Shown here piece after piece: positions 1 through 64,000 of a stretch of 64,000 nt of DNA. Position 1 is the stretch's first letter. Every line of letters begins with the position of its first letter. This DNA is from Thermotogaceae bacterium. Its GTDB lineage: Bacteria; Thermotogota; Thermotogae; Thermotogales; Thermotogaceae. The stretch covers positions 124,001 through 188,000 of the forward strand of contig JALWTT010000006.1 in assembly GCA_027077795.1 (NCBI GenBank). The letters are read 5' to 3'. The translations under genes and the position numbers were made by a program. Below the pieces are notes generated by a model. The model had not been told where the DNA came from. It saw nothing but the letters and a program-made list of their open reading frames with translations, and searched no databases.

Positions 1-1
1 C

Positions 2-2539
2 CTTCCGGGAAAGGAATACAAGTGGTTGGTGGTGGCTAGGGACGGGAAAGGAGGAGTTTCCAGGAGCCCTGTCTGGAGGTTTGAAACTGCCCCAAACAGT
101 CCTCCTAATCCTCCAAAGGCTATAAGTCCATCGCAGGGAGAAACGGTTGATTCCAGCAAGGTTGCCTTGAACTGGACTGATTCAGATCCAGATGGTGATG
201 AGGTTTTCTACGATCTCTATGTTGATGGAATTGAAGTTGCGAAAGATTTGAAGGTACCGTCTTACACCGTGAGCGCCGTTGAAGGAGAAAAGCATCTTTG
301 GAGAGTGGTTGCAAAGGATAAGTTCGGTGGCAGATCGGAGTCGGAATGGTGGTTTTATGTTAGAAAGCCCAACAGACCTCCAAGGGTGAGTTTAACCGCG
401 GTGAAAGTTGGTGATGGATGGATAGAAGTTTGGTGGAAGGCAACGGATCCAGATGGCGATCCAATTAAGAGTGATCTGTTTCTAGATGGAAGAAGCGTTA
501 AAGCAACACCTGGGAAAATGATAAAAACCGTTTATGGGAGACACAAGTTGGAGGTGGTGGTTTCCGATGGTGTGTCCGAGACTAGGGTATCAACAGAGGT
601 GGTTGTGAAAAAGCCTCTTCCGCCTGAGAAACCTAGAATCATCGGGGCGAGGAGAACAATCTCGGGAATTTATCATGTGAAGTGGGAGGCAACGGATCCG
701 GATAGCACGAGCTTGTCGTATGAGATCTTCCTGGATGGGAAGAAGCTAGAAGTCACAAGAAGTAAAGAACTCAACCTGAAATTACCGCCAGGAGATCACA
801 AAATAAAGGTTGTTGCTGTCGATGAAGGTGGGAGAAAGAATGAATCTGAGATGCTTGTGAAAGTCCTATCTCCAGATTTGAATCTGTTTGTACCGGATGT
901 TGTCTATTCCAGTTCAGTCAACGTTAAGTGGAATTTTCCGACGGAGGCCGTTTATAGCCTATATGTGGATGAAAAAAGAATGTATTCCGGGAGATCAAAA
1001 TCCGTCTCGTTGAATTTGACCCCTGGTGAACACAAGCTTAGATTGGTTGCACATGCCTTTGGCAAAAGCTTTGTAGTTGAAAAATCGGTGACTTATGAGA
1101 AACCTTACGATGTTCTCGCTCTCTCTGAAGGAGAAGGTCTGTTTCTCGTGAACGTCTCGAAGAAGATGAAAATAGTTGATGATATGGGTGGGATAGATGG
1201 CAGCAAGATGGATTATTCGAACAAAATAGCAGCAGTTGTTGGACGGACTGGAGAGGTTTACGTAATCAGCGTTGAGGACAGTTATATGGCGCTTCTTTCG
1301 ATACTTAATGAAAGTGCCTTGGACGTGGCTGTTGGAAAGGACTACGTTTACATATTGAGTGGTGAAAAGATTTTGAAGGTGGATTTCAACGGTTCAGTCA
1401 TAAACGAGAGGAATCTATCCGGGGGAACTTCACTGGATTTCGATGGAAAACTTTTTGTGGGTATGGATGGAAGGGTAATGGAGCTTGATCCAGATCTGAC
1501 TGTTCTGCGAAGTTGGAACGTCAAGGGAAAGGTCAGAAAGGTGTTTCGAGATGGCAGGAGGATCGTGGTTGTTGAAAACTGGGGAATTGAGGTGATCGGT
1601 GGAGGTTCGATAAGCCTTCCCGACCCAAGGGATGCGGTCAAAACGAAGAATGGATACGCTGTGGCAGATCAAACACTGGGAGTGGTTTTCCTGAATAGCG
1701 ATCTTCAAGTGACGGGATCTGTGGATGTTCCAGGAGCTGATTCAATATCAGTACACGGGGATGAACTAGTAGCTTTTGGCAGGGGGATCTACAGGATAAG
1801 AGAAGGAGAGGTAGTTGAAAAACTTGGAAGAGGGGAAAAGGTTCTGTCAACCTGCGACAAGTTTGTTGCTACCGATAGAGGGCTCTATTTTGGGGTTGAG
1901 AAGCTGTTTGACGGAGAAGTTAGCAAGGTTAGATGTTCAGGAAAGAAAGCCGCCTTTTCTTCTTATGGAAAGTTGTTCCTTTATGATGGAAAAGTTTATG
2001 AGGAGGGGATACCTGTTTCCGACTTTGGAATGTGGAACGGAAAAGTTTACGCTGTTTCAAATGGAAAACTGCTGGTTGTTGAAGAAGGTAGAGTTGGATA
2101 TGTGGCGAAAGCAAGTGCATTTGGAGATGGATATTACGCCTATGGAAAAGAGGTTCATGGACTTGATGGAGAGGAATTCAACGTGTCTGAGGAGGTCTTA
2201 GACATCTCAGCTCGTGGAAAGGTTGTAGCGATTCTGGAAAGAAGCAAGGTGGAGGTTTTTGAAAATGGTAGACGTGTTGCGGAGATTCCAGGGGTTTATC
2301 AGGGAATTGAGGTTGGAGATGGAAGGATCTTTACATACAGATCCGGTGCTGTTTACGCGTTTGATCTATTGGGAAAAGAGCTTTGGGAAATGCCGGTGGG
2401 TAACACCGTACATGACTTAGCGTACGCCGAGAATAAGGTGAATGTTTCCAGTGAAAAAGGTGGATTGGTGATATTGGATCCAAGGAATGGATCCGTCATA
2501 TACGATGAACCTGTTTTGATATGTGGAGGTGGAAAATGA
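2..2539 (+). CDS. Surface FN3-like repeat / beta-propeller protein, 5'-truncated by window edge
   Basis: This is the 3' part of a gene entering from the left. The frame is open from base 2, and the eight codons before the first possible start (TTG at 26) read as the end of an Ig-like strand, so the true start is outside the window. About 845 residues are visible. Four repeats of 80-90 residues come first; several have DPDGD or DPDS turns followed by YDLYVDG-type strands, as in extracellular FN3/cadherin-like folds. The last 470 or so residues are short blades of the VYAVSNGKLLV kind, best read as a beta-propeller. There is no catalytic motif. The likely role is a secreted or outer-sheath structural protein, but no signal peptide can be seen. 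Its stop overlaps the rimO start (ATGA), so it is co-transcribed with the recA cluster. Confidence 0.75.
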   Translation, partial: LPGKEYKWLVVARDGKGGVSRSPVWRFETAPNSPPNPPKAISPSQGETVDSSKVALNWTDSDPDGDEVFYDLYVDGIEVAKDLKVPSYTVSAVEGEKHLWRVVAKDKFGGRSESEWWFYVRKPNRPPRVSLTAVKVGDGWIEVWWKATDPDGDPIKSDLFLDGRSVKATPGKMIKTVYGRHKLEVVVSDGVSETRVSTEVVVKKPLPPEKPRIIGARRTISGIYHVKWEATDPDSTSLSYEIFLDGKKLEVTRSKELNLKLPPGDHKIKVVAVDEGGRKNESEMLVKVLSPDLNLFVPDVVYSSSVNVKWNFPTEAVYSLYVDEKRMYSGRSKSVSLNLTPGEHKLRLVAHAFGKSFVVEKSVTYEKPYDVLALSEGEGLFLVNVSKKMKIVDDMGGIDGSKMDYSNKIAAVVGRTGEVYVISVEDSYMALLSILNESALDVAVGKDYVYILSGEKILKVDFNGSVINERNLSGGTSLDFDGKLFVGMDGRVMELDPDLTVLRSWNVKGKVRKVFRDGRRIVVVENWGIEVIGGGSISLPDPRDAVKTKNGYAVADQTLGVVFLNSDLQVTGSVDVPGADSISVHGDELVAFGRGIYRIREGEVVEKLGRGEKVLSTCDKFVATDRGLYFGVEKLFDGEVSKVRCSGKKAAFSSYGKLFLYDGKVYEEGIPVSDFGMWNGKVYAVSNGKLLVVEEGRVGYVAKASAFGDGYYAYGKEVHGLDGEEFNVSEEVLDISARGKVVAILERSKVEVFENGRRVAEIPGVYQGIEVGDGRIFTYRSGAVYAFDLLGKELWEMPVGNTVHDLAYAENKVNVSSEKGGLVILDPRNGSVIYDEPVLICGGGK

Positions 2540-3825
2540 AGATAGGAATAAAGGTGCTTGGGTGCCCTAAGAATACAGCGGATTGTGAAATTCTCGCAGC
2601 AATCCTGAGGAAAAGGGGTCATGAAATTGTCAAGTCCGCCGAGGAGGCGGATTTGGTTATTATAGACACATGTACATTCATAGAAGATGCAAAGAGGGAG
2701 AGCGTGGATACGATACTAGACTTCGTCTACTACAAGAACTCCAGGGGTGATTTAAAACTAGCAGTTAAGGGTTGTATGGTTCAGAGATATTACAGAGATC
2801 TCAAGAAAGAGATACCAGAAGTTGACCTCTGGATAGGGGTGGTTCCACCGGAAAGGGTTGCAGAAGCTATAGAAAATTTTCAGGATGCCGTGGGAACTCC
2901 TGAACCAGTTTACCTGGACAGCGACCATTTTTCTTTGGATGAAAAGCCATATTCGTATGTGAAGATAGCCGATGGATGTGATAGGAACTGCACGTTTTGC
3001 ACCATTCCGTCGTTCAAAGGGAGATATCGATCCAGGCCAAAAGAAGTGATACTGGAAGAGGTGAGAAAGCTAGTTGAAGTAGGGAAAAAAGAAATAGTTT
3101 TGGTGTCTCAGGACAACACAGCTTACGGAACGGATATATATGGATTTCAGAGTCTGCCACAGCTTCTTCGAGAACTCTCGAAAATCCCAGGTGATTTTTG
3201 GATAAGGGTGATGTATCTACACCCTGATTATATAAACGACGAAATGATTTCTACAATAGCAGAGGGTGAAAAGGTGATACCGTATTTTGAGATACCGATT
3301 CAACATGCAAGTGATAGGATTCTGAAACGCATGGGGAGGGTGAGAAAGAGAAGGGAGCTTGAGAAAATATTCTCCAAGATACGAAGCTACGACGACACTA
3401 CAATAAGAACCACCGTTATGGTAGGATTTCCTGGGGAGAGCGAAGAGGATTTTCAACAGCTTTTGGACTTCATTGAATTAGTCCATCCAGATAGGATGGG
3501 AGTTTTTTCGTACTCGGATGAAGAAGGAACAGTTGCGCACACTTTCAAAGACAAAGTAGATCCGGATGTTGTAGAGGAACGGGAGGAAGTCGTTCTGTCT
3601 CTGATTCCCGACTTAGTTTCATCGAGCAATGAGAGATGGTTGGGAAGAGTTGTTAAAGCGGTGGTCGAGGAAGAAGAGGGAATCAGAGTTGGAAGGTCGT
3701 GGATGGATGCACCGGAAATAGATGGCTTCATTGAACTCAGGGGTGAAGCGAAGTTGGGAGAATTCGTGAAGGTGGAGATATCGAGAGTTTATGACTACTA
3801 CATGGAGGGGAGGATAGTTGGCTAA
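2536..3825 (+). CDS. rimO: Ribosomal protein S12 methylthiotransferase RimO
   Basis: Radical-SAM methylthiotransferase of the MiaB/RimO family; RimO adds a methylthio group to an aspartate of ribosomal protein S12. The N-terminal UPF0004 domain has its cluster-binding cysteines in GCPKN, DTCTF and GCMVQ. The radical-SAM cluster motif CxxxCxxC is in DGCDRNCTFC near residue 150. A TRAM-like tail closes the 429 residues, close to the usual RimO length. I place the start at 2536 rather than at the in-frame ATG at 2521: GGAGGTGG at 2525-2532 precedes 2536 directly, and the upstream gene ends there in ATGA. GCPKN and DTCTF favour RimO over MiaB. The downstream pgsA overlaps by 8 bases. Confidence 0.92.
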   Translation: MKIGIKVLGCPKNTADCEILAAILRKRGHEIVKSAEEADLVIIDTCTFIEDAKRESVDTILDFVYYKNSRGDLKLAVKGCMVQRYYRDLKKEIPEVDLWIGVVPPERVAEAIENFQDAVGTPEPVYLDSDHFSLDEKPYSYVKIADGCDRNCTFCTIPSFKGRYRSRPKEVILEEVRKLVEVGKKEIVLVSQDNTAYGTDIYGFQSLPQLLRELSKIPGDFWIRVMYLHPDYINDEMISTIAEGEKVIPYFEIPIQHASDRILKRMGRVRKRRELEKIFSKIRSYDDTTIRTTVMVGFPGESEEDFQQLLDFIELVHPDRMGVFSYSDEEGTVAHTFKDKVDPDVVEEREEVVLSLIPDLVSSSNERWLGRVVKAVVEEEEGIRVGRSWMDAPEIDGFIELRGEAKLGEFVKVEISRVYDYYMEGRIVG

Positions 3826-4351
3826 TCTGATAACTTATTCCAGAATGGTGCTCGCAATACCTGTGTTGTGGTTGATGTACATAGGGGCTTACAATTCTGC
3901 CCTCGTATTGTTCATAGTAGCCGCTCTAACCGATTGGCTGGATGGGTTCGTTGCCAGGAAGACAGGTACTGTCTCAGAAGTTGGAAAAGTAATGGATCAG
4001 ATAGCCGACAAAGTTTTGATAAACACCGTAATGGTAGTGGCACTGGATCTAAAATGGATACCCTCCTGGTTGGTCATAGTGATTATTTGGAGAGACATAC
4101 TTGTGAGTGCTGTTAGAATTCTCGCCGCTAAGAAGGGTAACGTTCTGGCAGCTAACATCTTTGGAAAGCTCAAAACGGTTTTCCAAATGGCATTTGTGAT
4201 AATCCTCCTCTCCAGAAAGATATTCTTTTCCCAAATTTTGAATATCTCTATGATTTGGACGGTCTTCGCTCTCACGACTTTGTCGGCTTTGGTTTACATT
4301 GTTCAAAACCGGTCAGTCTTTGAGACACAGGAAGGAGGAGGTACCTCATGA
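3818..4351 (+). CDS. pgsA: CDP-diacylglycerol--glycerol-3-phosphate phosphatidyltransferase
   Basis: Integral membrane enzyme that makes phosphatidylglycerophosphate from CDP-diacylglycerol and glycerol-3-phosphate. The CDP-alcohol phosphotransferase signature D-x2-DG-x2-AR-x8-G-x3-D-x3-D is complete, running from TDWLDGFVAR to VMDQIAD at about residues 38-65. Four or five hydrophobic segments fit the family, and 177 residues is a normal size. The start is TTG at 3818, with a GGAGGGG site just upstream inside the end of rimO. The stop overlaps thpR by ATGA. Another CDP-alcohol transferase is possible from the motif alone, but size and neighbours fit PgsA. Confidence 0.9.
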   Translation: MANLITYSRMVLAIPVLWLMYIGAYNSALVLFIVAALTDWLDGFVARKTGTVSEVGKVMDQIADKVLINTVMVVALDLKWIPSWLVIVIIWRDILVSAVRILAAKKGNVLAANIFGKLKTVFQMAFVIILLSRKIFFSQILNISMIWTVFALTTLSALVYIVQNRSVFETQEGGGTS

Positions 4352-4917
4352 GAACCTTTATAGCTGTGGATGTTACAAAAGAAGTCAGAGAAGCAACCAG
4401 AGTTATTACAGAGAAGCTCATGAGAAGAGGTTTTAGGGGTAACTGGGTCCGACCGGAGAACGTTCATTTGACCCTTTTCTTCTTGGGTGAGATGGAAAAG
4501 CCGGATGTTGAGTATATGGCAAAGCACCTTTGTGACAGGGTTCGTGGATTTCCGAGCTTTTCTTTTGTCATAAAAGATCTGGGGTTCTTCAGGAAAGGGA
4601 GAGGACCAAGAGTTATATGGCTAGGAGTTGAGAGGAACGTAGCGTTAGAGAAACTCTATGAGGAACTCGGCACAGAGCTCATGAAACATCATTTTGTTCA
4701 GGAGATAGATAGGAGGTTCATTCCCCATATAACCATAGCTAGGATAAAGCAGTATCCACAGATGTGGGAGAAGTTGATAGAGGATTTGGAGGTTGATAAC
4801 ATGGTGGTGCCGGTTTCCAGTTTTAAGATTTACTCTTCGGTCTTGACTCCCACTGGTCCTATTTACAAGTGGGTCTACATGTGTGACTTTGAAAGGGGGC
4901 TAGAGAGTAATGAATGA
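4348..4917 (+). CDS. thpR: RNA 2',3'-cyclic phosphodiesterase (2'-5' RNA ligase family)
   Basis: Member of the 2H phosphoesterase family (LigT/ThpR), which hydrolyses 2',3'-cyclic phosphate ends on RNA. Both catalytic H-x-T/S motifs are present: HLTLFFLG near residue 40 and HITIARIK near residue 128. The length of 189 residues is typical. The ATG is preceded by GGAGGAGG, overlaps the pgsA stop by 4 bases, and the 3' end overlaps recA by 8 bases. The substrate in this organism is not known from sequence. The neighbourhood (pgsA before, recA after) suggests linkage rather than a shared pathway. Confidence 0.9.
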
Positions 4918-5950
4918 GGGTAGAAAGGAAGTCATAGAAACGCTTTTAAAGAGAATAGAGACGAAGCATGGGAAGGGAACGGTTATGATACTCGATAGCG
5001 CAAATGCCGTTCAGAAGGTTGAGGTGATCCCAACTGGATCCCTGAGTCTCGATATAGCCACAGGAGTAGGGGGATACCCCCGAGGAAGGATCATCGAGAT
5101 ATACGGACCCGAATCCAGTGGAAAGACGACGTTAGCTCTTCATGCGATTGCCGAGATACAGAAAATGGGAGGCTTTGCGGCGTTCGTTGATACAGAACAT
5201 GCTTTGGATCCCACCTACGCGCGGGCTCTCGGCGTCAACACATCCAGCTTGATAATATCCCAGCCGGACTATGGGGAGCAAGCGCTCGAGATAATGGATG
5301 AATTTGTCAGATCCGGTGCAATAGACCTCATAGTTTTGGATTCTGTAGCTGCCCTCGTTCCAAAGGCGGAACTGGAGGGCGCGATGGGTGACATGCAAGT
5401 TGGGCTTCATGCTAGACTTATGTCTCAAGCTCTCAGGAAACTCGCTGGGAGTGTGAGCAAATCGAAAGCGGTGGTTATATTCATAAATCAAACGAGGATG
5501 AGGATAGGTGTGAGCTATGGAAATCCTGAAACCACGACTGGCGGCATGGCTTTGAAATTTTACGCATCTATGAGGATAGAGGTTAAAAGAAGAGAATCCA
5601 TAAAGGATACCAACAAGGAAGTAATAGGGTACGAAACAACGGCGAAAATCGTCAAGAACAAAGTAGCACCCCCATTCAGGACGGCTGTCTTCGATGTGAT
5701 ATTCGGCAGGGGAATAGTGAGAGAGAATGAATTGATAAACCTGGGGTTAAAGGAAGGGCTTGTCTTGAAGAAAGGAAGCTGGTTTTACTACAAATCCGCC
5801 GATGGAACGGATTACACTTTGGGGCAGGGTAAGATGAATGCAGCCGAATATCTCAGAGAGAATCCCAATTTGGCGGAAGAGATAGAGAAAGGGATAAGGG
5901 TGAAGTATGGGTTACTGGTCGAAGAGGAAAAAGAAAAGGCCGAGAAGTGA
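4910..5950 (+). CDS. recA: Recombinase RecA
   Basis: ATP-dependent DNA strand-exchange protein for homologous recombination and the SOS response. The Walker A motif GPESSGKTT is near residue 65, the Walker B-like segment [12 protein letters not shown] follows, and the MAW-type loop and FINQ motif are intact. At 346 residues it is full length, with a lysine- and glutamate-rich C-terminal tail. There is no intein or frameshift. The start ATG at 4910 lies 8 bases inside thpR. recX begins 44 bases before the recA stop, so recA and its regulator are translationally coupled. I saw no clear LexA-type operator before the gene, which sits inside a long operon. Confidence 0.98.
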
Positions 5951-6374
5951 AGAAGAGGCTCTGAAATACGTTCGAAGGCTTCTCAGATACAGGTTGAGGT
6001 CTGAGAAGGAGATAGAGCGCCGCTTGGATTCTGAAGGTTTTCCAGCAGATGTGGTGCATTCGGTGGTCGGTGAGCTCAAAGAAGCCGGTTTGATCGACGA
6101 TAGGAGATTTGCTTATATGTTTGCAAGAAGCGAACTCGAAGTATCCTTCCACGGACCATATTTGATAAGAAGGAAACTCAAGGGTCTAGAAGTTGATGAT
6201 GATGTCATCGAGGAAGCATTGCGGAAAGCTCTCGGGGAGTTTGATCCCACTGATCATGTCAAGAGGCTTTACGAGCGTTATAAGGACTTGAAGAAAGTCA
6301 AGGAGATCCTTTACAGAAGAGGGTTTGATCCCTCAATAATAGAGGACACAGAGCTTGAGATAGATCGGAGGTGA
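5907..6374 (+). CDS. recX: Regulatory protein RecX
   Basis: Small helical protein that binds the RecA filament and modulates its activity. The 155 residues show the family's three-helix repeats, for example [20 protein letters not shown] followed by [20 protein letters not shown], which matches the RecX signature L-x3-G-(L/Y)-(I/L)-(D/N)-D-x2-(F/Y)A. The start ATG at 5907 is inside recA (44-base overlap), with AAGGGTGAAGT before it. The first 14 residues are very basic (SKRKKKRPR). Such a large overlap ties RecX synthesis to RecA translation. rny follows after 6 bases. Confidence 0.9.
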
Positions 6375-6380
6375 CTGGAA

Positions 6381-7910
6381 GTGGTTTGGCTGATCGCTTC
6401 TGTTGTAGGAGTTTTAGGGTTGATAATAGGTTTCTTCATTTCCAAAAGGATGATCGAAGAGAGAATGAAAATCGCGAAACAGGATTATGATTCAATCATA
6501 GAGAAGGCAAAAAGAGAAGCTAGCGAAATAAAGAAAAGCATGATAATAGAAGCTAGGGAAGAGATACATAAAATCAGGGAGGATTTCGAGCAGAAGAAGA
6601 GAAGACAGGAGGAAGAACTTAAGACACTTGAGGAAAGGATTGTTAAGAGGGAGGAAATAATATCCAGGAGGGAAGAAACGGTTGATAAGAAAGAAGAGAT
6701 CGTGGAAGATTTGAAGAGAAAGCTGGAAGAGAAAGAGAGGGAGCTTGAGGAAAAGGAGAGGAAAGTCAATGAAGAACTCACCAGGATAGCAGGTCTAACA
6801 GTGGAGGAAGCTAGGGATATAGTTTTGAAGCGTGCGGAGGATATGTTTAGGCACGAGGTGGCACTCAAGTACAAAGTCATAAAAGAAGAGATAGAGGATA
6901 ATGCGGAAAAAGAGGCTAAGAGGATAATCGCTATTGCAATACAGAGATATGCGGCGGAGTACGTAGGAGAGGTTACCCTTTCCACCGTCACACTTCCAAC
7001 TGATGATATGAAGGGGAGAATAATCGGAAGAGAAGGAAGGAACATAAGAACTTTTGAAAAGCTTACCGGGGTGGACCTGATAATAGATGATACCCCAGAA
7101 GTGGTTGCCCTTTCCTCTTTCAATCCCTTGAGAAGAGAAATCGCTAGAATAACTCTGGAAAAGCTTGTAGCAGATGGAAGGATACATCCGGCCAGAATAG
7201 AAGAAATGTACGAGAAAGCCAAAAAAGAGGTGGAGAAGGCCATAAAAGAGGCAGGACAGGAGGCAGCTTTTAGAGTGGGAGTCATGGGCCTAAATCCGGA
7301 GATAATTAAACTGCTTGGGAGGCTTAAATTCAGAACCAGCTATGGTCAGAATGTCTTGGAGCATTCGATAGAAGTTGCTAAGCTTGCTGGTATGATGGCT
7401 GCTGAGCTTGGGCTGAATGTGGACAAGGCCAAGAGGGGAGGCTTGCTTCATGATATAGGGAAAGCGGTTGACCACGAAGTGGAGGGATCCCACACGATGA
7501 TAGGGGCGGATCTCGCCAGACGATATGGGGAAAAAGAGGATGTGATAAACATGATAATGTCCCACCACGGTGAAGTGGAGCCGACCACCCCGGAAGCTGT
7601 GCTTGTTGCAGCTGCTGACGCGCTCTCAGCAGCTAGGCCTGGCGCCAGAAGGGAAACGCTTGAAACGTATATCCGAAGGCTCATGAAACTCGAGGAGATC
7701 GCTGAGGGTTTCGATCAGGTGGAGAAAGCGTATGCAATTCAAGCTGGTAGGGAAGTGAGGGTTATAGTCGAACCCGATAAAGTTGACGATGCGGAGGCCG
7801 AGCTTTTGGCCCATGAGATAGCGAGGAAAATCGAAGAGAAGTTGGAGTACCCTGGTGTGCTGAAGGTCGTTGTCATTAGAGAAAGGAGGAGTGTGGCCTA
7901 CGCGAAATGA
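6381..7910 (+). CDS. rny: Ribonuclease Y
   Basis: Membrane-anchored endoribonuclease that starts mRNA decay. Domains in order: an N-terminal transmembrane helix (residues 2-20), a long charged coiled coil (about 25-180), a KH domain with [11 protein letters not shown] near 212-222, and an HD domain with [11 protein letters not shown] and [12 protein letters not shown] near residues 330-370. The 509 residues match the normal RNase Y length of about 510-520. The start is GTG at 6381, with GGAGGTG at 6368-6374. The stop overlaps the next gene by ATGA. All HD metal ligands visible to me are kept, so the enzyme should be active. Confidence 0.96.
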
Positions 7911-9013
7911 GAAAATTCATTTTAATCATCGTTTCAATCGCTGCCACACTACCTTTTATCTTCAGAAATGGTAAGGTTGTTGAGATCCGGCTCGCTGGAA
8001 GCGGGCCGGATGTTACGTACAGAGTGCTCGTTGAGGGAAAAGAAAGAGCGAAAATTAAAAGGGGAGAAAATGTGAAATTGAGACTTAAGAGTGGTGAAAG
8101 GGCGATTGAAGTGGCCGTTGGAGATATAGTGATAGATTCGATCAGATCGAATTCTAGAATCGTTCTTTTCAGTCTCCCATCACTTCAAAATCCGATCGTT
8201 GATTACACATTTTCAGGATCATCGCTCGTTGTGAAAAGAGTTTATGACAACGGTCCTTACCCTGTCGAGTGGAGGGTAAACGGTAAGAACAATTTCCCTT
8301 TGACATTTACCCTTCCCGCAGCACCCACACTTGAAGGGTATATTCAAGGGAAGCGGGTTTTCTCAGAGAGGCTCTCTCTTTCGAGAATATCTCACACTGA
8401 TCTATCTTATGATGGGAATCACCTTCGCGTTTATCCGAAGCTCTCTGGTTTTTTCAAACCACAATTCTACGATGTGAATGGATTGAAACTTGCTAGCCCC
8501 CTTTCTGTAAAAGCTTTGACTCTCCCAAGGAAGATCACCGTAAGACCTGTTTATGGAAGTGTTGAATGGGATGGAATGGTTCTGAAAATACCAGAAATTC
8601 CGGAGCTGTCGGTGAAAAACTTCTCCGTCACTTTAAATGGAAAAGGATTCCTGCTTGATGGATCTTCTGCTAGTGGAACTATCGAGCTTTCAGATGGAAC
8701 GAACACAGTTGAGTGGTCTTACACGTCAGGGGATATGAGTTTCAAACGAATCTGGAGATTCTACGTTGACAGGGTTCCACCCAAAGTTGATGTTAATTGG
8801 AAGGTTGTTGAAGGCTCGATGATACTCGACGTTAGATCAAACGAGTGGAGTAAATTCAAGGTGAAAAGTGGTCCCATAATTTTGACAGATGAAGGCACAG
8901 AGGTTTCTTTCAGGATTAAAAAGATCTTGAGTGGAAAGGTGATCGTATACGCGGTAGATAGGGGTGGAAATGAAACCGTGAGGGAAATCAACCTTGGGGA
9001 GGTGAAAAGGTGA
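7907..9013 (+). CDS. Exported Ig-like beta-rich protein of unknown function
   Basis: I do not recognise this 368-residue protein. Residues 1-20 form a signal peptide or N-terminal anchor (MRKF followed by a hydrophobic stretch). The rest is almost entirely short beta strands. Late segments such as [18 protein letters not shown] and [13 protein letters not shown] resemble Ig-like or bacterial surface repeat modules and recall the repeats of the protein at the left edge. There are no catalytic motifs and no cysteines. It starts at the ATGA overlap with rny and ends at the GTGA overlap with rplI, so it is made with RNA-decay and ribosome genes although it is predicted to act outside the membrane. 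Confidence 0.7.
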
Positions 9014-9456
9014 AGGTTATACTCCTGCGAGATGTTTCGAAGCTCGGAAAAGAGGGGGAAGTTGTTGAGGTTTCAGATGGACATGCTCGAAATTACCTGA
9101 TTCCCAGGGGTCTCGCGGTTGAAGCAACTGAGGGTAATTTAAAGCATCTTATGGATGAAAAGAAGCAGCTTCAGGAGAAGAAAGAAAGGCTGAAGAAGAA
9201 AAGTGAGGAATTATTAAAGGATTTGAAGAAAAGGACATGGGAGATTCGAGTAAAGGCGGGAGAGAGAGGAAAACTCTTCGGGTCGCTTACAAGTGGCAAC
9301 ATATCGGAGAAATTATCGGAGATAACCGGTGTTGAGGTGGACAAAAGGTGGATAAAATTGAAAAAGCCCATAAAGGAAGTTGGGGAGTACAATGTGGAAA
9401 TTAAACTTCCCGCCGGTGTCAGAGGGAAGATAAAGATCAGAGTATCTCCAGAATGA
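9010..9456 (+). CDS. rplI: 50S ribosomal protein L9
   Basis: Large-subunit ribosomal protein L9. The N-terminal domain has the family signature around G-KEGEVVEVSDGHARNYLIPRG at residues 13-35. A long charged helix (about 45-75) links it to the C-terminal domain, which has the usual GKLFGSLT segment. The 148 residues are full length. The start is GTG at 9010, within the GTGA overlap with the upstream gene and preceded by GGGGAGGTG. The stop overlaps the radical-SAM gene by ATGA. Expression apart from rpsF/rpsR/ssb is common in this lineage as far as I recall, but I could not check this. Confidence 0.97.
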   Translation: MKVILLRDVSKLGKEGEVVEVSDGHARNYLIPRGLAVEATEGNLKHLMDEKKQLQEKKERLKKKSEELLKDLKKRTWEIRVKAGERGKLFGSLTSGNISEKLSEITGVEVDKRWIKLKKPIKEVGEYNVEIKLPAGVRGKIKIRVSPE

Positions 9457-10637
9457 TACTGTTCAGGTTAAACAGGAGAAACAGGTACTCGATCATCGCC
9501 CTCACAGCAGCCCTTGAGAGTAGAGGTGTGAAAGAATATGATGTGGTCCCTTCCTTTGGGGATATTTTTTCCTATAAGCCCTCTTCTACCACCGTTGCGT
9601 ATTCCCTGATGACGTTCGATGTTGAAGAAGCTCTTAAAGAGCTAACGATCTTGAAAGAGCAAGGCTACACCGTTATAGCCGGTGGTCCTCATCCTACTGC
9701 AGATCCGATCGGAATGCTGAACGCAGGCTTTGACTACGTGTTTACGGGTGATGGAGAACAGACGATCGTTGAATATGCAAGTGGAAAAAGGCCAGAGGGA
9801 AGGATATTCGATGGTTTAAGCAACAGGGTGAACCTGGATGACTTTCCACCTTTCAATATCGCAAGGAACATGTACATGCCAATCGAGATATCAAGGGGTT
9901 GTCCTTTCAGATGTGGATATTGTTTCACCCCAATTATAGGTGGAGGCACGATGAGGTACCGATCCGTTGAGGTGATACTGAAATACGCAAAAGTGGGTGT
10001 GAAAAGAGGTAGAAAAATCGCTCGTTTCATTGCATCTAATTCTTTTGGATACATGTCTAAAAATGGTGTCCAGCCCAATCTCGAGAAAATCGAAGAACTT
10101 TTGAACGGTCTGAAGAACTTGGGAATGGAGGAAATATACTTTGGGACATTTCCATCGGATGTCAGACCAGAATCGGTGACTCACGAAGTCCTTAGGTTGA
10201 TAAAGAAATATGTTAAGAACAGGACTCTTATAATAGGAATCCAAACTGGTTCTGAAAAGGTTCTCAAAATTATAAACAGGGGGCACAGCTTAGAAGATGC
10301 GGAGAAAGCGCTTGAGATAGCCTCGCTTGAAGGATTCATTCCACATGTCGATTTTATTTTCGGTTTTCCATTTGAGAGTGATGAAGACGTGGAGGAGACT
10401 TTCAAATTCATCGATAGGATCGTGAAGAAATACAAAGCTAAGATACATGCGCACACCTTTATGCCACTTCCTGGAACTCCTCTCTTTAAATATGGCCCTG
10501 GAAGATTAACCAGGAAGCACCTGAAGGTTCTAGGATCTCTTGCCTCGAAGGGAATACTCGATGGGTACTGGCACAAACAGCAAGAGCTCTCTTTGAAAGC
10601 CGCTCGTTCGATCTTCTGGAAACCTTTTCTTTTGTGA
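9453..10637 (+). CDS. B12-binding-like / radical-SAM domain protein (MJ_1487-like)
   Basis: Radical-SAM enzyme of unknown substrate, 394 residues. The first 120 or so residues form a Rossmann-like fold similar to cobalamin-binding domains (TVIAGGPHPTADP, then YVFTGDGEQTI), but the DxHxxG cobalamin-ligand motif is absent. The cluster motif CxxxCxxC is in RGCPFRCGYC near residue 150. Later segments such as GIQTGSEKVLKIINRGH and HVDFIFGFPFESDEDVEET are typical of the radical-SAM barrel. It most resembles the archaeal/bacterial MJ_1487-type family (TIGR04013, from memory). It is the last gene of the left operon and overlaps rplI by 4 bases. The reaction cannot be assigned. Confidence 0.8.
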   Translation: MILFRLNRRNRYSIIALTAALESRGVKEYDVVPSFGDIFSYKPSSTTVAYSLMTFDVEEALKELTILKEQGYTVIAGGPHPTADPIGMLNAGFDYVFTGDGEQTIVEYASGKRPEGRIFDGLSNRVNLDDFPPFNIARNMYMPIEISRGCPFRCGYCFTPIIGGGTMRYRSVEVILKYAKVGVKRGRKIARFIASNSFGYMSKNGVQPNLEKIEELLNGLKNLGMEEIYFGTFPSDVRPESVTHEVLRLIKKYVKNRTLIIGIQTGSEKVLKIINRGHSLEDAEKALEIASLEGFIPHVDFIFGFPFESDEDVEETFKFIDRIVKKYKAKIHAHTFMPLPGTPLFKYGPGRLTRKHLKVLGSLASKGILDGYWHKQQELSLKAARSIFWKPFLL

Positions 10638-10646
10638 GATAATCGC

Positions 10647-10694
10647 ATGGAGGTGATCCTGATAAAAGGGCTTCCGATAGGTAGTGAAGCTTGA
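10647..10694 (+). other. Possible 15-codon leader ORF in the gap before the DMT transporter
   Basis: ATG at 10647 opens a frame of 15 codons (MEVILIKGLPIGSEA) that ends in TGA. The bases GGAGGTGATC at 10649-10658 are an excellent SD sequence, yet no long gene begins behind them. Either a tiny peptide is made from this ATG or from a codon just after the SD, or this is a decayed gene start. It is followed by a 7-bp hairpin (10698-10718) and then the SD of the transporter gene, an order that would suit a leader peptide with attenuation. No amino acid is over-represented in the peptide, so there is no hint of the signal. Confidence 0.25.
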
Positions 10695-10697
10695 TCA

Positions 10698-10718
10698 GGT
10701 GAGCTGCCGCGGCTCATC
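10698..10718 (+). promoter_or_regulatory. Hairpin just upstream of the SD of the DMT transporter gene
   Basis: GGTGAGC (10698-10704) pairs with GCTCATC (10712-10718) through seven pairs including one G-T wobble, with a 7-base loop TGCCGCG. A second copy of GCTCA at 10719-10723 runs into the SD (AGGAGG, 10723-10728) and could pair with the same TGAGC, which would partly cover the SD. Two competing pairings next to an SD are what a translational switch would need, but the stem is short and this is an inference. Confidence 0.3.
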
Positions 10719-10735
10719 GCTCAGGAGGGATACAT

Positions 10736-11539
10736 CTGAAAGGATATGCTCTTCTAGTTCTGGTGACTGTTATATGGGGGACCACCTTTCCCGTTCAAAA
10801 ACTCATAATCGGTGATGTTTCTCCTCTGCTTTACATATCTGTGAGGTTTGGGATAGCCTCTTTGATAGCCTACTTTATTTGGGGAAAAGGAGACTGGAGA
10901 AGAGGAAGCATTCTGGGTTTCATATTGGCGTTGAGCTATGCATCTCAAACAGTCGGCTTGAAGTTCACAACCGCCGCTAAAAATGGTTTTTTCACATCTC
11001 TCTATGTCGTACTGGTTCCATTGGTTTCTTGGATGATAGAAGGTGTGAAACCCAGATACAACCACATAGCGGGTATGGTACTGGCATTTTTCGGCTCTTA
11101 TATGCTTTCCAACGGTATAAGAGGATTCAACCTTGGGGATTTTCTGTCAGCTTTGTGCGGAGTGGGATTTGCATTTCACGTTGTGCTGATAACAAAGTTT
11201 TCCAAGGAGGTCAGGGAAACGGATCTTTTGACGCCGCAATTCGTAATAACTTTTCTTCTGAACGGTCTGATGACTTTCAGCAGTGGCTGGAACCTGACAG
11301 TGGGAGCCATCGGATCTGCCATCTACACGGCGGTGCTTGCTACCGTTTTCGGGATCTGGGTTCAAGTAAGATACCAGAAGGTAATTGGGAGTAACACATC
11401 TGCCCTTATATTCGCTGGAGAGCCTGTCTTTGCGATGATCTTCTCCTTCTTGATGCTTGGTGAGATGTTCACATTGAAGCAATTCGTAGGTGCATCTCTG
11501 CTTTTGGGGGCTATCATACTAGCGGGAGTGAAAGGATGA
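10736..11539 (+). CDS. DMT superfamily (EamA) transporter, apparent CTG start
   Basis: Drug/metabolite-type exporter of 267 residues with ten hydrophobic segments in two EamA repeats. The signature WGTTFPVQKL is in helix 1, and GLKFTTAAKNGFFTSLYVVLVP is typical of the first repeat. The first ATG/GTG/TTG in frame is GTG at 10763, but starting there would cut helix 1 in half. The upstream frame reads LKGYALLVLVTVIWG, a complete first helix, and begins with CTG at 10736, seven bases after AGGAGG (10723-10728). I therefore place the start at CTG 10736. A sequencing error in an ATG or TTG is the alternative. The stop overlaps murJ by ATGA. The substrate is unknown. Confidence 0.8.
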   Translation: MKGYALLVLVTVIWGTTFPVQKLIIGDVSPLLYISVRFGIASLIAYFIWGKGDWRRGSILGFILALSYASQTVGLKFTTAAKNGFFTSLYVVLVPLVSWMIEGVKPRYNHIAGMVLAFFGSYMLSNGIRGFNLGDFLSALCGVGFAFHVVLITKFSKEVRETDLLTPQFVITFLLNGLMTFSSGWNLTVGAIGSAIYTAVLATVFGIWVQVRYQKVIGSNTSALIFAGEPVFAMIFSFLMLGEMFTLKQFVGASLLLGAIILAGVKG

Positions 11540-12942
11540 GCCTGATAAAAAAGAGCCTGGCGTTTTCCTCTGCAACCTTTGTTTCCCGGATAACGGGACT
11601 TCTGAGGGACATATCCCTGGCGGTCGTTTACGGAGCGGGAAAGGTCCTGGACTCGTACTTCGTGTCGATAATTTTCCCTTTTTTCTTCAGAAAAATCTTC
11701 GGTGAAGGTGCGTTAGCTTCTTCCTTTGTTCCTCACTACAGATCGGTGGAAAACAAGGATGAATTCGTTTCATCCGTTTTGAATGTTCTCGGAATAACCA
11801 CAATGGCAATTGTTTTGTTGATAGAGCTTTACCCTGGAATTGTACCCATGTTGTTTGCCCCCGGATATCCTCAAGAAGTTACGGCTGAGGTGAAAAAACT
11901 GGTGAGAATAAGTGTTTTGCTCGTACCTCTCATGTTCTTCTGGGCAACCTTCTATTCTGTGCTCAACAGCCATAAGAAGTTCTTCTTTCCGGCTCTCACT
12001 CCACTGTTTATGAACATAGGGGTTATAGCGGGTACACTTCTTGGAAAGGGTACACTTTGGAGCGTCACGGGCTTTGTTATAGGGGGAGCCGTTTCAACGG
12101 TTATGCTTGGGCACGAAGCGCTGAAATATTTCGAATACAGGTTCGTGTTCAAAGGATTTGGGGGGTTTCTCCCGGACTTTTTGAAAGCCACTGCATCTGT
12201 CATGACGAATCAGCTTAATCTCCTTGTTGATACACTGGTCGCGTCTTTTCTCGAATTTGGGGCTGTGAGCTCGATACAACTGGCTTCAAGGCTTTACCAG
12301 TTTCCCGTTGGGTTGTTCGTAGTGGCCGTTTCCACCGTCTCTCTGGTTGAGATGACGGAACGAGAAGCCAGAAAAGACGCATCCTCTGCGGCTCTCTTTC
12401 TGTCACTTCCATCGGCGATTGGGTTGTTTGTTCTCTCAGATGGGGTTGTTAATCTCCTGTATTCATTCGGAAACTTTTCCAGTCAAGCTACATTCCTGAC
12501 CTCAAGGGTTTTGAAAATGTACTCCCTTGGCATAGTGTTTTACTCCTTATACCTGGTTTCCTTGAGATACCATCATTCTGCAAAGAGAATGAACATTCCC
12601 TTTGTATCGTCACTTTTGGTGTCAGGTATAAACATAATTTTGGATTTTCCTTTGGGTTTTTCTCTGGGTGCACCTGGTGTGGCGCTGGCAACATCCATAT
12701 CCAGTATGGCTGGTGTGGCATTCTTCGGAATCAGAAAAGAGATAAAACTGGATTGGTGTGAATTCACGAAGGTAAGCATCTCCAGTGCTGTGATGGGTTT
12801 CGTGGCGTGGTTCATTGGAAGATCCGGAGGAAAACTTGAAACGGCACTGGCGATATCAGTGGCTTTGGGGGTGTACTTCACCATGATGAAACTTCTGAAG
12901 TCCAGAGTCCTGGATGAGGTGATCAGTCGTAGAAAACACTGA
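11536..12942 (+). CDS. murJ: Lipid II flippase MurJ
   Basis: MurJ (MviN) moves lipid II across the cytoplasmic membrane for peptidoglycan synthesis. The 468 residues hold about 12-14 transmembrane helices. The N-terminal family motif is present (FVSRITGLLRDI near residue 15), as is RKIFGEGALASSFVPHY near 55, with the conserved FGEGALA block. The size is slightly short of the usual 500-520 residues because the last helices are compact. The ATG overlaps the transporter gene by 4 bases. The 3' end overlaps the 3' end of the opposing Memo gene by 20 bases, so both stops lie in each other's coding sequence and there is no room for a terminator. Confidence 0.92.
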   Translation: MSLIKKSLAFSSATFVSRITGLLRDISLAVVYGAGKVLDSYFVSIIFPFFFRKIFGEGALASSFVPHYRSVENKDEFVSSVLNVLGITTMAIVLLIELYPGIVPMLFAPGYPQEVTAEVKKLVRISVLLVPLMFFWATFYSVLNSHKKFFFPALTPLFMNIGVIAGTLLGKGTLWSVTGFVIGGAVSTVMLGHEALKYFEYRFVFKGFGGFLPDFLKATASVMTNQLNLLVDTLVASFLEFGAVSSIQLASRLYQFPVGLFVVAVSTVSLVEMTEREARKDASSAALFLSLPSAIGLFVLSDGVVNLLYSFGNFSSQATFLTSRVLKMYSLGIVFYSLYLVSLRYHHSAKRMNIPFVSSLLVSGINIILDFPLGFSLGAPGVALATSISSMAGVAFFGIRKEIKLDWCEFTKVSISSAVMGFVAWFIGRSGGKLETALAISVALGVYFTMMKLLKSRVLDEVISRRKH

Positions 12943-13756
12943 GGTATCCGACAACTTGAGTGGTGTCCCCAGATACATCTCCACTTGTCGCGTGTTTTAA
13001 AATCTGAGGCTTTCCGAGGTTGAGTAGTATCAGGACGGCAACTGCTCCATAGCCACACATCGTTATGTTGTTTTCGTATATGTAGATGTAGAGCTTTTCA
13101 AGATCGCTCTCCTCTATGGCCTCGATGATTAGAGAATCTTTTTTAACAGTTGTCCACTGGCTTTCATAATGATTCAGATCGGTTGAAGCTATCACCACGG
13201 TGGAAGGGTTGAATTCCAAGTATTTTGATATGACACGAGAGAGGTCTTCTGAGGACCTGGGTGATTGATCTTTCATGGTTATTGGGACTATTTTGAAGGA
13301 ATTCCCATAAAGGTACTGCAAAAACGGGAGCTGAACTTCAATAGAGTGCTCGAAAGCGTGGGCTGAAAGATCTGCCTGAGCTATGTCGGAATTTTCGGTT
13401 ATAACCTTGACCGCATCTTCGTCCACTTCGATTTCCCCAAGGGGAGTTTCCCAGGTACCAGACGGATACACACTCACAGCGGGGCCATATCCCGTGTGGT
13501 TCGGGCCAATCAGTATAACCGTTGAAGGTTTTCCTTTTTTTGAAAGCTCGTAGTATCCCCAAGCTGCAACTTGTCCACTGTAAACATATCCAGCGTGTGG
13601 GCTGATGAGCCCAACGGGCTTTCTCAACAGCTCATCTTTTGGTTCTGGGAGCTTCCCCGGGCCAATTGGCCCCATGAAGAGATCTTCTATTGTATCGACA
13701 AGCATGTTTTTACCCGATGGGTAGAAAACACCCGCGACAACTGGCTTTCTGTTCAT
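12923..13756 (-). CDS. Memo-family protein (AmmeMemoRadiSam system protein B)
   Basis: A 277-residue member of the Memo/AMMECR-associated family, structurally related to extradiol dioxygenases but of uncertain activity in bacteria. Conserved blocks include PHAGYVYSG, GPNHTGYG, EHSIEVQLPF and STDLNHYE, which hold the histidines expected to bind metal. The frame is open to 13837, but the conserved start is the ATG at 13756 (NRKPVVAGVFYP), which overlaps the secretin stop by ATGA and has GGTGGTCGGA before it. It is the last gene of the long pilus/replication operon. The partner AMMECR1 and radical-SAM genes often linked to it are not next to it here. Confidence 0.85.
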   Translation of the reverse strand: MNRKPVVAGVFYPSGKNMLVDTIEDLFMGPIGPGKLPEPKDELLRKPVGLISPHAGYVYSGQVAAWGYYELSKKGKPSTVILIGPNHTGYGPAVSVYPSGTWETPLGEIEVDEDAVKVITENSDIAQADLSAHAFEHSIEVQLPFLQYLYGNSFKIVPITMKDQSPRSSEDLSRVISKYLEFNPSTVVIASTDLNHYESQWTTVKKDSLIIEAIEESDLEKLYIYIYENNITMCGYGAVAVLILLNLGKPQILKHATSGDVSGDTTQVVGYLSVFYD

Positions 13757-16700
13757 CTCTTTCCGACCACCTTTGCCGTTATGAATATATCCAGATTTCT
13801 GGTTTCCTGAGTGATGGACTCTGTTCTGAACAACCATCCAATTATAGGAAGATCTCCCAAAATTGGCAATTTTTCAACTGTTTTAGCTTCTGTTTCTCTG
13901 GTTAGGCCTCCTATGACGAGGGTTTGGCCATCCTCGAGAACCACCCTCGTTGTTGCAGCTCTTCTGTTTTGAGTGATCACAGGATAGCTCCCTTCGACCT
14001 CTGATATGGACACGTTGACAAGAAGATCAATCTTCCCATCTGAGCGTACGTAGGGGGTTATCTCAAGCCTTACTCCTATGGGATACGTCAGCCTGGTTCC
14101 ATCAGGAGTTATGAAAGTCTTCTCTCCTCCTATCTCTATGACGGCTTTTTCACCGTTCATGGTTGTCACACTAGGGGAAGCGAGAACCTTTGACTTGCTC
14201 TTCTCACTTTTTCCGGTTATCCCGAGGCTGACATCACCTCCCAGGAGCCCTTTCAGGTAGCTTTCGTAATCTGAAGCTGAAAGTATTTTCGTCTTCAGCC
14301 TTATTCCCGAGTTGTTTATCTCAACATCTCCTGATCCGGACGAAATGTTTACTCCTGCAGAGGAACCAGAATTTTCGTTCGCTTGCTCTTCTACTATTCT
14401 CACCTCTATGGAAACCTGGGGGGGGGATTTCTCAAGTATGGAGATGAAGTTCTTCACGATTCCGTAGGCTATTGAGTTTAGATTTCTCACTATCACCACT
14501 CCAGTTGTGTCATCGTAGAATATCTTTCCCCCCATACTCTGAACTAGCTCCTGAAGCTTCCCAAATCCATAAGCTATCTTGGCAACGATGCTCTTTCCCA
14601 TCTTCGTCAGGTAGTATATTCCATCTATCTCCTCCAGGTTGTAACCGAACCTCTCCAAGAGATCTCTCATATCTGAGAGGTTTAAACTCTGAACGTTCAA
14701 CGTTATACGCTCACTGGGAACATCCACAAAAACTATGCTCTTTTTGAAACCTTCCGATAGTTTTTTAATGAGCTGTGACAGTGGGGCGTTTTCCACGTTT
14801 ATGTTAGCTTTTTCACCTTTAAATCTCACATCGAACATCATATTAGAGGACGTTGATTCCGATGTGAACTTTTCCACGGTCTTCTTTACGTAGTACACAT
14901 CTCCTACCTTTTCCAGTTCGTATCCGAAGTTCCTCAAAATATCCGATAGGTCTTCAAGATCGATGTCCGTCAAATTCAGCGTTACGGGGATGTCAGGTGA
15001 GTCCACGAAGACCACGTTTTCGGAGAGCTTGTCCGCGACCCTTGATATTATCTCCGCAAGTGTGGCACCGTTGCTTCTCAGGTTTACTCTTTCGCCTTTC
15101 AGCTCCACCTGGAGCTTTTCAGGTTTCTTTAAAGAGGCGGTTGGTTTTGCCGATGTGCTGGTAATTTCCGTACTGGGTTTCGTCTCTTTCAATTTTGAAA
15201 GGCTATTCTTCTCTCTGAGTTCACGTATGTAGAATATCTTTCCTTCTTCATCTACCTGAGCACCTAATTTTCTCACCACATCCAAGAATTCATCGAAGCT
15301 CACGTTCTCAAGGTACAAGCTGACTGGTGTCGACAGCTTGTCAATGGCAACGACGCTCTTTCCCAGATCCTCCAACACCTCTTTGACTATCTCGCCTAAC
15401 GGTAGGTTGTCAGATTTCACCGTTATTTTTCCATCCTTGACGGACACCGGCCTTGAAACACCACTGAGGATTTCCTTTATCATCTTCATTGCTTTATCAA
15501 CGGATTCTTCCTTCTTTCCAAAGAGCACTATCTTGTCACTTCCAGCGACTCTGAATACTTCCACGTCTTTCACATATTCCTCGATTTTTTTCGCAGTGTT
15601 GAGTTGCTCTTGGGAAACACCGGGTAATTCCATTATCTTCATAACGAGGTTCTCCTCTTCTCCAGTGGATGTGAAGACCTTCTTCAACAGGGCTATCGCC
15701 GAGTCGATTTCGTCTTTGGTCCCTACGAGAACAATCTGCTTCCCGCTAACGGGGACGATCTTCAGATTCTCAAACACCTTTGACAGGACGTTCGCAGCAC
15801 TAGCTGAGTTCGCCACGGAAACTATCCTCATTTCTTCTGCCTTCTGCACGTTGAGCTTTTCGAATTTCTTCAAGAATTCCTTTGCCTCGTCTATTCTCTC
15901 CTTCTTCCCTTTCACAACCAGTCCTATTTTTCCAGGAATTATCTTCAGATCTTCAAACAGCTGCCCCAGGATTTCAGCTACTCCCATGGGATCTGGAACG
16001 GTGATGATCTCCGTGACCTCTTTTTCCTTTGTCTCCACTGAAAATTTCTTTATGGCTTCCTTCGCGTCGTTTATCGTCTGCTCCGGACCAACTAATATCA
16101 GTTCATCACCAACCAAAGCTATTCTCAAATTATCTCCAAATATAACAGACAAGGCTTGAACAACGTCACCTGGATTCGGGACTTTCATGATTTCATACCG
16201 GACCTGTTCTTTCTCGCTCGCCTTTATGTAACCTAGCATTCCGACATTCAGTAAAAGCTTCTTGGCACTTTCTATCACAACTTCTGGCCCATACAGAATG
16301 AGTTTGTTACTTGAAACTTCGATCGCCTTCAAATTGGGGAATATGGATCCTATGACTTTCTTTGCAGCTTGTACGTCTTGGACATCAAGTACTCTGTAGA
16401 CTGGAAGGCGTCCTTTTGCACCTGCACTGGGCAACATCAAGCCAGATTCTGTGAGAGCTTTCTCAGCGCTGGTGATATCAAGCTTTGCCCCATAGATCAT
16501 GATAGATTTACCGGGCAATTTCGTGAAAATCTTGAGTTTGCTTCCAAATATTTCATTCAGCATTGAAGCGGCAGTTTGTTTATCGGAAACGTCCAGAATC
16601 TTGTAAGATTCCTTCTCTTCCTGCTTTTCAGCGAGTGCTTGGAATATCCTCTTGATGTCCTCGGGAGTCCCCGTAGTGACGAGCATTGATTTGTTGGAAA

Positions 16701-17382
16701 GAGACTTGAGAAGCCCTTCTCTTATGTCCTGAAGAATGGCCTCCTCACTATCGGCTCCCCAGAACTTTAGAAGCTTTTGTTTTATCTCTTCAGGATTTCT
16801 CGCTATGTACATGGTGCCGTTTGGTAGGTATGTGTAGCTGAGGTTCATGGAGATTATGAGGGTTCTCAAAGCATCCTCTGGTGGGGAGTTGTTGAGTGTG
16901 AGCGAGGGAATCTTCATCCCGGAAACCCCACTTGAGATCGAGATGTTTATTTTAAGAGACTCGGACAAGTATTTCACTACATCGCCAAACGTCATGTTTT
17001 CGTTGAAAGAATAATCATATCTATTTCTACTTTTCAGAAAGGTCACCGTGATTTCTTTTCCTTTGGAAACGACAACTGGCTTGGAAGGGATGATGGTGTG
17101 GAAGGATACGAAAGAGTCGCTGTTCAACGAATAGACTGCCACAAAATCTAGAGGGCCGGATTGAACTGGTACCATGGAAAAGTTACTCTGGCAGTTCCTC
17201 AGAATCAGAGTGTAAACTGTGCCTGAAAAGCTCGTATCATCTTCGATCTCCACGTTTTTTTCAAGACTCATAACTATTGAAACAGAGGCATCGTTGTTTT
17301 TAACGTTTATTTTCTCCAAGCAACTTGAAAATGCCACTAGGGTTGCTGTAATGAGGAAAATGAAAGAGATTTTTCTCATCAT
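13753..17382 (-). CDS. pilQ: PilQ/GspD-type secretin with many tandem N-domains, lipoprotein signal
   Basis: Outer-membrane secretin channel for a type IV pilus or secretion system, 1209 residues, far longer than the usual 600-750. A lipoprotein signal ends in AFSSC (Cys21). An N0/STN-like module lies near 122-200. Six N1-like (KH-like) modules of about 55-70 residues follow, at about 259-315, 328-382, 396-448, 457-508, 517-570 and 580-640, each with an IL-V-GP/GK strand before a helix. Three more STN-like modules are at about 650-720, 760-835 and 850-928. The secretin domain (935-1205) has VLASPSVTTMNGEKA and VIGGLTRE plus LPILGDLPIIGWLFR. The start overlaps the upstream gene (ATGA). A short proline/serine/threonine-rich linker is near 730-755. 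Confidence 0.92.
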   Translation of the reverse strand: MMRKISFIFLITATLVAFSSCLEKINVKNNDASVSIVMSLEKNVEIEDDTSFSGTVYTLILRNCQSNFSMVPVQSGPLDFVAVYSLNSDSFVSFHTIIPSKPVVVSKGKEITVTFLKSRNRYDYSFNENMTFGDVVKYLSESLKINISISSGVSGMKIPSLTLNNSPPEDALRTLIISMNLSYTYLPNGTMYIARNPEEIKQKLLKFWGADSEEAILQDIREGLLKSLSNKSMLVTTGTPEDIKRIFQALAEKQEEKESYKILDVSDKQTAASMLNEIFGSKLKIFTKLPGKSIMIYGAKLDITSAEKALTESGLMLPSAGAKGRLPVYRVLDVQDVQAAKKVIGSIFPNLKAIEVSSNKLILYGPEVVIESAKKLLLNVGMLGYIKASEKEQVRYEIMKVPNPGDVVQALSVIFGDNLRIALVGDELILVGPEQTINDAKEAIKKFSVETKEKEVTEIITVPDPMGVAEILGQLFEDLKIIPGKIGLVVKGKKERIDEAKEFLKKFEKLNVQKAEEMRIVSVANSASAANVLSKVFENLKIVPVSGKQIVLVGTKDEIDSAIALLKKVFTSTGEEENLVMKIMELPGVSQEQLNTAKKIEEYVKDVEVFRVAGSDKIVLFGKKEESVDKAMKMIKEILSGVSRPVSVKDGKITVKSDNLPLGEIVKEVLEDLGKSVVAIDKLSTPVSLYLENVSFDEFLDVVRKLGAQVDEEGKIFYIRELREKNSLSKLKETKPSTEITSTSAKPTASLKKPEKLQVELKGERVNLRSNGATLAEIISRVADKLSENVVFVDSPDIPVTLNLTDIDLEDLSDILRNFGYELEKVGDVYYVKKTVEKFTSESTSSNMMFDVRFKGEKANINVENAPLSQLIKKLSEGFKKSIVFVDVPSERITLNVQSLNLSDMRDLLERFGYNLEEIDGIYYLTKMGKSIVAKIAYGFGKLQELVQSMGGKIFYDDTTGVVIVRNLNSIAYGIVKNFISILEKSPPQVSIEVRIVEEQANENSGSSAGVNISSGSGDVEINNSGIRLKTKILSASDYESYLKGLLGGDVSLGITGKSEKSKSKVLASPSVTTMNGEKAVIEIGGEKTFITPDGTRLTYPIGVRLEITPYVRSDGKIDLLVNVSISEVEGSYPVITQNRRAATTRVVLEDGQTLVIGGLTRETEAKTVEKLPILGDLPIIGWLFRTESITQETRNLDIFITAKVVGKR

Positions 17383-17867
17383 CTTATTACATACAACCCT
17401 CCTTTCATCACATCGAGTACAATAAGTCCCATGCTTGACACATAGATTATCATATACCTACCGTCGATCAGTTGGTTAACACTTTGAAGGACACTTTTTC
17501 CAGCTATGTTCAGAAAAATCTTCTTGTCCCCACTTTTATCGGTTATATAGCCTCCAAATTTTATGTATCCCACACTCAGATCGCTGGTTAATATGAGCTT
17601 ATTCAGATCTTCTCTTCCACCTTTTATCACATACGGTGACAGCGGATCAGGAGCCGCTATCCCCTTCTTACACACCTTTACATAGCTCTTTATGAAATCA
17701 GGTGTGATATCCTGAACACTTACACTGAACTTCTTCAAATTTACTCTTCTCGTTTCAGCCACCATGTCCCTTCCTCCGGTAGATAACCCGGGCTTAAAGA
17801 AGTAAACAAGGGCCACTCCCCAAAGGGCTATCGCTATCATGAGTAGTACTTTCGCTCTTTTGGTCAC
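17379..17867 (-). CDS. Inner-membrane protein at the PilP position of the pilus operon
   Basis: A 162-residue protein with one N-terminal transmembrane helix (about residues 6-25) and a periplasmic beta-rich remainder that contains LSPYVIKGGREDLNKLIL, VGYIKFGGYITDKSGDKKIFLNI and GKSVLQSVNQLIDGRYMI. PilP proteins link the PilN-PilO pair to the secretin and are read just before pilQ, as here. Unlike classical PilP it has no lipobox, and similarity by eye is limited to architecture, so the assignment rests on position. The start is GTG at 17867 (GTGA overlap with the pilO-like gene), and its stop overlaps the secretin start. AAAGGAGGG near its end probably serves the secretin gene, at an unusually long 14-base spacing. 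Confidence 0.65.
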   Translation of the reverse strand: MTKRAKVLLMIAIALWGVALVYFFKPGLSTGGRDMVAETRRVNLKKFSVSVQDITPDFIKSYVKVCKKGIAAPDPLSPYVIKGGREDLNKLILTSDLSVGYIKFGGYITDKSGDKKIFLNIAGKSVLQSVNQLIDGRYMIIYVSSMGLIVLDVMKGGLYVIR

Positions 17868-18322
17868 TCTCTCAGCTCCAAGATCCTCACTTCTATAACG
17901 ATGTTTGCATAAGATTCAACGGGTGTGGATATAGTCATGGGATTCTCCAGCTTGTTGTTCACTTTCAGAGATTCTATGTAAGAGTTTGGATTCTTGGTGA
18001 AATAGTCCAAAATTTTAATGAGTTTTCTACCATTCACCCGCCCGCTTATTGATATTGTACCTCTGTTTTTAACAATTTTCATACCTTTGAAAATGTCAAT
18101 ATTCAAATCGGGTGGTTTCTTGAGAACTTTCTTGAGGTCTTCCATGGCCTTCAGTTGCTTGATGTACCTGTCATAGGATTCCTCTAGGATAGGCAATTTG
18201 TCCTCTATAGCCTTTTTCAAATCTCTCGTTTCTCTGTACCTTGGAACTGTTGCCAAAGCCAAAGAGACTATCAAGATTGTCAGCCCAAGGATCAAGAGGT
18301 ATTTTCTCTTAATGGCTCGCAA
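17864..18322 (-). CDS. pilO: PilO-like inner-membrane assembly protein
   Basis: A 152-residue protein with a short basic N-terminus (RAIKRK), one transmembrane helix (about 8-27), a coiled coil (about 30-70) and a C-terminal alpha/beta domain (about 75-152). This is the layout of PilO, which pairs with PilN in the periplasm to align the pilus machine. The C-terminal part has the ferredoxin-like strand order GTISISGRVNGRKLIKILDYF and IEVRILEL. The start is TTG at 18322, preceded by GGTGAT and overlapping the upstream gene by 14 bases. Sequence identity to known PilO is not obvious; the call uses architecture and the order M-N-O-P-Q. Confidence 0.75.
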   Translation of the reverse strand: MRAIKRKYLLILGLTILIVSLALATVPRYRETRDLKKAIEDKLPILEESYDRYIKQLKAMEDLKKVLKKPPDLNIDIFKGMKIVKNRGTISISGRVNGRKLIKILDYFTKNPNSYIESLKVNNKLENPMTISTPVESYANIVIEVRILELRE

Positions 18323-18875
18323 AGTTGATCACCACCTTGGACATTTTTTTTCCCTCGGTTGTGTTGACATCAAATAAGACGTCCTCCTTCACCGTTCCCA
18401 AATCCTTCAGAGAGTTCACCATGCCATCGCTTTTCCTTGAGGCTGTGTATATCTCGTACAGGGTGATATTCATCTTCTTTGAATCCATGTCCAAACTTGT
18501 CAAGATGATCCAGTCGTTCTCGGATCTCTCGAAGTTGTTCATGACCTCTGAAAGCAACCTCTTTGAAAAATACGCGGATTTCAGGAATTGTATTATGTCT
18601 TTCTTCTGTCTGACCAGCACTATGAAATTGGTGTCATACTTGTTTATGAGGTCGTCCAGGTTGGTTATATCCACCTCTCTACCCCTTATGTTCAAATGAA
18701 GTTTCCTGATAATCTCAGCATGTTCCAGCCTTATCTTTTCGACTTCGTGTCTCCACACATACTCCAGTAGTACCCTGCTACCGAAGGCTGGCAGTAACAT
18801 GATCAGCAGGAATATCGTGGCGGATCTGAAAGAGACTACCCTACTTTTTTTGTTGTAAAGATTTAACTTTTCCAA
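18309..18875 (-). CDS. pilN: PilN-like inner-membrane assembly protein
   Basis: A 188-residue bitopic protein. A short cytoplasmic tail, NLYNKKSR, is the kind of segment by which PilN binds PilM. It is followed by a transmembrane helix (about 17-38), a heptad-rich helix (about 40-85) and a C-terminal ferredoxin-like domain with DWIILTSLDMDSKKMNITLYEIY. The start is TTG at 18875, seven bases after AGGAGGT, and lies 35 bases inside the pilM-like gene, so the two are translationally coupled. The order and overlap fit the pilMNOPQ operon seen in many diderm bacteria. Confidence 0.78.
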   Translation of the reverse strand: MEKLNLYNKKSRVVSFRSATIFLLIMLLPAFGSRVLLEYVWRHEVEKIRLEHAEIIRKLHLNIRGREVDITNLDDLINKYDTNFIVLVRQKKDIIQFLKSAYFSKRLLSEVMNNFERSENDWIILTSLDMDSKKMNITLYEIYTASRKSDGMVNSLKDLGTVKEDVLFDVNTTEGKKMSKVVINFASH

Positions 18876-19800
18876 ATTCCATACCTCCTCTTAACAAGAG
18901 GCCGTTTAATCCCTTCACGTTTTTCACCACTACGTTCACGTTCAAAACCTCAGAAATCGCATTTGAAAGAGGTAAAGATAAGCAGATGGGATCCGTTACC
19001 AGTGTGAAAAGGCTTACATCGCCCATTGCTAGTTCTTTACCTGTTCTCAGCAACTGAACGAGTTCTCTGTTTATTTCCATGGACAGATTCGTGAAGCCCT
19101 CTTTGAGGAATGCGTACAACTCGCTACTCCCATCTATCCCTCCAAGGAGATTAACCTCAGGCATAGTCAAGCCGAACTCATCTTTCAGAACCTGGAACAG
19201 CTCTTCCAAGTTTGGGTACATACTTCTGACACCTACGATTTCACCTTCAGACACCAGGAACATGCTTGTGTAATTTTTGAAGAAGTTTGTGACTACGTAG
19301 ACCGCATTCCCATGTGTGGGGAATGAAAGCACCTGAAGGTATTTCATAGAATCAGGTATTACTATATCGGGTTCCGGAAGTTCCAGCGATTTCAGCTTCC
19401 TAACCACGTTTTCTTCTATATCTGTGTTCTTGGCAACTGCGAAAAGATATTTCCCACTTCTCTTTCCAACGGGTGTGACTGATATGCTATCTATCGGAAT
19501 TCCCATGATTCTGGCTGCCTCTACTTTACCTATGTTGATGATTTCCCTTATTCTCTTGACTCTGAGCGGTACGGGGGCATCTATGAAAAGTGTCATCCCT
19601 GTGTCGATGGTTGTCACAATCACGTCCTCGGGTTGGAATTTGAACTTGAGGATTTTTTTCCACTCTTCTCTGTTCTCTGAAAAAACGATGTTTTGATAAG
19701 TTATCAGGATTTTCCCGAAGGAGTATTTAGCTCTGGAAACCGCGAAGTAGTTCCCCGAGATATCCACCGCTACTATGTTCTTTGGAATTGGCCAGTTCAT
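18841..19800 (-). CDS. pilM: PilM-like actin-fold pilus assembly protein
   Basis: A 319-residue cytoplasmic protein with an actin-like ATPase fold. The N-terminal phosphate-1 type strand NIVAVDISGNYFAV is at about residues 8-21. A second-lobe segment AVYVVTNFFKNYTSMFLVSEGEIVG near 170-195 fits the second nucleotide-binding strand pair, and NLLGGIDGSSELYAFLKEGF near 238-257 the adenosine motif. PilM binds the tail of PilN at the inner membrane. The start ATG at 19800 overlaps the preceding small gene by ATGA. The protein is a little shorter than typical PilM (about 350 residues). Confidence 0.8.
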   Translation of the reverse strand: MNWPIPKNIVAVDISGNYFAVSRAKYSFGKILITYQNIVFSENREEWKKILKFKFQPEDVIVTTIDTGMTLFIDAPVPLRVKRIREIINIGKVEAARIMGIPIDSISVTPVGKRSGKYLFAVAKNTDIEENVVRKLKSLELPEPDIVIPDSMKYLQVLSFPTHGNAVYVVTNFFKNYTSMFLVSEGEIVGVRSMYPNLEELFQVLKDEFGLTMPEVNLLGGIDGSSELYAFLKEGFTNLSMEINRELVQLLRTGKELAMGDVSLFTLVTDPICLSLPLSNAISEVLNVNVVVKNVKGLNGLLLRGGMEFGKVKSLQQKK

Positions 19801-20150
19801 TTGATCCCCACCACCATCCTACCGGTTACGGGGTGGAAAGAAACGTATCCGTGTTTCATGTAAACAGTTCCAGCCTTTTCTATGAATCCCATTCTGTACC
19901 TTATAAAACCATTTTTGATGTACTCTATGTCGAAATCCCTTTTTGAAAGGAAATGGTTCCCCAGGGTTCTAACACCGGCGTTCGATATGATGATCTTACC
20001 TTTGGTGTACCTGGACCTCATGATCTGGGAGAAAACATACGCTTTGAGCTCCATGGGGCTGATCTTGTCGCTTTTAACGAGTTTGACTGTGGGAAGAACC
20101 ATCACAGTGCTCAGTACTATTATTATCAACACCCAAATGATTTGGGTCAT
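19797..20150 (-). CDS. Small N-terminally anchored protein in the pilus operon
   Basis: A 117-residue protein with one N-terminal hydrophobic helix (residues 4-24) and a short periplasmic beta domain (IIISNAGVRTLGNHF, then YVSFHPVTGRMVVGIK). The size and the hydrophobic N-terminus recall minor pseudopilins, but there is no leader-peptidase site of the G/A-FTLIE type, so I do not call it a pilin. It lies between pilC and pilM with TAATG and ATGA overlaps on either side, which makes a role in the same machine likely. The function is unknown. Confidence 0.65.
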   Translation of the reverse strand: MTQIIWVLIIIVLSTVMVLPTVKLVKSDKISPMELKAYVFSQIMRSRYTKGKIIISNAGVRTLGNHFLSKRDFDIEYIKNGFIRYRMGFIEKAGTVYMKHGYVSFHPVTGRMVVGIK

Positions 20151-21367
20151 TACATTCCAACTCCCATGCTACCTTGATAGCTGAATATTGCGGAGTAGAT
20201 GCTCAGGGCGATAAATGCTATGGCTCCACCAACGAGCGCGATCATCATAGGTTCAAGGAGTGATACAAACTTCCTGACTGCTATTCTGAGCTGCTGTTCG
20301 TAAAATGTGGCGACTTTCTCCATAACTTCGTCGACCTTACCAGTAGCTTCTCCGGTACCCGCCATTTCATAAACAAGTTGAGGTACCAGTCTCGTTTCCG
20401 CCATGGCATCTCTTAAGGTTCTTCCTTCCTTTATCAGTTCCACAACCTTTTCGGCTCTCTCCTCGAATATCCTACTACCCGTTGCCTGCGCCGCCATTTC
20501 TATCGCCGTGGTTAGGGTAACACCAGCTGAAACCAGTATTCCAAGAGTCCTTGAAAATCTCTCCAAAGCTGAGAACGTGTGAATTTTTCTAAGCGGTGGA
20601 AATAGGGAAGACAGATTCTCTTTGAATTTCCTTCCGCTCATCGTTGAAAAGTAAAACTTCAATCCAATTATTGTTCCAACGAGGGCAGCTATTATCTCGT
20701 AGGAATACCTGATCATGAAGTCCCTCATACTCATGAGTGTTCCCAGGAATCCTATGGGTTTCATTCCTATGCTGTGAAGAAGCATAGGGATTATGTAAAA
20801 CATCATCACAAATACCACGAGAATAGCGAATCCACCGATGAACATGGGGTACCTCATGGAAGCTTTGATCTCATCCGAGAGTTGCCTGGAGGATTCGTAA
20901 AACTCTGCCAACCTCTCCATTGTTCTATCGAGAGTTCCTCCCTCTTCACCTGCCTTAATCAGGTTTATGAAGACTGGCTCGAATCCTCCCACCTCGGCGA
21001 AAGCTTCGGAAAGGCTTCTGCCGGATTCTATAGAGTCGATTATCGAGTTGAGCTTGTTTCGGAACCTTCCAGAGAATACCTCCTGTTCTGCAAGAACGCT
21101 CAAGGCTTCCTTTATTCGCACTCCTGCGGAAATCATGGTGGCAAATTGGCGGCAGAAAACAGCTACTTCCGCTGTCGATACTGCAAATATCGAGCGGCCT
21201 GTTCTCGCCCCTTCCGCGGCTTTCTTCGCCTTTCCAGGCTTTATGTCAACCACGACAAATCCCCTGGACGAGAGTTCAGATAACGCTCCTATTTCACTGT
21301 TTGATTCGATAACCCCTTTGACTTTTCTTCCACCCTTGTCATACGCAGTGTAAGAATAAACGGGCAT
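20150..21367 (-). CDS. pilC: Type IV pilus / type II secretion inner-membrane platform protein (PilC/GspF)
   Basis: Polytopic platform protein of 405 residues that couples the assembly ATPase to the growing pilus. The N-terminus reads MPVYSYTAYDKGGRKVKGVIES, as expected for GspF/PilC. Two T2SSF repeats follow, each with a LIKAGEEGG or MAGTGEATGKVDE signature (about residues 150 and 330) and long hydrophobic helices. There are three transmembrane segments. The start ATG at 21367 directly follows the dnaE stop (TGAATG), with AAAAGGAGTGAG as SD. It is full length and should be functional. Confidence 0.93.
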   Translation of the reverse strand: MPVYSYTAYDKGGRKVKGVIESNSEIGALSELSSRGFVVVDIKPGKAKKAAEGARTGRSIFAVSTAEVAVFCRQFATMISAGVRIKEALSVLAEQEVFSGRFRNKLNSIIDSIESGRSLSEAFAEVGGFEPVFINLIKAGEEGGTLDRTMERLAEFYESSRQLSDEIKASMRYPMFIGGFAILVVFVMMFYIIPMLLHSIGMKPIGFLGTLMSMRDFMIRYSYEIIAALVGTIIGLKFYFSTMSGRKFKENLSSLFPPLRKIHTFSALERFSRTLGILVSAGVTLTTAIEMAAQATGSRIFEERAEKVVELIKEGRTLRDAMAETRLVPQLVYEMAGTGEATGKVDEVMEKVATFYEQQLRIAVRKFVSLLEPMMIALVGGAIAFIALSIYSAIFSYQGSMGVGM

Positions 21368-23809
21368 TCACTCACTCCTTTTAAATTCTTCCCAACATCC
21401 AATTCTAACATCCAGGTATCGAATGTTACACTCTATTTTTACATCTAACTGTTTTGTCCAATTCACCACTCCTCTCGCTGGATCGACGATCACCACGAGT
21501 TCTCCGCTTGGTAGCCCTCTCGCAAATGTGACAGATACTCCGTCACTTAGAATCCCATCACCAAGAGATATGACATGGGCAGCTCGGGCTTCCCACAGCG
21601 AATAAGCTTCAGCGATCTTTGCGCGCTTGCTCTTAAACTCAGGTGTTGATAGTGCAAACCCCATGGCTTCTCTCTCCAGCAATATCTTATCCCTGATTCC
21701 TTCTGGGTTCAGCTCCTTTTTTTTCTCCCCAAATCTCATTTTGAGCTTTTCCAAAACATCGGGCGGCTCACCAGTTTTGAGAGATCTCAAGGCTTCCCTC
21801 CGGCTATTGTAAATTTCATCGAACGCACCAGCCTTGATGAGGTTCTCGGTTGCGGCTTGGCCCACAACTTGTGCGATTTCAGAGACCTTTTTGAGCTTTT
21901 CTGATTTTATCTTCTCCGGGATTTCCCTTCCTACGCCTCTTATTACTATTAGAGGGAGAATTATCCAATTTTCTCCCCAGTTCCCATCTGGTTCGAGAAC
22001 ACTTGGATTCAAGACTCTGTACCCGAAGAACTGCGCTTCTTTCACCAAGATGTCTATTTTCTCCCTCTCAAATGTCGAATGTTCTATGAATGACAGAAAA
22101 AACTGAGGGAAAAAGTTTCTTTTGTAGTAGGATAAATAGTAGCTCAAGTGAGCGTACGCGACGCTGTGGGATTTGTTGAAAGCATAGGACGCGAATTCCT
22201 TTATGAAATTCACCATTTCCTTCACGATTTTCGTGTCGTACCCGTTTTTCTTCATCCCACTCTCCAGCTTCGTCAGAACCTCGCCCATCTTCCTTCTGTC
22301 TTTTTTCGCCATGGCTTTTCTCAGTTCATCGGCTTCTGAGAGGCTCATGTTTGCCAATCTAACAGCCATGAGCATTATCTGCTCTTGGTATATAGCGAGC
22401 CCCTGAGTTTCCTCTAGAATATCCTCAAGATCTTTCAAGGTGTCCCAACGTTTCTCCAAACGCCTTCTGAGATATTCCATATGAAGCTTCGCCTTCAAAG
22501 GACCTGGCCTGTTCAGAGCGAGCACATGCGAAAGCTCAAGGATGTTCTTTGGTGATACATACTTGGAGATTTTTCTGGCTTCTGGGGATTCTAGCTGGAA
22601 CACCGCGCTCGTGGTTCCACTGGATATCATTTCATAAACCGACGAATCATTCATGGGAATTGTCTCTAAACTGATACCAGCTCTTTCTGAGACTTTTCTT
22701 AGAAAGGAAAGCGTTTTCAAACCGAGGATGTCAATCTTCTCCACTCCTATGGATCTCAGTGACTCCATATCGTACTCACAAACCTTCAGATTCCCGTCCA
22801 TATAATATGGGAGAATCATATCCTCCACGGAGAGCACCACTCCGGCTGCGTGGATGCTCCTCTTCACGGGCAATCCGTAGAGCATTTGGAAGACCTTTCT
22901 GGAGTTTTCCCCTATATCTCTGAGGGCTTTAACCAGGGAGTTTTCTTTGAGTGTAGCATAAGTCGATATCAGAGAAACAAACTTGAAATTCTTCTGTAGA
23001 ATCTTTATCAGCTCTCTCCTCTTTTCATCTTCAACATCGATGTCTACATCGGGCATTTCGTTTCTACCCTCGTTTATGAATCTCTCGAAGATCAAGTTGT
23101 ACTCCAGGGGATTGACAGAGGTGATTCCCAAGACATGTGCTAAAAGTGATCCGACAGCACTTCCCCTTCCCGGCCCAACCCAGATTCCATGTCCTTTAGC
23201 CGCTTCAACTATCATCTGAACGGCTCTGAAGTATCCCTCGAATCCTTTCTTTTTGACCAGAGCAATTTCCCTTTGGATTCTGCTTTTCCAGTCTTCTGGA
23301 TAATCACCGATGTTTACCCAATTTTTTGGAGGAGATGGAAATACCTGTTTCTCTTTCAAATCGTAAACTTCGAATCTTCCAATAACTGATGGATCCGTTT
23401 CCTTAAATTCCAAAGAGAAATCCCCGTCCAACGGCTTCAAGCCGAGTATCTTTCTCATCACCTCATAACCTCTTCTCTCCGATTTGTCGAGGTACATAAC
23501 AGGCCGGAATGAAGAGAAATCCTTAACGATGACATCTTTCAATTTCTTTGTGCCGGTATTTCTGAAAAAGACCAAACTTTTAAAACCAATCTTGTTTTTT
23601 GCTATGAGTATTTTCTTGCCTACAACGAGAGAATGTATGGGAATCATTCCATTTTTTCTCATGGTTTCGTTGAAGAGCACGTGGGCGTGAAAATTTGGGT
23701 CGGCGATGAGGACTGATCTGTACCCGAGGTCCTTGAATCTCCTCACTGCTTTTTCTATATCTATCACGGATCCTCTGAAGGCATACGGCGTGACGAGAAC
23801 GGGAATCAT
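21368..23809 (-). CDS. dnaE: DNA polymerase III alpha subunit (DnaE), short form with reduced PHP domain
   Basis: Replicative-type C-family polymerase, 813 residues from ATG 23809. The fingers/palm block has GPGRGSAVGS near residue 212 and the catalytic acids in PDVDIDVED near 253-260; VAYAHLSYYLSYYKRNFFP and a helix-hairpin-helix region follow. E. coli DnaE has 1160 residues. Here about 150 residues are missing before GPGRGSA, the PHP metal-binding motif HxH is replaced by TPYAF, and the C-terminal domain is short. T. maritima, as I recall, has a DnaE of similar length as well as PolC. The frame also allows TTG at 23830 overlapping the HD-GYP stop; I prefer ATG 23809 because GGTGAT lies three bases before it. 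It is co-transcribed with pilC, which is odd. Confidence 0.9.
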   Translation of the reverse strand: MIPVLVTPYAFRGSVIDIEKAVRRFKDLGYRSVLIADPNFHAHVLFNETMRKNGMIPIHSLVVGKKILIAKNKIGFKSLVFFRNTGTKKLKDVIVKDFSSFRPVMYLDKSERRGYEVMRKILGLKPLDGDFSLEFKETDPSVIGRFEVYDLKEKQVFPSPPKNWVNIGDYPEDWKSRIQREIALVKKKGFEGYFRAVQMIVEAAKGHGIWVGPGRGSAVGSLLAHVLGITSVNPLEYNLIFERFINEGRNEMPDVDIDVEDEKRRELIKILQKNFKFVSLISTYATLKENSLVKALRDIGENSRKVFQMLYGLPVKRSIHAAGVVLSVEDMILPYYMDGNLKVCEYDMESLRSIGVEKIDILGLKTLSFLRKVSERAGISLETIPMNDSSVYEMISSGTTSAVFQLESPEARKISKYVSPKNILELSHVLALNRPGPLKAKLHMEYLRRRLEKRWDTLKDLEDILEETQGLAIYQEQIMLMAVRLANMSLSEADELRKAMAKKDRRKMGEVLTKLESGMKKNGYDTKIVKEMVNFIKEFASYAFNKSHSVAYAHLSYYLSYYKRNFFPQFFLSFIEHSTFEREKIDILVKEAQFFGYRVLNPSVLEPDGNWGENWIILPLIVIRGVGREIPEKIKSEKLKKVSEIAQVVGQAATENLIKAGAFDEIYNSRREALRSLKTGEPPDVLEKLKMRFGEKKKELNPEGIRDKILLEREAMGFALSTPEFKSKRAKIAEAYSLWEARAAHVISLGDGILSDGVSVTFARGLPSGELVVIVDPARGVVNWTKQLDVKIECNIRYLDVRIGCWEEFKRSE

Positions 23810-23826
23810 GATATCACCGCGAGTGT

Positions 23827-26073
23827 TCAACTGCTCCCTTCCAATCTTTTTACGACTCTATTCAGGAAGATCTCTGTGAGTTCGGGATCGAGCTGAGTTC
23901 CAGCAGCCTCTCGCATCCTCCTCATAGCTTCATCCAGCGGAAGAGCTTTCCTGTACGGCCTGTTGCTTCTCATAGCATCCCAAGTGTCTGCAATGGAGAT
24001 TATTCTTGATATCAGTGGGATGGAATCTCGCCTCAAGCCGTCTGGATATCCATTGCCATCCCATCTCTCATGGTGATGCCTTGTGTATATGGCTATATCT
24101 TTCAGCCTGTCCGAATATATCAGGGCTTCATAACTCCAAACGGGGTGCTTCTTGATCAATTTGTACTCTTCATCATTCAACCTTCCACTCTTTCTCAGTA
24201 CATCTCCTGGAACAAGGATCTTACCGAGATCGTGCACAAGTCCCGCCCAGTAGACTTTCTCCAAGTCTTTTTCTGAGAATCCCAATTCCTTTGCGATCTC
24301 CACAGATATCCTCGCTACACTTTCAGAATGTCCTTTCGTGTAAGGATCATGCATCTCCACTATGTGTATTATCGACAGTATGATCTCCTTTTGAAATTCC
24401 TCTCTAATTTTTGACAGGCGTTTAAAGGCGAGGAAAGCTGAGGCTATATTTCCCAGAGCCGAGAAAACCCTTATGGAGTCTCTTGAAAACTCCTTCTCAC
24501 TTCCTTTGGCTATGTCGAGGGTCAAATGTCCAAGGAATTCCTCATCAGCTTTGAACTGACTTATCAAGGTCTTCGAGGTGGGGAGAATGGCATCCTCAAA
24601 GATCTTCTTCTTTTTGACATCCATGTTATCAAGGGTCTTATCGGCTATGTTCTCCACTAGCGCAATTCCATCTCCAAGTCTTTGAGAATCTCTGCTCCTC
24701 CTTATGTCTATGAAGTCCTCCTTTCTGAATGTCACCCCTCTGAGTTTCTTTATATTGTGACCGATTGCATGAACGAACCTCCAATTCTTGCCGTTCACCA
24801 CAGCTACACTCCCATAGTCAGCCTCTGGTATTATTTCCATCGCCCTTTCCAGTATTTCTTTCAAAAATTCCTCTTCGTCCTCAAACTCATAAGTACCTTT
24901 GACTATTTTCGATGTGATTGCTATTAGGTTTTCCAATTTGTTGATGGTCAACTCTTGTTCTTTGTATGTACTTTCCAGTTCCTCGTTCATTGCGGTTATC
25001 TCCTCATTCGTAGCTGTAAGCTCTTCGTTAAGGATTTCTAATTTCTTTCCAATCTTTCCGTATTCGTTCGATACTATGATGACCATTCCAGAACTCAGTG
25101 CGATAGATCCGTAAGGGATGAGCTGGGGAAATCCGTTGAAAAAGATTAGTGATAGTTCATCGTGGGCTACGACAAGCAGATAGAAGAGTAAAGGAGAAGT
25201 GTACCTTTTATCGAGGAGGTATACGAAGACAGTGGCAGTTCCGAGTGGTATCAGCTCAATCGGATAGAGAAGCCTTATGTCGTTTATAAAAAGGCTCACA
25301 ACAAACGATGAAGCCGACAGGATTATGACAATCTTTGAGAATTTCCATGAACCTGTTGAATTCTTCTCGATTCCAGCCACCAATGGAAATGGTGACAGAA
25401 AAGAGCTCAATGTGGTTATAACCATTATCGAATCTCTCAGGAAGTTTGCAGACAAGAAATTCAGTGGTGTGTAATCCATAACTACCAGTCCAGAGAGAAA
25501 CAGTCCGCCACCTATCAGTCTGTATGAGAGTTTCCTGTTTTCATCGAGAAATTCTCTCGAGAGAGCTTCTACAAATAGTGAGAAGAAAACGGGCAATATA
25601 AAAGCGAGAAGGAAAATGTGAGATCCAAGGAATTTTATCAAAGAAAATCTCGTGAACGCTGCTTCGGAACTGGAAATGTATGGAGGTCTCGTTATGCCAA
25701 CTATGTCATAGCCGGGTTCTATCTCTATCTCTATGGACCTTTTGCCTTCGGGTACGTTGAGGTACACCGGATCATTCCAAAATGTATTCACATCTTTTCT
25801 TCCAACAGACATGATCTTTTCTCCATCAGCTCTGATTTCCATGTAACGTCCAAAAAATTGCGGTATTATCATCGCATCACCTTTCACATCAACTTCTTTC
25901 TTGATGATTAGTTTTGTCTTTCTCTGCTTTAAAAATGGAACTTTCACTTGTCCCTCCTCGCTGTTCCAAACTCCAGCAAGGCTCTCTCCAGCGGGTGAAA
26001 ACGCCCACTCGTAGATGGAAGACAGGGTGACGATCACCAGAATCTGGATTAGCAGAGTTTTAAGAATACTCAA
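23827..26073 (-). CDS. Membrane HD-GYP domain protein with 7TM-like sensor and GAF-like module
   Basis: Putative cyclic-di-GMP phosphodiesterase, about 748 residues. In order: an N-terminal membrane helix, an extracytoplasmic beta-rich domain (about 30-145), seven or so membrane helices (about 155-330, 7TMR-DISM-like layout), a coiled coil rich in NEEITAMNEELE, a GAF-like region (about 370-530) and an HD-GYP domain with HDLGK and HHHERWDGNGYPDG. The metal and GYP residues are intact. The open frame begins at TTG 26091, which lacks an SD; TTG at 26073 has GGGGTGAT three bases upstream and is my choice. It is the first gene of the long minus operon with dnaE and the pilus genes, which suggests c-di-GMP control of the pilus. 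Confidence 0.88.
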   Translation of the reverse strand: MSILKTLLIQILVIVTLSSIYEWAFSPAGESLAGVWNSEEGQVKVPFLKQRKTKLIIKKEVDVKGDAMIIPQFFGRYMEIRADGEKIMSVGRKDVNTFWNDPVYLNVPEGKRSIEIEIEPGYDIVGITRPPYISSSEAAFTRFSLIKFLGSHIFLLAFILPVFFSLFVEALSREFLDENRKLSYRLIGGGLFLSGLVVMDYTPLNFLSANFLRDSIMVITTLSSFLSPFPLVAGIEKNSTGSWKFSKIVIILSASSFVVSLFINDIRLLYPIELIPLGTATVFVYLLDKRYTSPLLFYLLVVAHDELSLIFFNGFPQLIPYGSIALSSGMVIIVSNEYGKIGKKLEILNEELTATNEEITAMNEELESTYKEQELTINKLENLIAITSKIVKGTYEFEDEEEFLKEILERAMEIIPEADYGSVAVVNGKNWRFVHAIGHNIKKLRGVTFRKEDFIDIRRSRDSQRLGDGIALVENIADKTLDNMDVKKKKIFEDAILPTSKTLISQFKADEEFLGHLTLDIAKGSEKEFSRDSIRVFSALGNIASAFLAFKRLSKIREEFQKEIILSIIHIVEMHDPYTKGHSESVARISVEIAKELGFSEKDLEKVYWAGLVHDLGKILVPGDVLRKSGRLNDEEYKLIKKHPVWSYEALIYSDRLKDIAIYTRHHHERWDGNGYPDGLRRDSIPLISRIISIADTWDAMRSNRPYRKALPLDEAMRRMREAAGTQLDPELTEIFLNRVVKRLEGSS

Positions 26074-26132
26074 AATATCACCCCAAGGCAAAGAGGAGTT
26101 GCGAGTGGGTCTGGAGAGTGGATCCTAGAAGG

Positions 26133-26161
26133 ATTTTACTACAGATATGTTGTTTTGAAAA
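26133..26161 (-). promoter_or_regulatory. Candidate promoter of the HD-GYP/dnaE/pil operon
   Basis: Reading the minus strand, TTTTCA (26161-26156) and TAAAAT (26138-26133) are 17 bases apart. Transcription would start near 26126, giving a leader of about 53 bases before the TTG at 26073. The -35 matches only four of six consensus bases. The T-rich end of tRNA-Arg lies just upstream. Confidence 0.45.
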
Positions 26162-26163
26162 AG

Positions 26164-26237
26164 CGTGCCCGGCGGGATTTGAACCCGCGACCCCCGGATC
26201 CGCAGTCCGATGCTCTATCCAGCTGAGCTACGGGCAC
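26164..26237 (-). tRNA. tRNA-Arg, anticodon GCG
   Basis: Full cloverleaf of 74 bases. The 7-bp acceptor pairs GTGCCCG with CGGGCAC. The D arm is GCTC/GAGC with A20 (an arginine identity base). The anticodon stem is TCGGA/TCCGG with loop CTGCGGA, giving anticodon GCG for codon CGC/CGU. The variable region is GGGTC, and the T arm GCGGG/CCCGC has loop TTCAAAT. The discriminator is G; the next bases are CTT, so CCA is not encoded. Most bacteria read CGN with ACG modified to inosine, so G34 is notable. Confidence 0.95.
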
Positions 26238-26241
26238 GTTT

Positions 26242-26270
26242 TAAAAGAAAAGGCGGGTAAATCCCCGCCT
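26242..26270 (-). terminator. Rho-independent terminator after tRNA-Ser
   Basis: On the minus strand AGGCGGG (26270-26264) pairs with CCCGCCT (26257-26251) over a 6-base loop, followed by TTTCTTTT. It abuts the CCA of tRNA-Ser and lies before tRNA-Arg. Confidence 0.75.
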
Positions 26271-26359
26271 GGCGGGGGGAGTGGGATTCGAACCCACGGT
26301 GGGGAAAACCCCACACTTGCTTAGCAGGCAAGCGCCTTAGGCCACTCGGCCATCCCCCC
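26270..26359 (-). tRNA. tRNA-Ser, anticodon GCT, CCA encoded
   Basis: Class II tRNA with a 7-bp acceptor (GGGGGGA/TCCCCCC), anticodon stem CTTGC/GCAAG and loop CTGCTAA giving anticodon GCT (codons AGC/AGU). A long variable arm (GTGGGG TTTT CCCCAC) is typical of serine tRNAs. The discriminator is G and CCA is encoded at 26272-26270. Its promoter lies directly upstream and its terminator directly downstream. Confidence 0.97.
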
Positions 26360-26370
26360 AAAGCGTGCTG

Positions 26371-26400
26371 ATTGTATCACACGGGCTTGGCTTTTTTCAA
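26371..26400 (-). promoter_or_regulatory. Strong promoter of tRNA-Ser
   Basis: On the minus strand TTGAAA (26400-26395), an 18-base spacer, then TACAAT (26376-26371). Transcription would begin about five bases before the tRNA 5' end at 26359. The match is close to consensus, as expected for a stable RNA gene. Confidence 0.75.
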
Positions 26401-26424
26401 GATTCACAAATCGGGAAACATGGA

Positions 26425-26453
26425 TTGACAGTCTAAGCCCAGCAGTTTAACAT
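26425..26453 (+). promoter_or_regulatory. Promoter of the liv operon
   Basis: TTGACA at 26425-26430 is a perfect -35. After 17 bases TAACAT (26448-26453) is the -10. The predicted start near 26460 leaves a leader of about 50 bases before livH. No terminator-like or riboswitch-like fold is evident in this leader. Confidence 0.7.
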
Positions 26454-26509
26454 TTGTGAAAAATTTTATGGTACTATTTTGGTGTTGTGCATCCGGGAGG
26501 TGAGATCGG

Positions 26510-27427
26510 ATGAATCAGGAGGTTTTTTTCCTCCAAAATTTTTTCAACGCGCTCATGTTGGGAGGTCTCTACGCCCTGATAGCAGTTGGTTACACCATGG
26601 TCTATGGAATTCTCAGGTTAATCAACTTCGCACACGGTGATATCATGATGATGGGGGTGTACTTTGCTTTCTACACAGCTGTTCTGTTCTCTTCCCCACC
26701 GCTTATCGCTGCAATAGTAGCCGTCGCTGGAGCAGCAGGGTTGGGATTTTTGATAGATAGAATAGCGTACAAACCCTTGAGAAACGCGCCTAGAATTTCC
26801 GCACTTATCACGGCTATAGGCATGTCATTTTTCCTGGAGAGTTTCGCCGTTGTCGTATTTGGAGCCGTTCAAAAACCCTTTGTTCAGATATTCAAGACCA
26901 AGGAGAGCAAAGTCATACTGAACAAAGTTCTCATGGTAGGAGGAGCTAGGATACCGCTTCTGACATTTTTGGTGATTCTGTTGACATTGGCTATATTTGC
27001 AGTTCTGTTCCTGATAGTTTACAAGTCCAAGATAGGTATGGCCATGAGGGCCATATCTATGGACATACCCACTACAGCTCTCATGGGAATAAACGTCGAT
27101 GGAGTGATTGGATTTACGTTCGCTCTCGGATCTGCCTTGGCAGCGGCCAGCGGTATCATGTGGGCTATGAGGTATCCGAACGTTTATCCGTACATGGGAT
27201 TCATGCCAGGGATGAAAGCTTTCATTGCAGCGGTTGTTGGTGGAATAGGATCCATACCGGGGGCTGTTGTAGGAGGTCTCCTTCTCGGTTTCATAGAGAT
27301 ATTCACGGTTTCCTATTTTCCAACTATGTCCGGGTACAGGGATGCTTTCTCCTTCATTATCCTCATTCTCATCTTGATGTTCAAACCATCTGGAATCCTG
27401 GGTAAAAAAGCCATAGAAAAGGTGTGA
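26510..27427 (+). CDS. livH: Branched-chain amino acid ABC transporter permease LivH
   Basis: First membrane subunit of a high-affinity branched-chain amino acid importer, 305 residues with about eight transmembrane helices. The N-terminal helix ends in ALIAVGYTMVYGILRLINFAHGD, the classic LivH signature, and the cytoplasmic loop has MRAISMDIPTTALMGINVD, the EAA-like coupling motif. The C-terminal AFIAAVVGGIGSIPGAVVGG block is also typical. The start ATG at 26510 follows GGGAGGTGA. The stop overlaps the livM start (GTGA). Confidence 0.95.
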   Translation: MNQEVFFLQNFFNALMLGGLYALIAVGYTMVYGILRLINFAHGDIMMMGVYFAFYTAVLFSSPPLIAAIVAVAGAAGLGFLIDRIAYKPLRNAPRISALITAIGMSFFLESFAVVVFGAVQKPFVQIFKTKESKVILNKVLMVGGARIPLLTFLVILLTLAIFAVLFLIVYKSKIGMAMRAISMDIPTTALMGINVDGVIGFTFALGSALAAASGIMWAMRYPNVYPYMGFMPGMKAFIAAVVGGIGSIPGAVVGGLLLGFIEIFTVSYFPTMSGYRDAFSFIILILILMFKPSGILGKKAIEKV

Positions 27428-28503
27428 TGAGCATGGTGGAGAAAAAGTTGAGCACGAAAACACAGGTTATTCTGACACTGCTGTTCATATTAGGCATGGC
27501 TCTCTTGCTCTGGTGGGCGGATAAAGGGTTTGACAGTTACAAGCAAAGGGTCTTAAGGCTCATAGGGATATACGCGATAATGGCTGTCAGTCTCAATCTG
27601 ATAAACGGGATAACCGGGATATTTTCACTGGGGCATGCTGGATTCATCTTGATAGGAGCGTATACCGCAGCTATATTGACACTCACCCCGTCTGAAAAGG
27701 CGATGTCTTATCTGTTTGGCATACAGCCTTGGATTAAGAACCTCCATGCGGACTTTTTCACAGCCACACTGGCCGGTGGTTTCATGGCGGCGCTCGCGGC
27801 CTTTCTGATAGGCTGGCCGGTTTTGAGGCTTACCGGTGACTACCTCGCGATAGCATCCCTCGGATTTGCTGAAATCGTTAGAATATGGGCGAACAACGCT
27901 TTGACAATCACAAATGGTCCACTGGGGCTCAAGGCCATTCCAGAGTACTCCAACATATGGTGGGTTTACGGATGGCTTTTGTTCACAGTTGTCTTCATAG
28001 CTAGCTTGGTTTATTCAAGCTACGGGAGAGCCCTGAAAGCAATCAGGGAAAGCAGAATAGCCGCTGAATCGATGGGGATAAACGTCTTCAAGCATCAACT
28101 CATGTCGTTCGTTGTGGGAGCCTTCTTCGCGGGTATTTCTGGGTCTCTCTATGCGCACTGGCTCACAACTGTAGACCCAAGGATCACCACCATGGGCCCT
28201 ATGCTGACTTTCTACGTTTTGATAATGATAGTTCTGGGAGGCCTTGGAAGCATCACTGGATCTCTAATAGGTGCGGCCATTTTTGCCATACTTTTTGAAT
28301 GGCTGAGGGATTTGGAGCAACCTTTTAATTTCTTTGGGATAACCGTTCCAGGCATACCCGGGATAAGGATTCTGGTGATTTCTGCCCTTTTTATAGCCGT
28401 TATGATATTCTGGCAAAGGGGTATCATGGGAAGAGAGGAACTCACTTGGAACAACCTCTACAAGTGGCTCTTTGCCAGAAGGAAAGAAGGTGAAAAGTCA
28501 TGA
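27424..28503 (+). CDS. livM: Branched-chain amino acid ABC transporter permease LivM
   Basis: Second membrane subunit of the importer, 359 residues and about nine helices. Signatures are NLINGITGIFSLGHAGF near residue 60, RLTGDYLAIASLGFAEI near 138, and the coupling loop ALKAIRESRIAAESMGIN near 200. GTG 27424, ATG 27427 and ATG 27433 are all possible starts in frame; AAAAGGTG just upstream suits the last two best, while GTG gives the tight overlap seen across this genome. A loop near residues 90-115 (SYLFGIQPWIKNLHADF) is an insertion compared with the textbook protein. livG overlaps by ATGA. Confidence 0.94.
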   Translation: MMSMVEKKLSTKTQVILTLLFILGMALLLWWADKGFDSYKQRVLRLIGIYAIMAVSLNLINGITGIFSLGHAGFILIGAYTAAILTLTPSEKAMSYLFGIQPWIKNLHADFFTATLAGGFMAALAAFLIGWPVLRLTGDYLAIASLGFAEIVRIWANNALTITNGPLGLKAIPEYSNIWWVYGWLLFTVVFIASLVYSSYGRALKAIRESRIAAESMGINVFKHQLMSFVVGAFFAGISGSLYAHWLTTVDPRITTMGPMLTFYVLIMIVLGGLGSITGSLIGAAIFAILFEWLRDLEQPFNFFGITVPGIPGIRILVISALFIAVMIFWQRGIMGREELTWNNLYKWLFARRKEGEKS

Positions 28504-29393
28504 GTGAGGGTAGAGTGAATCAGCTTGAAAAAGAGGCTGTAAAGTCCAAGGCAGAAGTCAACGAACCCGTACTCGTTCTAGATCACGTAACCATGCAATT
28601 CGGTGGGCTCATAGCGGTTAACGATTTTGACAACAAGGTTATAAAAGGAGAGCTTCTGGGTTTGATAGGACCGAACGGAGCTGGAAAGACGACGGTTTTC
28701 AACGTTGTAACCGGGATATACTACCCGACAAAGGGTAGAATAATATTCGACGATATAGACATCACTCCTTTCAAGCCCTATCAGATAACCCACCTGGGTA
28801 TAGCAAGAACCTTTCAGAACATAAGGCTTTTCTATGATTTGACTGTTCTTGAAAACGTTCTTGTTGCTCAACACCATGAACTTTCGAACCCAGACGCTGA
28901 CAGAATACTCATGAGAAATGGGAAATCTCCCAAGAATACACAGAAAATGTGGTTCTGGAGAGCTGTTACAAAATTGGGGTATACATCGAAGGAAAAAGAG
29001 ATGCTCGAAAGAGCGAAGAATCTCATAGAGAAGGTTGGATTGTCCCATGTCATGTACGAAAAAGCATCTGCTCTTCCATATGGCGAACAGAGAAAATTGG
29101 AGATAGCGAGAGCACTTGCCACGGAGCCAAAACTCCTCCTTCTGGATGAGCCAGCGGCTGGAATGAATCCCAAGGAGACAGAGGATCTCATGAGCTTCAT
29201 AAGGAGGGTGAGGGATGAGTTCAACGTGACGGTTTTCCTTATAGAGCACGACATGAAAGTGGTCATGGGAGTTTGTGAGAGAATAATCGTCATGGATTAC
29301 GGTAAAATAATAGCTGAGGGTACTCCTGAGGAAATCCAGAACAATCCGAGGGTCATCGAGGCTTACCTCGGAAAGGAGTGGGAGAATGTCTGA
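28500..29393 (+). CDS. livG: Branched-chain amino acid ABC transporter ATPase LivG
   Basis: Cytoplasmic ATPase of the importer, 297 residues. Walker A is GPNGAGKTT, the LivG-specific loop is GIARTFQNIRLF, and Walker B is LLLLDEPAAGMNP with switch histidine in LIEHDMK. The ABC signature is read as LPYGEQRKLEIARAL, a usual LivG variant. The first 25 residues (MSEGRVNQLEKEAVK and onward) are an extra charged extension before the conserved start. It overlaps livM by ATGA and livF by 8 bases. Confidence 0.95.
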   Translation: MSEGRVNQLEKEAVKSKAEVNEPVLVLDHVTMQFGGLIAVNDFDNKVIKGELLGLIGPNGAGKTTVFNVVTGIYYPTKGRIIFDDIDITPFKPYQITHLGIARTFQNIRLFYDLTVLENVLVAQHHELSNPDADRILMRNGKSPKNTQKMWFWRAVTKLGYTSKEKEMLERAKNLIEKVGLSHVMYEKASALPYGEQRKLEIARALATEPKLLLLDEPAAGMNPKETEDLMSFIRRVRDEFNVTVFLIEHDMKVVMGVCERIIVMDYGKIIAEGTPEEIQNNPRVIEAYLGKEWENV

Positions 29394-30108
29394 GGAACTA
29401 GTTCTTAAAATAGAAGGTCTCCATGTTTACTACGGAGCCATACACGCCATAAAAGGTATAGATGTCAAGGTTCCAAAAGGAAAGATAATAACGCTTATAG
29501 GGGCGAACGGAGCGGGTAAGACCACGACTCTTTCCACAATAGCTGGATTAGTCAAAGCCAAAAGTGGGAAGGTGATATTCAAGGGAAGAGACATAACCAA
29601 CAGGCCAGCACATTTGGTGAACAAAATGGGAATAGCCCTTGTACCTGAAGGTAGAAGGATCTTTCCGGGACTCACGGTCTACGAGAACTTGATGATGGGA
29701 GCATACAACAGAAAGGACAGGGAAGAAGTGGAAAAAGACCTGGAATGGATATTTGAGCTTTTTCCAAGGCTTAAGGAGAGGCTGAAGCAGCTCGGTGGAA
29801 CGCTGTCTGGTGGTGAACAGCAAATGCTGGCTATCAGTAGGGCTTTGATGAGTAGACCTCGTCTTCTGATGATGGATGAGCCTTCCTTGGGACTCGCTCC
29901 TATATTGGTTGAGGAAGTTTTCGATGTCATAAAGAAGATAAATCAAGAAGGAACTACGATACTCTTGGTTGAGCAGAACGCTCTAGGTGCTCTGAAGATT
30001 TCCCACTATGGTTACGTTCTTGAAACTGGTAGTATTGTCCTTGAAGGTCCATCGAAGGAGCTTCTTAAGAACGACATGGTCAGGAAAGCGTACCTCGGTG
30101 TCGCATGA
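29386..30108 (+). CDS. livF: Branched-chain amino acid ABC transporter ATPase LivF
   Basis: Second cytoplasmic ATPase of the importer, 240 residues, the standard size. Walker A is GANGAGKTT, the signature is LSGGEQQMLAISRAL, and Walker B is RLLMMDEPSLGL followed by LLVEQNA, where LivF normally has Q in place of D after E. The segment ALVPEGRRIFPGLTV is a LivF hallmark. The ATG at 29386 lies in the end of livG, with AAAGGAGTGGGAG before it. The stop is 12 bases from the CBS-ACT gene. Confidence 0.96.
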   Translation: MSEELVLKIEGLHVYYGAIHAIKGIDVKVPKGKIITLIGANGAGKTTTLSTIAGLVKAKSGKVIFKGRDITNRPAHLVNKMGIALVPEGRRIFPGLTVYENLMMGAYNRKDREEVEKDLEWIFELFPRLKERLKQLGGTLSGGEQQMLAISRALMSRPRLLMMDEPSLGLAPILVEEVFDVIKKINQEGTTILLVEQNALGALKISHYGYVLETGSIVLEGPSKELLKNDMVRKAYLGVA

Positions 30109-30120
30109 GGAGGTGGTTTT

Positions 30121-30759
30121 ATGCTAGTTTCCGATGCCATGACAACTATAGTCGTGAGCACCACACCGGATACATCAGTCAACGAAGCCATGAGAATATT
30201 GAGGGAAAACAGGATAAGGAGGCTTCCGATTACCGATGGACATGGAAACATAGTGGGGATAGTCACGGAGAAAGACCTGAAATCCGCTATGCCTTCCTCT
30301 GCTGCAACCCTTGATATATGGGAGCTCCATGCCGCACTTGAGAAGGTCAAAGTGGAGGAGATAATGATTCGGGATGTAATAACGGTCAAGGATGATGTCC
30401 CCATAGAAAATGCGGCCAGGATAATGGCGGAGAAGAAGATAGGAGCGTTGCCGGTTTTAAACGAGGAAGGACATCTCGTTGGTATAATAACGGAGTCCGA
30501 CATATTCAGAACGTTTGTGAGGATGCTCGGGGCTAATAGGGAAGGGATCAGGTATACCTTTCTCTCATCTGATAAGCCGGGTGTGATATCAGAGCTGGCT
30601 CAGAAAATAAAGAGTGCTGAAGGAAACATAATAGCCATATCAACGCTTCCTCAAGGCGAGAACTATCTGATCGTCATAAAAGTAGCAGGTTTGGACCATG
30701 AAAGATTTCTTGAGTCCCTGAGGGACTGCTCCGCGAAATTGCTTTACTTCCACAGGTAA
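30121..30759 (+). CDS. CBS-pair and ACT-like domain protein within the liv operon
   Basis: A 212-residue cytoplasmic protein with two CBS domains (about residues 1-60 and 75-135; motifs RRLPITDGHGNIVGIVTEKDL and GALPVLNEEGHLVGIITESDI) followed by an ACT-like domain (about 140-212, DKPGVISELAQKIKSAEGNIIAI). This AcuB-like architecture binds adenine nucleotides through CBS and often amino acids through ACT. There is no catalytic domain. The ATG has GGAGGTGG upstream and the gene sits between livF and the binding-protein gene, so a role in sensing energy charge or branched-chain amino acids for this transporter is a reasonable inference. Confidence 0.9.
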   Translation: MLVSDAMTTIVVSTTPDTSVNEAMRILRENRIRRLPITDGHGNIVGIVTEKDLKSAMPSSAATLDIWELHAALEKVKVEEIMIRDVITVKDDVPIENAARIMAEKKIGALPVLNEEGHLVGIITESDIFRTFVRMLGANREGIRYTFLSSDKPGVISELAQKIKSAEGNIIAISTLPQGENYLIVIKVAGLDHERFLESLRDCSAKLLYFHR

Positions 30760-30771
30760 ATGCTGTAGAAT
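30743..30771 (+). promoter_or_regulatory. Candidate internal promoter for the binding-protein gene
   Basis: TTTACT (30743-30748), 17 bases, TAGAAT (30766-30771). It overlaps the end of the CBS-ACT gene and would start transcription near 30778, letting the binding protein be made in excess over the membrane subunits. Confidence 0.5.
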
Positions 30772-30818
30772 ACCAAACAAAGATTTTTTAAATCTCTTGA
30801 AAGGGGAGGTGGGTATTC

Positions 30819-31964
30819 ATGAAGAAGTTTCTGGTTTTACTGAGCGTCACTTTAGTCGTGTTAGCTGTAGCTACTACAATAAAGATAGGAGTCGTTCTGC
30901 CAATGACAGGAGGTATTTCGGCGTTTGGTAAGATGACGTGGGAAGGGATTGAGATAGCTCATAAAATGATGCCAACGGTTGCGGGAAACGATATAAAACT
31001 CGTGTTGCTGGATAACAGGTCTGACAAAACCGAAGCGGCCAATGCAGTTGCTAGAGCCATAGATAAGGAAAAGGTTGCAGCGGTGCTTGGAGAGGTGGCT
31101 TCCTCCCACTCGCTCGCTGGTGGAGCAGTTGCAGAGGAAAAGCACACTCCTATGCTTTCTTCGGCGTCCACAAACCCCCTTGTTACCCAAGGCAAGAAGT
31201 ACGTGAGCAGGGTTTGCTTCATAGACCCATTCCAGGGTGGAGCTGCTGCTGTTTTCGCATACAAGAAGCTTGGTGCTAAAACGGCTGTCGTCTTCACGGA
31301 TATCCAGCAAGATTACTCCGTTGGTTTAACGAACTACTTCATGAAAGCTTTCAGAAAGCTCGGCGGAAGAGCTCAACCGGTTTTCTATAACACTGGAGAT
31401 CAGGATTTCACGGCTCAGATATCCACGGCACTCGCTTTCAAGCCGGATATCATAGTGATCACAGGATACTACCCGGAGGCCGCTCTTATATCCAGACAAG
31501 CCAGACAACTTGGATACAAAGGGTACATAATGGGTGGAGATGGGCTTGAGGCCCCTGAGCTCATCTCTATAGGTGGAAAGGCCGTTGAGGGTGTGTACCT
31601 CACCACGCATTTCCATGCGAAAGCGGCAGCCACTCCGATGACCAAGAAGTTCGTCGAGATGTACGAAAAGAAGTACAACAAGGAGCCTTCTGCTCTTGCT
31701 GCTCTTGGATTTGATGATTATCTGATAATGGTGAATGCGATGGAGAGGGTACTGAAGGCCAATCCAGATCTCGTCAATGATTTGCAAGCATTCAGAGATG
31801 CCGTGGCTAAAGAGATAAGGAACACGAAGGATTTCGAGGGTGCTACCGGTAAGATAACCATCGACAAGAATGGGAACGCCATCAAATCGGTCATAGTCGA
31901 TGTTGTTAAGAACGGGAAATTCGACTTCGCTGGAATAGTCAATCCAGACGAGATACCAATGTGA
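30819..31964 (+). CDS. livK: Branched-chain amino acid ABC transporter substrate-binding protein
   Basis: Periplasmic binding protein of the Leu/Ile/Val family, 381 residues. A signal peptide (about residues 1-20, MKKFLVLLSVTLVVLAVAT) has no lipobox cysteine. The mature start TIKIGVVLPMTGGISAFGK is typical. Later blocks AVAEEKHTPMLSSASTNPLVT and FFDPFQGGAA-like text, DYSVGLTNYFMKAF and AALGFDDYLIMVNAMERV fit the peripla_BP_6 fold. The ATG at 30819 follows GGGGAGGTGGG. Coming last in the operon and with its own promoter, it should be highly expressed. The exact ligand (Leu, Ile, Val or another amino acid) cannot be read from sequence. Confidence 0.93.
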   Translation: MKKFLVLLSVTLVVLAVATTIKIGVVLPMTGGISAFGKMTWEGIEIAHKMMPTVAGNDIKLVLLDNRSDKTEAANAVARAIDKEKVAAVLGEVASSHSLAGGAVAEEKHTPMLSSASTNPLVTQGKKYVSRVCFIDPFQGGAAAVFAYKKLGAKTAVVFTDIQQDYSVGLTNYFMKAFRKLGGRAQPVFYNTGDQDFTAQISTALAFKPDIIVITGYYPEAALISRQARQLGYKGYIMGGDGLEAPELISIGGKAVEGVYLTTHFHAKAAATPMTKKFVEMYEKKYNKEPSALAALGFDDYLIMVNAMERVLKANPDLVNDLQAFRDAVAKEIRNTKDFEGATGKITIDKNGNAIKSVIVDVVKNGKFDFAGIVNPDEIPM

Positions 31965-31985
31965 GGAAAAAACGATTAGATATTT

Positions 31986-32013
31986 GAGGGGCCGAGACGG
32001 CCCCTCTTATTTT
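31986..32013 (+). terminator. Rho-independent terminator of the liv operon
   Basis: GAGGGGCCG (31986-31994) pairs with CGGCCCCTC (31998-32006) around an AGA loop, followed by TTATTTT. It lies 21 bases after the binding-protein stop. Confidence 0.9.
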
Positions 32014-32046
32014 GCATAAAGGCTCCACGGTTTTCTTCCTCTTCTT

Positions 32047-32076
32047 TTGGTGAAAGAGGGTGTTATCCAGTATAAT
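32047..32076 (+). promoter_or_regulatory. Promoter of the nucleoside-type ABC operon
   Basis: A perfect TATAAT (32071-32076) with a weak -35 TTGGTG (32047-32052) 18 bases upstream. The predicted start is near 32082, about 29 bases before the TTG start at 32111. Confidence 0.65.
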
Positions 32077-32110
32077 CACTCCAACAAAAAGGTTGCAAGG
32101 AGGTGAGCCC

Positions 32111-33595
32111 TTGAGTTCGACTCTCCTTGAAGTCAGGGGCATAGTAAAGAGGTTCCCAGGAGTTCTGGCTCTTGATGGTGTGAATTTTGATTTGAGAGAA
32201 GGTGAAGTTCACACCCTCTTGGGTGAGAATGGCGCCGGAAAGACCACCTTGATGAACATCATCTTTGGTCTTTACAGGGCAGATGAGGGAGAAATCCTCT
32301 TCAAGGGAAAGAGAGTGCACATCAGGTCCCCCTATCATGCTCTTCAGCTTGGTATAGGTATGGTTCAGCAGCATTTCACTTTGGTTCCTTCTTTCACTGT
32401 AGCGGAGAACATTGCTTTGGGTACAAGGGATACACCTAGTAGAGTCGCGGCGAAGATCAGGGGAATATCTGAAGAATACGGTCTGGAGGTCGATCCGCAT
32501 GCGAAGGTATGGCAACTTTCTGTTGGAGAGAGACAAAGAGTTGAGATAATAAAGCTTCTTTACGCTGGGGCAAGGGTGGTTATACTCGACGAACCGACGG
32601 CAGTCTTAACTCCTCAGGAAACAGAAGCGCTTTTCAAAGCTGTGAGGAAGATGACGTCCCGTGGAACTGGCGTTATATTCATTTCACACAAACTGAACGA
32701 GGTTATGGAGATCTCCAGCAGGGTCACCGTCTTGAGAAAAGGAAAGGTCATTGGAACCTTAGAGAGAGGAGAGTTTGATCAGAACAAATTGGCTCGGATG
32801 ATGGTTGGAAGAGAAGTTGTTATGGAGATAGAAAGGGAAAAAGCAAGGCCAGGAGAGCTCGTTATAAAGGTCGAAGATGTCCACGCGAGAAGTGATAAGG
32901 GTCATATTGCACTCAACGGAATCTCGCTTGAGATCAGAGCAGGTGAGATACTCGGTATAGCTGGCGTTGCCGGTAACGGGCAGAGGGAATTGGCAGAGGT
33001 TATAACGGGTTTGAGAAGAGTCGAAAGCGGAAAAATCGAGTTTCTCGGAAAGGATCTAACGAATACAAGTGTCATAGATAGGATTCTAGCCGGGATAGCG
33101 TACATTCCGCAGGACAGAAAGGGGATTGCTCTGAGCCCAAACCTTTCAGTTGCAGAGAATCTGTTTTTGAGAAGGAAAGAAAAGAAGGTGTGGTTCAACA
33201 AGAGGGAGATTTTTGGGCATGCTAGGAGGTACATCGAGGAGTACAAGATAAAAACTCCATCTCCTGCAACTGCTGTGAAATACCTATCCGGTGGTAATAT
33301 GCAGAAAGTTGTCATAGCCAGGGAATTTTCATTGGATCCGAGGCTTATAATAGCCGTCCATCCCACAAGGGGATTGGATGTCGCATCCATGGAATTCGTT
33401 TACCGAAGTTTGATAAAAGCCAGAGATAAGGGGGTTGCGATCTTGCTTCTGGCCGGAGAGCTTTATGAGATATTCAACCTCTCCGACAGGGTCGGGGTTA
33501 TATACGAAGGTAAAATCGTTGGGTATACGACGCCAGATCCAACACCGGAGAACATAGAGAAGATAGGTCTGATGATGGCAGGTGTTGCTGTATGA
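32111..33595 (+). CDS. Nucleoside/simple-sugar-type ABC transporter ATPase (YufO/NupO-like)
   Basis: Double ABC ATPase of the RbsA/YufO class, 494 residues. The first domain has GENGAGKTT, Walker B VVILDEPTAVLTP and switch SHKLNE; its signature is the variant LSVGERQRVEI. The second domain has the degenerate Walker A GVAGNGQRELAE, the YIPQDRKGIAL block and LSGGNMQKVVIARE, with HPTRGLD where Walker B is expected, all usual for this class. The frame opens at 32060, but the promoter -10 lies at 32071, so the start is TTG 32111, with AAGGAGGTGAG before it. With the two permeases it should import nucleosides; the tdk gene next to it agrees. Confidence 0.92.
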   Translation: MSSTLLEVRGIVKRFPGVLALDGVNFDLREGEVHTLLGENGAGKTTLMNIIFGLYRADEGEILFKGKRVHIRSPYHALQLGIGMVQQHFTLVPSFTVAENIALGTRDTPSRVAAKIRGISEEYGLEVDPHAKVWQLSVGERQRVEIIKLLYAGARVVILDEPTAVLTPQETEALFKAVRKMTSRGTGVIFISHKLNEVMEISSRVTVLRKGKVIGTLERGEFDQNKLARMMVGREVVMEIEREKARPGELVIKVEDVHARSDKGHIALNGISLEIRAGEILGIAGVAGNGQRELAEVITGLRRVESGKIEFLGKDLTNTSVIDRILAGIAYIPQDRKGIALSPNLSVAENLFLRRKEKKVWFNKREIFGHARRYIEEYKIKTPSPATAVKYLSGGNMQKVVIAREFSLDPRLIIAVHPTRGLDVASMEFVYRSLIKARDKGVAILLLAGELYEIFNLSDRVGVIYEGKIVGYTTPDPTPENIEKIGLMMAGVAV

Positions 33596-36354
33596 GGTTG
33601 AAGGTGGAGAAAAGGCTCGATATACCCAAATGGGCGGGTGCGGTGGTTCCCATAATATCAGTTGTCATAGCGCTCTTGATAATGGGAATAGTTATATACT
33701 TTTACATGTACAGCAAGCCTTCTTATCTGAAAAGAGCCGTATTTGGAGCCTTCAACGAGTACAGGTCGATCATCTACAGGATACCGGAGAAATCATGGGA
33801 TAGATTCGAGAAGATGCTCAAAGCTGGAAGATTGAAATCAGCTATCGCAATTCCAAAAGGGAAACTTTCCTCAAATGTATCCAGTTTTGCCATTTCAAGG
33901 TTGGAGGAAGTGTTCAGATCCACCGAGGAATCCTACAAGTTCGTCAGGGACACATCTGAAACCGTGAAGAGCTTTCCGAAGGAGTTTAAGGAGCTCCAGG
34001 AGCTCTACGAGAACATAGGTTATATAATCAAAGCATATTCCGCGCTCAACAGGACTATAAACAACGCGAAATCCATCATGAACAATGAGTGCAACGACTG
34101 TGATTTGAAGGAAGGGATGGATTCATTTGTTGAGAATCTCTCGAAAGTGGGAGCGCTGGGTGATCTGATTTCCGATGCTAAAAGTATAGATTTATCTGAT
34201 GTCGAGGGAACTCTTAAAGGGCTTGAAAAGATCAAGTTGGAATTTCCGAAAGAAGTCAAAAAGATCTTCTTGGAAAAAATGGCCAAATCTGTAAAGACCA
34301 TATCGCACAGATGCCCAATTTCCAGATCTTCGTGGGAAGATCTTCTCACAGATTACAAAAAAAATGTAGATGATGCAATCTCCTCCGGTTTCAACCCATT
34401 CCTTTTCGAAAAAGCTTCTGTGATACTCGATAACATATCGGTGTATTATTGTTTTGCACCTGTTGTGAGAATCTGGAATAATTCACTGGAGCCACTTTAT
34501 GACCTCCACAAGAAGGTTTCAACCGTCGAGCAAGTGTATTCTCAGCTTTCTAGCGCTTCAAGAAGCTTGCAAGGGGTTTTGAAATCTCTCGAAAAGGGCC
34601 GAACTTTCTTCGTAAAAGACACGGTTTACTCAACAGCCAGATATGTGAAGAATTCCTATAAGAGGCTTGAGTTGGACGCTTTCACGGCGTCTGTGTTCAG
34701 TAAAAGGATCAAAAGCCTAAAGTCTTTGTACCAGGAATTGGAGGATCTTTACAAGGGTTTGGGAACCCCGTCCGAAATGAAGAAAAACGTAGAACGGATT
34801 TCAAGTGAGGTAAAGCAGCTCTCTGGAAAAATAGAGAAGGAGAAAAACGCTTTGAGTGAAGATTTTCTTAAGACTGCTGAGGGTTATTCCAAGGATGCCA
34901 TCGATTCCTTCGCAAAAGTTCAGAACGAACTGTTTCAAAGAGGTAGCATAGAGGCAGATCTTTCAAAATATTTAGGACTTCTCATGGACACGTACACATA
35001 CAAGTTAGAAGAGGCTTTGAGGTCTGGGATAGGTAGGCTGAAACTGAGCATGGCTTATTCCCAACTTAAAGATGTATCTAAAGATCTGACGATGTTCTTG
35101 AGAAACATCGCGGATTACTGTCCCTCACTCAGCGATAAAATGAAGTTGAGCTTGGATTATGAGACATATGTCTTTGATATGGAAGCACTCAGGATACACA
35201 CATCTCAGCAAATCGTTTTTGACAGTGATAAGACCAAAATGGAAATGGAAGAAGCGTTCCTTAAGGAGAAGAAGATCACCAAAGAAAAATACATGGAGGT
35301 TCTTGGCAAGACACTCGATGGTCATCTTCAAAGAGTTGGAGCAATACTGAACGATCTTGAAAGTGAACTCAGAGACCTCACCAAAAAATTTGGACAAGTT
35401 TCGAAGGTTTCCTGGATAGCTGTGGGGAAAGCCTTCAAGCAACTTTCAACTTGGCCATTCATACCAAGTCAAGGTTTGCCGGACACTATAAATTACATGA
35501 CACCTCTTTTGTTCACAGGGCTAGGGCTCATTCTGGTTTTCCAGATGAAACTGTGGAACATAGGTGCAGAGGGTCAATTCTACTTGGGGGTTATGACGGC
35601 TCTCTGGCTATCACTTTTTGTCTTCGACAAGCACCCATCAGTTGCGGAAGTTCCGGTGATATTATTCGTTGGGGGACTCGCCGGAGCCGCATGGGCAGCT
35701 ATAGCAGGAGCTTTAAAAGCGTTCTTGAATATAGACGAAATAGTTTCAACACTTATGCTCAACTACATAGCTTTCCATTGGATGGAATATCTGGTTTACG
35801 GCCCTTGGAAAGCACCTACGAATTTTCCGGAAACAAATGAGATTCCAAGGCAGTTTTTCCTTCCAACATTTGGAACGAGTAGGGTACACATAGGTGTGAT
35901 CATAGCCATGTCTCTCACGATAATCGTGTATCTCTTGATGAGGAAAACTTGGTGGGGATTTGATCTAAGGGCTATAGGAGATAACCCAAATGCGGCGAGG
36001 TACTCCGGGATCGACATAGCCAAAAATGTGGTCTTGGCCATGGCTGTTTCAGGGTTCTTTGCGGGACTCGGGGGAGCCACTCAGATACTCGGGTTCGAAC
36101 ATAAGCTGTATCATGGATACGCTCCTGGATATGGATACACTGGGATAATAATAGCATGGCTTGCCAGATTGGATCCTTGGGCAACGATTCTCGTCTCGTT
36201 CCTCTTTGGTGGTTTCTTGGTTGGAGGGGATCAGATACAGCTGGTTTTGAAGCTTCCAAAAGCCGTGGTTGTCGCGATAGAGGGAGTCATCTTGTTCTCA
36301 TTGATAGCCTCTGAGGTTTTGTTCAAGTACAGAATAAGGGTGGTGAGGAAATGA
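33592..36354 (+). CDS. Nucleoside-type ABC permease with a giant extracytoplasmic insert (YufP-like)
   Basis: 920 residues, whereas YufP-type permeases have about 350. Residues 15-40 are the normal first transmembrane helix and residues about 635-915 the normal rest, with TPLLFTGLGLILVFQMKLWNIGAEGQ (the NIGAEGQ signature at 656-662), ALKAFLNIDEIVSTLMLNYIA and RAIGDNPNAARYSGID. In between, about residues 42-610 form a charged, mostly helical, coiled-coil-rich domain that falls in the first loop and should lie outside the membrane. It has five cysteines (167, 170, 241, 287, 510). No stop, shift or change of codon style marks the joins. The gene overlaps the ATPase by ATGA and the second permease by 4 bases. 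The insert's role is unknown. Confidence 0.88.
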   Translation: MRLKVEKRLDIPKWAGAVVPIISVVIALLIMGIVIYFYMYSKPSYLKRAVFGAFNEYRSIIYRIPEKSWDRFEKMLKAGRLKSAIAIPKGKLSSNVSSFAISRLEEVFRSTEESYKFVRDTSETVKSFPKEFKELQELYENIGYIIKAYSALNRTINNAKSIMNNECNDCDLKEGMDSFVENLSKVGALGDLISDAKSIDLSDVEGTLKGLEKIKLEFPKEVKKIFLEKMAKSVKTISHRCPISRSSWEDLLTDYKKNVDDAISSGFNPFLFEKASVILDNISVYYCFAPVVRIWNNSLEPLYDLHKKVSTVEQVYSQLSSASRSLQGVLKSLEKGRTFFVKDTVYSTARYVKNSYKRLELDAFTASVFSKRIKSLKSLYQELEDLYKGLGTPSEMKKNVERISSEVKQLSGKIEKEKNALSEDFLKTAEGYSKDAIDSFAKVQNELFQRGSIEADLSKYLGLLMDTYTYKLEEALRSGIGRLKLSMAYSQLKDVSKDLTMFLRNIADYCPSLSDKMKLSLDYETYVFDMEALRIHTSQQIVFDSDKTKMEMEEAFLKEKKITKEKYMEVLGKTLDGHLQRVGAILNDLESELRDLTKKFGQVSKVSWIAVGKAFKQLSTWPFIPSQGLPDTINYMTPLLFTGLGLILVFQMKLWNIGAEGQFYLGVMTALWLSLFVFDKHPSVAEVPVILFVGGLAGAAWAAIAGALKAFLNIDEIVSTLMLNYIAFHWMEYLVYGPWKAPTNFPETNEIPRQFFLPTFGTSRVHIGVIIAMSLTIIVYLLMRKTWWGFDLRAIGDNPNAARYSGIDIAKNVVLAMAVSGFFAGLGGATQILGFEHKLYHGYAPGYGYTGIIIAWLARLDPWATILVSFLFGGFLVGGDQIQLVLKLPKAVVVAIEGVILFSLIASEVLFKYRIRVVRK

Positions 36355-37280
36355 ATGTGGAAGGGCTTCTGAGCGCGTCGATAAGATATGGTACACCTCT
36401 TCTTTTTGCCACTGTTGGGGAAATAATCACCGAGAGGTCTGGCGTTCTCAACCTGGGGCTTGAAGGCTTGATGCTCATGGGAGCTTTCACGGGATTCGTG
36501 ACGGCTTACTCCACTGGAAATCTCTGGTTGGCCTTCACACTTTCACTGGTTGTTGGAGCACTTTTCGCCCTGATCCATGCTTTCATGAGCATAACCTTGA
36601 GAGTTAATCAGGTCGTTTCGGGCCTTGCACTAACAATGCTTGGAAGCGGGCTTTCCGGGATACTCGGAAGGGCATATGTCGGTAGGCCAGCTGTCATGTT
36701 TCAACCAGTTGCGATACCAGGGCTCGAGAAGATTCCGGTTATTGGTCCAGCGTTTTTCAAACAAGATCCCCTGGTTTATGTAGGATATGTTCTGACGTTC
36801 TTCTTGGCGTGGTTCATATTCAAAACGAAAGCTGGCTTGACACTGAGAGCAGTCGGAGAGGAGCCCGCAGCTGCCGATGCGAGGGGTGTGAATGTCTTTT
36901 GGGTCAGATACCTTGCAACACTCGTCGGAGGGGCTTTGACAGCAGCCGGAGGGGCTTACCTATCTCTCGCCGCCACCAGCATGTGGATGGAAAACATGTC
37001 AGCTGGTAGAGGGTGGATAGCCATTGCTCTGGTTATATTCGCGGCATGGGATCCATTGAAAGCCATGCTCGGGTCTTACCTTTTTGGGTTTATCATGTCT
37101 CTACAGTTCAGGTTGCAGGCCACTGGCGAAGTCCACGTATCCGCAAATCTTCTGCTAATGCTACCTTACCTAGTTACTCTTGTATCCATGGTGCTATTTT
37201 CGATAAACGAAAGTTTCAGAAAGAGGATAGGTGCTCCAAGTGCTTTGGGGGTGCCCTACTCGCGAGAGGAAAAAACGTGA
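36351..37280 (+). CDS. Nucleoside-type ABC permease, second subunit (YufQ-like)
   Basis: 309 residues, about nine helices, normal length. Family signatures are RYGTPLLFATVGEIITERSGVLNLGLEGLML at the start, VNQVVSGLALTMLGSGLSG near 85, and the coupling loop LTLRAVGEEPAAADARGVNV near 165. The glycine-rich LVGGALTAAGGAYLSLA and GWIAIALVIFAAWDP segments complete the pattern. ATGA overlap with the larger permease. This partner has no insert, so the transporter would be strongly asymmetric outside the membrane. A hairpin terminator follows seven bases after the stop. Confidence 0.92.
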   Translation: MNVEGLLSASIRYGTPLLFATVGEIITERSGVLNLGLEGLMLMGAFTGFVTAYSTGNLWLAFTLSLVVGALFALIHAFMSITLRVNQVVSGLALTMLGSGLSGILGRAYVGRPAVMFQPVAIPGLEKIPVIGPAFFKQDPLVYVGYVLTFFLAWFIFKTKAGLTLRAVGEEPAAADARGVNVFWVRYLATLVGGALTAAGGAYLSLAATSMWMENMSAGRGWIAIALVIFAAWDPLKAMLGSYLFGFIMSLQFRLQATGEVHVSANLLLMLPYLVTLVSMVLFSINESFRKRIGAPSALGVPYSREEKT

Positions 37281-37286
37281 ATAAAG

Positions 37287-37308
37287 GCCCCCGTGAGGGG
37301 GCTTTTCT
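37287..37308 (+). terminator. Rho-independent terminator of the nucleoside ABC operon
   Basis: GCCCCC (37287-37292), loop GTGA, GGGGGC (37297-37302), then TTTTCTT. Confidence 0.88.
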
Positions 37309-37310
37309 TG

Positions 37311-37316
37311 TAAAAT
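37311..37316 (+). promoter_or_regulatory. Candidate -10 box for tdk
   Basis: TAAAAT directly after the terminator tail, 34 bases before the GTG start of tdk. I find no convincing -35, so the call is weak; readthrough from the ABC operon is the alternative. Confidence 0.3.
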
Positions 37317-37338
37317 AGGACTTGTGAAAAATCACTGA

Positions 37339-39439
<2,101 letters not shown>

Positions 39440-39455
39440 CTTCTCACCAGTTTTC

Positions 39456-39464
39456 TGTTAAAAT
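39456..39464 (+). promoter_or_regulatory. Extended -10 promoter element of lysS
   Basis: TGTTAAAAT: an extended -10 (TG, one base, TAAAAT at 39459-39464). There is no clear -35. The predicted start near 39471 gives a leader of about 19 bases before TTG 39490. Confidence 0.5.
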
Positions 39465-39489
39465 AGCCATCGAAGTGGAGGTGATTTGT

Positions 39490-40995
39490 TTGCTCGAAGA
39501 GATGAGAAAGCAGCGCCTGAAGGAGATAGAAGAACTGAGGAACATGGGGATAGAGCCTTACCCTTACGGCTATGACAAAGAAGAATCAAGTCTTCGGATA
39601 AAGGAGAAATATGATAGGGAGCTACAAGCAGGTCAGGTTAAGGATGATGTGAGGGTCTCCACAGCTGGGAGAGTTATGTCGATAAGAGATCATGGAAAGA
39701 GCGCTTTTTTTCATATAAAAGATCAAGATGGCAGGATACAAGCGTACATAAGGAAGAATTCCATAGGACCTGAGAAGTACGACATCTTTAAGAAGCTTGT
39801 AAATGTTGGGGATATATTGGGAATAAAGGGTTTTCCTTTCAAGAGCAGAACGGGAGAACTCACAATTTTTGTTGAAGATTTTCAGATCCTTTCGAAAGCG
39901 ATAAGACCCCTTCCCGAGAAATGGCATGGTTTGAAGGACAAAGAGATAATCTACAGGCAAAGGTATGTGGACATGATAGCGAGCGATGATTCCCTCAACC
40001 GGTTCAAGACTCGCTACAAGATAATAAGGATGATAAAAGAGTTTTTAGACGGCAGAGGATTCATAGAGGTTGAGACTCCCACGCTTGTTTATGTTACAGG
40101 TGGTGCCGAGGCTAGGCCATTTGTGACCCATTTGAACGTGTTTGACATGGATATGTACCTGAGAATAGCGACTGAGCTTTATCTAAAGAGGTACATAATA
40201 GGAGGGTTTGAGAGGGTTTACGAGATAGGGAAGGTTTTCAGGAACGAGGGTATATCTTATAAACACAGCCCAGAGTTCACCTCTCTTGAACTCTACTGGG
40301 CTTATGCGGATTATGAGGATATAATGAATCTGACGGAAGAGTTGATAGAGTATGTGGTTAAGAGGACGTTTGGAACAACGAAGATCATGTACCAGGGTAT
40401 AGAGATAGATTTCTCCAGGCCTTTTAAAAGATTGAAGATGAGGGATTTCATAAGGGAAAAGCTGGGAGTTGACATACTTGAGGATTCTGATGAGGATATG
40501 ATGAGAGTGCTAAAAGAGCGAGATGTGAATGTTCCTATAAAGAGCAGAGGACATCTCATAAACAAGCTTTGGGATCTCGTTGAGGAAGATGTGGTGCAAC
40601 CGACGTTTCTCTTGGAGCATCCGGTTGAGATATCCCCGCTGGCAAAGCGCCATAGAAAAGACCCCAGGGTAACCGAGAGGTTCGAATTGATAATCTACGG
40701 AAGAGAGATAGCCAACGCCTTCTCTGAGCTCAACGATCCTGTTGATCAATATCAGAGATTTTTGGAGCAGTCTAAACTCAGGGAAGCTGGTGATGAGGAA
40801 GCACACATGATGGACAAGGACTTCGTGAGAGCTCTTGAGTACGGTATGCCACCCACTGGTGGATTGGGAATAGGAATAGATAGGCTTATAATGTTCTTAA
40901 CCGATAGTCCTACTATAAGGGATGTCATAGCTTTCCCATTGGTGAATCCAAAATCTCTCGATGAGGAGATAGAGTATGGAGGTGAGGAGAAGTGA
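39490..40995 (+). CDS. lysS: Lysyl-tRNA synthetase, class II
   Basis: Charges tRNA-Lys. From TTG 39490 it has 501 residues, the standard size. The N-terminal OB-fold anticodon-binding domain (about 50-150) has [17 protein letters not shown]. Class II motif 2 is [21 protein letters not shown] near residues 250-270, and motif 3 is [12 protein letters not shown] near 465. Starting at GTG 39475, as the open frame allows, would place the SD inside the gene: GGAGGTGAT is at 39477-39485, four bases before TTG 39490. The stop overlaps the next gene by GTGA. Confidence 0.96.
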
Positions 40996-42752
40996 GCTAC
41001 AGAAATTGGATGAAGAAATGGCAAGCTGTGATATTTTGGGCAATTGCCGCGGCTTTCGTTGTGGGAATAGGCTGGTGGTCAGCAGCGTTTTACATAAGAA
41101 ACAGAAGGTCGAGTTCCAATTCCCAAAGTACGAATTTGAATTATTTGGCGGAGTATGCCACAGCTTACTTGGTCAAGGACGCCACCGAAACTGAGATGAG
41201 CTCTTCGACGTTCTTCCCTGGAATGTCAGAGATTTTGATATTACAGGATGTGGATAAAGACATCGGAACGATCGAACCAACAAGTATGTGGATAGAACAG
41301 GATGATTTTCAGAAGGTTTACCCCAGTGTTAAGGTTTATTACGAGAGTGTCTATCTGAAGAGAACCACAGATCCGGTGTTCGAAGACTACCTTCTGAGGG
41401 CTGAAACCATAGCTTACATGGGATTTACCAGAATGCTTCAAGATTACCAGAGTGTTGAACCTATCCCATCTTCCACTCCATCGACAGATGATGTGTACGA
41501 ATACTTTGACAAGAACGCGTCGGAATTGGCACCGATGTTCTCGGAATACCATGTCAAAGCTGTCACGCTGAATTCTACCCAGTTGGTTCCGTTCCAAAGG
41601 TATCTTCTCAGTGAAGGGTTCGACGAAGCGGCGAGTGCAGTTGGCCAGCAAGTGTTCGATTTGGGAACCATGGAGGGTGAAAGCATGCTCTCCATGGGAA
41701 TTGACAAAAGGATGATAAAAGAGATGTATGAGATTGGGAAGAGTGGCGTTGTAGGTCCACAACCCTTCGGAAACAATTGGCTGTTCTTAGAGGTTCTCGA
41801 ATCAACTCCTGTGAAAAATGCGAGCGATCTCACAGAAAGCCAAATAAACAAGATAAGAGGGGAGGTCGTCAGGGATAGAATCAACACTTATCTGAACGGG
41901 ATGAAAGATTACTACGAAAAGAGGGGAGAAGCTGTAGTGATAAATGACGATAATCTGAGGCTCTGGTACGATTACTACAGGTACATTTCCAAGGATAAAT
42001 TGCCAGAGCTCGTGAAACTAGGAGAAGAGATAAAACCTTATGTTGTTAAAAGCGATGGAGAGGTTAACGTCAATGCTTTGAGCACAACGCAGGCGTTGTA
42101 TGTCTTGATATTGGAAAGGGAAAAGGTGTTCCTCCAAGACATGAGAAACCTCTTGAGTGAAAGCTCAACCTCAACGGATCTTCAGATGTACAGGGAAGCT
42201 TTTGGAAACTTGAAGGTTTCCGATATAGAAAAGAAGATCGCGGAAATAGACAATCTCAGAAAGAAGATCATCTCTAATCTCTATTACAGCGGTTATAAGG
42301 TCTACGGGGTACTTCAGAGAATGGTGGAGATATTTGGGGACCCGAAGTACAAGCTTGAACTTGCAGAGGTTAGCTCTGAGGGAAAGAAAGAGGTCGCACA
42401 GAGGTTGAAGATGATGTATGGGATGGATGTTCAAAAGATGGCCAACAGCTTCATGCCGGAGATTCAAACGTTCTTCGGAATCATGAATTCAACTGACACC
42501 TCTATATCCACCAGCATGAAGTTGAAAGCCATGGAGGATTCATACGACCTTCTGAAATTCCTCGGCGTCTATCAAGTTGCCAGCAGCGTTTTGAGCGAGA
42601 TAAGACAGGCATCTCCTTCCTACAAGGGTTGGAATTTCAACAAGATGTTCTCAGAGCTTGACCAACTCATGAAGCCATCTACCCCTGCTACGAACGAATC
42701 TGCGACTTCGACGCCGTCCACCCTGTCTCCATCCACACCGTCCACGGAGTGA
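40992..42752 (+). CDS. SurA/PpiD-like membrane-anchored protein of uncertain function
   Basis: 586 residues with an N-terminal transmembrane helix (about 10-30) and a large extracytoplasmic part. A region near 240-310 ([20 protein letters not shown], then a helix ending in [23 protein letters not shown]) resembles the end of a parvulin domain and the following helix in SurA/PpiD chaperones, but the catalytic core of a peptidyl-prolyl isomerase is not obvious. The rest is helical. The C-terminal 25 residues are a Thr/Ser/Pro-rich tail ([11 protein letters not shown]). The start is GTG (GTGA overlap with lysS). It may be an envelope folding factor; the assignment is tentative. Confidence 0.6.
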
Positions 42753-42756
42753 TGAT

Positions 42757-44001
42757 ATGGGTGGATTCTTCAACGTGGTTGAAAGTGAGAAAGCTTACGA
42801 GTTCATAGATTCTCTGAGGGTGATTTCTGAAACGGAGATTGTGGATGTGAGGGGGTCTATAGGAAGGGTTCTTGTGAGGGATATAATGGCTGGGGAAGAT
42901 CTCCCCGGCTTTGATAGATCGACAGTCGACGGATACGCTATCAGATCTTCTGATACCTTTGGAGCTTCTATTTCGACTCCTGCTATGCTCAGGGTTGTAG
43001 GGGAGATAAAGATAGATGAGGAATACGAAGGGGTTTTAGAGGAAAATGAAGCTTTGAAACTCCCAACTGGTGGAAAGCTTCCTGAGGGCGCGGATGCAGT
43101 GGTCATGATCGAAGATACTAGAGAAGCAGGGGATCTTGTGGAGGTGTTCAGACCGGTTGCACCGGGACAAAATGTGATGAAGAAAGACGAGGACATTTCA
43201 AAAGGGTCTACTGTTGCGAAAAGGGGAGATATCCTTGGTATAGGTCATGTAGCGCTTCTTTTGAATTTAGGCATGACAGAAGTGGAGGTCTATAGAAGGC
43301 TAAAAGTAGGTCTCATATCCACGGGAGACGAGGTGATAGAACCTGAGAGGTTCCGAACCTTTCCGTATGTTAGGGACAGCAACACGCACTCTCTAAAGGC
43401 ATTCCTTGAGAAAATGGGATTCAGAGTGAAGAGATATGGTATATCCAAAGATGACTTCGATGAGCTCAGGTCTTTCATGTATAGAAGCTATGAGGAGAAC
43501 GATGTCACAGTTAGTGCTGGTGGAAGCTCCGTTGGAGTCAGGGATTACACAGTTGAAGCCATTAATTCCATAGGAAAGCCCGGGGTTATGATACACGGTG
43601 TTCTTGTGAGCCCTGGAAAGCCGACAATATTCGGTGTCGTAAACGATCATCCTTTTGTTGGGCTTCCCGGTCATCCTTCATCTTTTACGCTTAGCTCTTT
43701 CACATTCCTCGTTCCACTTCTCAGAAAGGTCTCAGGGGCAAGCGCTTGGAGACTCCAACCGACCGGATTTTTTAAGTTGACTGACAACGTTTTTTCAAGG
43801 CAGGGAAGGGAAACATTCATATGGTCAAAGAGGGTTTGGCGCGATGGAAGGATTTGGGTGAAACCGCTCATGTTCAAGTCTGGGATGATAAGTCCTGCAT
43901 CAGTTGCGGATGGATTCATAAGGATTCCGGCGGGAGTTGAAGGATATTACGAGGGGGATGAAGTTGAGTTTTACTCCATTGCGGAGAGTCTTTTGATATG
44001 A
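42757..44001 (+). CDS. moeA: Molybdopterin molybdenumtransferase (MoeA family)
   Basis: 414-residue MoeA-type enzyme that inserts molybdate (or tungstate) into adenylated molybdopterin. Conserved segments: DLPGFDRSTVDGYAI near 50-64, LPTGGKLPEGADAVVMIED near 108-126, GLISTGDEV near 188, VSAGGSSVGVRDYT near 251 and LPGHPSS near 310. It is full length. The start ATG at 42757 has GGAGTGAT upstream and is 4 bases past the SurA-like gene. No other molybdopterin gene is in the window, so the pathway must lie elsewhere or this MoeA serves a tungsten or other role. Confidence 0.92.
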   Translation: MGGFFNVVESEKAYEFIDSLRVISETEIVDVRGSIGRVLVRDIMAGEDLPGFDRSTVDGYAIRSSDTFGASISTPAMLRVVGEIKIDEEYEGVLEENEALKLPTGGKLPEGADAVVMIEDTREAGDLVEVFRPVAPGQNVMKKDEDISKGSTVAKRGDILGIGHVALLLNLGMTEVEVYRRLKVGLISTGDEVIEPERFRTFPYVRDSNTHSLKAFLEKMGFRVKRYGISKDDFDELRSFMYRSYEENDVTVSAGGSSVGVRDYTVEAINSIGKPGVMIHGVLVSPGKPTIFGVVNDHPFVGLPGHPSSFTLSSFTFLVPLLRKVSGASAWRLQPTGFFKLTDNVFSRQGRETFIWSKRVWRDGRIWVKPLMFKSGMISPASVADGFIRIPAGVEGYYEGDEVEFYSIAESLLI

Positions 44002-44225
44002 GACTGGATAGGTTTCTAAAGACCTTTGGAGTGATAAAAAGGCGCTCCATCGCTCAAGAAATGATAAGAGGAAAAAGGGTGAGGGTGAATGGGAGAGCCG
44101 TTAGGCCCTCTCAGGAAGTTGGTGATGGTGACGAGATCGAGATTTTCTTTGGAAACCGTTATCTCAGAATCCGAGCTGTGAAAGGTGGCTATGAGATTTT
44201 AGAGGAGGAGAGGATAAGAAACTGA
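43998..44225 (+). CDS. S4-domain RNA-binding protein (RqcP/HslR-like)
   Basis: 75-residue single S4 domain. MRLDRFLKTFGVIKRRSIAQEMIRGKRVRVNGR is the canonical S4 alpha-L motif, followed by SQEVGDGDEIEIFFG. Small S4 proteins of this kind bind the ribosome in stalled-ribosome rescue (RqcP in Firmicutes) or heat shock (HslR). The ATG overlaps the moeA stop by 4 bases. The last 62 bases overlap, on the opposite strand, the end of the metallopeptidase gene. Size and motif point to RqcP more than HslR, but I leave the symbol open. Confidence 0.88.
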   Translation: MRLDRFLKTFGVIKRRSIAQEMIRGKRVRVNGRAVRPSQEVGDGDEIEIFFGNRYLRIRAVKGGYEILEEERIRN

Positions 44226-46767
44226 TATTCAGCTTCGATAGGGTCAAAACCATATCCTCGTAGCTCGTTCCAAAGCTGTAATATATTCCAAGGAACTTCG
44301 CGTTTTTGTCAAAAATCGCTTTTAGCCTGATCCCGATGGGTGATGGCGTATCGAGTATTGTAAAAATCTTCAGTGTTGTGTCTAGTTCCAAAGTTCCAAA
44401 AACGTCCAGATCCTTGCCGTATCCGAATTCTATTCCGGGCTTAAGAGATAGATGAACCCCCCTAAACGAGAAAAGATTCATCACGTTTGTTCTTCTACCC
44501 TTATCTAGATCAAGATGAAATCCCAGTTGTGCTACACCGAAAGCGGTGTAACTCGCACTGTACATCTGCATGGGTGAGTTTGAGTAAATTCCAATTGCCG
44601 AGATGCTGAGGAGATCCGTCGGAAAGTAGGAAATTTGGGATTCTGTGAACCAATTTTTTCTGAAAATCTCGTAATCCCCATAAACGCCAAAAGCTAGGGA
44701 ATTTTTATCAAGGTCTATGAAATCGTACTCTCCCCATGTGTCCAAATCTTCAGAGTAATTCATCCCGATGTAGAAGTAGTTCCTGGTTGTGAGATACTTC
44801 TCGTCGTATCCTATATTCACCGATTCCGGGAATGTGAAAGCTCCGGATATTTGAACTTGAAGTGGCATGGGATTTCCAAGGTAAAGTTCGCTGAGACGGA
44901 TATATGGATTTGGGGAGTACATGGAAGACACCCCATAAACGGAGCCTTTGTACTTTAAATCTGTTCCAACTATGGTGTAGCGAGAGCCACTCAGGAAGCT
45001 CACGGCGTATTCGTCAAACTTTCTAATCCCGAGTGCCAAAGACGTGTACATATCACTCTCCGATGTGTATCCACTCACCGCGTTGAAGATTATGTCATAA
45101 GCTTCAAGGGGCGATTCCTCCTCCTTGAAGGGATTCCTCACGAGAACGGGATAATGGTTGTTGAACCTATCTGGATCTGGAAGGGCCCAATCTGGATCAA
45201 TATCCACTCTATCGAAGTTTCCTTTTAATGTAGTGGCATTGCTCAAGGTCAGAGTAACCTCGCTCGAACCTCTTGAAAGTTTCACTTTGTATGGAACACC
45301 TTCTGGTACATCGATAAAAACCCCCTTTTCCTTTGGAACAACTTTGGCATCAATTCCTCCCTTATCCTCGAAGAGAACCTTTAGTGCCGTCTCAACCCTT
45401 GGATTTTTTGCCAATATAAACCTCTTGAAATCCTCGTAAGTTACGACTTTTCCATCGAATCTCTTGTGGTACTCCTTTAAAACGTCGTCGAAGTTGCTGA
45501 AAAGAAGCGCCAAAGTCCTGAACGCGAAATATCCCTTTGCGTAGTTTCTGGGGAACTCTTGATTCAGGAATTTCGCCTTCCCTTCAACGCTCCAATCAAT
45601 TCCTTCCCTGTTCATCTCTCTGTAGTAGTAGGAATAATCCTCCCTGAGTGATTTGAAATAGAATAGCCTTTTCAGACTACCGACAAGTACATCTGGCAGT
45701 TGTGATTCGTAGAGGTTTTCGGTCGCTCCGCGCTCCTCTTCCATCTGAGTTATCGCGGAATATTGGGCTAAGGACTCAGAAAGAAAGTTACTGCTTTCAA
45801 AATCCACACTTGCACCTATTCCAAACCACAAATGTGCCGTTTCGTGATAAACGAGAAACTCCTCAAGAGGTGTGGTAAATCCGGGAAGGATCAGATCAGA
45901 AGTTGTGAAAGCGTTATCCCCCAAGGTTATGATTCCAGGAGCTGTCATTCCGAAAAGTCTTGAATATGGAGACTGAATCACGTGGATAGTTTTATAAGAC
46001 AGCTTTCCAAATCTTTTCGAGTATTCTTGGAGCGCGTGGAGTGTCATCGCGGCTATTTTCATCGCTTTGTCTTTCAGACCCTTGAAATGGTGCACCACCA
46101 CGGTGTAATTTTCACCCACTAATTTGTATTTGTCGTAATTCCTCAGAAACGCGACAGGGCATCCCATTCCCGTTCCCTCATGGAATGCAACATCCCAGCC
46201 TTTCGGAGTGGAAATTTTCAGTCTGCATTTGTGGGGGGTATAAACCATTCCGTCATAGTATCTCCCATTCCTGGCGTAGACTTCCAGTGGATACCATCCG
46301 AACCTCCAGAGACACAGTCCGCCAAAGCATCCCTCATCTTCCCCTTCCTCAGGGAATTTCGTCTTGAAGCGGATTTTTATTTCAACTTCTTGACCTGGTA
46401 GGACATCTCTCCTGAGATCTACTGAAAGCAGAGTTTTGTCTTTGGAGTACCTTTGATACATGTGAACGAAACTCTGTTTAACGGTGAACGATGCTTTCTT
46501 CCCATCCACCCAAACGTTTTCTACATCTATCCAACCCCTCGCGTTCCTCTGTGCTATCGGGGAAAGGTAAGGATTTTTCTCCTCGTGAAGATTCGGAAAT
46601 AGATTGAACAGAGCCAGAGATGTGGAAAAACTCAGGGGATTTTCCCAGTGAACGATTTCCGTTGCATCTATCGAAAGGTTTGTGGAGTTAAAGGAGGCAT
46701 CTATCATATAAACCGATGCGAGCAGACTGACTGAAAGAAGAGAGAAAATTAGAGTAATACCTTTCAC
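44164..46767 (-). CDS. M1-type zinc metallopeptidase fused to a predicted C-terminal beta-barrel
   Basis: 867 residues with a signal peptide (about 1-24). An N-terminal beta domain (about 30-230) has two cysteine pairs in range (147/152, 181/203). The gluzincin catalytic region has HETAH at 308-312 and a third zinc ligand Glu331 after 18 residues, exactly the M1 spacing, plus NYAKGY near 409, which fits the M1 catalytic tyrosine. From about residue 555 the sequence changes to alternating polar/hydrophobic strands of 9-12 residues with short turns (for example YFYIGMNYSE, SLAFGVYGDYEIF, FLGIYYSFGTSY), read here as an outer-membrane barrel of roughly 300 residues; the last residue is Phe. GTG start at 46767 with AAGGAGGGG upstream. 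The barrel is an inference. Confidence 0.8.
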   Translation of the reverse strand: MKGITLIFSLLSVSLLASVYMIDASFNSTNLSIDATEIVHWENPLSFSTSLALFNLFPNLHEEKNPYLSPIAQRNARGWIDVENVWVDGKKASFTVKQSFVHMYQRYSKDKTLLSVDLRRDVLPGQEVEIKIRFKTKFPEEGEDEGCFGGLCLWRFGWYPLEVYARNGRYYDGMVYTPHKCRLKISTPKGWDVAFHEGTGMGCPVAFLRNYDKYKLVGENYTVVVHHFKGLKDKAMKIAAMTLHALQEYSKRFGKLSYKTIHVIQSPYSRLFGMTAPGIITLGDNAFTTSDLILPGFTTPLEEFLVYHETAHLWFGIGASVDFESSNFLSESLAQYSAITQMEEERGATENLYESQLPDVLVGSLKRLFYFKSLREDYSYYYREMNREGIDWSVEGKAKFLNQEFPRNYAKGYFAFRTLALLFSNFDDVLKEYHKRFDGKVVTYEDFKRFILAKNPRVETALKVLFEDKGGIDAKVVPKEKGVFIDVPEGVPYKVKLSRGSSEVTLTLSNATTLKGNFDRVDIDPDWALPDPDRFNNHYPVLVRNPFKEEESPLEAYDIIFNAVSGYTSESDMYTSLALGIRKFDEYAVSFLSGSRYTIVGTDLKYKGSVYGVSSMYSPNPYIRLSELYLGNPMPLQVQISGAFTFPESVNIGYDEKYLTTRNYFYIGMNYSEDLDTWGEYDFIDLDKNSLAFGVYGDYEIFRKNWFTESQISYFPTDLLSISAIGIYSNSPMQMYSASYTAFGVAQLGFHLDLDKGRRTNVMNLFSFRGVHLSLKPGIEFGYGKDLDVFGTLELDTTLKIFTILDTPSPIGIRLKAIFDKNAKFLGIYYSFGTSYEDMVLTLSKLNISFLSSPPLKSHSHLSQLGF

Positions 46768-46789
46768 ATTATCCCCTCCTTTTCATCGC

Positions 46790-46819
46790 AGTATATATCC
46801 AAATGACGTAATGTCGCAA
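46790..46819 (-). promoter_or_regulatory. Promoter of the metallopeptidase gene
   Basis: On the minus strand TTGCGA (46819-46814), 18 bases, TATACT (46795-46790). Transcription would start near 46784, about 17 bases before the GTG. Confidence 0.6.
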
Positions 46820-46864
46820 TAGGTTGAACGACTTTTCACCTGATGAGGTCAAAAATTTAAGAGA

Positions 46865-46870
46865 TATAAT
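46865..46870 (+). promoter_or_regulatory. -10 box of the DUF4382-like lipoprotein gene
   Basis: A perfect TATAAT only 20 bases before the ATG at 46891. The transcript would begin at about the SD itself (AAGGAGGTGG, 46875-46884), leaving a very short leader. No good -35 is seen at 16-18 bases. Confidence 0.4.
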
Positions 46871-46890
46871 CTTTAAGGAGGTGGATAACC

Positions 46891-48522
46891 ATGAAAAAAT
46901 TATTCATAGTGGTTTTGGCGGTGATCGCAACGTTGATGTTGCTCTCAAGCTGTGCAGAGGCTACGAATCCAGAGGCTGGTTCGGGAGCAACGGGTGAATC
47001 GACTGTAGTGGCGGAGAAAATAAGCATTCCGGTGTATCTCACAGACAAGAGGATACTGGATGTGAACAAGCTACTCGTGGACATAACAGGTGTGAAGTAC
47101 AAGTGGGTGTATCCAGACACGGATGAAGGTAGCATGATGAGTGTAGTCGCGGATTTAAGGAATGTAGATCTTCTCTCATTGGCAGGTAGTGAGATGGAGT
47201 GGTTTGACATGGACATTCCAGAGGGGGCGGAGCTTCAGTCAGTGGAGTTTAAAGTTTCATCTGCCACCGCCGTGATAGATGGTGAAGAAGAGGCCGTGCA
47301 GGTGCCGAGCGACAAGATAAAGGTGCTGGTGAACGGTATGGCATTTTCCACGGGAGAAGGGCTTTTGATCGATTTTGATGTATCTCAATCTCTGGTGAAA
47401 GCCGGGAAAAAGTACATACTGAAGCCGGTTGTAAAAGCGTTTAAAAAGTACAAGAAAAAAGGAGGAAAAGAGGAAACATACACGGTGAGCGGTACGGTGA
47501 CAGAATCGGGCAGTCCGGTATCTGGGGCAATAATAGCATTGCTGGATGAAGAGGAAAGCACGGTGGTTAGAAGTACGTTGAGCATGAAGAATGGGATGTT
47601 CAAGCTCAGAGGTGTAGAAGAAGGCGATTACAAGCTGAACGTGTACATGATAGGCACGCTTTCAGAAGGGTCAGACCTTACTGATTATGAAGCATCTTAC
47701 AGCACGAATTTACATGTGGATGAAGACATAGACCTTGGGGTGGTAGACATCGGAACCCCGAGCGAAGGCGCCTCTCCAACTGAGAATGCTTCGGTTTCCA
47801 TCCTTTTCAGTGACGATCCCACCTTGGGAATAGATCATGTGTATGTTTATGTAGGCTATGTGGATTACACATATGAATTTGGTGGGGAAAAGAGCAGCGG
47901 CTCTGTATCGTTGAATGAGAATGTAGATCTTTTGAGCCTGGCTGGTGAGGAACTGAAGATGACCGAGCTTCCCATCCCGAGTGGTGCTATCCTGAAATCT
48001 GTTGGTGTTGAGATAAAAAGTGTAGAAGTCATAGCGGGTGGAGAAACATATCCCGTGGATTTGAAGAATTCATACGCTTCGGTTAATCTCAACTTGAAGG
48101 TGAGCGGTGATCTGGGGGTAGTCCTTGATTTTGATATGATGCAATCGCTCTTTAAGAGCACTACAGGATACTCTTTTGATCCTTTTATCAAGGGAATGGT
48201 AGAAGATCCAAGCAATCCCCAGTACAAGATAACGGGGAAAGTTTTGATAAGTATAGGTGGTATCACCACTCAACCTGCTGCTGGTTTCATCGTTGCCTTG
48301 TTCAGTGGTAGTGAGGTTTTCAGGGTGACGTTAACGAAAAGTAATGGAACTTTCAGAGTTTTCAACATCCCGAATGGTGATTACACCCTGAAGGTTTATC
48401 AACCTCAGATACTTCAACCTGGTCAGAAAATCACGGATCTTCCCCTTCTTTACAGTGGGGACGTGACGGTTTCATCATCTGACCTGGATATCGGAGATAT
48501 AATAGTGAGTATAAGCCTTTGA
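46891..48522 (+). CDS. Lipoprotein with duplicated DUF4382-like plus carboxypeptidase-regulatory-like modules
   Basis: 543 residues, lipoprotein signal ending in MLLSSC (Cys21). The protein is an internal duplication: a DUF4382-like domain (about 45-175; ISIPVYLTDKRILDVNKLLV) is followed by a carboxypeptidase-regulatory-like beta domain (about 195-280; YTVSGTVTESGSPVSGAIIAL). Both recur at about 300-430 (SVSILFSDDP) and 445-540 (YKITGKVLISIGG). Each half carries N/ENVDLLSLAG and GEGLLIDFD/LGVVLDFD. No catalytic residues are seen; the likely role is a surface- or periplasm-anchored structural or binding protein. Strong SD before the ATG. Monocistronic, with its own -10 and terminator. Confidence 0.82.
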   Translation: MKKLFIVVLAVIATLMLLSSCAEATNPEAGSGATGESTVVAEKISIPVYLTDKRILDVNKLLVDITGVKYKWVYPDTDEGSMMSVVADLRNVDLLSLAGSEMEWFDMDIPEGAELQSVEFKVSSATAVIDGEEEAVQVPSDKIKVLVNGMAFSTGEGLLIDFDVSQSLVKAGKKYILKPVVKAFKKYKKKGGKEETYTVSGTVTESGSPVSGAIIALLDEEESTVVRSTLSMKNGMFKLRGVEEGDYKLNVYMIGTLSEGSDLTDYEASYSTNLHVDEDIDLGVVDIGTPSEGASPTENASVSILFSDDPTLGIDHVYVYVGYVDYTYEFGGEKSSGSVSLNENVDLLSLAGEELKMTELPIPSGAILKSVGVEIKSVEVIAGGETYPVDLKNSYASVNLNLKVSGDLGVVLDFDMMQSLFKSTTGYSFDPFIKGMVEDPSNPQYKITGKVLISIGGITTQPAAGFIVALFSGSEVFRVTLTKSNGTFRVFNIPNGDYTLKVYQPQILQPGQKITDLPLLYSGDVTVSSSDLDIGDIIVSISL

Positions 48523-48538
48523 CGGCGAGGAAATTACC

Positions 48539-48563
48539 AGGGGTGGCTTTCCACCCCTCTTTT
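48539..48563 (+). terminator. Rho-independent terminator after the lipoprotein gene
   Basis: AGGGGTGG (48539-48546), loop CTTT, CCACCCCT (48551-48558), then CTTTTA. Its tail runs into the stop codon of the opposing membrane-protein gene. Confidence 0.88.
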
Positions 48564-48981
48564 ACTTCGTGATTTCCTTGAAAGTTCTGGAGCATTCAAG
48601 TGCCACCAAGAAGGCTAAAAGGTGATATAAAGTCACGAAGATAGTAATGGCAATGAGGTGTATTCCAACGGGTTTTGTCTCACCGTGGGCTAGTCCTGAA
48701 AGATCCGCATAAATTTGAGATACCACTATGTTCAAAGTGGCGAGCGTTGTGAAAATAATGAGATTCTTGTATGATTCTTTATTCAGAAGCATAAGGGCTA
48801 TCATTCCCCCTCCACCGATTAAGGTGAACAGGAAGAGTTCCGCTGGCATCAAGATGTCATAAACGAGTCTCCCAGTTTTTATGAAAAAGGCGATCGAAAG
48901 AGCTGGAGGGAGACATATAGGCAAAAAGGAGATTATCACAAAAGATAGCCCCAATATCAGAAGGAGCCTTTTCTTATCCAC
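48562..48981 (-). CDS. Small four-helix membrane protein of unknown function
   Basis: 139 residues with four hydrophobic helices (about 5-30, 45-65, 75-95 and 108-130) and short loops. I do not recognise a family. The frame opens at GTG 48990, but GGGTGAT lies four bases before a second GTG at 48981, which I take as the start (DKKRLLLILGLSF). A single gene with its own extended -10 promoter, facing the lipoprotein gene. A cytosolic C-terminus (CSRTFKEITK) is likely. Confidence 0.7.
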   Translation of the reverse strand: MDKKRLLLILGLSFVIISFLPICLPPALSIAFFIKTGRLVYDILMPAELFLFTLIGGGGMIALMLLNKESYKNLIIFTTLATLNIVVSQIYADLSGLAHGETKPVGIHLIAITIFVTLYHLLAFLVALECSRTFKEITK

Positions 48982-48997
48982 TTTTATCACCCTTATT

Positions 48998-49006
48998 AGT
49001 ATAACA
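48998..49006 (-). promoter_or_regulatory. Extended -10 promoter of the small membrane-protein gene
   Basis: On the minus strand TGTTATACT (49006-48998): TG, one base, TATACT. No close -35. The predicted start near 48991 gives a leader of about 10 bases. Confidence 0.5.
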
Positions 49007-49026
49007 TTTTTTGAGCTTTGTTAAGC

Positions 49027-49055
49027 TTGCGGGCTTTTTCTCCGTTTGATATAAT
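49027..49055 (+). promoter_or_regulatory. Promoter of tRNA-Pro
   Basis: TTGCGG (49027-49032), 17 bases, perfect TATAAT (49050-49055); the tRNA begins at 49066. Confidence 0.7.
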
Positions 49056-49065
49056 AGCCGTCTAG

Positions 49066-49141
49066 CAGGGGGTAGTTCAGGTGGAAGAACGCCGGAATCG
49101 GGGTCCGGAGGTCGTGGGTTCAAATCCCGCCCCCCTGACCA
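49066..49141 (+). tRNA. tRNA-Pro, anticodon CGG, CCA encoded
   Basis: Cloverleaf: acceptor CAGGGGG/CCCCCTG, D arm GTTC/GAAC, anticodon stem CCGGA/TCCGG with loop ATCGGGG giving anticodon CGG (codon CCG), T arm GTGGG/CCCGC with loop TTCAAAT, discriminator A and encoded CCA at 49139-49141. C1-G72 with A73 is the proline identity set. A terminator follows directly. Confidence 0.96.
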
Positions 49142-49143
49142 AG

Positions 49144-49168
49144 ACCGGGAGCTTTTGCTCCCGGTTTT
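49144..49168 (+). terminator. Rho-independent terminator after tRNA-Pro
   Basis: ACCGGGAGC (49144-49152), loop TTTT, GCTCCCGGT (49157-49165), then TTT. Nine perfect pairs. It begins three bases after the tRNA CCA and touches the glmU -10. Confidence 0.9.
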
Positions 49169-49169
49169 C

Positions 49170-49178
49170 TGTTAAAAT
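49170..49178 (+). promoter_or_regulatory. Extended -10 promoter of glmU
   Basis: TGTTAAAAT, identical to the lysS element, starting two bases after the tRNA-Pro terminator. The -35 region would fall inside the terminator hairpin, so this promoter probably relies on the extended -10. Confidence 0.5.
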
Positions 49179-49196
49179 CCACTCGGAGGGGATAAT

Positions 49197-50543
49197 GTGA
49201 AGATTCTCATCCTTGCGGCTGGTTTGGGAAAGAGGATGAATTCCAAGTATCCAAAGGTGGTTCACAAGCTTTCTGGAAGAGAGCTGATAAATTGGGTAGT
49301 TGAAACAGCTGGAAAGCTTTCAAACGATGTGGCAGTTGTCTTGGGGCACAAGGCAGATATCGCAAAAGAGGTTCTCCCTGAATGGGTCGAGATTTTCATT
49401 CAGAAGGAGCAGTTGGGAACAGCGCATGCCGTTATGAGTGCACTGGATTTCATAGATCCTGATGATGATGTGCTGATTCTTTACGGTGATGTTCCTTTGA
49501 TAAGCGTGGGGACACTTGAAAAGATGATGGATGTTCACAGAAAAAGAGGAGCCGATGTAACGGTTCTAACGGCGATCATTGATGATCCTACCGGATATGG
49601 AAGAGTAATAAGAGATGAAGAAGGAAAGTTCTTGAGGATAATTGAAGATAAAGACCTCGACGAATCTCATAGAAATGTAAGGGAGATAAACAGTGGAATA
49701 TACGTTTTCAAAGGGATTAGCCTTCTCGAAGCTCTCCCGAAGGTCAACAACGACAACGCCCAAGGTGAGTATTATCTCACTGATGTTCTTCCTCTCCTTG
49801 AAAATGTTGAGACTTTGCTCACCGATGATCCGGTGGAAATAATGGGTGTGAACACCAGGAAGCAGCTCGCCTTTCTGGAAAAGATTCTCAAGGAGAGGGT
49901 AATAGAGAGGCTCCTTGAAAACGGCGTAACCGTGATAGACCCGGAAACAACTTACATTCAGTCGACTGTGAAGGTTGGAAAAGACACGGTTATATACCCC
50001 ATGACGTTTATAGAAGGGCACACGATTATAGGCGAAGATTGTGAGATAGGACCGATGACTAGAATCGTGGACAGTGAGATAGGTGATGGATCCAAGATAG
50101 TGAGAAGCGAGCTTTACATGGCATTTGTTGAGGGTGGAGTTTCCGTTGGGCCATATTCCAGGCTCAGGGAGGGAAGCGTTTTGAGGAAGGGAGTGAGGGT
50201 GGGGAACTTCGTCGAGGTCAAGAAAGCCACCTTGGAGGAGAAGGTCGCAGCTCAGCATTTGACCTACATCGGTGATGCCCATATCGGTAAGGGAACGAAC
50301 GTAGGTGCCGGTACGATAACCTGCAACTACGATGGCTTCAAGAAAAATCCCACGTTCATTGGAGAGAACGTATTTATAGGCAGTGACACGGAGTTCGTGG
50401 CGCCGGTCAGAGTTGAGGATGATGCACTTGTGGGAGCTGGGTCCATCATAACTGGTGACGTTCCCAAAGGCTCTCTGGCCCTCGGAAGGGCGAGGCAAGT
50501 TGTCAAAGAAGGCTGGGTTTACAGAAAGAGGGGAAAGAGATGA
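49197..50543 (+). CDS. glmU: Bifunctional GlmU: glucosamine-1-P acetyltransferase / UDP-GlcNAc pyrophosphorylase
   Basis: Makes UDP-N-acetylglucosamine for the cell wall. The N-terminal nucleotidyltransferase domain has LAAGLGKRMNSKYPKVVHKL near residue 6 and QLGTAHAV, LYGDVPLI further on. The C-terminal left-handed beta-helix (about 250-445) has the acetyl-CoA site block HLTYIGDAHIGKGTNVGAGTITCNYDG near 360. 448 residues is normal. GTG start at 49197 with CGGAGGGGAT upstream; an ATG two bases earlier is out of frame. The stop overlaps the yicC-like gene by ATGA. Confidence 0.97.
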   Translation: MKILILAAGLGKRMNSKYPKVVHKLSGRELINWVVETAGKLSNDVAVVLGHKADIAKEVLPEWVEIFIQKEQLGTAHAVMSALDFIDPDDDVLILYGDVPLISVGTLEKMMDVHRKRGADVTVLTAIIDDPTGYGRVIRDEEGKFLRIIEDKDLDESHRNVREINSGIYVFKGISLLEALPKVNNDNAQGEYYLTDVLPLLENVETLLTDDPVEIMGVNTRKQLAFLEKILKERVIERLLENGVTVIDPETTYIQSTVKVGKDTVIYPMTFIEGHTIIGEDCEIGPMTRIVDSEIGDGSKIVRSELYMAFVEGGVSVGPYSRLREGSVLRKGVRVGNFVEVKKATLEEKVAAQHLTYIGDAHIGKGTNVGAGTITCNYDGFKKNPTFIGENVFIGSDTEFVAPVRVEDDALVGAGSIITGDVPKGSLALGRARQVVKEGWVYRKRGKR

Positions 50544-51412
50544 AGAGTATGACAGGGTACTCAAAGGTAACAGAGGTGAAAGAAGATCTGGAGATATCCG
50601 TTGAGGTGAAGACCCTCAACTCTAAGTATCTTTCCGTTTCCTTTTCTACCCCCTATTACTTATCCGGATGCGAGATAAAGATGAATGAGCTCGTTGGTAA
50701 ATACGTAAGGCGTGGTAAGGTTAGTGTTAGGATCTATGTGAAATTTTTAGAGCCTCCCGAAGTTGTAGTAGACTTTGCAACGGCTCAAGCTTACTACTCG
50801 GCGCTCGAAGATCTGGCGTTTCGTTTGGGGATACCAGAACCAATAGGAGTAGATGATCTTCTGAGATTCAAAGAGATAATAAGATTTGACCTTGACGATG
50901 GGCAAGTTGAGAAGGTTTGCAACTTGGTGAGTGATGTCCTTGAAAAGGCCCTTGTGGAGGTATCTCGAGAGCGAGAGATAGAGGGGGAGAAGTTGAAGGT
51001 GGTTCTTGAGAGGTTCTTGAAGGATATAGAGGAAAATGTTTTAGAGATATCAAGAAGTTCAGATAATTTGATAGAGCAATACGCGGAAGCGCTGCGCGGA
51101 AACGTAGAAAAGATTCTTCCAGAAGATGCCATAATTGATAAGAATGTGCTGGAAACCGCTGTAGCTGTCTTAGCGGAGAGAGTGGATATAAAGGAAGAAA
51201 TAGATAGATTGAAGAGTCATATCGATAGAGCCAGGGATCTTTTGAACAAGAAAGGTTCCATTGGACCGAGTTTAGATTTTCTCGCTCAGGAGATGCTCAG
51301 GGAGTTCAACACCATTTTGTCCAAGGCTAAAATGGTGGGCATCGTGGATCATGCGCTAAGCGGTAAAGTGTTGGTAAATTCGTTTAGAGAGCAAGTTCAG
51401 AATGTAGAGTAA
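50540..51412 (+). CDS. YicC family protein (putative endoribonuclease/stress protein)
   Basis: 290 residues. The N-terminal signature MKSMTGYSKVTEVKEDLEISVEVKTLNSKYL and the C-terminal IGPSLDFLAQEMLREFNTILSK with KSHIDRARDLL identify the YicC (YloC) family. Some members are now reported to be RNA endonucleases. ATGA overlap with glmU. The order yicC-remA-gmk-rpoZ is widespread in Firmicutes and relatives and is kept here. Confidence 0.92.
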   Translation: MKSMTGYSKVTEVKEDLEISVEVKTLNSKYLSVSFSTPYYLSGCEIKMNELVGKYVRRGKVSVRIYVKFLEPPEVVVDFATAQAYYSALEDLAFRLGIPEPIGVDDLLRFKEIIRFDLDDGQVEKVCNLVSDVLEKALVEVSREREIEGEKLKVVLERFLKDIEENVLEISRSSDNLIEQYAEALRGNVEKILPEDAIIDKNVLETAVAVLAERVDIKEEIDRLKSHIDRARDLLNKKGSIGPSLDFLAQEMLREFNTILSKAKMVGIVDHALSGKVLVNSFREQVQNVE

Positions 51413-51424
51413 GGGGGGATGGGT

Positions 51425-51712
51425 GTGTATGGTCTGATAAACATAGGATTCGGGAACGTAGTATCTGGTGATAGAATAATAGCAATAGTTAACCCAGAGA
51501 GCTCCCCGGTGAAGAGAATGAAAGACGAGGCAAAAGCCGCTGGAAAGTTGATAGACGCCACATATGGCAGAAAAACGAGGGCTATTTTGATAACCGACAG
51601 CAACCACGTCATACTCAGCGCCCTTCAGCCAGAAACAATAGCCCAGAGGTTCAAACACTCCATGGTGGAGATTGAAGAAGTTCTGGAGGAGATCAGGAGA
51701 GAGGTCAAATGA
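51425..51712 (+). CDS. remA: RemA-like regulator (DUF370)
   Basis: 95 residues from GTG 51425. The family pattern [42 protein letters not shown] and [15 protein letters not shown] is complete. In Bacillus, RemA is a DNA-binding regulator that activates matrix and osmoprotection genes. An in-frame ATG at 51419 abuts the G-run of the SD (AAGGGGGG, 51411-51418); GTG 51425 has the right spacing and matches the family N-terminus. It overlaps gmk by ATGA. Confidence 0.92.
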
Positions 51713-52335
51713 CAAAACCCGTTTTCGTCGTCATAAGTGGCCCATCCGGGGTAGGAAAGACCACCATAATAAAAGCCCTTCTCTCCAGGAGGAAAGACGT
51801 GATCTTTTCCGTGTCATGTACAACACGTCCGAAAAGACCTGGGGAGGTTCACGGGAGGGATTATTTTTTCATAACCAAAGACGAGTTCGAATCCATGATA
51901 GAACGAGGAGAGTTTTTGGAATGGGCAGAGGTTCACGGACATCTCTACGGAACTCCAAGGAAGTTCATAGAAAATGCAATGAATGAGGGGAAAAGTGTCC
52001 TCTTGGACATAGATGTTCAGGGTGCCATGAGGGTTATGAAGACGTTCAAGGATGGGGTGTTCATATTCATAGCTCCACCTAGTGTTCAAGCGCTTGTGGG
52101 AAGGCTGAAAAAGAGGAAGACGGAAACCGGAGAGAGTATAAAAAGGAGATTGAAAGATGCCAAATGGGAGCTGAGCTTTATAGATAGGTTTCAATATCTT
52201 ATAATAAACGAGGAGCTGGACGAAGCTATATACGAGCTAGACAGCATAATAACCGCTGAGGAAACCAAGGTGACAAGGTTACTGGATGAGGTTGAGAGGT
52301 ATAAGAAGGAGGTGCTTGAGAGTGAAAGCGGTTGA
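51709..52335 (+). CDS. gmk: Guanylate kinase
   Basis: Phosphorylates GMP to GDP. The P-loop is [11 protein letters not shown] near residue 10. The GMP-binding block is [19 protein letters not shown] near 37-55, and [17 protein letters not shown] forms the lid. 208 residues is the usual size. ATG overlaps remA (ATGA). The 3' end overlaps rpoZ by 14 bases and contains its SD. Confidence 0.97.
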
Positions 52336-52558
52336 TTACATGATAAACTACGATGAGTTCTTCAGAAGGTATCCATACAGGTACGCCATACCTGTTGCAG
52401 TGGCTAAGAGAGCTGCCCAGATAAACGAATACGCCAAGCCATTTGTGGCAACAAGTGATGGAAATCCAGTGTCAATGGCTTTTAAAGAGATGGAGCTTGG
52501 ATACGTAGCCATAAAGAACGAGGAGATCTTAAGAGCCCTGATACCAAAGGTGAAATGA
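52322..52558 (+). CDS. rpoZ: RNA polymerase omega subunit
   Basis: 78 residues. The omega pattern is NYDEFFRRYPYRYAIPVAVAKRAAQI followed by NPVSMAFKEMELGYVAIK. The frame is open from 52286, but AAGGAGGTG at 52306-52314 points to the GTG at 52322 ([12 protein letters not shown]), which gives a normal omega length. Omega helps assemble RNA polymerase. It lies after gmk, the usual place, and overlaps the next gene by ATGA. Confidence 0.92.
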   Translation: MKAVDYMINYDEFFRRYPYRYAIPVAVAKRAAQINEYAKPFVATSDGNPVSMAFKEMELGYVAIKNEEILRALIPKVK

Positions 52559-53757
52559 AACTGAGAGCGATTTTTTTTGTAATTTTTCCTGTACTGCTTT
52601 TTTCATTTGCTCATCATATAGACGTCCTAGGTTACGACGGGGAGGTGCTTCGCCTCTCCGTTTTCCCACTGTACAAACCTCAATGGCTCAAGGTGATCCT
52701 AATGACTCAGACTGGGGTGGTATTTCCAAGTAAAGTCGATGGAAACGTTTACGAATTTCATGTCAGTAATAGTAGTTATGCCATAGTCTCCGTAGAGGGG
52801 GAAAGTGAAAGATATGGCCCACTTTCGACGACGAATCCCATGTACATAGATCTCCACTCGCTCTCTTTCAAACCATCTGTCTCTGTCTTATCTGATGTAA
52901 AACCTGATGGGGTGTACAAGTACATACTGGTTACCAGGGGGAAAAACTGGAGAATAGACGGAATATACCTTGATGAAGGAAAGTTAAACTGGTTCGATTG
53001 GCTTGGAAAGGCCCTCATAATGTTCAAGTATAACTTGGACGATGGGGTTCACGAACTGAAGGTTGAATACTCGCTTCCATATGGGTTGAAAAGGACATTC
53101 ACCTTTAAGCTGTTTTCCTTCAAGAAGATTCTCACTCTTTACAGGGGGAAAACTTATCCGTATAAGGTGAAATACGTAAAGCCCTATACATACATAGTCC
53201 AACCTGGAGAGACTCTCTGGGAGATAGCCAGCAGATTTCACGTTAGATTAGGAGATCTGATACTCATAAACAAGATAAGGGATCCGGATAGGATTCACTC
53301 CGGGAGGTTTCTAAAGATAGGGAGGGTTGTTTTCGAAAACAATCCCACGACAATCGTCATAAATCTTTTCACGGCTAGAATGGGCGTTTACTACGATGGG
53401 AAGCTCTTGGCAGTTTACCCGGTAGCCCTTGGGAGGAGTGATTCTACACCGCCCGGAGATTACTGGATACTGAGGAAGGTGATCAACCCAACACTTTATT
53501 GGTACGGAGAGGTAATCCCTCCAGATACACCTTTGAACGGTCTCGGGACGAGATATCTCCAGCTTTCAAGACCTCAATACGCTATACATGGAACATCTAA
53601 ACCCTGGGAGATAGGGAAAAGGATTTCACACGGATGTATCAGGATGTTCAACGAGGATGTTGAAAAACTCGATGCGTTTGCACCTATTGGAACAAATGTA
53701 ATAGTTATAAAAAAAGCCATCGGGTTCCCGCAGAATCTTCAGGGGGTGTTCAGATGA
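52555..53757 (+). CDS. LysM and L,D-transpeptidase (YkuD) protein
   Basis: 400-residue exported protein: signal peptide (1-19), a beta-rich N-terminal domain of unknown type (20-200), LysM at 212-255 (YIVQPGETLWEIASRFHVRLGDLILIN) and a YkuD catalytic domain (262-395) with YAIHGTSK (His345) and SHGCIRM (His359, Cys361). Such enzymes cross-link peptidoglycan or attach proteins to it. The order LysM then YkuD is common in Gram-positives. ATGA overlaps at both ends, with rpoZ and the MazG-like gene. Confidence 0.93.
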   Translation: MKLRAIFFVIFPVLLFSFAHHIDVLGYDGEVLRLSVFPLYKPQWLKVILMTQTGVVFPSKVDGNVYEFHVSNSSYAIVSVEGESERYGPLSTTNPMYIDLHSLSFKPSVSVLSDVKPDGVYKYILVTRGKNWRIDGIYLDEGKLNWFDWLGKALIMFKYNLDDGVHELKVEYSLPYGLKRTFTFKLFSFKKILTLYRGKTYPYKVKYVKPYTYIVQPGETLWEIASRFHVRLGDLILINKIRDPDRIHSGRFLKIGRVVFENNPTTIVINLFTARMGVYYDGKLLAVYPVALGRSDSTPPGDYWILRKVINPTLYWYGEVIPPDTPLNGLGTRYLQLSRPQYAIHGTSKPWEIGKRISHGCIRMFNEDVEKLDAFAPIGTNVIVIKKAIGFPQNLQGVFR

Positions 53758-54116
53758 GGAAATGGCTCGAAAAGCTCGCAAACATGGTGGAGAGAAATTA
53801 TGAATATGATCCATGGATCGAGGCTATAAGTGTTGAAGAGGCTTTGGAAGAGGTGGAGGAAGAGATATCCGAGATAAGAAAGGCTCTTGAAAACGGAGAC
53901 GATGAAAATTTAAAGGAGGAGATAGGGGACCTCCTTTGGACTACATCACTGGTATTCTTGGTAGCCGTGAAAATGGGGCACGATCCGAATGAGATAGTAT
54001 CGATGCTGGAGGAAAAGATGAAACGGAGAAAGCCCTACATCTTCAAATCATGGAAGCCATCTCTCAAAGAAGCTGTGAGAATGTGGATGGAAGCAAAAGA
54101 GAGAGAGCACCGCTAG
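53754..54116 (+). CDS. MazG-like nucleotide pyrophosphohydrolase
   Basis: 120 residues, single MazG domain. The metal-binding ExxE12-28ExxD pattern is seen as EEVEEEISEIRKAL then LKEEIGDLLWTTSLV. MazG enzymes hydrolyse (deoxy)nucleoside triphosphates, and single-domain versions act in housecleaning. The N-terminal NMVERNYEYDPW is typical. ATGA overlap with the L,D-transpeptidase gene. It ends nine bases before the opposing greA. Confidence 0.88.
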   Translation: MRKWLEKLANMVERNYEYDPWIEAISVEEALEEVEEEISEIRKALENGDDENLKEEIGDLLWTTSLVFLVAVKMGHDPNEIVSMLEEKMKRRKPYIFKSWKPSLKEAVRMWMEAKEREHR

Positions 54117-54125
54117 GATGCCCTC

Positions 54126-54605
54126 TCAATCAACTTCTATAGCCTCTATTTCGTATTCCGTTATGCCGGAGGGGGTCTGGACCTTCACGACATCACCCAC
54201 TCTTCTTCCTAGAATGGATCTTCCTATTGGAGAATCCTCACTTATTTTGTTGTGGAATATATCGGCTTCCTGAGGGGTCACAAGTCTCACCTTGAAGTTC
54301 TCACCAGTTTGACGATTTTTCAGAACGACCCAATTTCCGAGGCTTACCTGGCTGGTATCCTTGCTATCGATTATCTCAGCCACGTTGAGTATCTGTTCTA
54401 TTTCCATAATTCTACTTCCTATCCTTCCCTGCTCATCCTTCGCCGCCTCGTATTCTGAATTCTCCGAGATATCACCAAGCTCTCGAGCTTCCTTTATCCT
54501 TTCGCTTATTTCGTACATGAGCTTGTGTCTGAGCTCCTCGAGCTCTCTTCTGAGTTTCTCATACCCTTCCCTTGTCAGATAAACCTTCTTAAGACTTCTT
54601 TTCAT
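54126..54605 (-). CDS. greA: Transcription elongation factor GreA
   Basis: 159 residues. N-terminal coiled coil with [19 protein letters not shown] and [17 protein letters not shown] (the acidic tip DxxE), then the globular C-terminal domain with [17 protein letters not shown]. GreA stimulates RNA cleavage by stalled polymerase. It is the last gene of the zapB-to-greA operon and its ATG overlaps the nrdR stop by 4 bases. Confidence 0.96.
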
Positions 54606-55063
54606 GGTCCTTTCCCCCCCTTGAGTTCTGAAATTATCTCCAAAAAGTGATCTATACTCTTGAACTCCCTGTAAACCGATGCAAATCTCACATAAGCTAC
54701 CTCGTCAAGCTTTCTCAGTTCTCTCAAAACGAGTTCACCTATGGTCTTAGTCTCGACTTCTTTCTTCCCCATTCCTTGGAGCTTTAGTATAACTCTATCG
54801 ACGAGCTTTTCAACCTCATCATATGGAACAGGCCTCTTCTCACACGCCACCATAACTCCTCTCAGGATTTTGTCCCTTGAAAACCTCTCTCTCCTACCGT
54901 CCCTTTTGATCACCATCGAAGGTCCGAGTTCATATCTCTCATATGTCGTGAACCTCGCACCACAGTTAGGACATACCCTTCTCCTCCTCACCACAGAGCC
55001 ATCGCCAGATAGCCTGGTTTCTATGACCTTCGTGTCCTCATATCCACAAAATGGGCACCTCAT
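54602..55063 (-). CDS. nrdR: Transcriptional repressor NrdR
   Basis: 153 residues. The N-terminal zinc ribbon [17 protein letters not shown] with [14 protein letters not shown] is followed by an ATP-cone ([15 protein letters not shown] and so on). NrdR represses ribonucleotide reductase genes according to the (d)ATP state. The ATG overlaps whiA by ATGA. No NrdR-box is obvious in this window, so its targets must lie elsewhere. Confidence 0.97.
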
Positions 55064-55968
55064 TTTTTCAAACCCTCCGCGATTTTAATAAGCTTTCTGA
55101 GACGTGTGTAAACTTTCATTTTGCTCATGTTAAGCATCTCGCCAAGTTCCCTCAAACTTAGTTCCTCGTTTTCAACTCTAGCAGAAGCCACTCTTCTTAA
55201 ATCTTCTGGGAGAGATTTCAAACCTATCGTTTCCTCTATCATTCTGATAGCCTCTATTTGCTTCACTATACTAGCAGCCGATCTCATAGCGTTGGCTGTT
55301 ATGAAATTAAAGCTTCTGTTTGTGTCCCCTTTAGCTTCCCTCTCCCTTATAATTCTCTCTAAAACGCTGGCGGATTTAACCGCACCCATTATGTGAAGGA
55401 GCTCCAATATACTAGCTGAGCGTTTGTAATAAAGCCGGTTGCTGTACCGAAGCCTTACAACTTTCCCTGATATCCCAAAAACTCTTTCTATCTTCTTGGA
55501 GAGCATTTTGAGCATATCCATGTCAAACGTGACTATCTCCAGATGATAGTGCTTCCTCGGATCGGTTATGGATCCGCTGGCCAGAAATATCCCCCTCGTG
55601 AACGCCCCAACGGTAACAGGGTCTTCCCCCACTTCAGAGAACACCTCCTCGTTGTTCATAACACCTCTCCATCCACCCGGAACGGCATCTTTGGATATCT
55701 CTATTTCCACTCTTTTCTTTTTGTCCAGCTTTCTCGTCGAAACGGATAGATAGTCCGATCCGGATCCCAAAAGTCTGTTGACGAGTTCCACAAATCTCCT
55801 AGCTGCGGCCAAACTGCTCAAGGACAGCCGAACTCTTCCACTGGTTATGTTGAAAGATCCTTTTCCCTTGAGAAATCCTAGGACCTCAGCCTTGAGCTCT
55901 CCTTCCATCGGCATCTCGAGTGATGCAAGTTCCTCTTTCACTTTCTCGGAAAACGAGGTACCCTTCAA
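55060..55968 (-). CDS. whiA: DNA-binding protein WhiA
   Basis: 302 residues with a LAGLIDADG-like N-terminal fold ([25 protein letters not shown] near 120) and a C-terminal helix-turn-helix ([24 protein letters not shown]). WhiA works in division and sporulation control in Gram-positives and is often next to yvcK and rapZ, as here. The start is TTG at 55968 with GAGGTGAG four bases upstream; it is separated from the yvcK stop by four bases. Confidence 0.95.
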
Positions 55969-55972
55969 AATC

Positions 55973-56911
55973 TCACCTCGCGATTTTCAACACTGTTCTC
56001 GCAAGCTTTTCTGGATCGTGCCTAACCTTAAGTTTCTTGTCGAAGGGATCTTCTATGACTTTCACAAAATGACCCACTATTATCTCCCTATCGAGGTTCT
56101 CTAAATCCAGCTTCAGCATCTCATAACCTTCAGATGCGTATCTCTCCAGGACATCCCCAGGTGGTTTTCCGGAATTTGCCACAACGAGATCCACCCTCTG
56201 GTTCAAGTATTTTTCGATTTCCGCGACGTGCTCAGATAGAGTCATCTCATCCGTCTCACCCGGCTGGGTCATTAAATTCGCTATGTATACTACATCAACC
56301 CCTGATTTGGTTATTTGACTTGCAACTTCTTTCACCAGCAGATTCGCTATGACGCTTGTGTAAAGGCTTCCGGGTCCTAGAATTATCAGGTCGGCATTCT
56401 CAATCGCTTTTAAAACTTCTGGAAGAGCTCTTACTTCTCTATCGAGATAGACATTCTTTATTCTCTTCTTACTTGTAGTTATGTTCATCTCTCCAACTAT
56501 CTTGCTTCCATCATCCATTTCCGCCACCAGTCTGACCAGCTCATCGCTCACGGGATAGATTTTCCCCCTGATCGCCAGGAGCTCTGAGAGCCTTTCAACA
56601 GCCATAGTGAGGCTACCTGTCATCATAGTAAGTGCAGCGAGTATGATGTTTCCCACTGCGTGCCCTCTCAAGCTTCCTTCTTTAAAGCGGAAATTGAAAA
56701 TTTCTTCGAGCAGTTTCTCGTTTTCTGAGAGTGCTATAAAGTTGTTCCTCACATCTCCAGGCGGAGGGACGTTGAGCTCTCGCCTCAGTATTCCCGAACT
56801 TCCCCCTTCATCTGTTACCGCCACAATTGCGGTTATATCCACATCGAAATTTTTGAGGCCCTTTAATAGGGTTGAAAGCCCTGTTCCTCCACCGATGGCC
56901 ACTACTTTCAA
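55973..56911 (-). CDS. yvcK: YvcK/CofD-like protein (gluconeogenesis factor)
   Basis: 312 residues. The N-terminal block is AIGGGTGLSTLLKGLK, then TAIVAVTDEGGSSG and PPGDVRNNFIALS, all conserved in YvcK, which binds UDP-sugars and adjusts cell-wall precursor flux. Later LILGPGSLYTSVIANLLV is also typical. The start is TTG at 56911, overlapping the rapZ stop (TTGA), with GGAGTGAG upstream. Confidence 0.95.
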   Translation of the reverse strand: MKVVAIGGGTGLSTLLKGLKNFDVDITAIVAVTDEGGSSGILRRELNVPPPGDVRNNFIALSENEKLLEEIFNFRFKEGSLRGHAVGNIILAALTMMTGSLTMAVERLSELLAIRGKIYPVSDELVRLVAEMDDGSKIVGEMNITTSKKRIKNVYLDREVRALPEVLKAIENADLIILGPGSLYTSVIANLLVKEVASQITKSGVDVVYIANLMTQPGETDEMTLSEHVAEIEKYLNQRVDLVVANSGKPPGDVLERYASEGYEMLKLDLENLDREIIVGHFVKVIEDPFDKKLKVRHDPEKLARTVLKIAR

Positions 56912-57750
56912 CCTCTCACTCCTAACTCTCTATGCTCAATTATCACCTTTTCGCCTGAGGATCTTAAAATCCTCCCAACTTTCTCTGCTATATAAACTGA
57001 TCTGTGTCTGCCGCCACTGCACCCTATCGAGACAAAAAGAGAGGTCCTACCCTCACTCTCGTATCCCTCCTTTGCCATCTTCAGCATTTTGGATATATCT
57101 TCAGCGTATTCATCAACTTGTGGGTACCTTTTAAAGAACTCCCTGACTTCTTCGTCAAGTCCCGTTTTTCCGGAAAGCCCCGGAGTGTAGTAAGGATTTG
57201 GGAAAAACCTTGCGTCGAATATGAAGTCAGAATCCGAAGGGATCCCATGCTTGAAGGCAAAACTCTTTATTCTAAACGTGAACTCTATTCTCTCTTTGGA
57301 TATCTCCTCTAATATCTCTCTAAGCTTTTCTCTCAAGTCCTTGTGTGTCATATTGCTCGTATCTATTATAAAATCCGCCACTTCCCGTATTTCGGCGAGC
57401 ATCTCCTTTTCCTTCCTTATTCCCTCTTCTATTCCGGTTCCGAGGGGGTGAGACCTTCTTGTTAGCGAGTATCTCTTGATTATATCCTCCGGCGATGCTT
57501 CCAAGAATATGAGGATAAGGCGGTTTTTTGCTCCCTTCAGGTATTTCAGCGGATCCCCGAAAGCCTTTCCTCTAGCGTCCACGACGATTGCAGCACCAGG
57601 AAAGGGGGATTTCAGCACCAGGTCGTGAATGGAATCTATCAGAACTGGGGGGACGTTATCCATGCAGAAGTATCCTGAGTCTTCGAAAAAACCGAGAGCT
57701 GTGGATTTACCTGCTCCCGATAGCCCCGATATAACTATCAGATTTTTCAT
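56908..57750 (-). CDS. rapZ: Nucleotide-binding protein RapZ
   Basis: 280 residues. Walker A is GLSGAGKSTAL near residue 9, and the C-terminal block FVSIGCSGGRHRSVYIAEKV carries the family signature. In E. coli RapZ controls GlmS levels through small RNAs; in Gram-positives the YvcJ form is linked to wall precursors. With yvcK and whiA it forms a conserved trio. The ATG at 57750 lies 44 bases inside murI. Confidence 0.95.
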   Translation of the reverse strand: MKNLIVISGLSGAGKSTALGFFEDSGYFCMDNVPPVLIDSIHDLVLKSPFPGAAIVVDARGKAFGDPLKYLKGAKNRLILIFLEASPEDIIKRYSLTRRSHPLGTGIEEGIRKEKEMLAEIREVADFIIDTSNMTHKDLREKLREILEEISKERIEFTFRIKSFAFKHGIPSDSDFIFDARFFPNPYYTPGLSGKTGLDEEVREFFKRYPQVDEYAEDISKMLKMAKEGYESEGRTSLFVSIGCSGGRHRSVYIAEKVGRILRSSGEKVIIEHRELGVRG

Positions 57751-58486
57751 ACAAATTCACCTGCCGGTAAATCGGTTTTACCTTTCCAAAAATCCCCATT
57801 GAATTAACCTTCTTCTTGAGCTCTTCAACGTCAGATGTGCTGTATACAAGGACCTTTCCAGACCCTGATCCATTTATATCCCTCAACCTTTTTGTGACCT
57901 CCACAGCTGGATCGATGATCCGAACTCCCCTTAGGAATTTTCCAATTCTATCTGAAATCACGGAAAAGTGCGTGCAACCCAGTATAACTTCGTCCGGTTT
58001 CCAGTCTCTCACCTCTTTGAGTGCTTCTTGGAGCATGGAATCCATCGTTGAAAAATCCCTGGGATTGTTTTCGACCACTGCAACGAGAGGTTGAATCGCC
58101 CTTTGAAAGGTTTCTCTATTCCCCAATTTTTTGACGTATACCTCAGACTTCACGGTGGCTTCTGTTGCCAAAACCGCTATTCTATTTCCGTTAACCGCTT
58201 CCACCGCTGATTCTATTATTCCAATGTAGGGAACAGGTAACTTAGGAAGATCTTCCATTATCGAATCCGCGGTGTTGCAGGCGGCCACGATCAGATCCAC
58301 CTTTTCCTCTATTAAAAACTCCAAATCCTCCATTACAATTCTCTCTAGCTCTTTTTGACTCTTGGTTCCAAATGGCGACCTAAAAGTGTCAGCTAGGTAC
58401 ACGTAATCCCAATTTGGGAATGATTCCAAGAGCCTTCCGAGTACCGATAAACCACCGATTCCAGAATCGAAAAGCCCGACCTTCAC
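57707..58486 (-). CDS. murI: Glutamate racemase
   Basis: Supplies D-glutamate for peptidoglycan. 259 residues. FDSGIGGLSVL near residue 6 and the catalytic cysteines in VAACNTADS (near 69) and LGCTHFSVI (near 175) are intact. The GTG start at 58486 overlaps zapA (GTGA). The last 44 bases overlap rapZ. A role beside rapZ and yvcK in wall-precursor supply is in keeping. Confidence 0.95.
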   Translation of the reverse strand: MKVGLFDSGIGGLSVLGRLLESFPNWDYVYLADTFRSPFGTKSQKELERIVMEDLEFLIEEKVDLIVAACNTADSIMEDLPKLPVPYIGIIESAVEAVNGNRIAVLATEATVKSEVYVKKLGNRETFQRAIQPLVAVVENNPRDFSTMDSMLQEALKEVRDWKPDEVILGCTHFSVISDRIGKFLRGVRIIDPAVEVTKRLRDINGSGSGKVLVYSTSDVEELKKKVNSMGIFGKVKPIYRQVNLYEKSDSYIGAIGSR

Positions 58487-58728
58487 TCAGACCACTCCTT
58501 AAGCTTTGATAGAAGATCTTCTATCTTTCCTTCAAGTTTAACCCTTTCCAAGACCGAATTCACCAGTGCCAGGAACAGGATCTCTTCCATGGGATGCTCC
58601 CCTATGTATCTCTCCAATCCAGCTAAAGACTCCGTGAGCCCTTTTTTCACCTTCTCAACCATCTCTTCCGCCTCGTCGGTTAGGAGGGAGAACTCTCTTC
58701 CTGCGAATTCAACCTTTATTTTCCTCAT
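58483..58728 (-). CDS. zapA: ZapA-like cell division protein
   Basis: 81 residues. IKVEFAGREFSLLTDEAEEMVEKVKKGL fits the ZapA N-terminal globular domain and is followed by a helical tail (about 45-81). ZapA bundles FtsZ. The similarity is modest, but size, fold pattern and the neighbouring coiled-coil gene agree. The start ATG lies 20 bases inside that gene. GTGA overlap with murI. Confidence 0.75.
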   Translation of the reverse strand: MRKIKVEFAGREFSLLTDEAEEMVEKVKKGLTESLAGLERYIGEHPMEEILFLALVNSVLERVKLEGKIEDLLSKLKEWSE

Positions 58729-58972
58729 CCCAAATCATCCCCTGGTCTGATGTGGAAGAGAGGAGTTTTTGAAGGCGAGACACGAGCTTGTTGAGAGATT
58801 TCTGTTGTTCTTCTAGCAGTATTTCCAGCTCTCTTTTTTCTTTCTCAAGTCTATCGATGGTTTTTCTCTGCTCCTCCAACTCTTTCCAGAGCTGCTCGTT
58901 TTCCTCTTTCAAAGAGTTGTACTTCTCAACAAGTTTTTCCACGTAGTCTTCTATCTCTTTGATTATCTCCAT
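58709..58972 (-). CDS. Small coiled-coil protein (ZapB-like)
   Basis: 87 residues from ATG 58972, almost entirely one heptad-rich helix (EIEDYVEKLVEKYNSLKEEN, EKEKRELEILLEEQQ). Such a protein next to a ZapA-like protein suggests a ZapB-type division partner, although coiled coils alone cannot prove it. The frame opens at 59005, but GAGAGGTGAT just before 58972 marks the start. It is the first gene of the operon that ends with greA. Confidence 0.7.
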   Translation of the reverse strand: MEIIKEIEDYVEKLVEKYNSLKEENEQLWKELEEQRKTIDRLEKEKRELEILLEEQQKSLNKLVSRLQKLLSSTSDQGMIWDEENKG

Positions 58973-58995
58973 TCGGATCACCTCTCCCCTACGGT

Positions 58996-59024
58996 ATATT
59001 AGCATATCGATGATATACTCTAAA
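58996..59024 (-). promoter_or_regulatory. Promoter of the zapB-to-greA operon
   Basis: On the minus strand TTTAGA (59024-59019), 17 bases, TAATAT (59001-58996), with TG one base before the -10 (extended). Its -35 shares a base with the polA -10. Confidence 0.5.
59011..59019 (+). promoter_or_regulatory. Extended -10 promoter of polA
   Basis: TGATATACT: TG, one base, TATACT (59014-59019). The predicted start near 59025 gives a leader of about 17 bases. It overlaps the promoter of the divergent operon. Confidence 0.5.
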
Positions 59025-59041
59025 GCGAGAGGTGATGAAAG

Positions 59042-61702
59042 GTGAAGCTGTTTTTGTTCGACGGAACCGCGATAGCCTACCGAGCTTTCTTCGCCATAGA
59101 CAGCACACTTTCCACCAGTTCAGGTATTCCAACAAACGCCACTTACGGAGTTGCCAGAATGATGGTTCGGTTTCTGAAGGAACATCTTAGGGAAGGAGAA
59201 GATCATGCTGCGTTCGTGCTCGATGTGCCCCAAAAGACATTTAGGCATGAGATGCTCAAGACGTATAAATCGCATAGGCGTCCTACTCCAGTTTCTTTTA
59301 AAGCCCAACTTCCCTATGTAAAAGAGCTAGTGAGTTCAATGGGTATCAGGGTGCTGGAAATTCCAGGATATGAAGCGGACGATGTAATAGCCACCCTAGC
59401 ATCTCGGGGTAAGGGCAAATTCGATGAAGTGATCATAGTAACGGCTGACAAGGATATGCTTCAAATTGTGAGAGAAAACGTGAGAGTTTGGAGGATAGTC
59501 AAAGGGATAAGCGATTTCGAGATCTACGATGAAGAAAAGGTGCTCGAGAAATTCGGGGTACCCCCATCTGGCATTCCCCACCTTCTAGCTCTCATGGGAG
59601 ATGCTGTTGACGATGTACCAGGAGTTAAAGGGATAGGGGAGAAAACGGCTAGGGACCTTGTTCGGCGTTTCAAAACAGTCGATGGGGTTTACGAAGATCT
59701 GGAGAGACTTTCAGGCCGTCTGAAGAGAATCCTCTTGGATGGTAAAGAAGACGCTTACAGGAGTCTTAAGCTAGTGGTGCTTAGAACTGACGCTCCCATC
59801 GAGGTGAAATGGGAAGATTTTTTGTACAAGGGATATGATAGAGAACGTCTCTTAAAGGTACTGAAAGAACTTGAATTCTCCTCGGTGATGAAAGAGCTGG
59901 GAATCCAAGAAAAGGTGAGAAGAGATTACATTCTTATAGGTTCTGTTGAGGAGTTTGAAGAGGTGATCTCTCAAGCTTCTGGAAAGAAGGTGGCTATTGA
60001 CCTTGAGACCACCTCTTTGGATCCTCTCAAGGCTGATATAGTGGGAATTTCCATGAGTTTTGAGGAGGGAAAGGCTTACTACATTCCCGTTTCTCACAAA
60101 ATGGGGAAGAACCTGAACAAATCAACCGTTTTGAAGGGTATGAGGAGGCTATTTGAAAGCTCCGAGGTAATTGGGCAGAACATAAAATACGATCTGTCAG
60201 TTTTAAAGGTTCATGGTGTCAACCCGGTGACGCCGCATTTCGACACTATGGTAGCGGCATGGCTTCTCAACCCAGATGAGAAAAAATTTTCTCTCGATGA
60301 GTTATCCCTTAAGTTTCTAGGGCATAAGATGATATCCTATGAGGAAGTTGCACCTCCATCACAAAGCCTCCCACTGTTCTCCGGAAACTTCTCGGATGTT
60401 TCCACTGAAAGGGCTAAGGAGTACTCGGCCGAGGATTCGGATATCACATATCGTATCTTTCTGAAACTATCAAAGGTTATCTCAGAAAGAGGGTTGGAAA
60501 CAGTTCTTCGGGATGTGGAAATGCCGTTGATTCCCGTTCTTGTAGACATGGAGCTGACAGGCGTTTACTTCGACTTGGAATACCTTAGGAGCATTTCAGA
60601 GAAGTTCAAAGAGAAGATGAAAGATCTGGAAAGGGAGATATTTTCTCTGGTTGGAGAGAGTTTCAACATAAACTCTTCCATACAGGTTGCAAAGGTTTTT
60701 GAAAAGCTAGGAATAAAGCCAAAAAAGAAAACCAGAACAGGTAGAGTTTCAACAAGTGCGGAGGTTCTGGAAAACCTCGCGGTTGAGCACGAGATAGCCC
60801 GTTTGATACTTGAGTACAGGAAATATCAGAAGCTCAAGTCCACATATCTGGATGCCATACCGAAGCTCGTGAACCCAAAGACAGGGCGAGTTCACACATC
60901 TTTCAACCAGACCGGCACGGCAACGGGGAGACTATCATCATCGGATCCCAATCTTCAAAACCTTCCAAAGAGAGACGAGGAAGGACGAGATATCAGGAGA
61001 TCCATAAGACCCCAGAGAAAAGACTGGTACATATTGAGTGCGGATTATTCTCAAATAGAGCTGAGGGTTCTAGCCCACTTTTCAAAAGACGAGAATCTTG
61101 TGAAAGCTTTCAATGAAAATCTGGACATTCACAGAATGACGGCTTCCAGGATTTTTGGGGTGTCGGAAGAACTGGTGTCCGATCAGATGAGAAGGGTTGG
61201 AAAGATGGTGAACTTCTCAATAATCTACGGAGTTACTCCTTACGGTCTTGCCGTCAGGCTGAAGGTTCCCGTGAAGGATGCTCAGAAGATGATCAACAGC
61301 TACTTTCAGCTCTATCCCGGAGTCAGAGATTTTGTGAAAGGTTTGGTTGAAAATGCTCAAACCTCGGGAGAAGTTCGAACTATGTTTGGTAGGAGGAGGG
61401 AGGTTCCACAGCTCCGCTCCAGGGACAGAAACAAGAAATCAGAAGGTGAGAGGATAGCCATAAACACACCCATTCAGGGAACAGCGGCTGACATAATAAA
61501 ACTCGCGATGATAGGAATTCACAAAAAAATTCGCGATATGAAATCGAAGATGATATTGCAAGTCCATGATGAGCTCGTTTTTGAAGTTCCAGAAGATGAA
61601 GTTGAAAATCTCAGGAGCATCGTTAAGGAGGAGATGGAAAATGTTGTTAAACTCGATGTGCCGTTGAAAGTTGACATAAAGGTTGGAAAGGAGTACGAAT
61701 GA
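59042..61702 (+). CDS. polA: DNA polymerase I
   Basis: Repair and Okazaki-fragment polymerase, 886 residues with three domains. The 5'-nuclease (1-285) has LFDGTAIAYRAFFA and ADDVIATLA. The 3'-5' exonuclease (about 300-480) keeps DLETTSLDP and EDSDITYRI, so proofreading is probably active, unlike Taq polymerase. In the polymerase domain motif A is DYSQIELRVLAHFS near 667, motif B is RRVGKMVNFSIIYGVTPYG near 720, and motif C is QVHDELVFE near 840. GTG start at 59042 with GAGAGGTGAT upstream. The receptor gene that follows has its own promoter, overlapping the end of polA. Confidence 0.97.
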   Translation: MKLFLFDGTAIAYRAFFAIDSTLSTSSGIPTNATYGVARMMVRFLKEHLREGEDHAAFVLDVPQKTFRHEMLKTYKSHRRPTPVSFKAQLPYVKELVSSMGIRVLEIPGYEADDVIATLASRGKGKFDEVIIVTADKDMLQIVRENVRVWRIVKGISDFEIYDEEKVLEKFGVPPSGIPHLLALMGDAVDDVPGVKGIGEKTARDLVRRFKTVDGVYEDLERLSGRLKRILLDGKEDAYRSLKLVVLRTDAPIEVKWEDFLYKGYDRERLLKVLKELEFSSVMKELGIQEKVRRDYILIGSVEEFEEVISQASGKKVAIDLETTSLDPLKADIVGISMSFEEGKAYYIPVSHKMGKNLNKSTVLKGMRRLFESSEVIGQNIKYDLSVLKVHGVNPVTPHFDTMVAAWLLNPDEKKFSLDELSLKFLGHKMISYEEVAPPSQSLPLFSGNFSDVSTERAKEYSAEDSDITYRIFLKLSKVISERGLETVLRDVEMPLIPVLVDMELTGVYFDLEYLRSISEKFKEKMKDLEREIFSLVGESFNINSSIQVAKVFEKLGIKPKKKTRTGRVSTSAEVLENLAVEHEIARLILEYRKYQKLKSTYLDAIPKLVNPKTGRVHTSFNQTGTATGRLSSSDPNLQNLPKRDEEGRDIRRSIRPQRKDWYILSADYSQIELRVLAHFSKDENLVKAFNENLDIHRMTASRIFGVSEELVSDQMRRVGKMVNFSIIYGVTPYGLAVRLKVPVKDAQKMINSYFQLYPGVRDFVKGLVENAQTSGEVRTMFGRRREVPQLRSRDRNKKSEGERIAINTPIQGTAADIIKLAMIGIHKKIRDMKSKMILQVHDELVFEVPEDEVENLRSIVKEEMENVVKLDVPLKVDIKVGKEYE

Positions 61703-61706
61703 ACTG

Positions 61707-61715
61707 TGTTATAAT
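61707..61715 (+). promoter_or_regulatory. Extended -10 promoter of the chemotaxis receptor gene
   Basis: TGTTATAAT: TG, one base, perfect TATAAT (61710-61715), just past the polA stop. The predicted start is near 61721, 29 bases before TTG 61750. It shows that the longer open frame from 61699 is not the true start. Confidence 0.6.
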
Positions 61716-61749
61716 CGGGGCCGAAAATTTCACAAGGGAGGTTTTTACA

Positions 61750-63894
61750 TTGAGAAGGAGTGTTCTGGCGAAAGTCGTTGTACCAATCATCATAGTTCTG
61801 GGCATAGGGATGGGTATAGTTCTTTTCATGAGTTTGGATCTTATATCTAAGAGTCTGAGAAGTTCCGTTGAAAGTCATATAAAGGATGTAGGGGACCAAG
61901 CGGTTATGAGTGTGGAAAGCTCTGAGAAATTCATCGAGAAGATGAAGGACAGTCTTATGGCCCAGCACGAGAACAACTTGAAGGTGGTAGTTGAATCCGC
62001 CTACGAGGTTGCAAAACATTACTACGATCTTTACAAAGGTGGTCAGCTCAGTGAAAGCGAGGCGAAGAAGCTAGCCGAGGAGGCCATAGGCTCGATAAGG
62101 TTTGACAACGGTGCTGGGTATGTCTTCGTTTTCAACGAGAAAGGCACCACAATCGTTCACATTGAGAAATCCCTGGTGGGGAAGAACTTGTGGAACCTCC
62201 AGGATCCAGATGGCGTTTACATAGTAAGAGAACTCACAAAGGTGGCGAAAGAGGGCGGGGGATTTGTTCAGTACAAATGGCCGAAGCCCGGAGAAAAGGA
62301 ACCTCAGCCAAAGCTTTCATATGCTGTGTTCTTTGATCCGTGGGATTGGATGATAGGAAGTGGTGTCTACATAGACGATGTGAAAAAAGAGCTGGTGAAG
62401 ATTCAAGGTGACATCTGGGAGGATTTGAGGAAAACCCTCATGTCTGTGAAACTCGGGAAAAGCTCTTATCCGGCTATCCTTTCGGCTGATGGAACTTTGA
62501 TCATGTACATAGATAGAAGTCTTGAGGGGAAGAAGGTGGTCTTCAAAGATGTGAGAACCGGTGAGAACCTCCTGGAGAAATTCCTTCAGAACAAGAACAA
62601 GATATTCCACTACTGGTATAAAAAGCCCGGAAAAGAAGGGGCTTTCGAGAAGATAGCTTACATAGGTTGGATACCATCGAAGAAGTGGATGGTTCTTGTA
62701 ACCGCTTATGAGGATGAGGTCATGGGTGGCGTGAAGAAGGCGATGTGGACGAACATAGTTGTCATGATAGCTGGCGGTGTGATGATTTTCTTAGTGATAT
62801 GGCTGATCATAAGGAGTGTTGTGGTGAAGGCCATGAAGAAGCTAGAAGAGTTTGCGACGAAAGTTGGAGGCGGTGATCTGACAGCTGAACTTGATTTTGA
62901 GAGCGAAGATGAGATAGGAAGAGTTGCAAAAGAAGTAAATGAGATGAGAGATAGCCTGATGGAAATTGTCAAGAACATAAAGAGAGCGGGAAAAGATATA
63001 GAGGAAATGGCGAGTGATATGTCCACCATTGCAGAGGACATGAGCTCGGCTGTGGACGGCGTTATGCAGAGTGTTGACAAAGTTTCGAGCATGGCTGACA
63101 ACGTCGCAGCAGCTGTTGAGGAGACAACTTCCTCAATTGAGGAGGTTGCATCGAGTGCCCAAATGGTCTCAAAGACAGCCGAGGAGCTTTCACACCAGAG
63201 CTCGATGCTCAAGGAATCCGTTGGCCAAGGTGAAGAAGCACTTGAAATCATCGTCCAGAGGGTTAAAGAGGTTTCAAACGAATCGCAAAACGCTGCGGGT
63301 AGAGTGCAATCTCTCACAGATTCCACGAAGAACATAGAGGAAATAGTCGATACTATAAACTCCATCGCTGAACAAACAAATCTCCTGGCGCTGAACGCTG
63401 CAATAGAAGCGGCTAGAGCTGGGGAAGCTGGGAAAGGATTCGCAGTGGTGGCTGATGAGATAAGAAAACTTGCTGAGGAGAGTAGAAGATCGACTGAACA
63501 GATTTCTGGAATCCTTTCCAGCATAATGGAAGAAGCTAAAAGTGTGAGGGATATAACAGCTAAGCTGGTTGAGATGATAGAAGAGATGAGTGGGGAAAGT
63601 GACAGGATCTCTGGGGTGTTCAAATCCATAAGTGATCAGGTCAACGCGCTTGACAACGTGACGAACAACCTCGCTGCATCCTCTCAGGAGCAGAGCGCTG
63701 CAGCTCAAGAAATAAGTGCGGCCATGGATAACGCCACGAAATCTGTGAACGAGGTCGTTGATGAGATCGATGGTGTGAAAGAGCAAGTTGTATCGCTCGT
63801 TGATCAGAAAGACAGGCTAATGAGTTCTTCCGAAAAGCTTGTAAAACTGGTGAGGGACTTCGAGCAAGCTATCGGTAAGTTCAAGACTGAATGA
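61750..63894 (+). CDS. Methyl-accepting chemotaxis protein with dCache/sCache sensor
   Basis: 714-residue receptor: transmembrane helix 1 (about 5-27), periplasmic sensor (about 30-330) made of two Cache-like halves ([17 protein letters not shown], then [17 protein letters not shown]), transmembrane helix 2 (about 335-358), HAMP (about 359-412) and a signalling domain with hairpin tip [30 protein letters not shown] near 540. Glutamine/glutamate heptads suit methylation. The WP-K-G motif (VQYKWPKPG) is typical of sCache_2 sensors for small carboxylic acids or amino acids, but the ligand is unknown. The start is TTG 61750 with AAGGGAGG upstream, not ATG 61699. A terminator follows. Confidence 0.95.
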
Positions 63895-63914
63895 AAAAAT
63901 CTCAGCTATTCTCC

Positions 63915-63940
63915 TCGCCCCCATGCGGGGGCGATTTTTG
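63915..63940 (+). terminator. Rho-independent terminator after the chemotaxis receptor gene
   Basis: TCGCCCCC (63915-63922), loop ATGC, GGGGGCGA (63927-63934), then TTTTT. Confidence 0.9.
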
Positions 63941-63951
63941 TGTTGAAAGAT

Positions 63952-63973
63952 GGAATTGAGAGTGTTCAATTCC
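63952..63973. repeat. Perfect 8-bp inverted repeat near the right edge
   Basis: GGAATTGA (63952-63959) and TCAATTCC (63966-63973) with a 6-base spacer GAGTGT. It lies after the terminator in non-coding sequence and is not followed by a T-run, so it fits an operator for whatever gene starts beyond the window better than a terminator. The rest of 63974-64000 shows no feature that I can support. Confidence 0.45.
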
Positions 63974-64000
63974 GTTGAGGTGCTATGTGCTTGATGATTT

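Follow-up and report, generated by a model that had tools for sequence, protein, structure and literature searches.

We propose that an old type IV pilus cluster gained the DNA polymerase gene dnaE through a single move, and that chance packing accounts for how closely the two now lie together, with no machine joining pilus and polymerase; we put the probability of this reading at roughly 0.77. The genes lie in a 64 kb stretch of DNA, hereafter the window, from a genome of 1.7 Mb. The arrangement is mostly ordinary, with one interesting derived polymerase. The original prediction had suggested that a c-di-GMP enzyme, a DNA polymerase and a pilus are coupled on one transcript, with either pilus-driven DNA uptake or simple gene packing as the reason.

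The predicted single-strand run, with overlaps or gaps under 20 bases, was confirmed from the coordinates of all genes, which lie on the minus strand, and no terminator-like site was found at any junction of the run. It starts with a membrane HD-GYP gene (23827..26073) with GAF-like and HD_5 domains (Pfam HD_5, E 2.1e-39; weak GAF_2), whose TTG start codon is preceded by GGGGTGAT. A gap of 17 nt separates this gene from dnaE (21368..23809; Pfam DNA_pol3_alpha, 5.5e-50, and finger, 9.1e-43), and a gap of 0 nt separates dnaE from pilC (20150..21367; Pfam T2SSF, 6e-61). Then come a gene for a small membrane protein (19797..20150), pilM (18841..19800), genes in the positions of pilN (18309..18875), pilO (17864..18322) and pilP (17379..17867), and a PilQ-like secretin gene (13753..17382; Pfam Secretin, 7e-37), with successive overlaps of 1, 4, 35, 14, 4 and 4 nt from pilC through the secretin. 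The run had been thought to end at pilQ. It extends one gene further, to a gene for MEMO/AmmeMemoRadiSam system protein B (12923..13756; Pfam Memo, 4.5e-75; TIGR04336 above its cut-off) that overlaps the secretin gene by 4 nt; this gene meets murJ tail to tail, and the run stops there.

The tightness of the run is uninformative by itself, because 36 of the 42 same-strand neighbor pairs in the window, the block's own pairs included, are less than 20 nt apart (one greedy gene call over the whole window, 53 genes). On this count we rejected tight gaps as a sign of function. Elsewhere in the window, the gene for DNA polymerase I (polA) and one for a dCache chemoreceptor (MCP) share 4 nt at 61699-61702 (window positions 59042-63894), and form another tight pair of unrelated functions. 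The window also includes an ORF of 920 aa (33592-36354) among ABC transporter genes; its branched-chain permease domain is confined to the C-terminus (residues 633-896), and the first 630 residues had no Pfam match.

We sought DnaE and PilC in 61 genomes, the window's genome included. DnaE was found in 59 of these, the matches in G032 and G059 being only short and in PolC-size frames; PilC was also found in 59 (none in G034 or G058), and 57 genomes have both genes. dnaE adjoins pilC in six of the 57 (the window's genome G000, and G001, G002, G003, G004 and G007), which represent genera g1, g2 and g3 of the window's family (14 genomes), and the junction measures -4 to +6 nt across the three genera. 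Thus, the order is not peculiar to this genome and holds in related genera, but it does not reach far: the other 51 genomes with both genes have no dnaE/pilC pair within about 40 kb on one contig, as judged from dnaE flanks in 40 of the 61 genomes and from coordinates in the rest, a comparison that could overlook neighbors separated by the end of a contig. A scan of further genome contigs yielded only three additional, more distant DnaE loci (L005-L007), and a tblastn search with PilC had no hit beside any of them. We rejected wider conservation of the pair, which was found neither in the other 51 genomes nor around these three loci.

The older place of dnaE can be read from its relatives. A gene for an RluD-type pseudouridine synthase (rluD) directly precedes dnaE at 7/7 loci compared from genera g4 and g5, at 4/4 compared from family f2, and at three more distant loci (G047, G056 and G060), and G010 agrees by coordinates; by most start choices the two genes overlap. 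The rluD-dnaE order is absent from the 11 f3 loci and from most of the more distant loci compared, so that it can be called ancestral only in families f1 and f2 and a small number of others. The window's genome has a rluD relative at C6:565576 that is still close to the upstream gene that also precedes it in f2; the gene behind it is a different one, which by eye encodes a sugar kinase. Nor does dnaE come after rluD in G003 and G007.

Phylogenetic analyses of both proteins group the rearranged genomes. All six form one clade in the PilC tree (support 100/100), and the four sampled form one clade in the DnaE tree (support 100/100), which is limited to relatives within the class and leaves out the DnaE fragments of G002 and G004. 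A single move of dnaE, in the ancestor that the three genera share, is the most likely account. A horizontal origin of dnaE is unsupported, as the rearranged genera are one clade in both trees. Their DnaE sequences are about equally distant from those of g4/g5 (38-41% identity) and those of f2 (37-40%). The DnaE stem of the rearranged genera is somewhat long, and PilC shares this long stem.

Of the two neighbors, the pil cluster is the older and dnaE the later arrival, because the series from pilC to the secretin also occurs at the 20 pil loci compared from elsewhere in the family, order and class, in most cases followed by MEMO. Most of the names first given to these genes were supported, including HD-GYP, dnaE, pilC, pilM and the secretin, but pilN, pilO and pilP are named from position. 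The T2SSF matches in the genome are two domain matches, both within pilC, and no other T2SSF-family gene was found. PilM as a single protein had no Pfam match, and its 18-member family had no match to a PilM model; the name is supported by a profile built from 18 relatives, which finds PDB 2ych ('competence protein PilM') with E 5.8e-8. For the PilN, PilO and PilP positions no credible family match emerged with all relatives scanned, and the gene order and sizes fit the cluster. The best NCBIfam model for the secretin is PilQ, with a score below its cut-off. This protein has several N-domain-like repeats in its 1209 aa, and relatives in other genera are longer than 1500 aa.

Two genes outside the block, at C15:268894 (593 aa) and C6:596123 (363 aa), match T2SSE over the cut-off, and their sizes suggest that they encode PilB-type and PilT-type ATPases. 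The small membrane protein may be a degenerate minor pilin that has lost its processing site, as judged from an alignment of 11 relatives. Pfam N_methyl matches one of the 11 (E 0.0035) and does not match the window copy. The relative in G052 (L094:9290-9694) has the N-terminus MKKGYTIVEL.

The DnaE protein is predicted to be a short Thermotogae-type DnaE3 of 813 aa that partners PolC. It carries the motifs GPGRGSA, PDVDIDVED and KIDILGLKTL at residues 212, 253 and 358, and the Asp motifs that we take to be catalytic by reference to E. coli DnaE are kept in all 39 aligned DnaE sequences. PolC is encoded on contig C15 (1702.8 bits against an NCBIfam cut-off of 873). The DnaE N-terminus lacks the HLHTEYS-type motif of the G052 relative and has no PHP domain by Pfam, and no OB or C-terminal domain was matched by Pfam in the 813 aa. 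A structure model from a three-row alignment had a mean pLDDT of 34.4 and was discarded. In the dN/dS comparison, pS is 0.74-0.84 and pN is 0.10-0.29; the synonymous sites are saturated, and therefore these values indicate purifying selection only.

Comparison of 38 order members revealed two changes in the rearranged genomes. A C-terminal tail with an invariant Arg-Pro is present in 32/32 members with dnaE elsewhere and absent from 6/6 rearranged ones, whose new ends differ between g1 and g2/g3, each with two cysteines in the last 45 residues. The second change concerns the stretch xxxLFG, which may be a clamp-binding motif, as read from its place behind the helix-hairpin-helix region. Position 4 of this putative motif is L, V or I in 30 of the 32 (the exceptions are T in G030 and K in G024) and Lys or Arg in all six rearranged genomes. 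It is R in the window's DnaE, which departs from the weak motif xxxLF of DnaE3. This does not exclude membership of DnaE3, because the motif was reported in only 75% of DnaE3 by Timinskas et al. 2013, with only positions 4 and 5 conserved (available text of PMC3919608). Lys or Arg at position 4 would be a further weakening of the motif. Since the six genomes share one ancestor, the tail loss and the motif change count as single events, inseparable in cause from the move.

Signals of transcription fit more than one arrangement. Inside the block, terminator-like sites on the minus strand are limited to two weak ones (25954 and 22826); over the region scanned the count is 20, against 17.8 +/- 5.2 in shuffles. 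Promoter-like sites number 34, with 25.3 +/- 5.6 expected, and are not far above background. The original prediction had noted no terminator in the run, which agrees with its terminator-free junctions. However, a candidate extended -10 element, TGnTARAAT, precedes pilC by 34-39 nt in 6/6 rearranged genomes. In the window it is TGTTAGAAT (21402..21410, minus strand), inside the 3' end of dnaE. Such sites occur six times in the 64 kb, both strands together, and within 55 nt of a gene start for 3 of the 53 genes, pilC included. No clear -35 was found for this candidate, and constraint on the residues encoded there, [DHN][VA][RK][IM], could explain part of its conservation. At this distance from pilC, the 5' UTR would be close to the common T. 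maritima class of 26-32 nt (available text of PMC3636130). Because the element is conserved in all six genomes, pilC may have its own promoter, which would count against one obligatory transcript. Read-through from upstream into pilC is likely, and a shared dnaE-pil transcript is possible.

One observation speaks against pure packing: the tight dnaE-pilC junction survived while DnaE diverged to 51-58% identity between g1, g2 and g3. This could reflect selection for co-expression. Alternatively, then, co-transcription may have been selected for expression level only, with dnaE sharing or supplying the pil promoter and no joint function. dnaE is the first gene of the run in g2 and g3, where a divergent gene lies upstream, and the junctions are tight in all three genera, as this explanation would have it; such junctions are nevertheless normal in the window, and we consider it quite unlikely.

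The HD-GYP gene is a further neighbor of dnaE with a patchy distribution. Full-length relatives are found in G000 and G001 only, that is, in 2/14 family genomes, which makes the HD-GYP link weaker than that between dnaE and pilC. G002, which belongs to the same genus and in the PilC tree lies nearer G001 than G000, has in its place a 93-codon ORF (L041:1425-1706) without a Pfam match, behind tRNA-Ser and tRNA-Arg. This ORF stands behind a leader sequence similar to that of HD-GYP. In G003 and G007 no HD-GYP relative was found upstream of dnaE within the 1.0-1.2 kb of contig available. Most simply, the genus gained the gene and G002 later lost it. A candidate promoter (26133..26161, minus strand; TTTTCA-17-TAAAAT, 9 of 12) lies upstream of the HD-GYP gene, directly behind tRNA-Arg, and a similar sequence can be seen by eye in G001 and G002. 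Immediately before HD-GYP, 26163-26359 is occupied by genes for tRNA-Arg(gcg) and tRNA-Ser(gct); tRNA-Ser is followed by a terminator-like site, and none is listed between tRNA-Arg and HD-GYP.

The HD-GYP enzyme might itself control the pilus through c-di-GMP, with dnaE as a passenger between the two, an explanation that is compatible with the relocation of dnaE and was assessed separately. Its HD and GYP motifs are intact by eye, the ten GGDEF matches in the genome make c-di-GMP signaling plausible, and pN between G000 and G001 is low (0.10) against saturated synonymous sites. However, the rarity of the full-length gene within the family, and its replacement by the short ORF in a member of the same genus, make such control unlikely, and a regulatory link to the pilus is possible in the two species that have the gene. 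Judged by title and start of abstract, the open-access papers found on HD-GYP, type IV pili and c-di-GMP in Thermotoga contain nothing on the arrangement.

The reading that linked pilus, DNA uptake and polymerase would have dnaE and the pil genes co-expressed as DnaE fills in or copies DNA imported by the pilus. The adjacency kept in three genera, with its close junctions, is in keeping with this, as is the presence of comEC and dprA and of natural transformation in Thermotoga strains RQ7 and RQ2 (reported in the available text of PMC5637354). Yet comEC occurs in 14/14 and dprA in 13/14 family genomes, with or without dnaE beside pilC, and the two are equally present in the eight members that lack the arrangement. 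In the window's genome these two genes and those for the PilB/PilT-type ATPases lie elsewhere, outside the block. DNA taken up enters the cell as a single strand that is processed by recombination, a route that needs no special polymerase. The candidate promoter before pilC also counts against co-expression, and if g5 is Thermotoga, natural transformation there occurs without the dnaE-pilC arrangement. Among the open-access papers listed in our searches, we found no description of this arrangement, judged largely by title and start of abstract, and the accessible parts of PMC12926913 and PMC3814617 do not treat it. Thus, we hold coupling to be very unlikely; of the two readings first offered, simple packing, together with relocation, fits better. 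It would be more speculative still to suppose that the PolC-partner polymerase of this clade, which would have lost its tail and clamp motif on joining the pilus operon, took on a new role, working independently of the clamp and being expressed together with the machinery for DNA uptake; we regard this as highly improbable.

Under the relocation and packing account, an old cluster (pilC, the small gene, the pilM, N, O and P positions, the secretin and MEMO) would have acquired dnaE at its head in a single event in the ancestor shared by the three genera, when the gene gave up its former position after rluD. The break, or later decay, may have removed the C-terminal tail, with dnaE coming to abut or overlap pilC. 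DnaE has most likely kept its role as a short DnaE3 partner of PolC, extending primers as its B. subtilis counterpart does, possibly with weaker clamp binding. HD-GYP would be a further, patchy neighbor in one genus.

The block thus offers a polarized case, in a compact genome, in which a replication gene of the essential type has entered an operon of unrelated function, with the end of the protein changing too. If DnaE no longer binds the clamp, these genera could show naturally whether a PolC-partner DnaE needs it. Otherwise, they advise caution: conserved overlapping neighbors in Thermotogota need not share function.

The features of the window's DnaE match the Thermotogae subgroup of DnaE3 as described in the available text of PMC3919608, which accompanies PolC, has a reduced PHP domain and no recognizable OB or C-terminal domain, and shows a weak clamp motif as a group. 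The six rearranged sequences differ from this subgroup in lacking the Arg-Pro tail and in having Lys or Arg at motif position 4, two changes that are new here and are not mentioned in that text. The pil cluster likewise follows the Thermotoga pattern, pilC-x-pilMNOP-pilQ, with identical gene order and with MEMO at the end in most loci compared. In genus g5 the run from pilC to the secretin has seven genes, as implied by the numbering of TM0094 and TM0088, listed as pilC and pilQ in a table of PMC5637354 (available portion). On this agreement, and on the best match of the window's MurJ, which is to PDB 5t77 from Thermosipho, we take the window's genome to be a relative within Thermotogota. The window has dnaE immediately upstream of pilC, whereas in g5 that place is taken by, for example, Obg, nucleotidyltransferase, Dus and rubrerythrin. 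Finally, the short intergenic spaces and many genes per unit seen here recall the compact polycistronic layout of T. maritima, with 3.3 genes per transcription unit and a median intergenic space of 5 bp (PMC3636130, in the part available), and the difference lies only in the particular partners.

Follow-up and report, generated by a model that had tools for sequence, protein, structure and literature searches.

Envelope enzymes held by a membrane barrel of their own are, to our knowledge, found mainly among the autotransporters. In type V secretion, the Va autotransporters and the Vd patatin-like proteins carry an N-terminal enzyme and a C-terminal outer-membrane barrel, which has 12 strands in type Va and is an Omp85-like barrel accompanied by POTRA in type Vd. 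An analogous but unrelated layout is seen in the Peptidase_MA_2-PD40 proteins of Bacteroidota, which combine a signal-peptide-like start, an N-terminal clan MA peptidase domain, a beta-propeller (PD40) and, at the C-terminus, a long region with DF as its last residues that we take to be an outer-membrane barrel. Peptidase_MA_2 scored above its cut-off in 159 of the 297 Bacteroidota genomes searched, with many frames of about 1050-1130 aa, and these proteins may form a large family of propeller-bearing outer-membrane peptidases. The M1 metallopeptidases (PF01433; tricorn factor F3, ERAP, IRAP, LTA4H and PepN) share domains I-III, an HEXXH-X18-E zinc site and a Tyr in YxKG. Thermotogota are a deep-branching diderm phylum with a loose, ballooning periplasm and a poorly described outer-membrane proteome. 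Among the outer-membrane beta-structured proteins of Thermotogales is the toga porin OmpB of Thermotoga (TM0476), to which the protein below is likened by description; OmpB is a porin of about 42 kDa that stands alone, without a peptidase, and has Phe as its last residue (PMC3387000).

The window (the whole 64,000-nucleotide stretch of Thermotogaceae DNA that was analysed) contains a complete gene for an M1-like peptidase joined to a predicted beta-barrel. This protein shares domains I-III, the zinc site and the YxKG Tyr with the M1 metallopeptidases, but lacks GxMEN and the helical domain IV and has a predicted C-terminal barrel instead. It differs from type Va autotransporters in having 16 predicted strands, and from type Vd in that neither POTRA nor an Omp85-like barrel was seen: no Pfam match to a POTRA domain or to the PF01103 barrel was obtained in any of 20 homologues. 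The Bacteroidota proteins belong to a different peptidase family and have the propeller in between, and their C-terminal region could not be aligned with the Thermotogota C-terminal domain (hhalign E 0.47). Given the Bacteroidota layout, this is not the only clan MA peptidase to carry a probable outer-membrane domain. A preliminary description of the locus had held the layout to be unfamiliar; the general idea thus has a likely, analogous precedent, and what stands is that the direct fusion of M1 and barrel is apparently undescribed. No paper on an M1 or other metallopeptidase with a barrel was found in the open-access literature, and the two passages of the OMPdb paper in which peptidases or proteases come up deal with matters other than a fusion of this kind. 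In the literature searched, a direct union of M1 domains and a barrel, with neither propeller nor POTRA, therefore appears undescribed, and the architecture is a real and conserved, apparently undescribed variant of the barrel-anchored envelope enzyme.

The open reading frame, taken from the window's ORF list and translation, runs from 46767 to 44164 on the minus strand, to which all features of the protein given below belong, and encodes 867 aa from a GTG start. Its extent is exactly the interval first proposed, and the plus-strand frame over 44164-46767 is full of stops. Upstream of the GTG lies a Shine-Dalgarno-like AAGGAGGGG (46773..46781). Residues 1 to about 17 (MKGITLIFSLLSVSLLA; 46717..46767) form a predicted Sec-type signal peptide, and the N-terminus is hydrophobic in all homologues in which it is complete.

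The enzyme part was assigned by Pfam, AF2, Foldseek and a homologue alignment. Peptidase_M1 (PF01433) was matched at residues 245-453 (E 4.4e-8; 33.4 bits against a curated cut-off of 27.7) as the sole Pfam match in the protein, and the same family was matched by 20 of the 20 collected homologues. The full-length AF2 model (alignment of five sequences; mean pLDDT 56) consists, up to about residue 524, of a beta saddle, a thermolysin-like domain and, third, a small beta domain, and its top Foldseek matches were IRAP, ERAP and tricorn factor F3 (E about 1e-20). M1 domain I, the beta saddle, occupies residues 18-228 (46084..46716; AF2, Foldseek, alignment) and includes a conserved RFGWYP at residues 155-160. 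It is followed by the catalytic domain at residues 229-468 (45364..46083; Pfam PF01433, AF2, Foldseek), an M1 domain III-like small beta domain at residues 474-524 (45196..45348; AF2) and a linker between enzyme and barrel at residues 525-555 (45103..45195), which is highly conserved in the alignment (P....DPDR.NNHYP). The HETAH motif (45832..45846) provides the zinc ligands H308 and H312 and the general base E309, E331 (45775..45777) is the third zinc ligand, with 18 residues between H312 and E331, and Y409 in YAKG (45541..45543) is the equivalent of the M1 catalytic Tyr. The HExxH with a third ligand 18 residues on and the Tyr-bearing NYAKGY block of the preliminary description are both borne out by these assignments. 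Across the 20 homologues, the most distant of which have 26% identity, all five residues (H308, E309, H312, E331 and Y409) are invariant, and no other domain of the protein is as well conserved in the alignment as the catalytic one. The 867-aa protein contains M1 domains I-III with an intact zinc site, and to judge from its sequence it is very probably an active peptidase.

The GxMEN motif is absent in 20 of 20 homologues, in which the position reads [FYW]G[MIL][TA][AT][PDN]G. In the protein itself it is occupied by GMTAPG (residues 273-278; 45934..45951), with Thr in place of the exopeptidase Glu; in a pairwise alignment with the GGMEHPG of Bacteroidota M1 proteins, this Thr fell on the Glu of GMEHPG. 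Aminopeptidase O is a vertebrate M1 protein in which we know of no barrel. It keeps the Met of GxMEN and has lost the Glu and Asn (PMC2241622), and the Thermotogota proteins keep the Gly on either side (GMTAPG). In M1 aminopeptidases the GxMEN Glu is positioned for binding the N-terminus of the substrate, and the motif is tied to exopeptidase specificity (PMC10343166; PMC2241622); since aminopeptidase O also lacks this Glu, its loss alone is no proof of endopeptidase activity (PMC2241622). We use the name M1-like, not M1 aminopeptidase, because GxMEN is missing. The earlier label M1-type thus holds for the fold and the zinc site, but not for the standard aminopeptidase specificity.

After residue 556 the AF2 model has strands where M1 aminopeptidases have the helical domain IV. 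When the C-terminal domain was modelled alone (AF2, five sequences), it reached a pLDDT of 72 and formed an up-and-down meander of 16 successive antiparallel strands; its pLDDT in the full-length model is about 23-66 per block. The C-terminal 320 residues had a higher hydrophobic moment as beta-strand than as helix in 20 of 20 homologues, with the reverse in the M1 part; the excess over shuffled sequence was modest (z 1.6-3.7), yet present in each homologue. AF2, Foldseek and the loop test below place a predicted 16-strand transmembrane beta-barrel at residues 556-832 (44272..45102), in accord with the roughly 300-residue strand region that had been proposed in place of the helical M1 domain. 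A resemblance to G-x-x-aromatic-x-aromatic is seen in the predicted last strand, FLGIYYSF, although this strand lies internally and the resemblance is weaker in the homologues. Beyond it the AF2 model has a helix (836-849) and then a disordered tail with Phe as the last residue (44167..44271), and the terminal Phe was rejected as a barrel end signal. This Phe, pointed out earlier, is real and is present in five of six relatives of the protein's own family and in none outside it; it is neither the end of the last strand nor a family-wide barrel-ending residue.

In the loop test, strand borders were taken from the model only and applied to the 20-sequence alignment. The results showed that the eight odd connections had entropies of 2.10-2.90 and the seven even connections 1.65-1.99, ranges without overlap, and that six of the seven even connections had zero length variation. 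In an exact permutation of the odd/even split, this outcome was 1 in 6435 for the full set and 1 in 6435 for the homologues from outside the protein's own family alone; within the own family alone it was 2-3 in 6435. The conserved residues P619, P647, G653, R759, N764 and D806 are all on the even side. Outer-membrane barrels usually have conserved turns on the periplasmic side and variable loops on the external side. In the strands and loops of its conserved C-terminal domain, the protein shows the statistics of a membrane barrel, and the barrel reading, for which the structural models argue, is well supported and highly likely.

The even, conserved side of the predicted barrel is the one that carries the enzyme, and therefore a periplasmic location is favoured over the surface. 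Given a barrel, we consider this orientation likely, although docking of the enzyme on a beta structure of any kind could account for the conservation at that side. Of the two placements in the toga left open by the preliminary description, surface or periplasm, the periplasmic one is thus preferred. The reading that we regard as the best explanation of the whole, and as somewhat more probable than all others, is that of a Sec-exported, barrel-anchored, periplasmic M1-like peptidase. The protein would be exported by Sec, and its C-terminal 16-strand domain would be inserted in the outer membrane (toga) by the Omp85 of the genome as a closed barrel. The conserved 525-555 linker would hold the zinc peptidase against the barrel, keeping it at the periplasmic side against the conserved periplasmic turns. 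Peptides or envelope proteins would be hydrolysed there by the usual gluzincin mechanism, in which the zinc-bound water attacks, E309 acts as base and Y409 stabilises the transition state; peptidase activity and substrate are in this respect putative. Owing to the loss of the GxMEN exopeptidase motif, the specificity would be unlike that of M1 aminopeptidases. An Omp85 protein is encoded in the own genome, as are four SLH-domain proteins (438-459 residues), whose layout is, we assume, that expected for toga OmpA-type anchors. More speculatively, the barrel might be an open 16-strand peptide-conducting pore, with the M1-like domain under its periplasmic mouth cutting incoming peptides, a porin-peptidase evolved in Thermotogota; we think this rather doubtful. 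A gluzincin that sits on the periplasmic side of a barrel of its own would, if true, be another way to keep peptidases in a loose periplasm.

An autotransporter-like arrangement, in which the barrel translocates or displays the M1-like domain and the 525-555 linker runs through the pore so that the enzyme lies outside the toga, is unlikely. Type V secretion has the same order of passenger, linker and C-terminal barrel, the linker here (31 residues) is long enough and very conserved, and toga-attached amylase and xylanase are known in Thermotoga (PMC3387000). However, the barrel is not of the 12-strand type Va kind, no POTRA as in type Vd was found by Pfam, and the well-conserved residues between strands or at their ends are all at the enzyme side, which fits direct docking.

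Fold comparison bears on a second alternative, that of a peptidase, soluble or peripheral in the periplasm, with a large beta domain outside the membrane (an open sheet, a superhelix or a sandwich) as its C-terminal half. The 50 best PDB fold matches of the C-terminal domain (Foldseek) were all membrane beta-barrels, including BamA, Occ/OprD, VDAC, Tom40, PgaA, TamA and autotransporter barrels, and none was a soluble beta fold. These matches were marginal (best E 1.1e-3, range to 3e-2; TM-scores 0.22-0.43; rmsd 8-21), and no Pfam or PDB sequence family was matched by the domain. With marginal E-values and low TM-scores, the matches support the fold class but fall short of proving a closed barrel; closure and membrane insertion are what we infer. 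A soluble domain would agree with a model that is close to no closed barrel (TM below 0.5) and with the lack of sequence matches to barrel families, but it leaves the absence of soluble folds among the best matches and the strict variable/conserved alternation over 16 strands hard to explain, and we judge it quite improbable. The structure prediction proposed earlier thus gave a 16-strand meander matching membrane barrels and no soluble sandwich. Least credible of all is a barrel that is itself the functional part, a peptide-specific porin with an M1-like binding or gating domain of little peptidase activity, which would suit the loss of GxMEN in all homologues and the Occ/OprD-kind barrels of 16-18 strands among the fold matches, but not the invariance of metal ligands, base and catalytic Tyr in 20 diverged homologues or a catalytic domain that is the most conserved.

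The distribution of the fusion was assessed with profiles. The whole-length profile had matches in 22 of 103 Thermotogota genomes, representing 10 of 38 genera; several genera had no match in this search, including all own-family genomes of one genus (g5). The C-terminal profile alone gave 21 strong matches in the Thermotogota genomes, all at M1-bearing loci, and one further, weaker match to a gene truncated at the end of its contig. Conversely, PF01433 scored above its cut-off at 22 Thermotogota loci, 21 of which are this fusion and one a separate 401-residue frame. The M1 domains and the barrel domain therefore co-occur near-exclusively, and the fusion is the only clear M1 peptidase found in nearly all Thermotogota genomes that have one. 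The search for homologues of the same joint architecture, suggested at the outset, recovered the C-terminal domain in all close and distant homologues with a complete gene. In a contig profile scan, full-length relatives were in Thermotogota only among the matches listed, Marinitoga lauensis included, and matches listed from outside the phylum had catalytic-domain similarity only. Viral contigs scanned with the whole-protein alignment yielded nothing, and a viral fold library gave one uninformative match (3.5e-4) to an unnamed protein. By its sequence distribution, the barrel-anchored M1-like fusion is a Thermotogota family.

The peptidase gene stands on its own: moeA converges with it on one side, and a gene for a DUF4382 lipoprotein diverges from it on the other. 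Two genomes of the same genus keep this arrangement, one contig of the same family retains LysRS and a weak SurA-like match but nothing else, and the remaining homologue loci showed no common neighbourhood. No function is drawn from the neighbourhood because it is otherwise unconserved. The divergent gene (46891-48522, plus strand) encodes a lipoprotein with an LSSC lipobox, two DUF4382 and two CarboxypepD_reg stretches; at about 55% identity in the same genus it is less conserved than its neighbours. Between lysS and moeA, a 586-aa protein (40992-42752, plus strand) has an N-terminal membrane anchor and a SurA/PpiD-like look with no Pfam match, and shows 77% identity within the genus and 26% in another genus of the family. 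Farther away, a 920-aa branched-chain amino-acid permease (33592-36354, plus strand) has its permease domain at residues 633-896 only, preceded by a 630-residue N-terminal part without a Pfam match. At 13753-21367 on the minus strand lies a type IV pilus/type II secretion-like cluster, whose products include a 1209-aa secretin and a T2SSF protein.
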